A stretch of DNA of 64,000 nucleotides, from positions 34,359,501-34,423,500 of the forward strand of contig NC_091670.1 in the NCBI RefSeq assembly GCF_042453785.1. Direction: 5' to 3'. Positions 1 to 64,000 of this stretch are shown piece by piece (position 1 is the stretch's first letter; the number at the start of each line of letters is the position of its first letter). A program made the translations under genes and the position numbers. The notes under the pieces were generated by a model. That model made no database searches. It was not told the DNA's origin and saw nothing but the letters and a program-made list of their open reading frames with translations. Source of the DNA: Malus domestica (lineage: Eukaryota > Streptophyta > Magnoliopsida > Rosales > Rosaceae).

Positions 1-728
1 GCCAAACAAAATGGAAATTGAACAGGATTTTCATTTGTAGATTTTTTGTAAAATGGAAAATTGGAGGTGTGGAGTATCCACCTATTATTTTGGCGTCCTC
101 CAACATGAAGAAAAAATTGGAAGATATTTCTTTTTGTTTTTGGCAAATTTTGCGCATTATAAAAAATTGAAGTGGAGGTTGCACCATTTTCCTTTTGAAT
201 TGTACTATCTTAAGTTAAAATAACTTGTAATTGTCTATTGTCTTTGAATTGACATATCTGCTTTCTAAAATAGTTATTCTAATCTTTTATACAAGTAAAA
301 AAATAAAAAATAAATAAAGAACCCATTAATTAAATTTGCTTAAACTTGAAAACGAAAAATGGTGCGTGCATGAGCTTTTGCCAAGAAGAGGAACAAAACA
401 AAGTTGGGGTATGTGAACAAAATAAAGGAAAGAGAGAAGACTGGACAAATTGAACGGGGGTATAAAGGTATTTTAGTTCTTTACATGATATTTTAATATT
501 ACAAAACTTTTTTAAGAAAGAAAAAAAACAGTGGACATGTCACATACGTCCAAACTGGTGAGCAGCCACAATGACTATTCAGCAGGACTTCCCGCTAACT
601 ATTAAGCAGCCAAGTTTTGTCGGTATTGAAAAACAAATTGGGTAGGTTCATTTTCTAAGTCTAGATTACCCCACTACTAAAACGAAGTGATAGCTCGTCA
701 CTCCGAAAGGACCTTTTCCGAAATTTGA
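1..728. other. AT-rich intergenic region upstream of the MOSC gene
   Basis: No coding region is supported here. The sequence is AT-rich with short poly-A/T runs and no recognisable transposon termini. The last ~100 bases probably include the promoter and transcription start of the downstream gene, but no confident TATA box was picked. Confidence 0.5.
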
Positions 729-732
729 ATGT

Positions 733-768
<36 letters not shown>
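729..768 (+). promoter_or_regulatory. GA-repeat leader with an out-of-frame upstream ATG
   Basis: An ATG at 729 precedes a (GA)n run and opens a frame encoding an Arg-Glu repeat. It overlaps the presumed main start at 769 in a different frame. If the mRNA begins upstream of 729, ribosomes would meet this ATG first. The transcription start is unknown, so the regulatory role is inference. Confidence 0.4.
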
Positions 769-771
<3 letters not shown>

Positions 772-3731
772 GAGAAGGCAGGAGCAGCAGAAGCCATAGC
801 CAAGGTCTCATCAATCTTCATATACCCAGTAAAATCATGCCGCGGAATTTCAGTGTCCCAAGCTCCTCTCACTCCAACTGGTATGTAATAATTCACAACG
901 GTCAATCCTTCTCTCTATTACTCTCATTTCTTCCAGTTTCAATTTCACTAGTGATATTTCTGTTGAACCAGTTGAATCTATTTTACTATATGATTGAAAA
1001 GTACATGAAAGTCTGTGTCTTTCTTGAGCACCAGAAGGAAATGATCATTTAGCTTTTAAATCAAATTGTTTGCATGATTAAGTTAAATTAAGGATCCATA
1101 TTAAATTGACCCAATTGAGTTTCCTCCCTATTTGTTGAAATTATACATGAAATTAGTTATTTTTATTTCCATGCCTTTTCGAGTCGCAGAAACAGCCTCT
1201 TTGCAAAGGTAAGGCTGTGTGCGATAGACGTCTTCCGACCCTCACAAAGTAGGGAGCCTTGTAGGCTTGGGGTCGCCCATACTTTTTCTAGTGCTGTTAT
1301 CGGTTTGTTGGATTATTCTATGTACATGATTAAAGCTGGGAGTTTTCTTTTACCCACTGATTTTCTAGGAGGGGAAAAACATATGAGAAGAGTAGTATGC
1401 AGGAGGCTCTAATTGGGTTTTGGAAAATATGGTTTTGTAACATTTTGATTATCCTTCTTACGCGAATTCGATCACTTTAGTTATTCAGTTAATCCATAGG
1501 AGCTGGCAAATGAATGCATCCACAAAAGCACAAATTTTAGCTGAATTTACTGTTTCTTACACTATTGATTGATGGTCCTTTATATTTCTTAATTTGGTAA
1601 CAGGGAATAAATTATTGAAATGAAGATTGTTGGTTGGATTGCGAAGTGCAGGGCATGTTTGATTTTTCCAATATGTTTTGGATGTACAGGATTTCGATGG
1701 GATCGGCAGTGGTTAGTTGTAAACTCCAAGGGAAGGGCATATACTCAAAGAGTTGAACCAAAGCTTGCTTTGGTTGAGGTAGAGCTGCCAAATGAGGCGT
1801 TTGTCGAGGGTTGGGAACCTACCAAAAGCTCTTATCTAGGTAAAAAGAAAGTAATTTTCTGTTTTGCTACAAAGTTTGTTTTCCCTCATTTTTTACTGTG
1901 TGTATGCCCTCTGTAGCCGAAAAACTTTATCCTTAAGCAGGAGATGTGGTGATTTACTCAGATGTCTTTCTCCTAACTAGTGATCAAATTCTCACGTGAT
2001 ATGTACCTGTTTCTGTAATTAGTGATGCTTAGTTGGATGTTGAAGTGGAGCTTTACTCTTTTCGGAATTTTAATCTCCTTCTTATACTTGGAAGTAGTCA
2101 CATTCTTTTGTTGTATATTATATTATCATTGTTTCTTCGCCCATATAGAATTTGGTTTCAAGTTCATTCACCCTTTGTAGTAAAAAATAATCATTTCGAT
2201 GATGTACTGGCAATCAAAGTAGTTGTTCATAGCATATGGTCATTGTGCTCAGTACCTTTCAACATTCATTGGGTTCTGTTGAAGTTATTAAATTGAATAG
2301 CGAACTGTCATTCTTTTTGCAGTACTGAAAGCACCTGGCATGGATGTACTTAAGGTTTCATTGAGTGCACCACGAGAAAAAGCAGATGGGGTTTCCATGT
2401 GGGAATGGTCTGGTTCTGCATTAGATGAAGGAGATGCTGCGTCAAAATGGTTTTCAGATTATATTGGGAAACCCAGTCGACTTGTTCGCTTTAATACAGG
2501 TAGACTTTATAATGGTGCTTTCAAAGAGTTGGGCACTGAGCGCACCAACTAGGGGTGATCAATCAAAACCTGCAAGTATCTGTAAAACATAATTCCGGTT
2601 AGGAAAATCAATTTGAAGATGCAATAGCATTCAGTGTGGTGCACTCAGGTAGGTATGATTAGGACAAAACTAAGTGATAATTAATCTGCCTGCACTGTGT
2701 TCCAATGCAGTTTCAGAAACTAGGCCTGTGGAACCCGAATACGCTCCAGGATACAAAACCATGTTCTCCGACAAGTATCCTTACATGCTAATATCTCAGG
2801 TTAGTTAAGTTGCAATGTGATAAGTACGTCCTTTTGCTTTTAAGAGGGAAGCTCTAATCTGGAACTTGTCATTACGTATTTCGTAGGGATCAATGGATGC
2901 ACTTAATCAGCTTCTGAGGGAACCCATACCAATTAACCGTTTTAGACCCAAGTAATTTTAAATTTTGTTCCATCTGTTTATTCGTTAATAAGCATCCAAA
3001 TTTCTGAACTTTCAATGACATGTTTCAGCACCCAAGTAATTTTCTACTCTACCAAAATTGTTATCGGTGTTATAACATATATTTATATAGATACTCACAG
3101 TTTTGAATCTTGAAAACTCTTACTTGCATGTCACAGTATTCTTGTTGATGGTTGCGAACCATTTTCTGAGGACTTGTGGACAGAAATCAAAATAGACAAA
3201 CTCACATTTCTCGGTGTCAAGCTATGCTCTCGTTGTAAGGTTAAGATTCTTACCCTTTCTGCATTTGTTTCTATGTGGTGACACTCAAGCTAAATTACAT
3301 AAAAACATTTATGTAACACTTGTCTCAAAATCATACTAAGAGCTGAGCATTTCAGAAAGACTAATATGAATCGTCTGATGTTTAGAAATGAATTTTCGTG
3401 TTTTTAAGGTACCTACGATCAATCAAGACACTGGCATTGCAGGGCCTGAGCCAAATAACACTCTTAATAAAATCCGATCTGATACAGTTTTGCGTCCAAC
3501 GCGAAAACAGCAAGGAAAGGTGAGTATAAGTAGTAATTGTAGGGCTTTGCACCATATTCCTTCAGTATCCATGCAGTGATTCACATGTAGTAAATGGATT
3601 TCCAGGTCTACTTTGGGCAGAACCTAGTCTGCAAAAGCTTTCTTACTGGGCAGAAGGGAAATGTCGTAACGGTTGGAGATCTGGTTTATGTCCTAAACAA
3701 AGTCTCTTCTACTGATGAAGCAGCAGCATGA
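769..3731 (+). CDS. MOSC domain protein, mARC-like molybdenum enzyme (8 exons)
   Basis: Spliced CDS reads join(769-880, 1690-1839, 2323-2499, 2711-2799, 2887-2951, 3137-3239, 3409-3519, 3606-3731), 933 nt and 310 aa, with GT-AG borders and consistent phase. The N-terminal half is the MOSC N-terminal beta-barrel (IFIYPVKSCRG near residue 15; KWFSDYIGKPSRLVRF near 130). The C-terminal half is the MOSC domain. SRCKVPTINQDTG places Cys231 where mARC proteins bind the molybdenum cofactor. Family knowledge: mARC enzymes reduce N-hydroxylated compounds and are usually on the mitochondrial outer membrane in animals; the plant substrate is unclear. The start at 769 gives a compact N-terminus directly entering the barrel. 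Intron 1 carries a SINE. Closest remembered relatives are Arabidopsis At5g44720 and At1g30910. Confidence 0.88.
1177..1290 (+). mobile_element. 5'-truncated Au-like SINE in intron 1
   Basis: The stretch has the Au SINE layout: a B-box-like TTTCGAGTC, then AAACAGCCTCTTTGCA, GGTAAGGCTGTGTGCGATAG, a degraded CCGACCCTC/GGGAGCC block and a terminal TCGCCC followed by TTTTT. The 5' A-box part is missing or unrecognisable. It lies in sense orientation in the MOSC gene intron. Identification is from remembered family consensus. Confidence 0.65.
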
Positions 3732-4194
3732 ATGTCGAAGAATATATACTTTTCTGTTACACGGACAATAAGAACTGCTTTCTAGTGTACAATAACAAGT
3801 GGGCTGCTTGTATCATGATGAATGATATGTGATGATGCCTTTCTTGGCGTGTGTCCTAGCTAAACTCTCCCTTAAATTATAATACAATCGCATTTTGCTG
3901 TAGCGTTCTAAACTCTTGTTTTACATATTTAAAGAGCAAGAGGGATATTACCACTCTTGTAGGTTATATTTGCGAGTCCTTGTAACTGCTAGGTTATAAG
4001 AGTTGGAAAACAATTAGGTTACAACAGTCGGTCCACCACAACCAGAGCTTGAAAGGGTTGGTCAGAGATGGCTGCTTCCATGGCATGGTACGGACATATT
4101 TCCCAATCATTGTCCAAGAACAACTTGACTAAATTGTCGTCTTCACCGCTGAATGTGGCCACCTCTGGCTTTGTACAAGGCACTAACGTAGACC
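3732..4194. other. 3' UTR and spacer after the MOSC gene
   Basis: Contains the MOSC 3' UTR, AT-rich with possible poly-A signals, and then unassigned sequence. A frame opening at 4068 has no recognisable protein and lies mostly antisense to the adjacent pseudogene, so it is not called. Confidence 0.5.
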
Positions 4195-4650
4195 TGGAAC
4201 TGAACCTCCCAATCCGGGCAGTCCATTTTGCTCACAGACTCGCACTTGGACTTGAGACCATGGCCTCGTATGGAATGCAACACGGGGTTTCTGCTGAAGT
4301 TGATCACCTTTCCTTTCCATGCCGGCTCTTTGTCAATTCGGACACCAACAGTCCCAAACCTATCGATCCATCCCTGCCGGCCCCGAGCATCCTTTCGGGG
4401 AAGACATCACGAACAGCCGAGCAGTTGCTCAAATTCTTCTTTCTTGCCTTTGCCCTTCCGTTGGTTTTCTAAGTTGATCCTCATGTCCTCCACCATTGCC
4501 TTCCACTGACGCTCGGCTGCTTGCCCGACATCCTCATCATTCACATGTTCTACGATTTTATGTGGAAGTGAGTGCCGGCTGCAGTGTTGTACTGGACACC
4601 GCAGCCGCCGGTGGCGGCTTTCACGTCCTGTAATGCGACGTATGAGCGAC
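4195..4650 (-). pseudogene. DUF2828 (plant vWA/TROVE-like) pseudogene fragment
   Basis: On the minus strand, three frames carry successive blocks typical of plant DUF2828 proteins: KIVEHVNDEDVGQAAERQWK followed by AMVEDM near 4500-4560, a decayed vWA segment, then AWKGKVINFS and LKSKCESVSKMD near 4230-4330. Frame changes and stops interrupt it, and neither the N- nor C-terminal parts of the ~600-aa family are present. No introns are seen across the aligned blocks, consistent with a retrocopy, but no poly-A tail is visible. It abuts a U2 snRNA-like fragment at its 5' end. Confidence 0.65.
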
Positions 4651-4655
4651 TCTTG

Positions 4656-4682
4656 CACTTGATCTTAGCCAAAAGGTCGAGA
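4656..4682 (-). pseudogene. U2 snRNA 5'-end fragment
   Basis: The minus strand contains CCTTTTGGCTAAGATCAAGT within a 27-base stretch that differs from the plant U2 snRNA 5' region (about nt 8-34) at one base, from memory of the U2 sequence. The rest of U2 is absent, so this is not a gene. It joins directly to the DUF2828 fragment in the same orientation. Confidence 0.7.
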
Positions 4683-4689
4683 CAGATAA

Positions 4690-5325
4690 GGAAATTTGAA
4701 CTCAAGTGCAATTGCGTAAGAGGACTAACGTAATGTTCTACCCAACTTACCCAAATCACAAAAACATCTTTCAAACTCACGAATAAGAGAAGAACTTACA
4801 TAAAATGAATTTACCGTCACGTGATATTCTAATTCAATAATTTATTGTTAGGTGGAGGAAATCTTACACATATTAATATATTATTTAGTATGAGAGTAAC
4901 AGTATATCCGTTTCATGTAAATCATTCTCTATGAACAAAAGACGCACTCGGATTCTTCCAATCGTGTTTTGGAACTTTGGTATTCAAATGGGAGCGCTGA
5001 GGCATGTTTAATTATTAACCGCACGATCTCATTATAAGGAGATCTAACGGCTCCGCATGTCATCCCCATGTTAAGAAGGGACATGGGGTTTAACCTTTAA
5101 CCAAAGGCTTTATTCGGCAAAGTAATCCCTTACCGGCGTCTCCTTCTTCTTCCGACCAGCCAGGATTTCTTCACCTTACCTTCCTTCTTTCTGCTGCTCT
5201 GGTTTAAAGGACTGTGTGGTATTCTGAGACCACTCAGCGAGTTCACTCGGAGAGTTCGTGTCTATCTGAAACGCCAAAAAACGCATCAAGACCCAGTATT
5301 TTGATTCCGGTATCTCTCAACCCAT
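4690..5325. other. Spacer and promoter/leader region of the PPR gene
   Basis: No coding potential is recognised. The last ~200 bases are pyrimidine-rich and are the likely leader of the PPR gene. No transposon termini were found. Confidence 0.45.
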
Positions 5326-7380
5326 TTGGAGATTTATGCAGGTTTCAATCCAAAACCCAGAAGAAACCCTTCTAATCCCATGCCAAAATGCTCAACTTAC
5401 TACTCGAAGCTCCTCGGCAGCTCAATCCCACAGGGCGTTTGGAAGCTGGGTCTTTATGCAATCCCGCCATGTGAGTTGTTAACTTCTTCACTTCTCTCTC
5501 ACTATTCAGTTGTTGCAATTCCATCCAACCAAACTCTCGAAGCCGAACCTGTAAACAATGACGAAATCCAGCCCCCAATTTCTGATGAAATGTTCAGGAA
5601 AGGTGCCAAATTGGGTTCTTACAGATCGGGTGATTCGACATTTTATTCACTCATTGAGAATTACGCGAATTCGGGTGATTTTCGGTCCTTGGAGCAGGTT
5701 TTGGATCGAATGAAGAAGGAAAGGCGGGTTTTCATTGAGAAGAGTTTTATTCTGATGTTTAGAGCTTTTGGAAAAGCGCATTTGCCCAATAAAGCTGTAG
5801 AATTGTTTTACAGAATGGTGGATGAATTTCAGTGTAGACGAACTGTTAAGTCGTTTAATTCGGTTCTTAATGTCATTATACAGGAGGGCCATTATTCTCA
5901 TGCTATAGAGTTTTATTCCCGTGTTGTTGGTACTGCAAACATGAACATTTCGCCCAATGTACTCAGTTATAATCTGATTATCAAGGCCATGTGTAAGTTT
6001 GGATTGGTTGATAGAGCGGTCGAATTGTTTAGAGAAATGCCGAGTAGGAATTGCACTCCTGATGTTTTCACGTATTGTACATTGATGGATGGGTTATGCA
6101 AGGATAATAGGATTGACGAAGCGGTTTTTTTGTTGGATGAAATGCAAATTGAGGGGTGCTTGCCGAGTCCTATGACTTTTAATGTGTTAATAAACGCATT
6201 GTGCAAGAAGGGTGACTTGGCACGTGCAGCGAAGCTTGTTGATAATATGTTTCTCAAAGGCTGTGTTCCAAATGAAGTCACTTATAACACCCTTATTCAT
6301 GGTTTGTGTCTCAAGGGTAAGTTGGACAAGGCAGTTAGTCTTTTGGATCGAATGATTTCAAATAAATGTGTGCCTAATGATGTGACATACGGAACAATCA
6401 TCAATGGACTTGTTAAGCAAGGACGAGCAGTTGATGGGGCTCGAGTGTTGATCTCTATGGAGGAAAGAGGGCGTCATGCAAATGAGTATATTTATTCGGT
6501 CCTTCTTAGTGGACTGTTCAAGGAGGGAAAATCTGATGATGCAATGACATTGTGGAAGGAGATGATGGAGAAGGGATGTAAACCCAACACTGTTGTCTAT
6601 AGTGCTCTGATAGATGGCCTTTGTCGAGAAGGAAAACCAGATGAAGCCAAGGAAGTATTCTGTGAGATGGTGAGTAATGGTTACATGCCCAATTCCTTCA
6701 CTTATAGCTCCTTAATGAGGGGGTTCTTTCAGACGGGTCAGAGTCAAAAAGCCATTCGTTTGTGGAATGATATGGCAAACAAGAATTTTATGCAAAATGA
6801 GGTGTGTTACAGTGTCCTAATTCATGGTTTATGCAAGGATGGGCAACTCAAAGAGGCCCTGATGGCATGGCAGAAGATGTTGGGAAGTGGACATAAACCT
6901 GATGTTGTGGCTTATAGTTCAATGATTCATGGCCTTTGCAACGATGGTTTGGTTGAGCAGGGTTTGAAACTTTTCAATGAAATGCTTTGTCAGGAGCCTG
7001 AATGTCAACCAGATGTTATCACTTTTAACATACTTTTCGATGCTATCTGCAAGCAGAGTAATATCTCCCTTGCCATTGATATTTTAAATAGAATGCTGGA
7101 TAGGGGTTGTGATCCCGATTCAGTTACGTGTGACATCTTCCTGAGAACTTTGAGAGAAAAGCTCAACCCGCCTCAAGATGGAAGGGAGTTCCTAAATGAG
7201 CTTGTTGTCCGTCTATTTAAGCAGCAGAGGATAGTAGGTGCTTCCCAGATTGTGGAAGTAATGCTTAAAAAGTTTTTGCCACCCAAAGCCTCTGTGTGGA
7301 CAAAAGTTGTGCAAGAGCTTTGCAAGCCTAAGAAGGTTAGAGCAGCCATTGACAAATGTTGGAGCAGCCTATATTGCTAG
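5326..7380 (+). CDS. P-class pentatricopeptide repeat protein, EMB1025-like
   Basis: A single exon of 684 aa. After a non-repetitive N-terminus (~90 residues) come tandem 35-residue PPR motifs to about residue 610, e.g. VLSYNLIIKAMCKFGLVDRA, DVFTYCTLMDGLCKDNRIDE and NEVTYNTLIHGLCLKGKLDK. The repeats are all 35-residue P-type and no E/DYW tail is present, so an editing deaminase role is not indicated. Family role: sequence-specific binding of organelle RNA for processing or translation. It resembles Arabidopsis At4g20090 (EMBRYO DEFECTIVE 1025) in length, N-terminus and repeat content. Start: the ATG at 5326 is the first in frame; the ATG at 5380 (MPKCSTYYSK) would also give a plausible transit peptide. 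The intronless structure is typical of the family. Confidence 0.88.
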   Translation: MEIYAGFNPKPRRNPSNPMPKCSTYYSKLLGSSIPQGVWKLGLYAIPPCELLTSSLLSHYSVVAIPSNQTLEAEPVNNDEIQPPISDEMFRKGAKLGSYRSGDSTFYSLIENYANSGDFRSLEQVLDRMKKERRVFIEKSFILMFRAFGKAHLPNKAVELFYRMVDEFQCRRTVKSFNSVLNVIIQEGHYSHAIEFYSRVVGTANMNISPNVLSYNLIIKAMCKFGLVDRAVELFREMPSRNCTPDVFTYCTLMDGLCKDNRIDEAVFLLDEMQIEGCLPSPMTFNVLINALCKKGDLARAAKLVDNMFLKGCVPNEVTYNTLIHGLCLKGKLDKAVSLLDRMISNKCVPNDVTYGTIINGLVKQGRAVDGARVLISMEERGRHANEYIYSVLLSGLFKEGKSDDAMTLWKEMMEKGCKPNTVVYSALIDGLCREGKPDEAKEVFCEMVSNGYMPNSFTYSSLMRGFFQTGQSQKAIRLWNDMANKNFMQNEVCYSVLIHGLCKDGQLKEALMAWQKMLGSGHKPDVVAYSSMIHGLCNDGLVEQGLKLFNEMLCQEPECQPDVITFNILFDAICKQSNISLAIDILNRMLDRGCDPDSVTCDIFLRTLREKLNPPQDGREFLNELVVRLFKQQRIVGASQIVEVMLKKFLPPKASVWTKVVQELCKPKKVRAAIDKCWSSLYC

Positions 7381-8939
7381 TCTTAAAGTAAGGCTTTTAT
7401 TTTATTTTTTCTGATCAAAGCTTGGTTAGACGGTGACTGGAACTATTTCTTTCTTACTTTGGTTGTCATAGCTAGGTATTAAACTCTTCAGAGTAAAAAA
7501 CAGGAGGTGATGTCTTTTCATTTCAATCTCCCATATTTTCTCACATAATCTAAACTTTACTGGCATGCAGTACGTTGCCTTATATAGTTGGCGGTCTACG
7601 CTGTAACTTAGAAGATTGTTGATAATATAAGTTTGTCTTTGGATATAAGGGCACATAGTATGCCAAGGAATGGAATATCAATATTGGTTTCTGCTGCGTA
7701 GAGTAATGTTACTTTAATATCAATGATCGTTCTACAAAATAATTTTCATATTTGGTTGGCATATTTCAGTTTCTGTCCATTGTTTTGGAGAAGGAAACCA
7801 TCTATTGGAAATAATGAGGCTAACTTTTGGTTGAAGGATTAATGATATATGTGATCCAGCCTTTCATAGGTACTTAGAATTACTACCATTGGCATTATCT
7901 GCTTTACGTTTCTTTCTACCAAATTGTTCTCATATGAAACTTCTGAAAAAGTGGATTTGCTTCACGGTCTCTTACAGTCGGCACTCTTGCAAATTGTGAT
8001 GTTTGGACAGCTGTTTTATGAAGTGTGCAAAATAGTTCATTCCTCTAAGCAGCATAGGTCAAATCTGCAGATGGCAAAGGTACTTGACTGAAACTATACT
8101 AACTGCAATCAAATCTCTTATTAGGCATTTACTTCTTCTTTTTTTCTTCAGAAAAGACAGACAACTAAATTTTGAATTTTCCTTGGTTCTAAGTTGGTGC
8201 AGGTCGACCTGGGGCAATAAGCTTGTTGGAGAATATTGAAATGTCTGTTGGTAAAAAGGTGAATTTGGAGTCAGGTACAGACTTGAAGACTGATCTCTTC
8301 ATCTTATGCCTGACATGTTATGGTCATCGATTTTTTTGAACCTGGAATTACTCTTATTTCATTTTTTTTTCTTTCCATTTTGTGTCCAAGACTAGATAGC
8401 TATTAAAGTATTAATGCTAAAAAGTGGAACAACTTTTACTGGCATATCGAATTTCCCATAGCTATTTGCATTGTAGTGACACCGTTGGGTTAGTGGTGAA
8501 ATGTGTCTGAGAATTAACTCTCTCTTTCTATTTTGTACCGCTTTCATTGCTGAGAAGACTGAGCAAAAGTGAACAACAAACTTCAACTGTCAATTGATTG
8601 TAGATTGCATATTACAAAACAAAATCTCCACATAGCTATTTGTATCGGTGCGCTTTCTTTCTTCCTACCGTGGCAAGGATGCCATGAACCCAGCCTTATA
8701 TATTTTAACTTTTGTACGCAGATTAATGCATTTGTTCATATTTTTCATATGTTCAGCTTGCATTCTATTTCCAGCATTATTCTGACATTTGATACTCTTT
8801 TACAAGTAATCATCACATTGCTGCAAGTAGTATAGTTACTGTTACACTAAGCACAATTTTTACTCGGAACACGTTGCATCATAACATGAAAAAGAAACTG
8901 AAGCAGCATTCATACAAACATTCAGAGAGTAGTATGATT
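7381..8939 (+). other. 3' region of the PPR gene, possibly spliced 3' UTR
   Basis: No protein is recognised. Two short segments are bounded by AG and GT in the plus direction, about 7977-8078 and 8203-8276, and could be non-coding 3' UTR exons or alternative exons of the PPR transcript. The remainder is AT-rich. The right end overlaps the 3' UTR of the convergent transporter gene. Confidence 0.3.
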
Positions 8940-10712
8940 TCAAGGCTCTGCCTTCTCTCTGATATTGCCGCCATCGACTTTCAGGGATTCTGGCGTGTCT
9001 TGCTTATGCGCCATATCGTAAGTTGCATGCAGACCAAAGAAGACGTAGTAAATAAGCATTACCACAGTACAGATTCCAAATCTTTCAAAAGCTTCAGGAC
9101 CCAAGGATCCCATAAGGAAGATGTTTGTCGCGATTGACAAGGATGGCAACCAAGGAACCAGCGGAACTCCCCAAACTTTTGGTGACCTTTGTTGAGGTAA
9201 AAACACCGCCATCGCTAAAGTCCCAAAGAACCAAAGAGGAACCGTCACGACGTAGCCAACCCAACCGTTGGGATTCAGCCCCCAGTAAGCTGAAGTCCCC
9301 ATTGAGGAAGCAATAATGATCACCAAGAAACTTACTAGCTTCAAGAGGTGTTGTTGTGGGGTGATTTCTCTCACATAGTATCTCCTCACTAGAAGTGCGA
9401 CTGCCATCATCATGAAGATAAAGAGCGTGCTCACTGATAACAGGCTTGCCAAGACATCCAAGCTCGAAAAGAAAGCGATGCAGCCACTTGCGATGGCAAT
9501 CATAACTGTAGCGTTTATGGGGGTTCCTGTCTTCGGATGAACAAGAGCAAACCATGGTGGAATCATGTGGGCTCGTGCAATATGAGTGATATACCGTGCC
9601 TGTCCAAGTGTCCCAACCAGTAGAACAGTGGTCATTCCCTTAAGCGCACCAAAAGCTACCAGGTACTTGGCCCATGTCATGCCAACGCTTTGAAATGCCA
9701 CAGAGTAGGCTGCATTTGGGTCTATATCTGTGTATTTCTGCATCATAGGCAGTGAAAGTGCCATTAAACAGTATACGACGGTGATGATTGTCATTGATCC
9801 AAGCAATCCCAGCGGTATGTCTCTGGATGGATTTTTTGTTTCTTCAGCCATGGTGGCGATATTGTCAAATCCTCCATAAGCAAAGTAAACAATTGCAGCT
9901 GCCTGAAAGACTCCTTTGGCCCCAAAGGGAAAAAAGGGCTTCAAATTCGACGGCTTGGCGTGGACAAACGCTGCAACTATCACAAACAAAATTATAACGT
10001 TATTGACTGCAGATGCTATCCAGTTCAAGTAAGAGGTCTTCCTTGTGCTGATCATTGCAATTGTTGCAGCTATTGCTAGTACAGCGACGGCTATCGGGTC
10101 CAGCAGATTGAACCCCTCCGCCAGATTTGTGTGGATGCGTAGCGAGTTGGAAGGACGATTCAAGAGCGTTGTGAAGTAAGAAGTCCATGCTCTAGCAACT
10201 GCTGCACTTCCGACAATGCTCTCTAGAAGTATGTTTCCTGCTGTTATGAATGCAACAAAGTCCCCCAGTTCTATCCGCAGGTAAGCAAAGGCTCCGCCAG
10301 CCACCGGGACTTCTACCGAAAACTCTGTGTAGCAGAAGACAGAGAGCATTGCCGAGATACCAGACGCAACGTAGGACAAGACAATAGCCGGTCCAGCATG
10401 CTTATGAGTTTCTTGGCCAGTAAGCACAAAGATGCCTGCACCAATGACCGAACCAAACCCGAACCAGATGAGATCCCACCACGTGAGGCAGCGCTTCATG
10501 TCGTTCTCGCTTTGCTTCCGAAGCTCCCGAATCTCATCGTTGTCATTCGATCTGCTGAGGAGACGGTTCTTGAACCTGTGGCCTGTTTGTGACAGGGCCG
10601 CTCCGTATGTGCTCCAATTCTGAAAGGATTCTTCGGGCAGGAAATCTTGTTTGCTGCATCTCCAGTAACTTCTCGGCTGGACATCTTCACCCACTGCTTC
10701 CATGGAACCCAT
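8940..10712 (-). CDS. Cationic amino acid transporter (CAT1/5/8-like)
   Basis: A single-exon CDS of 590 aa from MGSMEAVG at 10712 to a stop at 8940. The frame is open further upstream to 10835, but the added 41 residues lack the conserved family N-terminus. Residues after ~70 form a multi-pass membrane protein of the APC superfamily: WWDLIWFGFGSVIGAGIFVL is TM1 with its substrate-binding unwound Gly segment, followed by about 13 further hydrophobic segments. Other conserved blocks are FCYTEFSVEVPVAGGAFAYL and FAYGGFDNIATMAEETKNPS. The family moves cationic and some neutral amino acids, usually by proton symport, at the plasma membrane or internal membranes. Length and N-terminal SYWRCSKQDFLPEESFQNW fit the plant CAT1/CAT5/CAT8 branch; which paralogue is not resolved. 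Confidence 0.9.
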   Translation of the reverse strand: MGSMEAVGEDVQPRSYWRCSKQDFLPEESFQNWSTYGAALSQTGHRFKNRLLSRSNDNDEIRELRKQSENDMKRCLTWWDLIWFGFGSVIGAGIFVLTGQETHKHAGPAIVLSYVASGISAMLSVFCYTEFSVEVPVAGGAFAYLRIELGDFVAFITAGNILLESIVGSAAVARAWTSYFTTLLNRPSNSLRIHTNLAEGFNLLDPIAVAVLAIAATIAMISTRKTSYLNWIASAVNNVIILFVIVAAFVHAKPSNLKPFFPFGAKGVFQAAAIVYFAYGGFDNIATMAEETKNPSRDIPLGLLGSMTIITVVYCLMALSLPMMQKYTDIDPNAAYSVAFQSVGMTWAKYLVAFGALKGMTTVLLVGTLGQARYITHIARAHMIPPWFALVHPKTGTPINATVMIAIASGCIAFFSSLDVLASLLSVSTLFIFMMMAVALLVRRYYVREITPQQHLLKLVSFLVIIIASSMGTSAYWGLNPNGWVGYVVTVPLWFFGTLAMAVFLPQQRSPKVWGVPLVPWLPSLSIATNIFLMGSLGPEAFERFGICTVVMLIYYVFFGLHATYDMAHKQDTPESLKVDGGNIREKAEP

Positions 10713-10864
10713 CACTCTCTCGTCCCTTGTAATTTGCTTAATACTCAAGGCACTGTGGAATGCTAGATACTTTTGAGTTCTGTTTAACGTATTGAAGGTC
10801 AGTGTGAAATGATAGAATATATGTGATCCAGTCACAAGATTTGGAATCTTGTCAACAACTTTCC

Positions 10865-11059
10865 GAGTGAGGATCCGGATCCTCTTTGTGAGGATTTCGG
10901 AAATTCTTAATCACATCCGTTCATCGTACATCATGCGGTTATAAATTATTGTAAATTCCTTTATTTAAAATTAAATATAAACAATACTTGATAAAAATTA
11001 ATCGCACGATATAAGATGAACATATGTGATTAAAGGATCGTCGGATCCTCTCCTCACTC
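10865..11059. mobile_element. 195-bp MULE-type MITE with 9-bp TSD
   Basis: Termini are GAGTGAGGATCC at the left and the inverted GAGTGAGGA at the right. The element is flanked by perfect 9-bp direct repeats CAACTTTCC at 10856-10864 and 11060-11068. The halves are roughly inverted (GGATCC, TTTGTGAGG, CACATCCGTTCATCGTACAT and their complements). A second member lies at 38120-38333. A 9-bp TSD is characteristic of Mutator-like elements. Confidence 0.8.
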
Positions 11060-11189
11060 CAACTTTCCCATGCCAATTCTTTCCTTATAAGTTAAAAGAG
11101 GTCCATGAAGCTCAAAGCGTCAAAATCATGACCCATTATTATTATTTACTATCGTAGTGAAAAAATTATAATAATTTGATTCGAATAAG

Positions 11190-11405
11190 TGTATTTAAAA
11201 CGACAAAAACTGCTTTTGTGAAAATTAATTTTGGGTTTCAAAATCACCTATAATGTTTTTCGAAAAAACCATCATATGTATACTTTTTACAAAAAGCACT
11301 TTAAATGCGTCTTTCGAATTCACTTTGATTATTAAAAATTGATTTCAAAAATATTTTCATCAAAAAAACACTTTTAATCATATTAAAAAAACTTCCAAAC
11401 TAGCT
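11190..11405. mobile_element. Degraded hAT-like MITE
   Basis: The segment has the AT-rich, inverted layout of the element at 27467-27702, with aaaagcac/gtgctttt-like blocks and a terminal aacttccaaac. It is too degraded to define its ends or TSD. Confidence 0.35.
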
Positions 11406-12580
11406 ATAAACTTTTTATTAGAATCGAACCTAAAATTTTAACTTATAAGTGAAAATAAATACTCTTATAAACGGCAGTATCTCTATTATTTTATGGTAGA
11501 TAAGATAAACAAGACCGCTCAAGCAGTGGAATCTGCAGACTAAAGGTAAATGACAATAACGCAAACATTATTCAAGCCGAGTTGCAGTTTTCAGAACAGA
11601 CCGCATAAATATGACAAGTCATTCACAATAAACAATCCGACAAAACCAGCCCACGCCCCTGGACTACTATATTGTCTGCAACCTTTGAGTCACTTCAACT
11701 AAACAGTTATGCAAGGGTTTCACGTGAGGGCGAGGAGTGGCGTCCGCCACTCCCCTAGCCGGAAAAACAAGCCTAGAGCGCTGGTTTTGCCCCTCCCCTG
11801 CCACTGCTCTTTGTCTCCGACTCTCCTCTCCGGTGTTCTGCTCTGCACTTGCAGAGCTGACTAAATTGATTGCTTTTTTTTTTCAACACAACCACGCCAA
11901 ACGACGTCGTTTGGGTAAAAAAAAAATTACAAAAAAAAAAAAAGAAAAAATGAAACGGCCCGTTTTGATAAGTTGGAAGAAAAAAAAAAGTTATATGGGG
12001 GGACCGCGAGTCCCCCATTCATTATATCACTTCATCTCTCTCTCGTGCTGTCGTTTTCCCTGCCCTTTCCCGTTTGCTGCTTTGCTTTGCATCAAAGGCA
12101 GAAAACGGAACAGCACACGGAACAGCGCTGCCTATCCGTTTGGCAACAAACCAATCAGCATTCAGCACTCAGCAGCAGCAGTGCCAGGGCCCAGATTCCA
12201 ACTATCAAACCCACTATTTAGGTAAATTTTTTAATTCCCAAATTTATAATCCCTAACCCTAATTAATTATTTAAAATGAATTTTGTTTAATTGGTATAGA
12301 ATAGAATTATATAGTAAAGCACTCAATGCACTAATATGGTTATTGGTTATTGATTATTGATATGAAATTATGAAATTATTTTTTAGGGTAAAAATTAAAA
12401 TTTGAATTCTCCATTATTGATTAATTAATTGAATTATTAGTATTACATAATGTATTATGTATACAATTATTCATATGATTAGTTGAATTGAATTTTTATT
12501 TATCGAATAATTTGTATGCTTATTGGTATTGATTAATTGAATTGTTGGTTGAATTAGTTATTATGCATACTATAGTATAG
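11406..12580. other. Spacer with a GC-shifted block, possible 5' part of a deleted hAT element
   Basis: From about 11700 to 12220 the base composition becomes GC-richer, resembling an untranslated leader, and then returns to very AT-rich DNA with a near-telomeric CCCTAACCCTAA at about 12251. Open frames here (e.g. from 11737) show no recognisable protein. Together with the transposase tail at 12590-12782 this may be the 5' end of an internally deleted hAT transposon; clear inverted termini were not found. Confidence 0.3.
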
Positions 12581-12589
12581 TCTACTCTA

Positions 12590-12890
12590 GGATTAAGAGT
12601 GATAGCATGGTTGTTTACATTGAAAGAGATGTGAAAACACCATTGTGTAACAAAATGAGAGATCAATGGTTGAGTGATAGCATATGATTATTTACATTGA
12701 GAGAGATGTATTTTCTTTTATTGATAATGAGCCTATTATGCGACGTTTTCATGACATGAAACCTCGCCGGCAACAATTGTAATTTGTTTGTATTGATTAA
12801 TTATGAAAGACATTACTATATAAAAAGATTTAGTTGTTGCCATTTTTCTTTAACCTCGCCCCTCCCCCCGAGAAATCCTGGCTTCGCCAT
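12590..12890 (+). pseudogene. C-terminal tail of a hAT (ZMYM/DUF4371-type) transposase
   Basis: From 12684 the frame reads IIYIERDVFSFIDNEPIMRR and ends MKPRRQQL-stop at 12782. This is the usual C-terminus of plant TTF/ZMYM-type hAT transposases. A partial ~74-bp duplication repeats the YIERDV coding block just upstream, and a frameshift separates DQWLSDS from the rest. The sequence up to the CCTGGCTTCGCCA block at about 12878-12890 resembles the 3' end of such elements. Confidence 0.5.
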
Positions 12891-14245
12891 TGGGTTTCGT
12901 AGTTCAAGTGGTTACGATAATTTATCATCATACATAAGACTTTAAATTCGATTTTTCGTTGTTCATACAATCGATTGTACCCAACAATGTAAAAGTCAAG
13001 AGCTCTGCATGGAGGACCTGACTTCTCTACCCTCCCACTTTCCATATACTCTCATCTCTTCCTATTTGTGCAGTCACAATTAAGCCACGTCAACTTTTTA
13101 TATTACTATTGTTTTTTGTCTTATTATCTCTATAAAAAAAATTAATATAAAATATTAACGTGACTTAACCGTGACTGTACAAAATAAAAAGAAATGAAAG
13201 TGTATAGAAAATGGGAAGGCAAAGAAGCCGGGTCCCTTCATGGAGCACACACAACCTCAGCCTCACTATGAATAATTGAAGGCAGTCGCGTGACAACAGC
13301 AAACCAGAAAAGTCAAGTTTGATGCTTCAAAAGCAAACTAGTTGGCGAACTTCATGTCACCTAACACGACTAGATTGGTAAGAAATTCTTAGATTCGACG
13401 GCAGCGAATCGAAAACAAAAAGAATATCCTGAACAAAATGTTGAAAACTAACATAGTAAACAAGTCATTATATTCCCCAAACTTTCTCGGAATACGACAA
13501 TAACAAAAACCTCAATACATGTTCAAAAAAACAAAATTGCCTCAAAATGCCTTGTCGTGTGTAGCTGTGTTTTGATTGTGTCGAAATCGTTGATCTGTCC
13601 AAACCGTGTCTAGAATGTGTTCGTCTATCGAGGGTCCGACACTTTGATACTTCGAAATTGCGGAGCGTCCGTGCAACATAGATCAGGGGTTTTGGGTTTT
13701 GGTGGTTCGATTGGGTACTGGATGCTAGATGATGCTGGTTCGGAGTATGATGAAGCTAAAATGGTCATTTCATGGTTTAGTTTTACTAGTGAAAGGGGAA
13801 AATAATGAAGACAGAAATTCTCAAATTTCTATTTGACAAAATATTGCAGCAGAGGTGTCACATGAATAGATAGTTACGTGTAATTTGCCACCTATGGTTA
13901 CCGTGATTGAATTTCACGTAAAAAGATAAATCATATGCAACACGTATGACTTATCGAAAATTTGAAACTAATTGAGTAATTCAAGTGATGCAAGTAGTGG
14001 AGTGAACTGGTGGTTAGAATTTTAACTTCATTACTCAAATTCAAGTTCTCCCCTTAAATAAATTAGTAAAGAATATCATTTATAAATCAAATAATGAAAA
14101 TTCATGCGACAAGTTGAAAATTGGATAAATTTTCTGGTGCAAATTCGAAAAATTTCCCATTTCTTACTAACAAAATTGTTGCTTTTTTTTGGGTAGATAT
14201 TAAAAAGTGTTGTTTTGCTAAATGAACCTTGTTAAATGGCACATC
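12891..14245. other. Intergenic AT-rich region
   Basis: No gene is supported. A SINE-like stretch, GTAGTTCAAGTGGTTACGAT followed by a degraded B box, lies near 12898-12960. A small frame at 13617-13805 shows no recognisable family. A second SINE-like candidate near 13990-14080 is weak. Confidence 0.4.
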
Positions 14246-14254
14246 ACTCATTTA

Positions 14255-14621
14255 GGCTTTTTAACTAACATGGTTCATGAAATTTGCATAACTCATCATT
14301 TTGGTCCCTAAGATTTGAAATCAATGGAAGTGGTCATTGAGTTTGTCCACCATAAATCGTTTTGGTCTTTCTTTGAAAAATAATGTTAAATAAGGATCAA
14401 ATAACAAAAATACCCTCAATTTAATAAACAATAGGCCAAAATAATTTGACAAAAATTGAGGGTATTTTTGTCATTTTATCCTTATTTAATGAAGATTTTT
14501 AAAGAAATGACCGAAATGATTGATGGTGATTAAAGTCAAAGACCACTTCTATTAATTTCAAATCTCAAAGACCAAAGTGAGGAGTTACGCAAATCTCAAA
14601 TACCATTTTAGCTAAAAAGCC
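14255..14621. mobile_element. 367-bp foldback MITE, 9-bp TSD (one mismatch)
   Basis: The long terminal inverted repeats start GGCTTTTTAACTAACATGG at the left and, complemented, GGCTTTTTAGCTAAAATGG at the right. Flanking 9-bp repeats are ACTCATTTA (14246-14254) and ACTTATTTA (14622-14630). There is no coding content. The TSD length points to a Mutator-like origin. Confidence 0.75.
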
Positions 14622-14897
14622 ACTTATTTATTTCTTACTTCTTATACGTGCCCAATTACTTTATTACCCTTTTTCCAACGGAAACAGACCAGAATCTCAT
14701 ATCCAAAGACAAAACAAGAACTTATGAACACAAAAACAAGTCAGATACATTGCACTCAGTCCATCCCAATCACAGTGCCATGCACGACACCAATCAGTAA
14801 AAATCTCAGACGTCCCGGAGAGCCCCTAACACAAAATGCAGTTGATTCTCCTCTCACCAAATGTAATTACAAAACCAAACACTCCCTCCAAAAAACA

Positions 14898-17198
14898 CTA
14901 GGATCCTCCAGATGTTCCTGAGGACTCAGCAACGTCCTTCAATCTCAACGTTACCGCCACTTCTTCGATCATTTTACCCCTATCTCCCACGCCGTCCACG
15001 GCCCTGCTGAATCTCTTCAACCATATGCCATAGTCCACAGGATATGGTGTTCCAGAGAGACTGTCCACGTAGTCAGCAAATGCCTTGAGGAGTGGTGAAA
15101 CCTCACCCAGCTGTTGTTGGATCGAACGCTTTGCCCAGCTTGTCTCCCTCCATTGCAAGGCAGATTCGATTGAGTCCTGCTGCTGCATTGTTCCCCCGCT
15201 TACGAACAACATAAGGTAAACAAGGCTTTCGGCGTCTGATGATGGACAAAGTTTCCCATGCTGAAGTGCATGAGATGAGGAGAAGTGTAGGTTTATAGCT
15301 GGACTGTCCCGGTCTTCCAAAACTGCGCGGCCCCATGATATTGGAACGTAGAAACCACTGTTTCTTGAACCTTGTTCGTCAACGACACGAATTATGTTTT
15401 CCGGACAAATATCACCATGTTGGACATTTGCCATTGTGGCACTTCTTAGAGCAGCTAGGCAGTCTCTGCAGCAGCGAATTGCCTCCTTGGGGGAAAGGGG
15501 TCCATCTTGAGAAACAACATATGAAACAGGTTCACCAACTGGAGATGTCACTAGTATTGGCGTCCCACACAACGGATGATCACATCGACCCCCGGGGGTC
15601 TGCTTCTTGCAGGGGCCAGAATGTAAAATCCTCCCAGAGGCAATCATTTCCGGCAAATATTTGCTTGTAATTCCCTGATGCTTGAAGATATTTAGCACTT
15701 TTGTTTGCCTCTGCACTTGGTACCAAAGACTCATGTCCTCCCAACAAGGTTCAAGTTTGGTCGGATGCGCGCCAATGTATAAAGTCAACAACTGTGTCGG
15801 ATAATCTAGACAAACTGCACTATAGAGGTAATGGATCCCTGCCACCAGAGACTCTTGTACTTGGAAAGTTTTCTGCCCCTGCTGTTGATCTTCCAGCAGT
15901 AAAACCTCACCTTGATTAAGCTTTAAACGCGAAGCACTGTGTTTGAAAACTTGACTATTAGTTTGGTCAACTTCAACAATCTCTCCTTGTTGATGACTAG
16001 ATTGTTGTAGGTAAGGAACCAGACCATTCTCATTCCCGCCGAGGCAGAACTCCATCCTACGCTTCTGAAGGCGAAGGCTGTGATTCGAGACTAATGAAGC
16101 TATTGACTTCCTTGGCGGCCCATTCCATTGTACAATAGCGTTGTAAGTTGCCAAAAGTACCTGCAGAGTTCCTAGGTCTCCCCAATTTGCATTCCCGAAT
16201 TTGTTCCATAGCCGATCCACTGGAGAAACGGAGACTTCAGCATGGTTCTTTATCCATTCAACCGCAGACTTGTACGGGTTAGTTGAGTTTAATTCGAGTT
16301 TACTAAGATCACCTCCAAGTTTAACCACCCCTCCGTATTTAGAATCCAGAACCAAAAGGAAAACAAAACTGCTCTTTGTAGCTTTAACCTTGCTCAAACA
16401 CCTAGAAACAAGTATATGAAAACCATAAAAGAGGGCTTCACAGACAACGGAAGCTGATAATTTCAACTCATTTCCGGACAATATATCAGGTTTAAACAGG
16501 GCAAACTCCATGATTTGATCCCATTGGACTTGCTGATCACTCCCAATTTTCGATATCAATGCTAAACCACAGAGCTTTCTAAGCCCTCCCCTTGAAATCG
16601 CCTTCTCTACACTATAAAACTTGGATCCAAGAGAACGCGGACAAGATACAAATAGCGGAAGCTCACCTCTTTTATGCCAAAATGCATGCCACAAACCACT
16701 CACTACAGCATGAAGGAAGTCTTCCAACGCAAGATATTCGTCTTCATTTGGATCACCGGAAACATAAGGTGAGCATGGCATCCGGACAAGTTGCTGAAAC
16801 AAAACACCCTCCAATGCCACATCAAGCTTGCGCAATTCATCGATTATAAAGGGAGGACCAAAACCAGTTGCTGAATCTTCGCACGAATTCTCCGAAACCC
16901 AATCCCGAATACAATCTGTGAACAATTCGAGGTCAACAAGTTTCCTTGAATAGTCCTTTAGCCCCTTGGACACTCTTCTGGAAGAAGAGGCAAACTTGCT
17001 TGAAGCTGAAGCGCCGGAATGTGTGGACATAACGGAGTTAGACCTCCGAAAACTACCATTCGAGCTATGGCCCGGAGACAGCAATCCCATATCATTTTGT
17101 AGCAAACCAGATGTGAACTTTCTAAAACTTCCACTCAAACTTTGCTCAAAAGACGAATCGAAATCGTTTTGTTGATTACCTAATTTCATTGCTAACAT
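14898..17198 (-). CDS. Protein kinase-superfamily protein, probable pseudokinase
   Basis: A single exon of 766 aa. The N-terminal ~100 residues are Ser-rich and probably disordered. The middle is a plant-specific region without a family I can name. The C-terminal ~250 residues carry a kinase C-lobe remnant: VQHGDICPENIIRV near residue 595 matches the HRDLKPEN catalytic loop, with the catalytic Asp and Asn kept but the Lys replaced by Cys. The position expected for DFG reads ISWGRAV, so the metal-binding Asp is missing. A cysteine cluster, CKKQTPGGRCDHPLCG, precedes this lobe. No clear glycine-rich loop or VAIK lysine is visible. This suggests a non-catalytic or atypical role; function is unknown. 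Similar proteins are annotated only as protein kinase superfamily in Arabidopsis. A 5' UTR intron is possible, with a GTAAAG donor near 17405. Confidence 0.85.
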   Translation of the reverse strand: MLAMKLGNQQNDFDSSFEQSLSGSFRKFTSGLLQNDMGLLSPGHSSNGSFRRSNSVMSTHSGASASSKFASSSRRVSKGLKDYSRKLVDLELFTDCIRDWVSENSCEDSATGFGPPFIIDELRKLDVALEGVLFQQLVRMPCSPYVSGDPNEDEYLALEDFLHAVVSGLWHAFWHKRGELPLFVSCPRSLGSKFYSVEKAISRGGLRKLCGLALISKIGSDQQVQWDQIMEFALFKPDILSGNELKLSASVVCEALFYGFHILVSRCLSKVKATKSSFVFLLVLDSKYGGVVKLGGDLSKLELNSTNPYKSAVEWIKNHAEVSVSPVDRLWNKFGNANWGDLGTLQVLLATYNAIVQWNGPPRKSIASLVSNHSLRLQKRRMEFCLGGNENGLVPYLQQSSHQQGEIVEVDQTNSQVFKHSASRLKLNQGEVLLLEDQQQGQKTFQVQESLVAGIHYLYSAVCLDYPTQLLTLYIGAHPTKLEPCWEDMSLWYQVQRQTKVLNIFKHQGITSKYLPEMIASGRILHSGPCKKQTPGGRCDHPLCGTPILVTSPVGEPVSYVVSQDGPLSPKEAIRCCRDCLAALRSATMANVQHGDICPENIIRVVDEQGSRNSGFYVPISWGRAVLEDRDSPAINLHFSSSHALQHGKLCPSSDAESLVYLMLFVSGGTMQQQDSIESALQWRETSWAKRSIQQQLGEVSPLLKAFADYVDSLSGTPYPVDYGIWLKRFSRAVDGVGDRGKMIEEVAVTLRLKDVAESSGTSGGS

Positions 17199-18621
17199 TC
17201 AACAAAACCCAGAAGCAGGAATACAACAACAACAATGAGCTGATGATTCAGAGTTCTTTGGGGAGTCTGAAACTTGCATTTCTCACAACCCAATAAACAA
17301 AAACATGGTTTGCAATGTCACAACATGGAGATTTGAACCCTCATTGAATTAAAAAAAAATGTGCAGAAAAAATGAAAAAAGGTGGGAAAAAGATTGAAAC
17401 TTTACCGAAAACCCAAGAGCTTGGAAAGTCCCTTTCAGATCTCTGAAGCATTGATGACTGAAAAAGTGGATGGAAATGTGAAAAGCATTTGAAAAATGCA
17501 GATGGGTTCTTCTCCTCCACCTTCAAAAATGGTTGCTTGTTTTACCAGAGAACAAAAATGGCAGGTTTTTAACCCCAAAAAACGGTTGCTTTGCTTGTCT
17601 CTAGTTGTAGGCGTGCTGGTGCATTGGCTTTGGGAGGAGGGCCCAAAGAACTCTCACCAACTCTCAGGAGTCAGTAGGTGAGGAGAGAGAGAGAGAGAGA
17701 GAGAGGGAGGAACGGAGGGGGCCTGTAAAGCTGGGATAGCAATAGAATAATAAAAAGGGGAGGAGTGAGGAGGGAGGGAGGGAGAAGAAGTGGCAATGAG
17801 CGACAAGAAGCGAAGGGGTTGGAGGCTGAGAGGAACCCAAGTGAGCTTTGTCTATCCCCACAACAATGGAGCAGTCTTGGTAGATGGCCCCTCTGGTCCC
17901 ATTCGACCCAGTGACAACGACCACTCTTAATGTAGTCAGAAACTGAAACAACTTCCGACCCAAAAAATTCAATATAGTTTTCACTTAAAAACATTCTAAT
18001 TTTTTTGACAAAACGATATTAAAAACTATTCCAAATTATGGAGGATGAATTCAAATTTTGTTGTAAGGGCAGATATACCGTCTTGACCAACTAATCTGTT
18101 AGAAATTCGAACTTAAGGGTTATAAAGATGAGGAAATATTAAAAGAAAAAGGGATAATATAAAGTTTGAAGGGGGCTAAAGAGGGTCAATTAGAGTCAAC
18201 TCTCCATCTGGTGATGTATTTTGTGTCAGAAAATTAAGTAAAGTTCTCACTTTGGGTGGCCAAAACTTTCAGGCTCCCAGCTCTCCTTTTTTCCTGTAAT
18301 CATCACAGACAGTTGGAGTGCAAAGTTGTAGGCTTGCTTTATTAACGTGACTGATTTCCGGATTAACCATCACTATCTGAACCTCAGAAAGATCTTAAAT
18401 TATTGCTACTTGTTTGCAAAGGAAGCAAAAATGATTGAACCAAAAGCATCTCTTTTCCATTGTAATTTTGCTGCAAATGCTACAGCCTTGATTCAGATGG
18501 TACAGAAACAAATTGCACAAACGCACCGCCGGCCAAGTACAAGTTAACGGAATTGCATCAATTACGGGTAAGAGATTACAAGTTAACAGCAGCATCACCG
18601 GCGAAAATGCCCCTCAGCAGC
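17199..18621. other. 5' leader/promoter of the kinase-like gene and 3' UTR of the HAD gene
   Basis: A GA/CT tract at about 17682-17706 and a GA-rich stretch to ~17820 resemble the CT-rich leaders common in plant genes, here reading on the minus strand. Open frames at 17496-17994 are low-complexity and not called. From ~18300 to 18621 is the probable 3' UTR of the HAD gene. Confidence 0.45.
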
Positions 18622-19765
18622 TCAGCTTGCTGACTTCTGTGAAGTAAGCCATTCTTTTGCAGCTTCCAAGTCGGGAAGGACAACTGCGCCAGATTTCCTC
18701 CACTCATCGGCATCAGATGTCTTGAACCTATCCAATAACAATGCATGCATCCCAATACTTGTTGCTGGGACATAATCTTTGCGCATGCTGTCCCCTATGT
18801 GCAGAACCTCGTCCGGTGACAGATTTCCAGCCCTTTTGAGCGCAAGCTCATAAATCTTCGGATTTGGTTTCTCCACACCTTCTATACCAGAGAACACTCC
18901 AAAATCCCAATCAGTTCCCTGAAAAAACAATTGATATGATACAATCAGGATGAGAAAGACATGAAAGCAAACCAAAACTAAGGGATCTGCATACCCATGT
19001 CTCAAGTAATGCCGCTGAAACAGAGATTTAACTAATTTACCTGGTGCACACCCAAGGCTGGAAGAATTACATCTCGATAACGGTATTCTGCATTGCTAAT
19101 AATTCCAACTTTAAGACCTTGTTCATGGACCCATCTTAGAAAGGGTTGGGAGTCAGGAAAGATGGAATAAGGAGCAGAGGAACCAAAGGATGCATATATA
19201 CGTCGGAACACTTTCTCAAATGTCTCCTCATCGTAATGATATCCAGCCTATTATAAAAAAAAAGATGTCCATTTCACAATTCATTATTAAGGAAATTATT
19301 CGAGAAAATTTGTTGGAAAGTCCTAGCTGATACTATTTATTGTCTAAATTCTATTAGGGGGATGATATTCTCAGTTTTCTAGATTAACAAGTTCTGTTAG
19401 TTATTTAGAAGCACCACAAAACATTGGCATCACATACAACGGTTATCGAGAAGCTAGTTATCACAGAGAACTGGATCAAGATCGAGAACCCATGTCAAAT
19501 ATCTTACCCTTATAAAGGAGTCTCTGACACAAGTTTTCCACCATACGATGTTGGGCATTTTCGCAGCATGCCCGAAACATGGATACTTGGTGGCCATGTC
19601 TTTATATGCATATTTGAAGCCCTCATGCACCCTTTTGTAGTCAGGGCATTCCAGCCCTACAGCTTTGGCTGCCATGCAATAGTAGTCACCAAGCTCCCCC
19701 TTGTAAGCTAGCAATGTGCCAGTAACATCCACTGTAATGCACCGCAACTTTGACAACAACGACAT
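18622..19765 (-). CDS. HAD-superfamily hydrolase, HDHD3-like (3 coding exons)
   Basis: CDS is complement(join(18622-18918, 19041-19247, 19508-19765)), 762 nt and 253 aa, all introns in phase 0 with GT-AG borders. HAD motif I is VDVTGTLL with nucleophile Asp13. The usual acid/base Asp two residues later is Thr, as in P-type ATPases (DKTGT). Motif II is IISNAE, the motif III Lys lies in GVEKPNPKIYE, and motif IV is GDSMRKDY. The cap between motifs I and II is alpha-helical. The family acts on phosphorylated small molecules, but no substrate is known for this branch. It resembles human HDHD3 and, as I recall, Arabidopsis At5g44730, and lies in the same order relative to MOSC and POLH. Confidence 0.88.
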
Positions 19766-21260
19766 TGTAAAACTGTTTTGTAGTGAATCCCAAAAAATGA
19801 ACCGCTAAATGCCTATACAGGAACTTTCAGTATACGTTGGGATCAAAGCACCAAATATTGCTGCAGTCAAGCAACCTCTTCAAGGAGTTCCAGTTATCAC
19901 TGCATATTCATAGTAGATTTATTAGGTTGCGATGTGAACGTTCCAATTACAGATAATTAGTACTGTCAAAATAGCATCAGATTCAGATTTGTAATCCTGC
20001 GGCGTTTATCTTATAGCATTACTGTCATCAGACTCGGAATTCTATACAGAGATGAAAACAACTCAAACAAATTACAAACACTCCATGAATACCACCCCGT
20101 CTAAATATCATTCTTTTCTCCCAACTTTCTTCCTAGTACAAATAAAACTAAGATGAATTTCCCACTTATGCATTGCTTCTTAGTCTACAAAACTGGAATG
20201 GAAAAAGATGACCTGCATCAGCTATATCTACATTTCCTACTTATACATTGCTTCTTAGTATACAAAAACAAAAAAAAAAAGTAAAAGGCACTGCTTCTCA
20301 GTTTCTAATAACATACATAAATCGGAATCAGATGCAGATGCAGATCAGAATCGATCAAGTGAGTAAGCCCTTCGCTCGACACCCTTCAACAAATGACAGA
20401 TGTAACAAATGCTATACATCAAGATCAAATGATTTCAGAGTTGTATAGTTAATAGCTTTAGATACTTCGTCAAAGGCACACTCGTTCCCGATAAATTAAA
20501 AGGAAAACTAATGAAAAGGGACTTGAAAATAGTACCAGGTTTGACCTTTTAGTATAAAAATATGGTTTTTCGTTAAATAAACAGTATCGTGGGCTTTTCG
20601 TTAAAACTCCCAATAATCAAACAGATAATACATCTATGTTTATTTTTTTTTTTTCATAGTATCTTGATGATAAGTTGATAACCAAATGCCCTTCCCCCAA
20701 CATATAATTTTAGATTTACTAGTGCAAACACAAGCATTAAAGGATGAATCCGTAACAAATCCAACTTCTAAATCAGACTTCCAACTTACCCAGATGCCCA
20801 AATCACACAAATTTTATCTGTATCATCAAAAGTTTTAGCCTTTCTGTTCATCCCCAATCACCAAAACTAAAAAATTACGAACTTGCCGTAAAATGCAGAT
20901 ATTCCAATCCATTTAATGTTCTAATTTTTCAAGAAACATCCAATATAAAGCACTCCAACAAAAGATTCCACGCAAAGATTAAAACCCAATAAAATAATAA
21001 ACACATCAGATACTGGCGGATATAACAAAATCAGAGAAAATGCAGCTTGAAAAAAAATTGAGATACCAACCAAATCAAACTCAAATTTCCACCAAAATAA
21101 ATTAATAAAATCGAAAATACTGCGCAAGAGGAGATTTTGAAGCTTACCCAGATGCCGAAGTGGGGGAGAGAATCTGAATTAGGAGAAAACGCAGAGCCGC
21201 TTATGGTTGTAGAGCTTCAGCTGCACGTTCATGGAGGACAAGGAAATAAATAAATCAGTC
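19766..21260 (-). promoter_or_regulatory. 5' UTR intron and probable first exon of the HAD gene
   Basis: On the minus strand a consensus donor GGCATCTGG|GTAAGC lies near 21144-21156, just downstream of a GC-richer segment (21150-21260) that looks like a leader exon. The coding exon begins at 19765 after an acceptor shortly upstream. A second identical 14-base donor context lies near 20785, so an alternative first exon is possible. A ~30-bp imperfect duplication, TTGCTTCTTAGT, occurs at ~20170 and ~20248. A small Rosaceae-type repeat with TTTTTCGTTAAA blocks lies near 20517-20615. Confidence 0.45.
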
Positions 21261-22512
21261 ACCTTCCTAGCTTCTCAAGCGGATTACATCACATACAGCA
21301 GGCGCAGTTAATTGTAATCTGCGTCCGCGGATTTTGGTTGATTGCTTTATTTCTTGGTTTCAAAAATTTCACGCCCCACTTTTACTATTTGTTTCTTTTC
21401 GGCCCCTCCTGCTGACTTGGCGTGTGACTTTGTCTTTTTAAATTGACAAAAAATAAATGTCTTTTTCAAAATTATATTTTCAGATGTCTTGAGATTTATC
21501 CGAAAATCTTGATCGATTTTTTCTTGACAATGCAATATTTTAAATTATTTGTTAGATACCTAATTACGATTGATTCATTGTGTAATTAATCCGAATGTTC
21601 CTTTCTTGCCCATTATCGTTGTATTAATTAAAGCGATAAACTTGTAAATAACGGGAAAGTGAAGCAAAATTCAAAGGGGCATTTTTTTTTCTTTCTTGAT
21701 ATAATTATATGGTTATACTAAGGAGTGGAGGAAGAAATTTATATCGAACTCGCTATTTACAAAATTCAAACTTAAGACATTTCATTTACAAGTAATGATG
21801 AATATCATTAGATTGTAGTATTATTGTTTAAGTATCAAAACATTGAGAATTCCAATTAATATGGTTCGACTTCTTCTCTAATTGGAAACGACTCAAGAGA
21901 AATGCTAAGGAGACTCGCTCAAAAATGAAATCCTCTATGAAGTCTCTGTTACCTCATTTTTTGGCACAATATTAGATAATATTATCACAAAAATTAACTG
22001 AAGTGACAAAGAATCTATAAAAAAATTCCCTTTGATGTATTAAATATATTATTATTCCCTCCTGTATTTACTATTTAGTGGAAACATATGCTTACGAATA
22101 AATAAAGCTGTCACACATTTTCTTGCCGCGATGGCGTGATTTTGGAACCTGATTGCGATGTGGCAAAAGAAAAACTATTAAAGTCCCGATTTCTCATAGG
22201 TGACCAAAAATATAAATAAAAAAAAGAAGTTTGGGGGTTGGAAGTATAAATAAATTAAATCGGAGGGTCTCAGTGAAAAGTTGAAAACTGTGGACGCTTG
22301 CGGGCTGGTTTGCCTGCGGTATTGTGAACGGGGAAAACACGTTCCACGCATTCTCGGTTTCTGTTTTTTGGTCTATCCGAAGTTTCCAAACCAAAACTTG
22401 GCGTTTGGTGGCACTTAATGTGAAATCTGAAAATTAATCAGGCACCTAAAGTTTATAAGACTTTTGTCTCTTGGCTCCTATCAAATCACTTTATTTATTT
22501 GCAGATGGTGCT
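21261..22512. other. Intergenic region with one SINE
   Basis: No gene is supported. The sequence is AT-rich apart from a short GC-richer stretch near 22260-22400, where an open minus frame has no recognisable family. A degraded SINE lies at 21686-21832. Confidence 0.45.
21686..21832 (-). mobile_element. tRNA-derived SINE, degraded
   Basis: Read on the minus strand it has the same layout as the copies near 31.2 and 31.6 kb: a 5' tRNA-like head (CTACAATCTAATGATATTC), a B-box-like AAGTTTGAATT and a 3' A-rich tail, AAGAAAGAAAAAAAAA. Identification rests on comparison among copies in this window. Confidence 0.5.
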
Positions 22513-22734
22513 TTAGAGCAAGTCCACCTCTAAAGACTTTATGTCAGTACCCAACCCATTTATCCAGTGAACAGTAATATACTTCAGTGAACAGTAATAG
22601 GTCAATGCATCTCTACCCCTAAAAAAATGCGCTGGCATAAACGATCTCCACCCCCTACAAAATGCGCTGGCATCCATCCTATTTAAAATATTTTTAAATT
22701 TTTTCTAAAAGAATAAAAAAATAAAATGGTTTTA

Positions 22735-23030
22735 ATTTCGGATAGGATTTTTAACCAATCTCGTCACGCCACGTGTCATTATCCGAACGTACTATTTTGT
22801 GAATAGATTTCCGCTAAGATTTTCAACCAATCCCGACGCGCCACGTGTCACTTCCGTTTTACAATAATTTAGCCAAGATTTCGATAAGATTTTCAATCAA
22901 TCATGTCATGTCATATATCATTATCCGAACGTACTATTTTGTGGATAGATTTCCGGTAAGATTTTTTACCAATCTCCGGTTTACAATACTTTAGCCAAGA
23001 TTTCGATAAGCTTTTCAACCAATCACGTAG
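22735..23030. repeat. ~142-bp tandem repeat in Harbinger 5' subterminal region
   Basis: The block CATTATCCGAACGTACTATT starts at 22777 and again at 22919, 142 bp apart, with the following ATAGATTTCCG(C/G)TAAG also shared. ACCAATC(C/T)CG and GCCACGTGTCA (G-box core CACGTG) occur repeatedly. About two units are present. This is probably a transposase-binding or promoter region of the element. Confidence 0.75.
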
Positions 23031-23178
23031 TGCCACATGGCATTGTCCAAAACCTCATCCTTTCTTTTTTTGTCCATATAAACCTTACATCCCTACATCC
23101 ATCCTCACACCAAACTCAATCCTTCTTTTTAGCTCAGAATCCTTGTTCATCGTTTTCAAATCTTGAGTTCTTATTACA

Positions 23179-24558
23179 ATGTCTTCTTCAAGGAGAGTGT
23201 ATGAACAGTTGCAGGAGCAACAGAAAAGGTTGTTGGCACAACATGCAGAATTGGCCAATTTCGAGGAAGGTGGAGGTGGAGATGAGGTTTTCTTCATGGA
23301 GGAGGATGAGGATGATCACCATAGAAGGCAGAGAGCCTCACATTCCCGCCGTGTCATGGAAGTCGTGGGTCAGATAGCCAAACTCAGATGTGTTGCAAAC
23401 CTCGATAGAAAAAAGGAAAGACAAGGTAAAGATCTCTTGGAAGATTATTTTATTCCCAACAACATATTCCCTGATCATGTTTTTAGACGTCGTTTTAGAA
23501 TGCAACGAAGTTTGTTCGACAAAATCATGAGTGTTATTTACAACCATGATCCATACTTTGTGCAAAAAGATGATGTTTTTCATGTTCTAGGTCTTCTTCC
23601 TGAGCAAAAAATTACGGTTGTTTTGCGAATGCTTACATATGGAGCATCTGCAGATCAAGTGGATGAGATCGCGAGGATGGGAAGAACAACTGTTCTGGAG
23701 TACCTTATGCGGTTTTACTCTGCAATTGAAGCCCTCTACACCAATTAGTACCTCCGGACACCCACGCCAAGGGACATGCGAAGGCTTCTGAGGAAGGGTG
23801 AGATGCAAGGCTTCCCTGGCATGATTGGAAGCATCGACTGCATGCACTGGACTTGGAAAAACTGTTCAAGTGCATGGTAATGAGCTTATGGCGACAGAAA
23901 AAGAGCCAAAAACATCATTTTGGAAGCGGTGGCTTCATTTGATACATGGATTTGACATGCTTTTTTTGGTGTTCCAGGAGCTCTGAATGACCTAAATGTC
24001 CTTGCCCAATCCCCAGTGTTCGATGAACTACTGCAAGGAAAATGGCCGAGATGCACATATTGGGTTAACTGTACCCAATACGAGGGATCATACCACATTG
24101 CATATGGCATTTACCCAAGGTGGTCAACGTTTGTCAAAACAGTGTCACATCCACAGATTGAAAAGGAAAAACACTTCGCAAAATGTCAAGAAGGGTGTAG
24201 GAAGGATGTCGAGCGTTGTTTTGGTATCCTGCAAGCTCATTGGGCGATTATCAGGGATGCAGGTAAAATGTTTGATGTCGAGGCTCTTCGATCCATCATG
24301 ATGACGTGTATTATTCTCCACAACATGATTGTTGAATATGAGTATGATTATGATGCCGTCGATGAATATGAGCCGGATCCGATGAACAACTCAAGAACAA
24401 GTATCTACTGTGCTCATGACTGGACCGAAGATCCCATGCAACACAAGCCGTTGGAACGCGATGGATGTTACAATGAATTGATCGTTCAGCGGTACACTGA
24501 TGTGCAAGAGCCATACTGGCACGTAACCCGCCATAATGACTTGATTGAGCACCAGTGA
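23179..24558 (+). pseudogene. PIF/Harbinger DDE transposase, stop-interrupted
   Basis: One continuous frame of 459 codons opens at MSSSRRVYEQ and ends LIEHQ-stop. In-frame stops lie at 23746 (TAG), 23878 (TAA), 23881 (TGA) and 23953 (TGA); there is no frameshift, so the decay is by point mutation. Domain order: an acidic linker, an HTH-like segment around residues 80-190 (EQKITVVLRMLTYGASADQV), then the DDE_Tnp_4/HARBI1 nuclease with GMIGSIDCMHW (first Asp), GALNDLNVLAQSP (second Asp) and KDVERCFGILQAHW (Glu). The three catalytic acids remain, but the stops fall between them. It is convergent with ORF1 in the same transposon. Confidence 0.9.
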
Positions 24559-24914
24559 GGATTGCATGAAGGCGAAGATAATTAAAATGAGGCTTGTGGT
24601 TGAAGAATAAAGTGTATTTTTTTTTTTTTTAGTTTTATGTAATTCTATGTAGTGTGTTTTGTTTTTAAGTTTATTTGGTGAGTTTATGTAATCTTATTTC
24701 ATGTGTTTAAATAAAGTACAAAAATAAATAAATAATTACATTAAAATTGCATAATAAATTAAATAAAAATAAATAAAGTTTTAAAAATAAATAAGAAATA
24801 ACATAAAAATTACATAAGAAATTAAATAAAGTTCAAAAGAAAAAAAAAGAAAAAACATAAAAATTACATAAGAAATTAAATAAAATTCTAAAAAAAAAAG
24901 AAATTACATAAAAA
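24559..24914. other. AT-rich spacer between the two Harbinger genes
   Basis: Repetitive AATTAAATAAA/CATAAAAATTACATAAG units fill the gap between the two converging genes. It probably holds both 3' UTRs. Nothing else is seen. Confidence 0.5.
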
Positions 24915-26125
24915 TTATACAAAGTCTCTGGAGCTAGGATATGTGATGCTAGGATCTTGGTTGCTATGATTTGTGTAGCTAGAACCCCCTTGACTTGTTT
25001 CCGCATCTCTTGTACGTCTCCTTCGCACGACATCTCTTTTTTCCAATGTCCAAAAATATTTTAAATTCGGAGACAGTCCTACTAGAGACTTGCTTATAGT
25101 GTCACGATCTGCTTGAACCATCCTTTCTTCTCTAAGCATTTCATTTTCTTGATGAAGTGCTTGTCTAACCAGCTCGTTCTCTCGATTAACTATTTCTCTT
25201 TGTCTCTCAGCCGCCGCATCACGGGCCTCAGTAGCTGCTATTATTGCTGCCATAGCAGCAACTTTTTCCTCATCTCTAGCCTTTTCCCCTGCCATGTTCA
25301 GTTCACCTTGGCGAGCAAGTTCCTCCATATATTTAGTGTAGTCATTTTTGGAAGAACTACCTTTTTTCTTTGATGCCTTATTACCTTGAGGCCTGAGGGA
25401 CTAACGAGTCGGTTAGGTCTTGGGCACTTGTTCAAGCGTCCCTTCAACGTCTTGAAATGTATCTGCTTCTTGTTCGGCCATGGCGAATTATGTAAACCCA
25501 TGCCGTGCATGACAACTTCTGGACTGGTTGCCACAATTTTGTATTTAGGGCAACCTTTGACAATTTCCCAACATTCTCATTTGTTGAATGATTTGTTCTG
25601 GTTCTTTGAATTGTAGAATGCTTGAGCTTGTAGTGTCTATAAAAATGTGGGATAAGATAGTGTTAAAAAATGCGGGTGTAACACAAATAAATAAATTAAA
25701 ATATTGATGCGGGTGGAATGCTCATAAATTACATAAAAATGACATAAGAAATTAAATAAAAATTACATAAGAAATTAAATAAATTAAAATATTGATGCGG
25801 GTGGCATGCATATAAATAAATAAAAATATTGTCACCTGATCCGCTAAACTTGTCCCACTACGCAGGTTACTGGAAGCATGAGAGATGACGTTTTTCCAAC
25901 AAGTAAAGGATGCGTTGAGTTTTTTCCAACGACCTTGAAGACCTTGACTAGTTCTGGTGTCTTTTCCATGTACATCGCAAAACGCTTTCGTAGTTTTACT
26001 CCACATTTCTTGCTTATCCATCTCATTACCCGTAATCGGATCATGAGTAGTGTAAACCCAACATTCACACAACGTAACATCTTCAATGAGCTTCCACGAA
26101 GATATTTTTTTCTCTTAAAGTGTAG
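24915..26125 (-). pseudogene. Harbinger ORF1 (Myb/SANT-like, NAM-associated type)
   Basis: The 5' exon (about 26125-25838) reads SSWKLIEDVTLCECWVYTTH and continues through MWSKTTKAFCDVHGK and LQGRWKKLN to SLADQ, a Myb/SANT-like DNA-binding fold, then a GT donor. The 3' exon (about 25640-24915) carries ECWEIVKGCPKYKIVA, then NKASKKKGSSSKNDYTKYME, a coiled-coil rich in Glu/Arg, and a C-terminal tail. An in-frame stop before ECWEIV, a frameshift near 25475 and stops near 25390-25412 inactivate it. In active relatives this protein binds the subterminal repeats and brings the transposase to DNA. Exon limits are approximate. Confidence 0.8.
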
Positions 26126-26398
26126 AAAATATTGAAATGTAGATAGTATAGAAAGTGTAGAAAATATTGAAATGTGGTGTAAGGTGGAAGATGAGGATTA
26201 AGTATTTATAGAAAAAAAAATAACTTTTTTAAAATTTTACTGTATTTTAAAAAAAAAAATTCTGTAGTTTTTTATAATTTTTAATTAATTTTAATGTTGT
26301 TAATTAATCTGGACCGTTGGATTTGAAAAATATTCAAATCCAAGAGCCAAGGATCTGCCACGTGGCCAACAGTTATAAATATGATCGTTGGGCCTTTT

Positions 26399-26523
26399 GG
26401 GGGGGGGGAAACGTGGACCGTTGATCTGTGATCAGACGGTCCAGTTTAAAAGTAAAATTTAAATTTTTGTTACCGTTGGAAATCCAACGGTCTAGAAAAA
26501 CTAGCCGTTGGAAATCCAACGGC
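26399..26523. repeat. Harbinger 3' subterminal G-run and paired palindromes
   Basis: A ten-base G run (26399-26408) is followed by two near-identical palindromes, ACCGTTGGA-AA-TCCAACGGT (26472-26491) and GCCGTTGGA-AA-TCCAACGGC (26504-26523). They likely form part of the transposase or ORF1 binding region. Confidence 0.7.
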
Positions 26524-26810
26524 TCTGAGCATGCTACGTCGCTGCAGCACAAGTGGGCTGATAGCGCCTGCCCCTTTGTCCTCTACTCGCTGCCAAGCGC
26601 GAGTCCAGTCCACGCGCCAGCCAAATAGGCCGGCTTTTGGGTCTGTCAAAAATGGGCTGGTCTGTTGCCTGGATTGGGCTGGGTGTCAGGCAGCCCGACG
26701 GGCTGAAGTGAATTCTCTGACCCTCAGCTTGATATTTGGACTGGGTGCTGGGCAAATATCACTCCGGTGGACTTGCTCTTAACGGAGTGCAAACTACAAC
26801 TTTTATTTTA

Positions 26811-27276
26811 GAGTAAATTGTAGCAATAGTTCCTCAATTTTAATCAAATTGGAGCAATGGTCATTCAACTAAAAATCCATTACCATTGGTCCCTCAACTT
26901 ATCAAAATGTGTAGCTATAGTTCTTTTCATCAATTTCGTCAAAATTTTGTCAAAATAAGTTATGTTGGAATAACTATTTATATAATTAGGGTCATTCAAC
27001 TCATCAAAATGTGTAATTATGGTCATTTTCGTCAACTACGTCAAAAGTTTTGTCAAAACGAGTTATGTTGGAAGGATCATTGCTGCAATTGGATTAAAGT
27101 TAAGGAACCGTTTCTCCAGTTGAATTAAAGTTGAGGGACCAATGGTAATGGATTTTTAGTTGAGGACCATAACTGCACATTTTAATGAGTTGAGAGACCA
27201 CTGGTAATGAATTTTTAATTGAGGGACTATTGTTCCAATTGAGTTAAAGTTAAAGGACCATAGCTACAATTTACTC
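26811..27276. mobile_element. 466-bp foldback MITE with perfect 9-bp TSD
   Basis: Termini GAGTAAATTGTAGC and GCTACAATTTACTC are inverted repeats, flanked by TTTATTTTA at 26802-26810 and 27277-27285. The arms extend inwards (ACCATTGGTCCCTCAA / TTGAGGGACCAATGGT), and an internal ~90-bp block is imperfectly duplicated in tandem. There is no coding sequence. The 9-bp TSD indicates a Mutator-like MITE. It begins 32 bp past the Harbinger terminus. Confidence 0.85.
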
Positions 27277-27466
27277 TTTATTTTATGACAGTGCAGCGTG
27301 TTTCAACAGTTAGCTACTCATTACTTAGAGTTTTGGGAAGAATAGTGTAAGTTTTTTGTTCGTAATGCGTATTTCTGCTCGCTATCGAGAACAAGTACAA
27401 ATACAAAATGAAGCAGGTCGGTCTACTATATGCTATCAAGATGCACTACGCACCTACTCGAGTTAT

Positions 27467-27702
27467 GGTTCGTTTGAAAGTGCTTTTAAAATAACTTAAA
27501 CTGTTTTTGGTGAAATTTGATTTTGAGTTCTAAAAGCACTTTAATTGCTTTTTAGAAGTAGCACCAAATGTGTTTTTTTTGCAAAAAGTACTTAAAAGTG
27601 CTTTTCCAAGATGCACTTAAATTTTTACTAAAAATTGATTTTAAAAATTTTTTCACCAAAAACGTTTCCGATCATTTTAAAAATACTTTCAAACAAGTCC
27701 TT
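27467..27702. mobile_element. hAT-like MITE
   Basis: Left end GTTCGTTTGAAAGTGCTTTT matches the complement of the right end, TACTTTCAAACAAGTCC, as imperfect inverted repeats; the interior repeats AAAGTGCTTTT blocks. The TSD is not clear. Related degraded sequence is at 11190-11405. Confidence 0.5.
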
Positions 27703-27864
27703 AATCTTCGGAGGAGAGCTTATTCAAGATGCCTCATGTCTGTGTGCAAGAGCCAAAATCCATCATATGTTTTGGAAGTCATACAAAGTGACGAAACATA
27801 CAATTCAAATGTTATAATGCCAAAACATTGTCTGAAAATCACGTCTAATTGGAACAACGAAAGC

Positions 27865-28617
27865 CTAAGAGGCCTCGGCGGCAGGTTGAGTCACTCCACT
27901 CTTCACCAACAGTTTGCTCAGTGCATCAGGGGAGCACACCTGGTACTTCACCTTACCCGAAGGCAAGACAAAGACTTCCGCCAACTCGAGCTTATCGGAT
28001 GTCAGACTAGTGCTGTCCATTGTCTTGCTCAGCACCTTCAGCGCAAGCTCAACTGCCTCTTCTCTTGTTATTTCATCCTTGTAGTCCTGCTTCAGCATTG
28101 ACTGTGCTGCCTGGTTGTTTGCCCCAATGGCCGCAGCCTTCCAACCGCCATAGTTTCCACTTGGGTCGCTCATGTACAGCTGAAAACCGTAGTTTTTGTC
28201 CCAACCTGCAAACAGAAACGAAACGCCAAATGGACGGAGCCCACCAAACTGCGTGTAGCCTTGTTTGGTGTCACACAGAGATTGGACTAGTTGTTCAACA
28301 GGCATTGGCTCTTGGTAAGCAAATGTGTAGCGCTGTGCTTGGACCCTGGCTGTGTTGATCAAGATGTTGGCATCAGACATTATCCCAGCCACTGCACATG
28401 CGACGTGGTCATCAATCTTGTACATCTTCTCTGTTGATGTAGAGGTCTGAAGGAGCTTGGAAGTCACCTTCTTTTCACCTACCAACACAACTCCATCTTT
28501 CGACAATATCCCAATTGCAGTCCCTGCGTTTCCAATGGCCTCCATAGCATACTCAACTTGGTAGAGACGACCTTCAGGAGAGAAGATCGTCGTGCGGCTG
28601 TCATACCTTCGAGACAT
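27865..28617 (-). CDS. PAC1: 20S proteasome subunit alpha type-4
   Basis: An uninterrupted 250-aa CDS. The N-terminal [20 protein letters not shown] is the proteasome alpha-subunit signature that gates the core particle, with the Ntn-hydrolase fold following and no catalytic N-terminal Thr, as expected for alpha subunits. [20 protein letters not shown] and the C-terminus match plant PAC1 (alpha4 in current naming, alpha3/C9 in older naming). It forms part of the alpha ring of the 26S proteasome in cytosol and nucleus. The start follows a 5' UTR acceptor 11 bases upstream. The gene is driven from a leader exon near 30.9 kb. Confidence 0.95.
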
Positions 28618-28628
28618 TTGATATCACA

Positions 28629-30888
28629 CTGAAATAAGTAAAACAATGAAACTGATTAAATACCACCACATAAGAAGTATCAATGGCTAAGAACATGGAA
28701 TTACAAATGAAATTTCAGGAATTAAATGAGTCAGGAATGCATCCAATAAACATGTCATCTTCAGAAATAGTATCTACAGAAACAATGAAAACGTATTCGA
28801 ACAAATTGAAATGGCTCTTCTAATAAACCCTACAGTGGAAAGGAAGAAAAGAATAGTTCTTGTGGCTTCAAGTTAATAAAGTTAAAATAATTAAAACAGA
28901 ACATACATCAGTAACATCACTTTTTCCAATGGTATGCACTCAAATTTGGACTCGAAGGGGTAAACTTCCCACAAAGTTGTCGGATTTAGAAATAATACAT
29001 AGAAGACTGAAATTCACTACATGTTTTGCAGCTGCATTTTGACTCTAGCCGCAAAGAGTTCCTGCTTGTTCCCAACAGCTGAATGAATAAGAGGTTCCAA
29101 ACTAAATTGCATACATATATACAGTTAATATTGGTCAAAATTACAGTATATTAAACCATATTTTAATAATTAGGTATGTGTCTGCAAATATTCTAACTTC
29201 CCAACAGACATATAAATAACGCATCTAGCATCGTCCACTTTCATGTTATTTTTTTTTTGAGAAGAAACAATTTTATTAAAGAATAGTGAAAAACACAGAA
29301 GTGGATAAGAAGTCCACCAACAAAAGGAAAATCCCAATAGGATTTGGCTACATTAGCCAATTCTAGACCTAGCTCACTTAACTGCTGCTAACAAATCCCA
29401 CAGTATTTGAGATAGAGAACAATTATTAAACTCTTTAGTAACCGAAGCCCAAAAAGATGCCCAATATTTTACTCTCCCCCAAAGTACTTCTGCCCCCACT
29501 CCAGTATAGTCTTCAAAAATCCTTCTGTTGCGTTCCAGCCATATATTCCAAAAAATTGCCGATACCAGGCAACCCCACAAAGCTTTGGATTTTTTCCCTT
29601 TTCCAAGTGCCTTAAAATTGGTGCTTAGTAGCTCAAAACACCCTTTAGGAATGACCCAACTTACTTTAACCTCCTGAAACAGTTTCCACCATAGTTGGAT
29701 CGAGTAGGAGCAATGAAGAAAGATGTGATTTACACTCTCCTCCTTAGCTTTACATAAACTACACCAATGTGGGGATAAACACATCAGAGGGTTTCTCCTT
29801 TGAATTTTGTCGCAAGTGTTGAGACTCCCAGTGGCCACAAGCCATACAAGTATTTTAACCTTCGGAGGAGCTTTTGATTATCTGCCGCAATCACTAATAC
29901 TTGAAGTAAGAAAGTTAATATCCACTCTTTAAGACCATTGCTCAACTATAGGGCCAACAGTTCACGTGCTATTTACCAGAGGCAAACAAGTTTTACAGCA
30001 GCAGAAAAATCACACTAATTTCCACATTCAGTAAAGATATTGTAAGTTGTAACGTGGCCTGTCAAAGAAAAAGGTTTAATTTTATACGGCATCAATACAC
30101 ATCTTGACACAATGGACAAGGCTTAATTTACAAGAAGATTCTACTTTAAACTGGAAACTATAAAGATTGATCTTAGTATCCACTATCCAGGCTAAAACCC
30201 TGTACCTTAATTACAACCATAGCTTATTTCCACTCTTTTCTGACTCTAATTTCCTTCCAAAACTATCGGGAATTGGTAAAAAATACTACAACTCCACTAG
30301 CAGTGGAAAACTCGTACTAATTTCCACATCCAATGAAGATGCTGTAACTTAACCATTCAAGGAAACAAATTGAGTTTTATTTAGCACCATCGACGAATCA
30401 GCAAAGTAGACAAGCCTACTGAATCAAGAACAAGCAACGTTTAAGCATTTACTACAAAGTCGAACAGAAAGCATTGGAATTAGAATACAACCAATAAACC
30501 CGATTTTCGCTAAACATACGAAAAGATTCTACTTCAAAACCAAAAAGATGAAGAACTGATCTCACTCACTACCAAAGCTAAAGTGACGAAATTCTCAGGA
30601 AAGATCAAATACTATCAAAATATGACCTAGAAAAATCAAAAAATAACAAAAAGCTTCATCTTTTACCTTATTCAACCTCTAAAAAACTGACAAAAAGAAC
30701 CCAGAAAAAAATTTCACTAATTCCTCCTAAACGGCGAGTAATCCGACGGATTAAAAACAAATAGACAGTATCCTGTTTTCTCTCTACAACCCCAGAAAAT
30801 TTAGCACGAATCTCCCATGAAAAGAAATGCGTCTGTAAATTCAAGACACAAAATTCAGATAATTTACATAGAGAGAAGAGAACCAGAC
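28629..30888 (-). promoter_or_regulatory. Large 5' UTR intron of PAC1
   Basis: Minus-strand donor CAATCAG|GTCTGG at 30888 and acceptor TTATTTCAG at 28629 define a ~2.26-kb intron just before the start codon. Introns in this position often raise expression in plant housekeeping genes. It contains a LINE fragment and two similar ~40-bp AGATTCTACTT... blocks near 30136 and 30526. No other gene is seen in it. Confidence 0.6.
29251..29876 (-). mobile_element. 5'-truncated LINE, zf-RVT domain
   Basis: The minus frame from about 29876 reads KAPPKVKILVWLVATGSLNT, then CSLCKAKEESVNHIFLHC (the zinc-binding Cys/His block of plant L1 reverse transcriptases, zf-RVT), and ends LWDLLAAVK-stop at 29374. A 3' UTR and poly-A tail follow, seen as TTTTTTTTTT near 29252-29261 on the plus strand. 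Only the C-terminal ~170 residues remain, as expected for a 5'-truncated insertion. It lies in the sense direction within the PAC1 5' UTR intron. Confidence 0.85.
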
Positions 30889-30942
30889 CTGATTGGGTAG
30901 ATCTTGAGCAGTAGAGAATCGGAGATAGTCTGAGAAGCACGA

Positions 30943-31025
30943 AATCGGAGAGAGAGCGAGCGAGAGAGAGAGAGAGTGGTGAATCAACTATAGGTGTTTG
31001 TATAGTCTCTCTCTCTCTCTCCTCT
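30943..31025 (-). repeat. GA and CT tracts in the PAC1 leader
   Basis: A GA-rich tract (about 30951-30977) and a CT tract (about 31003-31021) face each other across ~25 bases and can pair. They lie just upstream of the 5' UTR intron donor in the likely transcribed leader or core promoter of PAC1. Confidence 0.55.
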
Positions 31026-31145
31026 TGTCTTGCGCAAAAGGTAAGTGCACATCAGTCAATCTGGGCCGTTGCTTTAAAGCACGACTTGGATCAGCCCAAA
31101 TTTATACCCGACCTTTTGTTTTCGACCCGTTATGTTTAGTATTTC

Positions 31146-31297
31146 TTTTTGTTTTTTTTTATTGAACAAACGATAAGCAAATTAATCTTCACAATGGGCT
31201 AACAATAATATAGTTCAAATTCATCTTTGATGAGAATCAAACCTACCACCTCTCACCTACAAATGAAGAAGAATATCACTAGACCGTAATACTAAGG
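31146..31297 (-). mobile_element. tRNA-derived SINE
   Basis: Minus-strand reading gives an A-box-like TTACGGTCTAGTGATATTC, a B-box-like GGTAGGTTTGATTCTC and a 3' A-rich tail (poly-T at 31146-31160 on the plus strand). It is the best preserved of three related copies in the window (also 21686-21832 and 31560-31730). Confidence 0.6.
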
Positions 31298-31501
31298 GCT
31301 AGTTTGGTATTGCTGTGCTTTGAAAAAAAACTGTTTCTGCTATGCTGTGAGAATAGGTTCATTTTTGCTGCTTCACGTTTTTAGCTTTTTTTTTCATCTA
31401 AAAGTTTGAAAATAAGCTGTTTTTAAGTATTTACCAAACACATTTTTTAGCTTAGCTCTTTTTTATACCCACTTTTTATAAACACCTTAGTATCAAACCA
31501 G
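31298..31501. mobile_element. 204-bp hAT-type MITE
   Basis: Left terminus GCTAGTTTGGTATT and the complement of the right terminus, CTGGTTTGATACT, form imperfect inverted repeats. Flanking 8-bp repeats are TACTAAGG (31290-31297) and TACTAAGT (31502-31509), matching 7 of 8. An 8-bp TSD is typical of hAT elements. It inserted at the 5' end of the neighbouring SINE. Confidence 0.65.
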
Positions 31502-31559
31502 TACTAAGTGCCATATTTAGTATTTCTTAAGTGGCTCGTTTTCTTGATTACCTAGGTTA

Positions 31560-31730
31560 TTTATTTTTATTTTTTTCCAATTGACGGTCAAATTGTTTTT
31601 GTACAATGATATATTTACAACTAAAGAATAAATTGGTATTGAATTCGTTAATCTTAAGATTTGAATTTAAGATCTTACACTTACCATTACAGAAAAATGC
31701 TATTAGACCGTAAGTGATTTGACAGACGGT
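31560..31730 (-). mobile_element. tRNA-derived SINE, degraded
   Basis: Minus strand reads TTACGGTCTAATAGCATTTT, then a degraded B box, TTAAATTCAAATC, and an A-rich 3' end. Same family as the copy at 31146-31297. Confidence 0.5.
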
Positions 31731-31851
31731 AGTATAATATACACAAGGCACTGCAAGAGCTACCCCAAATCTGTAAGGTTCTCTCATTCTATGGAAGTAA
31801 CTAATAATAAATTGGATTTAAATACAGCAACGTGCAGAACGACATCATAGA

Positions 31852-34800
31852 CTATGCCTTCTTGGTTGGTGAGAAGTAATGAGCAATACTAGGACCCCGT
31901 TTCACTACATTGTGCCGCTTGTGAGGCCGGAGCAAGGCACGAACTTCTTGTTGTATTTCTGGTGGCAGCTCATCGATGACAGAGGGGTCAATCTCATCGA
32001 CATTGTAACTCCACGATGCTCCCGTTCTTTGTTCAATTTGAGACCAACCGGACACGCTAGAAGCCCCAGCTTCTTCAAAAGGTCTTTCTTTTGGCAGCTC
32101 AGATTGATTACTATCCAAACTGCTATCATTTCCAGACTGGGAGCCTGCAATATAACTCAAGTTTAGCAGGAGAGGCAAGGACGAGTCTTCATATTTCGAT
32201 TTTAAAGAGAGAGAGAGAGAGAGGCAGAACACAAAGTTTACCAACAGATGGTGGTGCTTTACCATCTTCAATATTTTTAGCATGTTCTAGCTTCTGTGGA
32301 GCGCAAGATGGATCTTGATTCTTGAAGAATCTCAATATCGAAGATGTTCCCTGCCATACGGTATCATCATAAAGTTAAAACCAAATCTTCGACACACCCA
32401 ACTGCCCATATACGAGCACTTGATGGCTGAAAAACAAGAAGACGACAACTTTGTTGCAAAATATATTCATTCTTTATCATTCTTGAGTTTAGGTAGCATT
32501 CATGACCTTATTGCAATGCCATAGACATAAAATGAATTAAAGAGACGGTAAAAAGGATTGATGAACCTTGTCTTTCAATGTTTTTCTTTTCAGCTCCGGT
32601 CTATTGGAACTAGGCACATTAACACAAGGTTCTTCCCCATAATTAATTTTCATTTGTCGACTTTGATTAATTCGTGAGCAGTGCTCGCTTCCTGCATAGA
32701 TATCCTTCATTATACAGACAAAAGGAAAAGAAAAGCAGTAGGTGGGATAACCAAGAGTTACCTCCTGTGCAAGATACTACCTGAGGTCGACAAGGGTACA
32801 GATTCTTGGGTGAATTCATCTTGTATTTGATTTTCTGAAGAGCAACATGGATTCTGCAAATGAAAGAGTAAAACATGATTGGCATATTCCTGAGCAGAAT
32901 CATTTCATAGGAAATGATGACAAATAAACAACTAAGCATGCAATTAAGTCATTGTAATTAGCATCGCACAGCATAGTATAATTATCATACAAAAATAGTG
33001 AAAATATGATAAGTGTTATTTGCCAGTGAGGTAATGCCATGGAAAGTAACTAAATTGAACACAATTGAGAAAGTGGGTAAAAAGAAAGTAAAGCAACTGT
33101 AGATTGGAAATTGAGGCCACGAGAGAAGAGTCACAATGGAGTCAATCTCATAGTCAGTTGAAGCACAGAGAATCTAAAGATGATACATTTCCACCCATAA
33201 AACACAATTACTATTAAATCTCACAGTATGTACATTCTGGTTGCTTAGATTTCAGGTACACAATTAAACGTACACCTCAAAAAATAATTGAAAAACCTGG
33301 TCATTCAACAAATCCTTTTTGTCTTCCAGTTGATCCAAACTAGGCACAGCATGCTTGATCGTGGTTTCTTCACCAGGGAACTCAATCTGTGGCTTAGTTA
33401 CATTCACCTCCGGGTTGCTTTCTTTACCTAAATCCACAATTAGCTTCCATCAGAGTGATTAAGACTGATTTGAAACTATATTTAGTAATTACACACAAAG
33501 GACAACTAGGAGACTGGAAATGCCTGCAGGTGACAGAGGATCAGCTTCTTCAAAAAGGGTATCCTGTGTTTGCATTGTTGAAGAGCAAGACGTATGATTG
33601 CCATGAAAGTATTTCGTGATTGAAGCTGTTCCCTGCACGATGACACATTCGCATGGTAAATACGATGCTATAAAAAAATGGATTTCATTTGTCCAAATAC
33701 TTCTTTTCCGATAGAATAGTTCACTTTCTTTAATATGCTAATATTCTGAAGCACCAACCAGCAGATAATGATTGCAAATGTTACACGGCGTTTTGAGAAA
33801 AAAGAATCAATGTCTAACGGTTCTTGTAAAATTCTTTAGGGCATGCTGCAAATGGCCATTTATAAGTGTTTTAAGCGGTTGAAAATAGGGCAGAGAGACC
33901 TAGAAATCAAAGTGGAAAGGTAGAAACAATGGACCAACCATCCACAATATACTAGGAACCAAGTTTGGTAACACTTACAGTTGGTATAGGAACAATTTTA
34001 CTTGCTGAAACAGAAAGTGACGTTATTCCCCATTGGTTGTTTTGATTTCCTTGTATTTTGGCTGTGTATGAACCCAAGTATTCTCGTAATGCAGCTTGAA
34101 ATAGACTAAAAGCATCTTCTTGTATCTTGGCAGTCCCATACCTTAAGGGACAAGACTTCGAAGGAAACTTCTTATGTGAATCTGAATCACTGGCCTGAAG
34201 GGTAATCATGGTCAGGACAAAGCAAAATGGAAAGAAACCGTACACAAAATTTAAGAGTATCTCCACTGTTAGGGGAAACTTTAATGGGATAAAAAAGAGA
34301 AGGTTCGAATACAAAACAGATAGGTACCTTGTATGCAGTACCATGCATCATTAGTGTGTGAGCTATCCTTTTGTTCTGGTCCAAGTCTGATAGAAGACGT
34401 TCACTCAATTCCTCGCAAAGTTGATTAAGCCAATGCTGAACCTGCAAAGAACCAAAAACCTGGTATGACGGCCATTGAAGAGAATATATTCTAGAAGCCC
34501 CTTTAATTCCATGTGTAACACAATGAGGAATTTCCCATATCCCTTAATTTTGGTAAATATATGATTACTTGAAAGAAAACTGAAATTTTGTAATGCTCGA
34601 ACACCTATAAGCCACATTAGCCATTTCTGCATGCAATTTCTTGCCATTATGTCAATTCAAATGAGACTATGAGAGAACCAAAAGTCTGAAAAACTGTTAA
34701 CCCGTGAATGCAGAGTTCCAGTACAACAAAGAATGTGTGCAGCTGAATACATTCTTGTAACTCGTCATGATGTCTATATTGAACTCAAAATTTTCAATAG

Positions 34801-37800
34801 AAGCAAGGAGACTAGGCATATTTATATTTCCCATTAGTTGAGTGACACTAAGGAGATTAAATCCCATGATAGCCTAGTACATGAGATCAAAATCATTCAC
34901 CGCTAGTGCAAGCTACAAAGCAAATTTGTCTATTGGACAGCATTACTTACAGAAGCAATCGTCTTCAAAGCCTGAGGTCCAGGAAATGTCTTCCCAGAAC
35001 CATGGCTTTTCGGAAGAAGGCGTCCCTCAACTTCTTCCCCACTGACCCCTCTAGCAATATTCCATAACCAGGTACTGTGATTCATGAATTATGTAGAGAT
35101 CAGAAATGAGATCATGACAAGTTGTCATTCAAAGAAAATAATTCAATGATAGGTAGTCACCCAGTATTGATTCCATAGAGTTCTTGTAGTTTTGCTTCTG
35201 AAAACTGCAAAAGGTCACCAACAGTGTTAATACCCAGGTCACTTTGTAATGAATTACCCAACTTTCCTCCAAGCTGCTTCCTGAAAGCAAAGATTTCTTT
35301 ACAACTATGCACTGTTTATTGGGAAATATAAAGCCAAGAAACATATAATTAAATCTGGTTTTATTTTGTTCATGCTTCAAGCAATGTAGTTTTGCAATGC
35401 AAGTTGTAGTCACGTAATGGGCATATCATTTTGATACAAATCTTTTATTCCGGGTAGAACAATCTAAAACTCACATTTTCTTAATTGGCAAGGGATCTAG
35501 CAATCCTTTTACAGATGAGGACGGAACAATAGTTTGTTGTGCAGGTTTATTCATACCACTTGCAAGTTTAGCCAGCATCTGATAACAATCACATATAGTT
35601 GATGACACAAAAATCAAAAATTCGTCACAAGGGTAAGTGTCCTTGACAACATGATAGTCCACAGAGGAAAACAAAATCAGAAAATTTGAGACTAAGGACC
35701 ACTTTGGTTTTTACCTTATTATGAGCAATGCCAGCTGAACAAGTAAATTCAGTCTCCTTCAACACTTGCAACCTGAGTTCTGCAACAATGAGTGCCCCAC
35801 AAGCTAATAGTTTATCACGTCGATCAACACTGCTCCTGCAAAGCCATTTTCGCACATTTTCTTTGGCATCACTGCTGTCCTGAATGAACCCAATTTCAGT
35901 ATTATAACAGATTTCTAATGCAAGATGAGCATATATAAAACTAGAGGATCGAATAAATTGCACAATATAAACAACGTTAATAATAAAAATTGAGAAGAAA
36001 AATTAGGCCTACTAGAAATTTTCAGATAGTACACCATTATCCCCAAGTTCATTACCTAAGCTAAAACTTCATACTATACTATATGGTCAAAAACTGAATA
36101 AAAATAAACACAAACTCCAACACAAAGGAATAAATGCAGTAAGAGGCTCAAAAATGGTGTGCAAATGGATTTTAATCTGGGTATGTAAATGTTCAATATT
36201 ACGTTGTTCTATTCTGCTTCATGATGCATGTTAGAGAGAGCTGAGAGGATGGAAAGAAGAAAGATAATCAAGAATCCAAGATCCATGTAAAACGTTAATG
36301 TTCCCTGAACTATTGATATATCCTGCTTCTCCAAACAAGCACCAATAAAAGAAAAAGAGATCAACTAAACACATTCATCATGTTATCTCATCAGGGAATT
36401 GGGGACATATTATCTCTGCCAACTTATGCTATTTATGATAATTCAAATTGACACTACGCATTAACATTAAAAATAAACATAATGCATTGACATGTGTTAA
36501 CTAACCTCGCTAACACTAACCTCGCTTTGAAGCCCCAAAACATGCGACTTGAGAGCTTCCTCTTCAATTATTTCCAAGCTCTCGGGAGGAGCTTCCGCTA
36601 ACATGGTTTCTGCTGCATCAGTAAGATCAAGATACACTTCGTCAATTGATGCCCTCTCACATCGACCCTTCCTTGCCAGAATAGAAACCACCTACAAAAA
36701 ATAAGTTCACTATAAGTACAATTCTCTTAGAGAGTCGCTAATGATAAGAAATCCATAAGACATTAATATCTCTCAAACCATAGAGACCTCTGATCCCGCA
36801 TTGCGGTATGTGCTCAAGTCAGCTTTACCACGTGCTACTGGGACTTGGACCAGCTGAATTTGTGGGCAAACTTGCTTTGACTCAGAACCTCGCATCGAAC
36901 TGAAAATCATGCCTCAGTTGTAGACTCGACACAAAAAAAACTTTTTTGTTTATAAAAAAAAAAGGCACTAGAAGTTGTAACAAGAACACTATTATACCGT
37001 TTCACACCACATTTTCGGGCCTCATAGCTGACAGCAATCAAGGCCCCACCTTTCCAGGCGTTATACTGTACCACAGCTGTTGGTAAGCCCCTTAAATCTG
37101 GTTGTTTCCTTTGCTCCACTGTAAGTAAGATAGACGATATGACTCCACGACAAAACCATGGATACAATTCTAAGATTTAGCAAAAATGGGGCAGTAAGAA
37201 GAGAAAAATTCTCCCAACAGTGTTAACAGCATTTAATGAAATGTCCCAAGATAATGTGTAAGTTATATAATAATGACTTATCCTAATTTATCCAAACGGA
37301 ATTAAACGGGTGTGTGGAAGCATTTTCCAATTTCCATAAGCTAATCAGTTCAACAATAACAATTTTAATCCCAATGAGTAGCTTTCGTATGTGTTGCTTA
37401 TTGCTAGGCCATCATCAACCAAGTAAGGTAAATTCCCTTCTCAAGTCGGAAAATGTTTCATTTCTACGTGTTATTCATTGTCTACTAGCTTTCTACCAGC
37501 CTGTGAAACTTCAAGAGTTTACAACAATCAACAATTCACATTGACAACATTACATTTCAGCATTGTTCTGCTCAGAAAGGCGAAATCGGTCTCAATTTTC
37601 TCGATCGAAGGCCGGAAAGCTATGGTTTTTAGTAATTACATCACAATTTAATACAAATTAACCAAAAAACTCACATGGGAGTATCTAAAGACTGCATTTT
37701 TTTACTACCATTTATACATCTCCAAACCCTAACAGAGTAACAGTCCCCATTGAAAAATACAATTACAGACCCAGAGAGAGAGAGAGAGAAGGAGAGGAGA

Positions 37801-37887
37801 GAGAAAGGGACCTTGAACGTAGAAGCAGTCCATGTCGACGTGAGCAATGACTCTGGAATCAGAGGTTTCAGGCCTTGCCACCGGCAT
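31852..37887 (-). CDS. POLH: DNA polymerase eta (Y family), 16 exons
   Basis: CDS is complement(join(31852-32144, 32242-32350, 32567-32691, 32781-32853, 33297-33427, 33524-33632, 33979-34194, 34328-34441, 34951-35074, 35161-35280, 35475-35578, 35715-35879, 36521-36691, 36788-36899, 36998-37118, 37812-37887)), 2163 nt and 720 aa with phase kept throughout. It bypasses UV pyrimidine dimers in translesion synthesis in the nucleus. Catalytic acids: HVDMDCFYVQ (Asp18, Asp20) and SIDEVYLDL (Asp120, Glu121). HhH and little-finger regions follow (PIKKMKQLGGKLG, KSCPLRYG). The C-terminus has a ubiquitin-binding motif around residues 675-695 with the key Leu-Pro (ELPPEIQ) and a PCNA-binding SIAHYF at 709-714. 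The intron after exon 11 (between 33524 and 33427) appears to use a GC donor. Exon 4 has a tandem in-frame second donor 15 nt downstream (exon end 36506 instead of 36521). Confidence 0.93.
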
Positions 37888-38119
37888 TTTCTTCTCTCTT
37901 CTTTTTCCCTCCAAATCCAATTTCTTCCAGTAATACGACCGGCGAATACTGTAGTGGGCGTAAGTTAGTAAAGACGTACGCCATTTGTCTAATGTGCACA
38001 CAAGGTTTGCTCTCTCACATTGCCTTTGGGCTTTATGGAAAGCTTCGGCATTCGGACTACTTGGGCTTGAATGGGCCCACGAAATATTGCAAACGTCATA
38101 GTCTGAACTATTCATACTT

Positions 38120-38333
38120 AGGATCCTGGCCGGATCCTCTTTGTGAGGGTCCCGAAAATCCTCAAATCACATCCATTCATCGTACATCGTGCGGTTAGTT
38201 TTATTCAAGTACTGTTTATATTCAATTTTAAATAAAAAAAATTTACAATGATTTATGTTCTCACGATGTAAAATGAACGAATGTGATTTGATGATGAATC
38301 CTCACAAAGAGGATCCGGCGAGGATCCTCATTC
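38120..38333. mobile_element. 214-bp MULE-type MITE with perfect 9-bp TSD
   Basis: Flanking repeats TTCATACTT lie at 38111-38119 and 38334-38342. The interior shares GGATCCTCTTTGTGAGG, CACATCCATTCATCGTACAT and the inverted copies with the element at 10865-11059, so the two are one family. The left terminal GAGTG is missing or mutated. Confidence 0.8.
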
Positions 38334-38342
38334 TTCATACTT

Positions 38343-38907
38343 GGCTTACAAAGGTCGTAGTCTAAACTATTCATCTTTTTATTTCTTTTATTTTTATCAT
38401 CATGTAATCATCTTGAGATTAATTAACTTAATTTTGGGACCTTTTAGCTCTCCACATGTTCTGAACAAATCGACGGTTATAATAACAAGTAGTATCTTTA
38501 TAATGAAATGTCAACTTATTTGAATTATATGGATGACTAAATAGTCTCCAAATCAAATAAAACTTTATTGAGATGGCCTTTAGAAGATAATAAAAGGTTA
38601 AATTAGGATCCGCAATGTTTTTTTTTACTGAAACCTTTCAATTTTTTTTATCAAAGTTCTTTTACTTTTGTCCACATCAGCATTTAACTCGCCGACTCAA
38701 CATTTTACATTAATTTATTAAAATAATCTCTTTCTCTTTCTCAAACTGAACCTAAAATAGTATTTATCACCTAAAGTTAAGGTGATTAATTTATATTCTT
38801 AAATTTCATTCATCTCTCTCCCACGCAACTCCACTCCATAAGAAGATAGCTTATATATATACGCAACTAGGTTATCTTCACAAAACCATATGAATATATA
38901 AAACTCG
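38343..38907. other. AT-rich spacer before the Gypsy nest
   Basis: No gene or transposon terminus is recognised. The sequence is AT-rich with short pyrimidine runs. Confidence 0.5.
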
Positions 38908-39561
38908 TGTCATGCCCCGATCCCGACATAAATTCAGGATCGACACGTGACGTCACCAAATACTCGTACATCTCACATATCCCGCCTCCGAGATATGGCA
39001 AATCACAACTCGAGAATCGAATTTCAAAGTAATTTTTCGTTTACTTTGTTTGTACCATACTTGACCAATCCCGAAACTCTTGAGCATCAGTCAACGTTAT
39101 ACCGTCAAGGACCCAGAAGAGTTTCCCTCCAACTAGGAGGCCAATCATAGCGCAACACGTGTCGACATCAGAAGCCAATCATAGCGTGACATGTGTAAAC
39201 ATCAGAAGACAATCACAACACGACACGTGTCAATGTCAGAACAAAGCTAGAAACTCTTTTATATAAAAGGAGATCATTCTCCCACAATATTTCCTAATGT
39301 CATTTGTACTAAATCATTCACTAGTACTCACTAAAGGAGAGCTTGAACCTATGTACTTGTGTAAACCCTTCACAATTAATGAGAACTCATCTACTTCGTG
39401 GATGTAGCCAATCTGGGTTAACCACGTACATCTTGTGTTTGCTTCCCTGTCTCTATCCATTTACATACTTATCCACACTAGTGATCGGAGCAATCTAGTG
39501 AAGGTCACGAACTTAACACTTTTTGTTGTACCAAAGTCCTCACCGATTTTGTGCATCAACA
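38908..39561 (+). mobile_element. 5' LTR of a Tat-clade Ty3/Gypsy element
   Basis: Starts TGTCATGCCCCGATCCCGAC and ends CATCAACA at 39561, followed at once by TTTGGTGCCGTCTGTGGGAA, the usual primer-binding-site region of Tat/Athila elements. A TATA-like TTTTATATAAAAGG lies near 39258. The 3' LTR and TSD partner lie beyond the window. Confidence 0.8.
39141..39242 (+). repeat. Three tandem 34-bp repeats with G-box in the LTR
   Basis: Units start at 39141, 39175 and 39209 (CCAATCATAGCGCAACACGT and variants), each carrying a CACGTG or near-G-box core. They lie about 20-120 bp upstream of the LTR TATA box, an enhancer-like position. Confidence 0.75.
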
Positions 39562-39666
39562 TTTGGTGCCGTCTGTGGGAATCACACTTATTCCTACTCT
39601 CTTCAGCTTTGTCACGCTGGTTTCCACCATTCATACTCTCTTTTGACCAGGCATCCCTTTCCAACA

Positions 39667-41163
39667 TGGGGAGCAAAGAAAGCCACATCACTTAGAATGA
39701 CACCCCCTCGTACCTAGTGCGAAGCAACGAAAGAATGAACAAAAGAAGTTTGCTCTTCAGGTTAAAGTCGATGAGCTGGAGGCTCAAAACAACAAGATAG
39801 TGATAAAGAATGAGATCCTCCAAGAGCAGTATGAGAAGGTCTTCGAGATGCTCTACAAGGCTAGATATACTAAAACACACGAGCTCATCACCCTTGTGGA
39901 AGTCAACCATCAACTGGGTGCCCCCCAACACGAAGGGTCATTTGCCCTCGACATGGGTATTCCTTTAAGGAACGAGCTACTTATCGAAATGGCGACCAAC
40001 ATAAGACTTCTCTCAACCCAGCTACTTCGACCCAAAGCAGGAAAAGTGAAGGAATGCATCTCCTTACAGAAGGAGTAGAAGGATCGAAAGTCGTCTTTGA
40101 CGACTGTCGAGACTTCCTAAAGCAACGTTGAGACAATCTCATCCATGTAAGCTCAAAGATCAATGACCCAAAGGTCTCTGAAAGACTCGGTCCCCTCCCA
40201 TGTCCTAGGCTGGCTACCAATTTGGGGAAGAGGTAACAAGTCCTAGAGAAACACGAAGGTATATGAGACTCAGAGATGTTCCGACAGACATACCTTGGAA
40301 GTCAGTACGGCGAATCTAGGGAAAAATCACATGCTCTTGATTAAGCCTTCCTACTTCCAAGAGAATATGGACATTTAAGAAAGAAAGCTTTAGTGGTACA
40401 AGACTTCACTCATGACCCTCTTGTCTTATAGCTCCTTAAGGAAGTAAACAAGGTGAAGGCCGAACGACAAGCTGAGATACCTGATTGGAACTAACCTAGG
40501 CCTGGCCTTCTTACAAGAAGGATCATCGACACCCCCTCCAAGCAAAGACAAAGCAGAAGCTTGGCTTGCAACTCTATATTGTTTGTTTCTCAACACATTT
40601 TCTAGACCGATCGCTTGCACTATGCAGATGACTTGTACACTATTCGCCAGAAGCCAGACGAGTCATTACGTATGTATGTTGGCCGCTTCAGCCATGAGTA
40701 TTCTCGTTGTGCCGAGGCAAACAACAAGATTGCCTTTAAAACCTTCACGGTAGGCCTATGTGACTGTTTCTTTAAGTATATGATCAATGCCAACACTTGG
40801 AAGACTTACTCTGAGGTGATGGTGCAGGTTTATAACCATGCATCCGTCGAGGTAAGGATATACCAAGAGAAACCCCCAACAACCATCCCCTATCAGCAAG
40901 TGAGGAATGGAAGCCAGACCAGCCCAAATGAGAAGACCTTAACCTTCTAAACTGCAGCGGTGCATCCCCTGCCTTACTTAATACTTTGCCAAGTCAACAA
41001 ACATATCAATCTCAGGGAAAAAGGAAAGATTTCCATCTTCACCAGTTCCATTTTAGTAAAAGGAGTAAGGGAGACTACCGCGATAACCAAGAGTATCGCC
41101 ACGATAATCCCTGACCCCAGGCAGTCAACACAGTGGGTCAACCACATGTCAGGACATGCCCTA
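39667..41163 (+). pseudogene. Tat Gypsy gag, 5' part, degraded
   Basis: Gag begins MGSKESH at 39667 and is broken by stops and frameshifts. Recognisable blocks: IVIKNEILQEQYEKVFEML (coiled coil), RQKPDESLRMYVGRFSHEYS followed by IAFKTFTVGL (retrotransposon gag domain) near 40650-40760, and GDYRDNQEYRHDNP with QAVNTVGQPHVRTCP near 41070-41160. One stop there (TGA at about 41112) fits a CGA-to-TGA change. The frame stops at the CCCTA duplication where the large insert begins and resumes at 60995. Confidence 0.8.
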
Positions 41164-41570
41164 TGACACGTCCCGACCCTGATATTCTTTGAATACTCGG
41201 ATAGGCACGTGCTGGCCAACACCTGAGGGTGACGAAAGCCATTTATTAATTACAAGAGTGATGATTAGGAGGAAATATTCATGAATAATCATTAGAATCT
41301 AAAAGTAATAAGCAAAGTTTAAGGAAGTATCTAGAGTGCATAGAACACATTCTAAAACAAAAATCACTAAAGGAAAGATCATTACAAGATATCACACAAG
41401 TGAGTGATAGATTACTATTGGTAGGGGAATGCCTTATACGTCGCGTTGTAGTCCTCGTTTCTAAGACCTGAATGGAGGCACAAAACAATGGTGAGTAGAC
41501 CAAGTTCATATATACAATAATAATTAAACAATTATCAAGATACTAACTCCCACAGTTTATATAAAGAAAA
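41164..41570 (-). mobile_element. Tekay-type Gypsy LTR, distal segment
   Basis: The segment runs from the LTR terminus (complement GGGTCGGGACGTGTCA) to the GAAAA target duplication at 41566-41570, where a solo LTR is inserted. It continues at 58457. Total LTR length without the insert is about 2.06 kb. Confidence 0.65.
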
Positions 41571-41719
41571 TGATGCGAAATTTATGTTGACACACAAATT
41601 AAACCCTATTTGTGACAATTGTAGTAATGATGTAAGTAGGAATCGTTCTAACCGGGGATTAACTAGGGGTGCTAATCTAATATAAGTTGATTTAAAAACA
41701 CAAAAACTAAACTTAAAGA

Positions 41720-43535
41720 TGTTGGAAATGTGCCCTAAAGCCAATCATGTGATGATACTTTACGGACATTTCACATGTTAAACTAATCTAGTTTTACATA
41801 TAAAGGGCAAAGATTATTGTTTGAGCCGTCTCATATAAATGTTATATGCTTAAACGATAAAGTCCAAGGAATATGTGATTGGGAGAATGTAATCTAATGA
41901 AGTTAGATTCATGAGACCATTCTTTCGTAGACACATCCTAAATGTTCCTGATCATAGGATTGTCAATTGGGCATTGACAGTCCGTTAAGATCGGTACGTA
42001 CTATGTCTTCTCTCAGGGAGAGTGATTAGTCTCGAGTCATTGGTGTGTGTGACATCAAGACAAGTACGTAGGTGCTCAATAGAGAATGAGTACACTGAAC
42101 GTGATCAACGAAGAGTTCTCATATTCCATGTCACATAAGAACTCATGGTTGGGATAATGCAAAGTAGTAATTTGACCTAAGGCATCACAGTTGTCTTGTG
42201 GTTAAGTCCTTGATCTTTGATTATGTCAAAGTCACCCCCTCGGGGTGTCCACGGCATCGTTGGGGTCAAGTGACTTAGCTATGGAGACAAGTGAATGCGC
42301 AACAAGGGATCTCTAACCTTCAAACAGTTGAGGGAGAATACTCTATGATATGATTTAGAATCTCTGGCCAGAGTATGAATGAGATTAGGGAATGCGTTCC
42401 AAATCACATTCAAGTAAATCATATAAGCACAAGATTCACATTGGATAGTAGACATGAACAAATAAACTATCAAACCAAACAATGTGGTCAAGAGTATTAG
42501 ATTAGAGAAAGACCGTATTGCATTTGTAATCCCGAACTGAATAGGTTCTCTAACCTCTTCTGATTAGCTTGGGTAACCATGACATGCTGCTAGGTGTCAA
42601 CCATGGTTTGTGGAAGCCCTAAACGTGTGTAATCACTAAAGGGAGAATTGAAAATAGTTTCAATTCACAATCGATGTAAAATGGTTTTAATCGCCCACTA
42701 CCTCGCTAAAAGGAACCTAATGGATCGCACACCATAAAAGGTAGAGATTGGAGATTAAACGGAAATGAGTAAGAATGATTAAATGGTTTAATCATTTATT
42801 TATGGCAAGGATTAATTAATATGTTAATTAATCAAACGAATAAGTTCGTTAAAGACTTCGGGATAGTTTTGGACCTTAAGGCCCAATGGGCTTCGAACGT
42901 CAAGCCCATTAACTTAAGTTGTATGACAATTTAATGAATAAAGATTCATTAAAGCCCAAAAGCCCAAAAATCCCAATATGGCCGGCCATAGTGTGATGAA
43001 TTAGGGTTTTGGTTATGTAGGTCACTTAAAGAAGTGACTATATAAATGACTTTATAGCCAAATATTCATAAAGGATTAAAAGGGTTTATTTTTGGGGAAA
43101 ATTGGTGAGAATTGTCTCTCCATTTTCTCTCTAAAGAGGCCAACACCTTGGAGGGTACATCTAGCAATCCTAACAACTCCAAGGTCACTCATTTCTTCTA
43201 CAATCTAACCTTGGTGAAGAGACTTAGAGGTTCTCAATTTTGGGAACTTGGAGAACCTATTTTTCCATCCAAATCCATGGATCTAAGAAGCAAGGAATGA
43301 AGGCCCTATCTCTTTGGGTGATTAGCCTTTGCTTATGCAAAGAGGAATCCACAAAGGTAAAAATTTCAACTAACTTTGTTTTGAGTTGATTATTGGTTCA
43401 CCAATCTACTAGGCTTTGAATTTCATGGTAATGTTTTGTTTTTGGGTGCATACAAGCATGATTCCACCTTTAATTGTTAATTGCATGCTATATGATGTTG
43501 CTCAAATGAACATGTTTTTCAAAATAATTCCTTCA
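41720..43535 (+). repeat. 5' LTR of the Copia-type element
   Basis: 1816 bp, TG...CA ends. Contains a possible transcription start region after a TATATAA-like motif near 43040. A 62-codon frame (43112-43300) recurs in the 3' LTR only because the LTRs are copies and is not a gene. Confidence 0.85.
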
Positions 43536-43537
43536 AG

Positions 43538-43550
43538 TGGTATCAAGAGC
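43538..43550 (+). other. Primer-binding site (initiator Met tRNA type)
   Basis: TGGTATCAAGAGC immediately after the 5' LTR matches the usual Copia primer site, with one extra A compared with TGGTATCAGAGC. Confidence 0.75.
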
Positions 43551-46500
43551 CTAGGTCTAGTAGTTGGTGAATCCTTTTGGGTTTTGTAGTTCATAAGTTT
43601 ATGATTTAAAAATTGTAATTGTTACAAGCTTTATTCTTGCTTCTTTGAATTAAATTTTGTTTGAAAATTTGCCATCTCAAATGTTGTAGATGTAGTTCAT
43701 ATGAGGATGAATATTGGAGCTAAAATTTGGTGCCATGATTTTGGGGATTTTCGGCCAAATCCAAAGGGTGATTTTTTGGGTTCATGTTTGTCTTGTTAAA
43801 AGTGTTTTAAGGTGACTTTTGTAACCCCTAAGTACCCTAGGATGTTAACATCATTTTGAATGGTGAAAATTTGAGTTTTATGGCTTGAAAACATTCATGG
43901 AGCTCTTATGGGTTTTCATGGATGTTCTTCATTGTTCTTGATGTTCTTGCCAAGAACTAAAAGGTTTTGTGTTTTGATTCAAAGTTTTGATTATTTCATA
44001 AAGTTTATGTTATATGTTTTTCAAATGATTTATCATATATTTAAAATATTAGATATTTGATTAAATAGCAAAAGAAATATATATCATCATTATGAAAGGT
44101 AAAAGAAAAGGTGATAAGAATTTCTTTTCTTATGCACCACTTGAATGTTTTTGACAAAACTAATAAATCAAAACACACACCACACCTTTTATCCCTAAAT
44201 GGCCGGCTACCCTATTAAAATAGGGTATTTTTGGGGCTTTTATGCAATTACATAAAGTTTTGATACTTTTGTGTATTTGTACTTTGACCCGAAAGTTTAC
44301 GTTTTGACGTTAAGGCCTAAAAACGCTAAAGGACAAATTGTTTTGCTCCTTTAATGAAGTTTTGAGTTTATTTAAATTTTGGGTTCTAGTTGTATTTACA
44401 TGAAGTAGTGACTTTTGTGTTTTTACAAAGTGACCCCAAAAGTTTATGTTTTCGCAATATGGCCCAAAAAGTTGTGGTTATTGCATGATGGCCCAAATAG
44501 GATGAGAACAAAATTGTTTTGTCTCTTTAAATGAGAATTGGATTTTCATTTTGTTTAGCTCCACTTAAATCAATTTTATGGATACAAAATCCAAATGAAA
44601 ATGTTGCATTCAATTTAATTAGTTAAAATGTTAATTAATTAAAGGGTGATTATGAACCTAAGCCTAATATAATTGAGCTATGTGAAAGGCGTTTCAAATT
44701 TGTTTGAACCATGGGAATGTGTAGATTAGATTTTGGTTGTAATTTGATTTGATCAAATGTTGTAAAAGGGCTTAAGCTCTTCTTTACTTTAAAGTAATTT
44801 GTTATATGCAAATGTTGTAATGAGCATAAGCTCACCTTTACTTTGAAGTACTTCTTTCTTGCTTTATTTGATATGCATGAAAAGGAAGTAATTGGGTCCA
44901 ACGCCCCTATGACAACACGCCTTAATATGATTAAACGCGTAATTAAAATCAATCTCCATCCCTAGACCGAGATTCAACACAAGGCTCGTGTTGAATCTAA
45001 ACAAAGGTTCATAATCATCCTAAGGCCCTAAGGCAACTATATAGTCCATCAAATGAAAGCAAACCTTATGTTAGTAGTAACATATACTCTTGCTTTAAAA
45101 ACCGTTTTAAAAGCATAGTGGGAGTATTATGTACAACTAAAACAATCAAATGGACCAATAGTTGTAAGAGGACCAAAATTGTTTTAATAGAGATTAAAAT
45201 GAATGTTTATATGTGATGAGACCTAAAACCCTCAACCAAACCAATATTAAGTTGATAAGCGGAGAGTGCTTAGAACACTCTTTCGTGGCCTTCCACCGTG
45301 GTAGGCTTCAATCGTGTGTGACTCATACACCGTATTCGTCCAATTCTGGGGTTGCAAAGTATGTGCTTACATTCAGGAGAAGCCTATACACATATGATGA
45401 AGTGAAAGGTAGGCAACGAGTGTGGCCAATATGGAGTTCTTCTGAGGCCATTCTTGAACCCCTACTTGAACTAGCATGGTGGGAATGACTTAACTAAGTG
45501 CAATAGTGCCAATATGGAGTTCTTCTGAGGCATCATTCTCTAGAGGCCAAACGAGATGGGTACTTGCATTAGTTGCAAATGAGTAAGCGTACTCTCTCAT
45601 TATTATTGTTGCTAGCCAATATGGAGTTCTTCTGAGGTGGGCTTGGTAATAGTGAGCCTCCCATAACCTACTAGGAGTTTCATCCAAAACTCTCGAATTC
45701 CAATGAGGGATATGGAATTTGCCAAAAATAGTAGGTGGTGCTATTTGATTTAAAGACCCTGAATCAAATGGCTTAAAATCAATCAATTTATATTCGTTAT
45801 GTATTTGATTACCAATATATTTGCAAACGCTATCCAACACTTGACAAAACCGAACGTTTAGTTTACGGACTTGGTACTACAAAACCATAGATTGTCTTTA
45901 ATGGCTTGTAAAAGTACCAAAGTAGTCTCATCCTCACAATCTTCCTATTGATAATGTATCATTAGAAGAATATGTTAGAAAAGGTCTATCATAAAGAGGA
46001 CAACACTTTTAATGTCATAATTCTTCAATTACAAATTGTTGTATGAAGAAATAGGAGTTGCTTTGAACAACCCTTAGTCAATGCAAACACTTAGTGCTTG
46101 TTTCTTTGTTACATGAACAAGGAACTTGAGAAGAAAGTACAAAGGCATGGACACTTTATGTGCCATGATTCTTCACTTACAATTTGTTGTGTGAAGAAAT
46201 AAGAGTTGCCTTGTACAACTCTTTAAAGTTTGTAATTATGTTTAGAACATAATGGTTGGTTGACAAAAATAGTCCATTAACATGGATTTATAATGATTTT
46301 GAATCATTAAGTGTTGAAGTGATAAAACCACTTAATGAGACGGAAACTAGGCAAGGACTTCACCTTTGTTTCCTTATCCTAATCGTTCACTAAGTTTATT
46401 GTAAACTATGTAGTGAAAAATAACCACATGCTCTCCAAAATGTTTGATGTGTATAACACAATTGAAAAAGGTTTCAAGAGAGATAGTGGGAGTTTAGGGA

Positions 46501-47679
46501 CCATGACTATTGTAGTCAAAAGGAGACGTCAGATAAAGAAGATAAATAACTCCAAGGGAACAAACTTTCTTTATGAAAGGATGGATATTGGAAGGGGTAT
46601 TTGCAAGAAATGTATTGCAAGTGTCAAGGACACACCTTTCGAAAGGTGTTGTAAATTGTTCTTGAATAGTTCAAAACAGTTGGTTCTTCTACTTGAATGC
46701 TTGATTCTGTATTAGTAACTATGTTTTACAAATCGTTGTAAAAGTGTGACTAATAAGAAGTAGAAGATATATGAGAGAAGAGAAAGTACTTCACATTCGG
46801 AAACGTGAATCAAATATAGATCTCTGCGAAAGCAGATGGTACTTACTTCCTCATATGAACTACCAAAGAAATTGGAAAAACATAGATTGTCTTTATATTC
46901 CAATTTTAAGGAACTAAATTCCGTCACTATGTGAAATGGATAAATGTTTTGTTTGACAAAACAATGTTCTTTATTAATCAATGATTGGATTATGGTAATC
47001 TAATTAATTGTCTCTATAGTAGAGATAATATGGTAGTGTTAACTGTTTAGAAAATAATGATGCTTAAAACCCAAAAGGTTGCAAGGTAGTGACTAATCTC
47101 AACTAAAGTTGTGATACCTCTAAAACATAAATTACGAGTTGGTCATAAATGGACGCTTTGGATCGTTAGATCCGGATCCAATACCTTCTTGTTAAAATTG
47201 TATAGAGGCGAAATGTTCGAATCTTTATTCTTTTGGAAAGAAGAAAGAATCACAAAGTTGTTGAGGTTAATTCACTTAAATGTTAGTGGCACTTGTCCGC
47301 AAACATAATATTACTCATGTTGAATAACATTCACCGAAGATCACTCTCGGTTGGACTATAGTTTATTTTGAATAAACACAAGTCCGAATACTTTGCAAAC
47401 TATTTCAAAGAATTCAAGTAATGTAAGTTGATGAGTAAGACATCTAAAGTATTTACCTCCTTAGATTTGATCCAAGAAAGGTAACACTTTAGATAAGTTT
47501 CCTTGAAAGATATCAAGGAAAATAGCATCATAAGATAATATATTTCTCCATTAGGAGAAGAACGAACTCGAATAAGATTTAGTTCGTTAGATGTTATCTA
47601 TTATCCATATATAGGATATATACTTCTAAAACAATATGATTGTCAATGAGAAGATCTTCCAATATTTTCATGACTCCAT
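43551..47679 (+). other. Non-coding interior of the Copia-type element
   Basis: About 4.1 kb without a recognisable gag or protease; frames are short and interrupted. It contains three copies of a 23-bp motif (45425-45637). Small frames at 45213-45488 and 46413-46715 show no family I can name. Confidence 0.6.
45425..45637 (+). repeat. Three dispersed copies of a 23-bp motif
   Basis: Identical 23-bp copies beginning GCCAATATGGAG and ending TTCTTCTGAGG lie at 45425-45447, 45508-45530 and 45615-45637, spaced 83 and 107 bp. The intervening sequence is not similar. Confidence 0.85.
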
Positions 47680-49420
47680 AAGATGTAGTTGGAAAGAAAG
47701 ACAAATCTTAAGCATGTTAAGATTTGGGGTTGTGTGCTAATAAGCAATATTTGTTAGATAACAATCTTGTAGGATATCCTTAAAATAACTTTTGGATATC
47801 GCTTCTATAAACCAACTAACAAATGTTGTTTTGTTGGGTAGTTCATTGTAATTCTACAATGTGATTTGCCTAAAAGCAAATGAACGAGAGATAGAACTCA
47901 AAGAATGGGTTCTTTGAGAGACAAGAAAGTAATCAACAAATATAACAACCTAGTTCCTATACCACAAGCTCCAAGGTAGTCGATAAGGATTTATAAACCG
48001 TCTCAGTTGAATGGTTTTGAACTTTATGACTACATTGAGTGCATATACGATATATACTCAAGAAAATGGTAAAGTACCATTTGACTCGAAATAATGAAAC
48101 CTTAATAGCTAATTGGTAGCTTAAGGTGACTACAATCAAAGAGAATGGTTGACTTTAAAGGAACCATTTTTGACGTAGTCTTAGTTTCAATTAATTCGAA
48201 GATTGCTAGCTACAACTAAATGGTGATTCAATGTTTTGACATAATATGGGTTTCCGAAACCATTATTGAGATAGTCTTGATAATATATGTCTAAAACTAT
48301 AAATCACAAGACATGTAAGTTGTAGAGATCCATCCATCATGGATCGTAGCAAGTTAGTGGGAGCTATTTGCATTTTATGAGAAAAATGATCAAATCGTTT
48401 GATTTCTCATAAAGATGTAAATGAATCTTTTGTTTACTAGTTTTACAAAAGATTAGTGGGAGTTAATCATGTTCCTAAAATTTAAATATATATGATATAT
48501 TAATTTTGGAAATGAAAAGAATACTTCTTCGTTAAAGTTATGACTTTAATACATTATATGAAGATAGAATGTATATGGGAGATATAGTCTATATACATGG
48601 GATGGAAATCTATAATGATATATTTCATGATATAATTGGATTATATCAATCCCTAATAATAGACAATTGATGCTAGGAAGTTTCTCATATGATGATAAAC
48701 TTCAATAAGAAGGACGATTCTAGTGAGACTAGCAAGTTGCCCTTCTCAAAGGGAATGTACCCTTTGACTCCCAAAGAAATAATGCGTAAATTGAATCCTT
48801 TATACATATGCAGAAAGGTTATTTATGTATTTCATATTGTATGAAAAACATTGATATGAGTTGTACCTAGAACGGTACAAGACGATATCAGTGCAAGCCC
48901 AGGATCAGAACCATGGCAACTGTCAAGTGAGTCCTTAAGTATTTAAGAAATACTAAAGGATAAATTCCTCAAAGATCGAGGAAGAATCAAAGTAATGTAA
49001 TGGAAGCGTAAATGTATTAGATTATGAATCTAATCCATCATTGGATGTTTCTTCATTATGAATGAAGCGATAAACGAATATCTCTTTATTATGACTAAAG
49101 AGATATTTGGATGGAAACATTAAAGTAATGACTTTAGTGTGTTCCATTATGAATGCAAGATATATTGCCATATAGAAGTTTACAACAATGTTGTTTGGAT
49201 GGGAAAGTTCATTTATGAACTCTCTATTCGATTCCAACCAGAAAGTGTATGACACTAATGGGGCGATAGCTCAAGCCTGGGAATCAAGGTCTCATCAAGA
49301 TCCGAACTCAAATGAGAGACTGAACCACATGATTGAGAATCATGTATAATGGTGAAGTCGTTATACTCAAGGTTGCTTCTATGGATAACACATATAGATA
49401 TCCACTGTCTAGGCCTACTA
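47680..49420 (+). pseudogene. Degraded Copia pol (integrase C-part to RNase H)
   Basis: Fragments in shifting frames: KHVKIWGC near 47715 (end of integrase region), SASPGSEPWQLS near 48895, SLSI/KYL-like reverse transcriptase end near 48930, ARYIAI near 49160 and NGAIAQAWESRSHQDPNSNE near 49260 (RNase H), then KVASMDN near 49370 before the purine tract. Many stops and frameshifts make it non-functional. Confidence 0.75.
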
Positions 49421-50699
49421 CTCAGCCATTTATGAAATGACTACAGAAGAGGTATCATACTGATGACCAAGCTGATTGGCTCTAGTGCAAGTGGGAGATT
49501 GTTGGAAATGTGCCCTAAAGCCAATCATGTGATGATACTTTACGGACATTTCACATGTTAAACTAATTTAGTTTTACATATAAAGGGCAAAGATTATTGT
49601 TTGAGCCGTCTCATATAAATGTTATATGCTTAAACGATAAAGTCCAAGGAATATGTGATTGGGAGAATGTAATCTAATGAAGTTAGATTCATGAGACCAT
49701 TCTTTCGTAGACACATCCTAAATGTTCCTGATCATAGGATTGTCAATTGGGCATTGACAGTCCGTTAAGATCGGTACGTACTATGTCTTCTCTCAGGGAG
49801 AGTGATTAGTCTCGAGTCATTGGTGTGTGTGACATCAAGACAAGTACGTAGGTGCTCAATAGAGAATGAGTACACTGAACGTGATCAACGAAGAGTTCTC
49901 ATATTCCATGTCACATAAGAACTCATGGTTGGGATAATGCAAAGTAGTCCTTTGACCTGAGGCATCACAGTTGTCTTGTGGTTAAGTCCTTGATCTTTGA
50001 TTATGTCAAAGTCACCCTCTCGGGGTGTCCACGACATCGTTGGGGTCAAGTGACTTAGCTATGGAGACAAGTGAATGCGCAACAAGGGATCTCTAACCTT
50101 CAAACAGTTGAGGGAGAATACTCTATGATATGATTTAGAATCTCTGGCCAGAGTATGAATGAGATTAGGGAATGCGTTCCAAATCACATTCAAGTAAATC
50201 ATATAAGCACAAGATTCACATTGGATAGTAGACATGAACAAATAAACTATCAAACCAAACAATGTGGTCAAGAGTATTAGATTAGAGAAAGACCGTATTG
50301 CATTTGTAATCCCGAACTGAATAGGTTCTCTAACCTCTTTTGATTAGCTTGGGTAACCATGACATGCTGCTAGGCGTCAACCATGGTTTGTGGAAGCCCT
50401 AAACGTGTGTAATCACTAAAGGGAGAATTGAAAATAGTTTCAATTCACAATCGATGTAAAATGGTTTTAATTAGGCCTGGCAATTCCTGACACGACCCGA
50501 TAACCCGACACGACACGACCGGAAATTAACAGGTGTTTGAGTCGACACGATAACGAATCGGGTATTATCGGGTAACCCGATAAGCACCTGTTAAGATAAC
50601 GGGTTGGTTCGGGTATACACGTGGGTAACACGATACACGATAAGCAGAATATTAATTTAATAATTTTATAACCCTAAAAAATACTATAATAATTATATA

Positions 50700-50883
50700 T
50701 ATTAATTTAACAATTTTATACCCCTAAAAAGTTTAAAACTATAATAATTATATATATATATATATATATATTAAATTTTAAATTATATTTTATACCCCTA
50801 AAAAAACTATAATAATTATACTTACAAAATAAATAGATTTAAATTTACATAATAAATAAATAAATATATATATATATAAGAAA

Positions 50884-50910
<27 letters not shown>
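50700..50910. repeat. AT microsatellites and short tandem units in hAT 5' region
   Basis: Two imperfect copies of a TATACCCCTAAAAA...CTATAATAATTATA unit and several (TA)n runs (about 50746-50771, 50864-50910) lie between the subterminal motifs and the 346-bp array. Nothing coding. Confidence 0.7.
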
Positions 50911-50915
<5 letters not shown>

Positions 50916-50917
50916 CA

Positions 50918-52275
50918 CACCATTGAACTTGATGGGATACACGAAACTAACTTCAACGATCAAACCGTCAAACTTGTTTGTATATGCTTCGAGATCGCAT
51001 ATGCCAAAAATCACAAAAAACAAACATTCACAGATCAAGTAATGAGACAAAACTTTTCGACGGTTATAAAACAAAAAATCACGATTTAACGGTTATTTTA
51101 ACTTCGATTTTGATGATTTTTTACAACTACACTTGTTGACCCTATACGAATACAATGAATGAATTCGATCGTCAATTTAAAATATTTACACAAGTGGATA
51201 CCACAAAATCTTATGTTATACTTAATGAAAAGTATAAATAAACTCTAAGTGTTAGTGAATCTATCGTTTTGATGGGATACGAACTCTATGAAATTAATTT
51301 CAATGATCCAACCGTCAATCTTGTTTGTATATGCTTCGAGATCGCATACGCCAAAAATCACAAAAAACAAACATTCAGAGATCAAGTAACAAGACAAAAC
51401 TTTTCGACGGTTATAAAACAAAAAATCACAATTTAACGGTTATTTTAACTTCGATTTTGATAATTTTTTACAACTACACTTGTTGACCCTATACGAATAC
51501 AATGAATGAATTCGATCGTTAATTTAAAATATTTACACAAGTGGATACCACAAAATCTTATTTTATACTTAATGAAGGTATAAATAAACTCTAAGTGTTA
51601 GTGAATCTATCATTTTGATGAGATACAAATTCTATGAAACTAATTTCAATGATCAAACCGTCAAACTTGTTTGTATATGTTTCGAGATCGCATACGCCAA
51701 AAATCACAAAAAAAAAACATTCAGAGATCAAGTAATGAGACAAAACTTTTCGACGGTTATAAAACAAAAAATCACGATTTAACGGTTATTTTAACTTCGA
51801 TTTTGATGATTTTTTACAACTACACTTGTTGACCCTATACGAATACAATGAATGAATTCGATCGTCAATTTAAAATATTTACACAAGTGGATACCACAAA
51901 ATCTTATTTTATACTTAATGAAGGTATAAATAAACTCTAAGTGTTAATGAATCTATCGTTTTGATGAGATACAAATTCTATGAAACTAATTTCAATGATC
52001 AAACCGTCAAACTTGTTTGTATATGCTTCGAGATCGCATACGCCAAAAATCACAAAAAAAAAACATTCAGAGATCAAGTAATGAGACAAAACTTTTCGAC
52101 GGTTATAAAACAAAAAATCACGATTTAACGGTTATTTTAACTTCGATTTTGATGATTTTTTACAACCACACTTGTTGACCCTATACGAATACAATGGATG
52201 AATTCGATCGTCAATTTAAAATATTTACACAAGTGGATACCACAAAATCTTATTAAGCGTTAGTGAATCTATATA
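50918..52275. repeat. Four tandem ~346-bp repeats in the hAT upstream region
   Basis: The landmark GAGATCGCAT recurs at 50991, 51338, 51684 and 52030, spacing 347, 346 and 346. Each unit contains TTTTCGACGGTTATAAAAC, GATTTAACGGTTATTTTAAC and TGTTGACCCTATACGAATAC with few differences. The last unit is shortened at its 3' end. It lies 5' of the transposase leader exon. Confidence 0.92.
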
Positions 52276-52936
52276 TTAAATTAAATTTAAAAAATTGGTG
52301 GCCATTAGATTGGCTGAGATTTAATCTCAGCTGTCCATTATGCATTAGGTATTTAGGTTGGACTTTGGAGACTATCCTCTTCTGCTTTTCTCTTCACTGC
52401 CGCAGACAGACCCCTGCTTCTCTCGGCCCTCCCCTGGTTCTCTCTCTGAACTTCATCCTCTTCCGTGTAAGTTCTTTCTCTGAACTTCTCATCTGCCCAA
52501 TATTGTATTTTGTATGTTAGGGGATATTAATATTATACATGTTGTAGTCAATGTCATTGTCATAAAGATTAATATTGAATTGAACAAATAGTGTGGTGAA
52601 TATAAAAAATATAAATAAAGCCCTAGGGTGCCATAAACTTGGTGCTGTTTTAGATGCTGATGGTATATATAATATACCAAAAGTTTGAAGTAGATGCTGA
52701 TGTTTCTTTTTTATATTTCTTGTTGCCTTGATCTGTGTTTGTATGCGTTTGTTGATTTTTATGTGTTTGTTCTGGGATCCCTTTTTTGAAGATGAATTTG
52801 TTATCTTATTGGTTGGTTAAGTAGGGGTTGGTTAGTGATTGTAATTTTCATGCAAATTGCTTAGTATTGTTTGGTAATTTGCAGTTATGTTTATCTAGAA
52901 TTGATAATCTTAGTTTTGTTTTTCTTTCTTAAAGCA

Positions 52937-55202
52937 ATGGATGTTGTAGACCAAGATTTTACAAACCTTAGTGATGGAGGGTCGGTGGAAGTTACAATGG
53001 GAATACAACCTGATCATGAAAGTGAGAATACAGAAGATACAAATACAAGTCCGGTAAAGAAAAAGGCTAGAGTGGTCAAATTAGGTAAGCGAACACTCAG
53101 GTCTCCTGTTTGGAAAACTTTCAACAAATTGACTACTATTTTTGAAGATGGTAAAAGTCGTGCTCAATGTAAAGATTGTAAGAAATTGGTAATAGATGAT
53201 AGTCATCATGGGACGGGTAATATGAATAGACATTTGAAAACATGCCCTGGACCGACTGGTGGATTATTGTCGATGTCTGAATTATGTCCCCAAAACTTTG
53301 ATCCTGTGGTATTCCGAAGCTTATTGGTAGAGGCCATCATCAAGCATAATCTTCCGTTTAGTTTTTCAGAATATGAGGGAATTAGGGCTTTGTTTGCATA
53401 TATATCTCCTGATATCAAGTTACCGTGTAGAAATACAATTAAAGCTTGTGTGTTGAGGATGTTCAAAAATGAAAAACAAAAGCTTCATAATTTGTTAGGC
53501 TCAGTTGAAGGTAGAATTTGTTTGACATCAGACTTATGGACCTCACAATGCACTGATGGGTATCTTGCTCTTACTGCTCATTTTGTAGACAAAGATTGGA
53601 AATTGCATAAAAGAATTTTAAGTTTTTGTCACATGCCTCCTCCGCATACTGGTGTTGCATTATCTGAGAAAATTAATGCATTGGTGACTGAGTGGGGGAT
53701 TGAGAAGAAGTTATTTTCTATTACTTTGGATAATGCTTCTTCAAATATTTCTTTTGTTAGCATTTTGAAGAATCAATTGAATCTTAGAAGTCTTCTTGTG
53801 ATGAATGGTGAGTTCTTTCATGTGCGTTGTTGTGCTCATGTTTTGAATTTGATAGTCCAAGATGGACTTAAAGAAATTGATTCTTCGGTGATAAAGATTC
53901 GTGAATGCATCAAGTATATAAAGGGCTCTGAGGCTAGGAAACTAAAGTTTTATGAATGTGTTAGACAAGTGGGAATATTGGATAGTAGGAGAGGTTTGAG
54001 ACAAGATGTCCCTACTAGATGGAACTCAACCTATATTATGCTAGATAGTGCAATTTTCTATCGATATGCTTTGATTCATTTAGGGTTGAGTGATTCCAAT
54101 TTTAGTAGTTGTCCTTCTTCTGAAGAGTGGGATAAAATAGTGAAGATTTCCAAGTATTTGGGGTACTTTTATGAGGTTACATGCTTATTCTCTGGGACAA
54201 AGTACCCCACATCAAATTTGTTCTTCCCTAAGGTGTTCGTAATCCAACTTCAAATTAAAACAGCCATGAATGACTCTGAAAGTTTCATGAATAAGATGGG
54301 GACTTGCATGTACATGAAGTTTGAGAAGTATTGGTCAGAGTACAGCTTGATTTTGGCAATTGCAATCATCTTAGACCCTCGTTATAAATTGCATTTTGTG
54401 GATTGGGCTTACACAAAGCTTCATGGTGTGAATTCGGTCGAATTTACAAAGGTTAATGACAAATTGAATGTTCTTTTTGGTGTGTACTTGGAAAAACTTT
54501 CGCATCTTGATAATTCAAATACTCCAGTGAATTCAATGCCTAATCGTCAAACAAAATATGGAGATGTTCTCTTTGAGGTAACATAAGTTTGTTTTTATTT
54601 ACTTTATATATTTGTAGTAGTAGTACTATGATGCATGATTCTTATTACGTTTTTCGTTTTTGTTTTTTATGATGTAGGATTTTGATAATAATTACGATGG
54701 TTCAAGTTCGATTGAAAAAAATGAGTTGCAAAAGTATTTGGAGGATAAAAGAATAGATAGAAAAGTAGACATAGATGTCCTTTCTTGGTGGCAAAAGGAG
54801 CGTTTTCATTATCCGATACTTTCTCAGTTAGCACGAGATGTGTTAACAATTCCCATTTCAACTGTTGCATCAGAATCTGCATTTAGTATTGGAGGTAGAG
54901 TACTAGATCAGTATCGTAGTTCATTGTTACCAGAAACAGTTCAAGCTTTGTTGTGCACACGAGATTGGCTATTTGGAAAAGGAGGTAATATATTTTTATA
55001 TGGTATAATACTATTGTTTTATTTCTTTTCATAATTATTTTGGTAAACTTCTCATAATTTGAATGGTTTTTAATGTTTGGTTTTTCTATACTTAGTTTAT
55101 GCGGAAGAGAGTTCTGACGTGGAAAACCTTACCGAAAACATCATCAACATAACTCTTGAAGACAATAGATCAAGCCAAAGTTCCAATACAATTTCCCCAT
55201 GA
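52937..55202 (+). CDS. hAT transposase (BED zinc finger, RICESLEEPER-like)
   Basis: CDS join(52937-54577, 54678-54984, 55096-55202) is 2055 nt and 684 aa with no stop or frameshift. A leader exon probably ends at a CCGT|GTAAGT donor near 52468, with an acceptor just before the ATG. Domains: BED zinc finger about residues 50-105 (AQCKDCKK and NMNRHLKTC give the Cys/His ligands), RNase H-like catalytic core with TSDLWTS and ITLDNASSN acidic positions, the DUF4413-like middle (ILDPRYKLHFVDWAY), and a C-terminal hAT dimerisation domain (LSWWQKERFHYPILSQLARD, TVASESAFSIGGRVLDQYRS). The length is normal for plant Ac-like transposases. It catalyses cut-and-paste transposition in the nucleus; activity is untested. 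Confidence 0.9.
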
Positions 55203-55530
55203 TGATTGATGAAAATTGAGGATTTTGTAAAAGAAATAACATGCAAACTTTGAGTTCCATTGACAAGGTTTAAACTTTTGAGAAAGGCTTCACAACCTTG
55301 AAAACAAAAACTCTTTCATTTTGCATATCCTTGCACATTTAATATTTTGTAATATACTAGTGTATGAATGTTTTTTTTATTAGGCTCTTATTTTCGAGTG
55401 CAGATGTAGTACTTAAATGACAAATATGTTTTAATGTTTTGAAGTAATATTTATGTGGTAATGAGTGGAATGTGCAAATTTAAGAAAAATATATATTTTT
55501 CTTAACGGGTCATAACGGGTTATAACGGGT

Positions 55531-55563
55531 CGGGTCACTTTACCCGTTGGGTAAAGTGACCCG
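55531..55563. repeat. 15-bp perfect hairpin near the hAT 3' end
   Basis: CGGGTCACTTTACCC and its exact complement GGGTAAAGTGACCCG flank a GTT loop. It lies ~115 bp from the 3' terminus among ACGGGT repeats, a place where hAT transposases bind. Confidence 0.85.
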
Positions 55564-58451
55564 ACCTGTTAGGACCCGTTAAGATAACAGGTGTGACACG
55601 ACACGACCCGTTAAGATAACAGGTGTTACACGAAAACGACACGAACACGACAGACACGACCCGTTTGCCAGGCCTAGTTTTAATCGCCCACTACCTCGCT
55701 AAAAGGAACCTAATGGATCGCACACCATAAAAGGTAGAGATTGGAGATTAAACGGAAATGAGTAAGAATGATTAAATGGTTTAATCATTTATTTATGGCA
55801 AGGATTAATTAATATGTTAATTAATCAAACGAATAAGTTCGTTAAAGACTTCGGGATAGTTTTGGACCTTAAGGCCCAATGGGCTTCGAACGTCAAGCCC
55901 ATTAACTTAAGTTGTATGACAATTTAATGAATAAAGATTCATTAAAGCCCAAAAGCCCAAAAATCCCAATATGGCCGGCCATAGTGTGATGAATTAGGGT
56001 TTTGGTTATTTAGGTCACTTAAAGAAGTGACTATATAAATGACTTTATAGCCAAATATTCATAAAGGATTAAAAGGGTTTATTTTTGGGGAAAATTGGTG
56101 AGAATTGTCTCTCCATTTTCTCTCTAAAGAGGCCAACACCTTGGAGGGTACATCTAGCAATCCTAACAACTCCAAGGTCACTCATTTCTTCTACAATCTA
56201 ACCTTGGTGAAGAGACTTAGAGGTTCTCAATTTTGGGAACTTGGAGAACCTATTTTTCCATCCAAATCCATGGATCTAAGAAGCAAGGAATGAAGGCCCT
56301 ATCTCTTTGGGTGATTAGCCTTTACTTATGCAAAGAGGAATCCACAAAGGTAAAAATTTCAACTAACTTTGTTTTGAGTTGATTATTGGTTCACCAATCT
56401 ACTAGGCTTTGAATTTCATGGTAATGTTTTGTTTTTGGGTGCATACAAGCATGATTCCGCCTTTAATTGTTAATTGCATGCTATATGATGTTGCTCAAAT
56501 GAACATGTTTTTCAAAATAATTCCTTCAAGAGATTCTAATAAGACTACTATGACTCAAAACAGATTTGAAACACTCAAAACTGCCTAAAACAATCAAATT
56601 GACTCAAAAAGAAACTAGAACTTGATTTGGACGAATTTGAAAGTGTTTATGACTCCAAATGCTTCAAAACACAAAATAAAACAGATTTGAATGACTAAGA
56701 TTCAACAAAATATGGGGGGATTGTGTTTGGACGAAATTAAATTAAATGGGCAGATTGTAAGACAAAATTGTGATGAATCAATGGATGATGGAATAGTTAA
56801 GGGGCTCTTCTCCACACATGAAATATATGCAACGTAAATCAATTTCCAGTTATCAATTTAATAAGTTATGAACCTCGACACTCCAAGTTAATTAGGTCCG
56901 CTTAAATTAACCTTCAGATTTCCCTAGAATCATTGAATTGGATGAATATGCATCGCAAACAAATTATTCCTAACAAGTTCTCTATATGAACAGCATGATA
57001 AAGACACAAGTTAGAATCATTACGTTCTTTGGAAATCATAAGCATCGACAAGACATTTGTAACTATGAAAAGCATGATACTCTTGCCAGGAATCTACTTA
57101 ACACGATCGTGACTAGCGACCTTCACTACTTGCGAATATAAATTCATAACGATTAGGTGAAACAAACTTATATCCTAGCACCAAATTCAAGCATGCAAAT
57201 TAAGCGTGCACTCTCAATCAACATACAAGAATAAGTTCTAAATCAAACGGTTAAGCAAATTGTATTCACGACTTATGCAACGATAACTGGAAGTAATCAA
57301 CTTATTTCACATATATAATCATGGTTTTTAATACACCCTTAGCCAAAACGAATTTAGCCAATCATACTTAAAGCAGAACAAAGATTACATGAATTAGACA
57401 TTGAAATATAAGATAGAATACACCTAAAATTGTTCAACAGCTCAGAATGAAGAGCCAAACAATTGAGTGAATCTGTCCCTTTTCCTTGCTTGCGGCAGAT
57501 TGGGTGTTGATGGTTTCTGGGCTGTTTTGATGATGTAGACTGGATTTTGGGGGGTGTAGAGGCACGGCAAGGGGTGTAGGGTGAGTGTGGAAGAGTGTTT
57601 GATGGTTGGAAGGTGGTGGAGAACTCGAAAAAGAGGGTGGAAGAAGGTGGAGCGGCTGTTTGTATTTTCTGGGCGCCAGAATGGTGTTTTGGCGTGAATG
57701 GTCAGTATATGGATGATTTGTGGCTGCACAGGGATGTTTATTTAAAGGGATTTCAGGAATTAAAACCCTAGGTTAATTAGGTAATCAGAAATTAAGTCTA
57801 AGGCTTCTAGAAATAGGAAACAAAATCAGAAACTTAAGGGAAATTGACTAAGAGGTGCGGCTAGGGTATGAAACATAAAAGGAATGTGTTTTAATTCAGA
57901 AAATAGGAAAGAATCACTCTCCCTTGCACGGCAAGGAAGAGGAAAGGTCAAGGGAGCGGCTGTGATGTAGGAAAGGTGTGGGTGACCTAAAAACAAAGAG
58001 AAAGATGTTCCCTTGCACGGCAAGGGATGGTGAGAAAGGGAAAGGTATGTGGGGTGCGGCATTGATGTAAACCATGCAAGAAATGTGTGCTTGATGTCCT
58101 AGAATACTGAGAAGGCCTTCAAAGTTGATAACACTTAAGGACACTTAGGAAAGGTCAAACCAAAGTAGGAAACCTTGGCTTAACTTTCCTACTTCAACTA
58201 GGAAACCTTGTTCAAGTAGGAATTATCATCTTCAAATCTTCAATTTCTTCCATTCTTTTGGCTCTAAGTATGTGATGTCCAATCCAAGCTCAATTGTGCT
58301 CCAAAAGGCTCCACAATGCATCTTTTTGTATAATATGCCCTTAAAACCTGAAAACACATAAAACTAGCTTAAAAGACTTACTTTAACTAAGGAAAAACAA
58401 TGTAAATGCACAAGAACAAGCTAACTAAGGTGCATAAATATGCCCCTATCA

Positions 58452-60106
58452 GAAAACTACTAACATAATAAGTGATGGTTTTACTGAAAACCCTAGCATG
58501 CCAAAAATATCTCAAGAGACATATCGTGAAACAAAAAATATCAAACGTCTCATAAATCGTCTCGTAGCGCTATGTACTGCTAGTAAGATCACTAAAATAA
58601 ATATATCTCCCGGCCTTATACCAGCACCGTGGTCTCTGTGCCCGTAGCCAGAGATTACCAACTCCCGGGCCAATGCTTGCTCCGTGTCTCTCAGCCCGTA
58701 GCTAGGGATTATTTCTCCCAGCCTAACTGCCAACACCAAATCCTCGCCCCAGGCGGCATAGTGTCTACTAGGTACGCACAAATAGTTACGCCTCTCATAA
58801 ATAGCCACTTCATAGTATAAAGTCATCCATCGTCTATACTATAAAGAAGGGTTTCTAAAACATGTTCCAGCATCCTATCGTCATCCATCAAATAGTCTAC
58901 CAGTTCATGGTTTTTATAAAAATACGATATATCAAACTATAGCTTAATATAGGCTAACAATTAATTCCTCACAAAAAACGAGACGATAAACAACATATTT
59001 CATAAACTTGCTTAACATAAAAATCAGTTCATAAACTCATAAGGCATGCATTTTATTTATGCAATTAAATTAGGAAATTATACAAATTTTAGAAAAGGTT
59101 CACTCACAGATACTCCTTAGCAGTAGAGTTATGCGGATAAGGATTAAGAATTTCCTCACTAGCAACTTCACCTAAACACAAAAAGGTAATAAATAAATAA
59201 AAGGATTTTCTAAAGGATTTGGGCTTGAACTAAATAAAATAAAGGATTTGGGTTGAATGGGTTAAGGTCTAATGGGTTTTAGGATTCTAAGGTTTTGGGT
59301 TAAAAGGGTTTAGGGTGAAGAATGGTGGTTTGGGCTTAAACCCAAACCCACACTCACACACACGCACTGTACACACACACGAGGCATGCACACACACTGT
59401 GCAGCCCAAAACACACACACACACACTTCATGCACATGCACGGACACACACACAACCCACACACATGTACGCATGCACACACACACATGCACATACCTGT
59501 TCACATACATGCACATACGACACTACACACACATTCACACACACGCACAACATACACACACACACGGTACACAACAACACACACACACACCACACATCGC
59601 AGCTCACACCACTGCACACCTATACACGGCACTACCAACAAACAGCAAGGTAATTAAGTACCTGGGTTCGAATTCGAAGGGATCCGTGCACCCACAACAA
59701 TAAACTCGCCGAAGTTAATCATCGGGGAAAGTATGCATGCACAAGCAGTGGATAACAGGGCTAAAATTGAAGGTGAGAGCTCAAAGCTCTCGGGTCTTCA
59801 ATGGCAGAGCACTTGCAGTTGCTCTGATGTTGCATGCAAAGCTGTAGTCGTGTTCCTTATGTCCCAAAGGTTCAAAGTATCAAGATTTGGGGTTAAATTT
59901 GTGAAGGAATGAGCACTGGTGGTGGCTGGTTTCTTTCTCGGTGCCGGAGAGAAAGGAAAGAGAGGGTACGAAGAAATAGAAGGAAAAGATGACTGAGAGG
60001 GAAGAGATAGAAGACTTAGGGGACAAAATTCAGGGGTGGGCCCCTCGGGCTCACCATTTAAAACTAAAAACCATTTTTTAAATAGAAAGTGGGTGAGGTT
60101 GTAACA
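58452..60106 (-). mobile_element. Tekay-type Gypsy LTR, proximal segment
   Basis: Minus-strand LTR starts TGTTACAACC at 60106, preceded by the purine tract GTAAAGGGGGTAGAT (60107-60121). It runs to the solo-LTR insertion at 58452-58456 (GAAAA). It includes a (CA)n-rich stretch. It is the 3' LTR, as it follows pol and the purine tract. Confidence 0.7.
59348..59640. repeat. CA/ACAC-rich microsatellite
   Basis: Interrupted (CA)n with GCACACAC and TGCACATA variants across ~290 bp. It opens long His/Thr-rich frames on both strands, which are artefacts of the repeat. Confidence 0.9.
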
Positions 60107-60148
60107 ATCTACCCCCTTTACAGAAATTTCATCCTCGAAATTGCAAAT

Positions 60149-60644
60149 TTACATGAAAAGAAAAGAATATTGATTCCGCATTGATTCCTCCGTTTCCCAT
60201 GTAGCTTCTTCGACTGCATGGTTCCTCCACAGTACATTTACCAAAGGAATAACTTTGTTCAGCAACACATTATCCTGTCTGTCAATGATAGCCACTGGTT
60301 CTTCTACATAGCTAGCATCCAAATTTACTTCCAATGGTTCTACTTGGATGATATGAGAAGGATTCGGTACATATTTCCGAAGCATGGAAACATGGAAAAC
60401 GTTATGAATTAGTGACAACTCCGGTGGTAACTCCAACCTATAAGCAACTGCACTAATTCTCTCAATAATCTGACAGGGACCGACGTATCGAGGATTCAGC
60501 TTTCCTCGCTTACCAAAGCGAACAACACCCTTCCAGGGAGATAATTTCAAGAATACAAAGTCGCCCACTGTAAACTCATGATCCTTAGAGTGATTGTCTG
60601 CAATGCTTTTTTGTCGGTCTTGTGCTGCTTTCAAATTCGCTTTA
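60149..60644 (-). pseudogene. Tekay-type pol C-terminus (integrase end and chromodomain)
   Basis: Minus frame reads IKANLKAAQDRQKS, HEFTVGDFVFLKLSPWKGVV, RYVGPCQIIERISAVAYRLE and LSLIHNVFHVSMLRKYV (integrase C-terminal GPY/F-type region), then IPLVNVLWRNHAVEEATWE (chromodomain) and ends SFLFM-stop. The rest of pol is absent: the sequence is replaced at about 60645 by Cassandra. The open frame formally continues into Cassandra to 60772, which is not part of the gene. Confidence 0.85.
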
Positions 60645-60994
60645 ATCAGAGCCAATCCCTGGCCGGAAGTGTGCCGACAAGGACGTCGGGCCCCTAAAGG
60701 GGGTGGATTGTAACACCCTACATCACCCAGGGGAGTGATCTTTAAATGTATATTCCCATCCTTACCTAGCACGAGGCCTTTTGGGAGCTCACTGGCTTTG
60801 GGTTCAGTCGGAACTTCGAAGTTAAGTGAGAAGGTGGACAGAGCACTTCCAAGATGGGTGATCCACTAGGAAGTTGCTCATGAGTTCCCAGAAATAAAAC
60901 CGTGAGGGCGTGGTCAAGGCCCAAAGTTGACAATATCGTGCTACGGTGGTAGAGCGGGCCTGTGAAGTGATCTGCCCCTGACCGGAATGTGACA
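60645..60994 (+). mobile_element. Cassandra TRIM: internal region and 3' LTR only
   Basis: Begins ATCAGAGCC, i.e. inside the Met-tRNA primer site TGGTATCAGAGCC, then the short internal domain with GGACGTCGGGCCCC and purine tract AAAGGGGGTGGAT, then an LTR starting TGTAACACCC at 60709 and ending GTGACA at 60994. The LTR contains 5S rRNA-like sequence. The 5' LTR is missing and replaced by the Tekay pol fragment in opposite orientation. Confidence 0.8.
60769..60890 (+). pseudogene. 5S rRNA-like domain in the Cassandra LTR
   Basis: AACTTCGAAGTTAAG matches the 5S rRNA AACTCCGAAGTTAAG core (internal promoter region) with one change, and GATGGGTGA, GGAAGTTGCTC match the 3' half. The flanks match Cassandra, and many positions differ from a functional 5S gene, so this is the TRIM-borne copy. 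Confidence 0.8.
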
Positions 60995-61273
60995 CCCTAC
61001 CCCGATGTATAAGGCATACACACCTTTGAACGCCACATACGTGGCCATTTACCCCAACATAGCACACCTGACACCGAAGCCAAATCTGAAACACCCAAAT
61101 TATACACCCACGAAGAACACAGGCACGTTTTGCTGCTACCATGAGCATAACGGTCATGATGGTAAGAAGTATATCACCCTTCGTGATCATATTGAAGCTT
61201 TGGCATGTGAAGGAAAAATTTATCAATTCTTCCTTCACCCTCTAAAGGGTAACCGTACCGTAACCAACGTCAG
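60995..61273 (+). pseudogene. Tat Gypsy gag, 3' part (zinc-knuckle region)
   Basis: After the second CCCTA the gag frame resumes: YKAYTPLNATYVAIYPNIAH, TKNTGTFCCYHEHNGHDGKK (CCHC-like C-x2-H-x4-H-type knuckle) and ITLRDHIEALACEGKIYQF, then a stop at 61275-61277. The following protease-containing frame is shifted relative to it. Confidence 0.8.
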
Positions 61274-64000
61274 ATGAATGTGATATATTCCACAAGTGGC
61301 AGCACACCTATATCTAAATCTTCCAACAGGGCTATGAAAAATAATGAACGAGCTTTAAGGCCTGGCCACCAAGTGTTTCATGTGGAAGACATCAGGGGAG
61401 GCAAGTATCAAAAGCCTAACTCGGATCCAATATGTTTCTACCCTGAGGAAGAAAGAGGTATCATCTACCCTCATAACGACCCACTGATCATGGAAGCTCA
61501 CATAGCCAACTTTGAAGTACGATGAATCCTGGTAGACACGGGGGCTTCAGTCAATATCATGTTTGCTAAAGCTTTCAGGGCACTTGATGTAGCTGAACAC
61601 TTGCTCGATCGCTTGATTTCTCATCTGATAAGCTTCTCCAATGATATCGTGCAACCTTTAGGGAGCATACACTTACCTTTCACCATTGGTACGGGCCCTT
61701 ACACAGCTACCATTACCACTAGTTTCTTGGTGGTTGATTTCCCAACGGCATACAATGTTATCTTCGGACGCACATGCATCAATGATCTCAAGGCCATGGT
61801 ATCCACGCATATGTTGTTGATGAAATTTCCAACCTCCTATGGTAATGGTTACATCAGAGGAGATCAACTTAGTACACGATCATGTTACAACACTTCGGTC
61901 AAGCAACAACACCTGCATGTGCCCAAGGAAACCCTTTCTCTACATGACCAAGTCATAAAGACCAGCCCAGACGAAGCCAACTTAGATCTTCATGGTGGCA
62001 ACAGTCAACCCAACGATCATCGAGATGGCTCTTTCACCTAGCAAGCACAACCCGTTAAAGAGTTTGAGAAGGTCTCTATCTCAAAAGATTATCCGGATCA
62101 CATGGTAAATATTGGCACCACTTTGTCACTACCCATTCGGTTGGCATTGATCTCTTTTTTGCAAGAGAACATTGAGGTCTTTGCCTAGTCATACGAGGAC
62201 ATGCCAGGCATCTCTCCCGATATCATTTGTTATCGCTTAAGTATTAACCCCAAGACTAAGCCAGTGAGATAGAAGCAAAGATCTTATGATGCTGAACGGT
62301 ACGAGGCAATGAAGATAGAAGTTGAAAAACTCAAAGGCATAAGCTTCGTCCGCGAAGTCAATTATCCAACGTGGGTAGCAAATGTTGTCTTTGTTAAGAA
62401 GAATCCGACCAAGGAAAATCTCCTGCTCCAAAAGGTCTTGTGGAGAATGTGTGTCGATTACACTGACCAAAACAAAGGATGCCCGAAGGATAGCTTTCAT
62501 CTTCTTCTCATAGACAGACTTATAGACTCTACGGCAGGGTGTGAATTTCTGACCTTCATAGATGCTTACTCAGGATACAACCAAATCCTCATGAACCCTC
62601 CGGACCAAGAACACACAGCCTTCACTACTGACAGGGGACTATATTGCTATAAAGTCATGCCCTTCGGCCTAAAGAATATAGGAGCGACTTATCAAAGATT
62701 AGTCAATTCAATGTTCACCGAACAGATTGGAAAGAGCATAGAAGTTTACGTTGATGATATGATAGTCAAGAGCAAACATGTTGACCAACACATCACCAAC
62801 CTATCTGAAACTTTCACCATTCTGAAGAGGTATCGAATGAGGTTGAACCCCAACAAATGTGCCTTCGGCGTAGGCTCTAGCAAATTCTTAGGTTACATGA
62901 TAAGACAACAAGGCATTGAGGCTAATCCCGAGAAGATCAAAGCAATCTTCGACATGAAGGAACCGGTAACTTCAAAAGACATTCAGAGCCTTATTGGCAA
63001 GGTGGCAACCTTAACTAGTTTCATCTCTAAGGCCACAGATAGATGTGCTTCTTTCTTCAAAGCACTTAAGGAAAGTAGGAAGTACATTACATGGATTGAT
63101 GAATGTGCCAAGGCATTCAAGAACTACATGATTAAAGCCCCTCTGCTCTCCAAATCTGAGGTTGGTGACACTCTTATTATCTATCTATCGGTATCGGCTT
63201 CAGTAGTAAGTTCCGTTCTCATTCGAAATGATGGTAATGTCGAACAGCCTGTCTACTACGCTAGTAAGGCCTTACAAGATGCAGAGACACAATACTCCAA
63301 CATTGAAAAATTGGCTCTAGCATTGGTCATGTCTGCTCGAAAATTTCGCCCTTACTTCCAAGCATACTCCATCATCGTGCTTACCAATCATTTTGTTCGA
63401 CAGATACTATAAAGTCCTGACACTTCGGGGTGAATAATCAAATGGGCAATAGCATTGGGTGAGTTTGACATTTCCTACCAACCAGAGCCAGCTGAGAAGG
63501 GCCAAACAGTGGTAGACTTCATCGCCGACTTCATATATCCTGTTGACATTGTTTATACGCCTAAAGAAGTGGTTTCATTACCCTCAGAAGCTTAGAAAAT
63601 AGAACCAACAGCCCCAACATGGAGGCTATATGTTGATGGCTCGTCCAACCAACAGGGTTGTGGAGCAGGACTAGTTCTTACGACCCCCGACAAAGTGGCG
63701 ATGAAGTATGTTATTCGTTTCAAATTCAAGGCGTTGAACAATGAGGCTGAATATGAAGCTCTCTTAGCAGGCTTATGTTTGGCTAAACACCTTGGGGTTA
63801 AACGAATTGATATCTTCACTAACTCTCAATTGGTGGTTAACCAGCTCACAAACAATTTTGACACTAAGGATAACTCAATAGCAGCATATCTGGCACAAAC
63901 ACAATTGTTGCTCAATCACTTCCACTACCAGATTACCCAAATTCCTCGAGCGGCAAACAGTCATGCAGATGCCTTGGCTCGCCTCACCTCAACGGTGGAA
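61274..64000 (+). pseudogene. Tat Gypsy pol: protease, RT, RNase H and archaeal-type RNase H (runs off window)
   Basis: One frame covers the rest of the window with stops at about 61523, 62039, 62186, 62270, 63410, 63431 and 63593. Order: protease ILVDTGASVNIMF near 61530, reverse transcriptase with FLTFIDAYSGYNQILM and the catalytic VYVDDMIVKS near 62750, RNase H PVYYASKALQDAETQYSNIE, then a second RNase H with RLYVDGSSNQQGCGAGLVL and LNNEAEYEALLAGL near 63630-63790. The dual RNase H is diagnostic of the Tat clade. Most stops are explicable as C-to-T or G-to-A changes (e.g. FA-stop-SYEDM where Trp is usual). Integrase and 3' LTR lie beyond 64000. Confidence 0.88.

Follow-up and report, generated by a model that had tools for sequence, protein, structure and literature searches.

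Misdirected strand transfer, in which the 3' end of a cDNA is misplaced, gives rise to deletions and palindromes in retroviruses. A misplaced 3' end is also proposed for the locus described here. The retroviral cases concern a single retrovirus in cell culture, whereas this locus involves a TRIM and a Gypsy element in the germ line.

Among LTR retrotransposons, the closest described systems are the template-switching complexes of the Triticeae (Sabot and Schulman 2007, PMC1950507). There, as is proposed here, two packaged templates were fused in reverse transcription and entered in one integration, leaving flanking 5-bp repeats. The Triticeae complexes are dimers of close relatives with a common middle LTR and highly similar outer LTRs. 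The apple locus does have the 5-bp target-site duplication, but in place of a third internal LTR and similar outer ones there is one Tekay LTR and one Cassandra LTR, opposed to each other. At this locus a TRIM faces an unrelated Gypsy element head to head; both sides of the fusion end in a U5, and there is no 5' LTR.

Cassandra is a TRIM that is widespread in vascular plants. Template switching has been proposed as one origin of its tandem arrays (PMC7215508, 2020, in the excerpt available); in these arrays Cassandra units follow each other in tandem, unlike the head-to-head fusion here. The same excerpt calls the autonomous partners of Cassandra unknown. Which autonomous elements move TRIMs is also the question of a 2016 survey (PMC4717578). 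In the portion of it that is available, partners come from sequence similarity and not from joint insertions, larger relatives are given for 11 of 289 subfamilies, and no partner is named for Cassandra.

The insertion and its target site

The window is the whole 64,000-nucleotide stretch of the apple (Malus domestica) genome that was analysed. Its features are collected in Table 1.

Table 1. Features of the insertion, its flanks and the later insertions within it (positions in the window)
Feature	Position	Strand	Remark
Left target-site duplication, CCCTA	41159..41163	.	
Outer left terminus of the chimera, U5 end of Tekay-type 3' LTR	41164..41570	-	colinear with C4 copy L039
Later nested insertion, LTR-like TG...CA unit	41571..58451	-	GAAAA repeats at 41566-41570 and 58452-58456
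LTR retrotransposon inside that TG...CA unit	41720..56528	+	LTR 41720-43535; 3' LTR split; flanks AAAGA/AGAGA
hAT transposon in 3' LTR of the nested retrotransposon	50472..55676	.	8-bp repeat GTTTTAAT
Remainder of Tekay-type LTR (U3 side)	58457..60106	-	LTR start TGTTACAACC on minus strand
Tekay polypurine tract	60107..60119	-	AAAGGGGGTAGAT on minus strand
Tekay pol C-terminal part, 5' truncated	60149..60649	-	integrase end with SH3-like domain PF24626, and following sequence
ATCAG common to both partners at the joint	60645..60649	.	
Cassandra primer-binding-site remnant, internal region and polypurine tract	60645..60708	+	remnant ATCAGAGCC
Cassandra 3' LTR (286 bp), U5 end being the outer right terminus	60709..60994	+	with 5S-like stretch
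Right target-site duplication, CCCTA	60995..60999	.	fits host gag

The first-pass annotation described a 19.8-kb insert, a chimera of Tekay and Cassandra integrated as one unit into a Tat gag gene and flanked by CCCTA. The single unit is supported, and CCCTA was found on both flanks. The size is not: the original chimera is about 2.9 kb (41164-41570 plus 58457-60994), and the remaining 16.9 kb was added afterwards by a nested insertion.

For random pairs of 5-mers drawn from the window, the match rate is 0.0014. The CCT codon lies in one frame, that of gag, at both 41160 and 60996. It had been claimed that removing the insert with one CCCTA restores this frame exactly. Locally the frame is indeed kept across CCCTA, though the copy of gag that serves as host is old and degraded, and further frameshifts and stops interrupt it elsewhere.

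A comparison found 26 apple gag relatives, 11 of which were read. Six of these 11 cross the site, going from the left-flank motif (VNTVGQ-like, then VR) to the right-flank motif, and the remaining five either begin no earlier than the site or have a different sequence on its left. In place of CCCTA, five of the six have PT (P0122, P0123, P0124, P0126 and P0128) and the sixth, P0125, has LS. Because most site-crossing relatives have PT there, the right-hand CCCTA is most plausibly original to the host. At the protein level, then, the host relatives agree with the earlier reading that this CCCTA is no coincidence.

The left terminus is the U5 end of a Tekay-type LTR, as had been supposed: in a genome copy this same end is followed by GATTGGTATCAGAGC, which is a primer-binding site. 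The window contains PF24626, marking a Gypsy pol with the SH3-like domain at the C-terminus of its integrase. The chromodomain PF00385, carried by several of the 120 listed homologs, was not found in the window's Tekay piece, and a scan of viral contigs found no relative of the piece. It is without reverse transcriptase, and is taken here to be Tekay-type.

At the right terminus stands a Cassandra LTR, in the opposite orientation and with its U5 end outward. This end is seen in other copies, which run from ...GATGTGACA through a short spacer into TGGTATCAGAGCC. The tRNA-Met site TGGTATCAGAGCC and a polypurine tract between the LTRs, both from copies, and the short LTR of the window all identify Cassandra. 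The LTR also has the 5S rRNA-like promoter stretch of this TRIM: its local alignment to a plant 5S sequence scored 33, while the best of 300 shuffles reached 29; a search of Rfam at E up to 1 over 60600-61100 gave no match. The tRNA-Met primer site is identical in Cassandra and Tekay, and the polypurine tracts and LTR tips of the two are alike.

The joint was placed by where genome copies of each partner begin or end matching. Tekay homology stops at 60648-60649, in integrase, in 36 of 40 other matches. On the Cassandra side, all 39 other matches begin at 60645, which is within the primer-binding site, as first noted; the first four bases of TGGTATCAGAGCC are missing. Both elements are cut upstream of the joint.

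An ordinary nested insertion would be one complete element with both its LTRs between the repeats, and this is not what is found. A self-comparison of the window gave no second copy of either outer LTR. With two opposed U5 ends, neither element alone explains the duplication, in line with the earlier reading.

Six further composites

The same architecture occurs at six more places, where identical 5-bp repeats enclose two outward-facing U5 ends, one from Cassandra and one foreign. The window event is thus one of a recurrent class, which refines the first reading of it. The repeats are TTAAC (C4), TGCAA (C17), CAGAC (C14), ACAAG (C3), TGAAT (C13) and TCAAT (C6); in C3 the match requires a mutated first Cassandra base, AG for TG. 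Downstream of 14 heterologous primer-site joints, 0.15 exact repeats at U5-like ends would be expected by chance and 3 were found. C3 was added to those 3 by relaxing the Cassandra start.

In C4, C17 and C14 the partner matches Tekay by BLAST. In C6, C3 and C13 the foreign part is an inverted U5 tip of 51-66 bp alone, and the partner is less sure: against Tekay tips, 3 (C6), 1 (C3) and 92 (C13) of 300 shuffles scored as high, so that no partner is assigned to C13. The window's own Cassandra sequence gave no match in C4 at E 0.001. The Cassandra end there, 54 bp long, was seen by short-word BLAST against other copies (best E 3e-12).

C4 and C17 came from a query ending at the joint, and the others from a pattern for Tekay-type spacers. 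As query and pattern steered the sampling, a frequency of composites is not derivable from these numbers. Cassandra-centred samples gave no further Tekay joint in 7 cases with 1.5-kb flanks, nor in 32 within 427 bp 5' of the primer site. In these samples one Cassandra is fused to a Copia-like LTR at the primer-binding site.

Several candidates were dropped. The C17 place near 15749134, with an inverted Tekay pol (L017), is not head to head; its extension is a local inversion plus a truncated LTR. Repeat matches at L086 and L092 (exact) and at L089, L092, L099 and L042 (one mismatch) are not at recognisable LTR tips. C4 was also considered as a self-foldback of one strand, but its left arm stops at the U5 end, without primer site, gag or Cassandra. 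This speaks against a foldback even though a tree, with weak support (0.816), groups the two arms as sisters.

The joints of the window, C4 and C17 fall within about 50 bases of each other by hand count. Since the query ended there, an integrase hotspot is suggestive only. An RNA fold of the integrase region (sense strand, without control) gave no lead.

With these places in hand, some other origins can be weighed. Separate Tekay and Cassandra insertions might have been fused by a later deletion. In pear (PMC4668562), no LTR element is more numerous than Cassandra, and Tekay is present in 214 copies. Against this stand the exact match of the outer flanks, here and at six more places, the outer ends being U5 ends, and the apple gag relatives that read through the site. 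This makes a deletion very improbable.

It is just as hard to believe that the chimera is a copy of a chimeric family moving as a unit. Cassandra and Tekay-type partners do recur, and five other composites have the primer-site type of joint, but the sequence beyond the joint differs among composites. In the junction search that had been suggested, the window joint matched itself alone among 40 scored candidates of 2226, and its exact pattern occurs at 1 place. Least credible of all is an assembly artefact, as misassembly would not be expected to place exact 5-bp repeats next to the U5 ends of seven different loci.

A proposed mechanism

The favoured reading, held at a probability of roughly 0.8, is that reverse transcription across two elements gave a single product, two minus-strand DNAs linked 3' end to 3' end, whose integration left the insert. 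That it integrated once, head to head and by its two U5 ends, had been proposed before and is borne out by termini seen in other copies, a CCCTA that fits the host, and the six like insertions.

In this mechanism, Cassandra RNA and the RNA of a Tekay-type Gypsy element would be co-packaged and copied in one particle. tRNA-Met would prime each of them, so that either minus-strand DNA begins at the U5 end of its element. In Cassandra, the minus strand would then reach its own primer-binding site, where its 3' end would be GGCTCTGAT... Using the five shared bases CTGAT, this end would join the minus-strand DNA of Tekay at the integrase gene and be extended along Tekay up to the 5' end of that strand, which is the Tekay U5 end. 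The resulting duplex would have a U5 end on each side and so would not need the second strand transfer. An integrase, probably that of Tekay, would insert it with a 5-bp duplication.

In 7 of 7 cases, the window included, the foreign part goes exactly as far as its own U5 end. This points to a second, separately primed strand as the template. Had one strand folded back on itself, copying would have continued across the primer-binding site and into Cassandra, so a self-template is disfavoured.

Two incomplete linear cDNAs could also have been joined before integration by microhomology-mediated or non-homologous end joining, with no switch by reverse transcriptase. The joints are compatible with that: only five bases are shared in the window (ATCAG), and about 3-6 in C4 (about ACCAA) and C17 (CAA). 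In C17, C14, C13, C6 and C3, though, Cassandra runs through the shared primer-binding site into the foreign U5, which is what a switch between homologous templates predicts, and every foreign piece ends at a U5 end. End joining is accordingly considered unlikely, if the least unlikely of the alternatives. Taken by itself, the window joint looks the same under a template switch and under end joining of two cDNAs.

A candidate partner of Cassandra

A wider reading is favoured by a narrow margin. It is that Cassandra is copied and integrated in particles of Tekay-type Gypsy elements, and that the genome holds recurrent Cassandra insertions which skipped the second strand transfer. A Gypsy minus strand with a primer of its own, in some cases just its U5 tip, would have been joined on to supply their missing second end, and they would so record the autonomous partner. 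A Tekay-type Gypsy element is a candidate for that partner. The Cassandra-Copia fusion and the steered sampling count against Tekay being the exclusive one.

Evidently, a product that lacks a 5' LTR and has a U5 end on either side can still integrate and leave a normal 5-bp duplication. Where two elements were copied together, a fused insertion remains as the physical trace, and counts of such insertions could thus suggest, from genome sequence alone, which element partners a TRIM.

The insert and its host gag

The first-pass annotation described a 19.8-kb insert in a Tat Gypsy gag, with CCCTA on both sides and the gag frame preserved across it. Both repeats are present (see table), and the CCT codon of gag lies in one frame on the left and right of the insert. 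Whether the right-hand CCCTA is a coincidence was checked on relatives of the host element. A search with the right-flank gag gave 26 proteins, all from Malus domestica, and 11 of these were inspected. Six span the site from the left-flank motif to the right-flank motif. Given that five of these six have PT at the CCCTA position (the relative P0125 has LS), the CCCTA on the right fits the sequence of the host element, as far as protein relatives reflect it. The other five inspected begin at or after the site, or diverge left of it.

The CCCTA-bounded span stands, but its size does not apply to the chimera. The remainder is a nested unit splitting the Tekay LTR, and with this removed the original chimera measured about 2.9 kb. 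Both Tekay LTR halves are colinear with the copy on contig C4. Within the nested unit, the hAT element sits inside an LTR, which makes the LTR repeats appear interleaved. Elsewhere in the window, long open frames at 5305-7380 and 8940-10910 (a PPR-repeat protein and an amino acid permease) are apparently host genes.

Features of the window and of the further composites
Feature	Position or locus	Strand	Details
Target-site repeat	41159-41163 and 60995-60999		CCCTA
Left terminus of insert	from 41164		reads TGACACGTCCCGACC
Right terminus of insert	to 60994		ends GGAATGTGACA
Nested unit splitting Tekay LTR	41571-58451		GAAAA at both edges
LTR retrotransposon within nested unit	41720-56528
hAT element in 3' LTR of nested retrotransposon	50472-55676		8-bp repeat, PF14372, TAGGCCTGGCAA terminal repeats
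Tekay pol piece	60149-60649	minus	PF24626; closest relatives Malus proteins, at most 86% identity
C4 composite	C4:30724428-30731184		TTAAC before Tekay U5 end (left) and after Cassandra end (right)
C17 composite	C17:16384182-16388123		TGCAA both sides
C14 composite	L085		repeat CAGAC
C3 composite	L087		repeat ACAAG; first Cassandra base has to be taken as mutated
C13 composite	L099		repeat TGAAT
C6 composite	L102		repeat TCAAT

The joint

The genome searched comprises 651 Mb in 19 contigs. On the Tekay side, 40 of 385 candidates were scored, with 41 matches. Excluding the window, Tekay homology ends at 60648-60649 in 36 of 40, at 60646 in two, and earlier in two, one of them C17. On the Cassandra side, the best 40 of 2226 candidates were scored, and all 39 non-window matches begin at 60645. 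Because these two limits overlap at 60645-60649, the bases there, ATCAG, are common to both partners.

In 28 Tekay copies, with the window and C17 left out, the joint bases are ATCAG (4), ATTAG (17), and ATCAA or ATCAC (7). The four with ATCAG represent three places (L011 with L036, L014, and L018). Past the joint position, the 28 copies continue as Tekay sequence. The window's Tekay piece reads ...GLALIKANLK, its relatives ...NIQLIKANLK or nearly so. Seven Cassandra copies have ...TGACA (or a variant), a brief spacer, and then TGGTATCAGAGCCA.

A check for other copies of the junction found the window alone: it is the sole match to the whole joint among the best 40 of 2226 Cassandra candidates, and the exact pattern, with a non-T preceding the Cassandra site, occurs at this one place in the genome.

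Further composites and the sampling behind them

In seven insertions the U5 end of Cassandra faces outward on one side and that of a foreign element on the other: the one in the window and those on contigs C4, C17, C14, C3, C13 and C6. No description of a joint Cassandra-Gypsy insertion was found in titles and abstract openings among the matches listed, a scope that does not extend to the Cassandra study in pear (PMC4079214) or to the first report of Cassandra (PMC2311327).

The C4 composite runs from a Tekay U5 end through Tekay to integrase, turns head to head, and continues from integrase to LTR, primer-binding site, gag and 54 bp of Cassandra LTR end. The window's Cassandra sequence gave no match at C4 at E 0.001; other Cassandra copies match the 54-bp end (best E 3e-12). 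The C17 composite starts with Cassandra minus strand from the U5 end through the primer site, followed by Tekay U5 and LTR, a turn into integrase, and the other U5 end. At C17:15749134 (L044, L017, L045) there is a truncated copy with an inverted Tekay pol segment.

A pattern leading from Cassandra, by way of its primer site, to a tip reading TCTGACA occurs at 552 places with up to 3 mismatches (control 0). Many among the roughly 100 matches listed are ordinary Cassandra. The 23 loci inspected, of which L082 and L094 lie in one array, comprise 14 with a heterologous U5 tip, 8 with Cassandra's own LTR, and one odd case (L093). At least four of the 14 have identical 5-bp repeats outside the Cassandra and foreign U5 ends; 0.15 exact matches are expected by chance in the 14.

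BLAST identifies the tip as Tekay LTR in L080, L084, L085 and L098. The foreign piece in C3, C13 and C6 consists of no more than an inverted U5 tip of 51-66 bp. Shuffles scoring as high against Tekay tips number 1/300 for C3, 3/300 for C6 and 92/300 for C13. Because of these scores, Tekay is weakly supported as the partner in C3 and C6, and is no more than a possible partner in C13. The L085 and L089 tips do no better than 1/300, the L083 tip is unlike Tekay (267/300), and the remaining eight of the 14 outscore 300/300. At L080, L084, L086, L088-L092 and L098, the primer site links a Cassandra internal region to a Gypsy-like LTR tip; these are possible hybrids whose 5' LTR comes from Gypsy and whose 3' LTR comes from Cassandra.

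Sampling of composites was steered toward Tekay. Of 28 other Tekay places taken with 1.5 kb of flank (L010-L038, where L011 and L036 are a single place), two, C4 and C17, are Cassandra composites. A fragment of Cassandra LTR lies downstream of integrase in L022, and L010, L012, L015, L029, L032 and L033 break off upstream and are continued by sequence belonging to neither Tekay nor Cassandra. In Cassandra-centred samples, Tekay sequence is absent from 7 copies taken with flanks of 1.5 kb and, in 32 further copies, from the 427 bases 5' of the primer site. A Cassandra LTR directly adjoins the primer site in 30 of these 32 by script, and also in L062, where the LTR end is below the script limit. 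L076 has a Copia-like LTR end in its place, so that Cassandra has also been joined to what by eye resembles a Copia LTR. L079:4461-4622 (C2:10894960) has, by eye, a Copia-like LTR end at the primer site and then the Cassandra internal region; its Cassandra LTR halts where the 5S-like stretch begins.

How the strands may have been joined

Minus-strand DNA of LTR retrotransposons starts at the U5 end adjoining the primer site. That the outer termini are U5 ends, as claimed for the window, was borne out there and in the six further composites: on both sides, all 7 end in this minus-strand start type. In C4 and the inverted-tip cases the last piece halts at the U5 end, without continuing into primer site and Cassandra. 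The template was therefore a second, separately primed strand, as opposed to one strand folded back on itself.

Over few hand-typed positions in few copies, Cassandra agrees with Tekay at 8-13 of 14 PPT positions, 8-9 of 10 at the LTR start and 6-9 of 11 at the U5 tip, and with the window's Copia-like element at 8/14, 4/10 and 3-4/11. In three composites (window 60600-60650, L039 5230-5320, L042 7158), the switch points in Tekay fall in a stretch of about 50 bases of integrase close to GGATACCA, a sequence similar to the 3' end of tRNA-Met. Query bias is a possible cause of this clustering.

Two routes are proposed. In the window, the Cassandra 3' end would have joined directly to Tekay minus-strand DNA via a few shared bases. 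In C17, C14, C13, C6 and C3, it would first have used the shared primer site to move onto partner RNA, with the partner's minus strand as its next template. In C4, the Cassandra strand apparently quit its own RNA within U5 and continued along Tekay gag.
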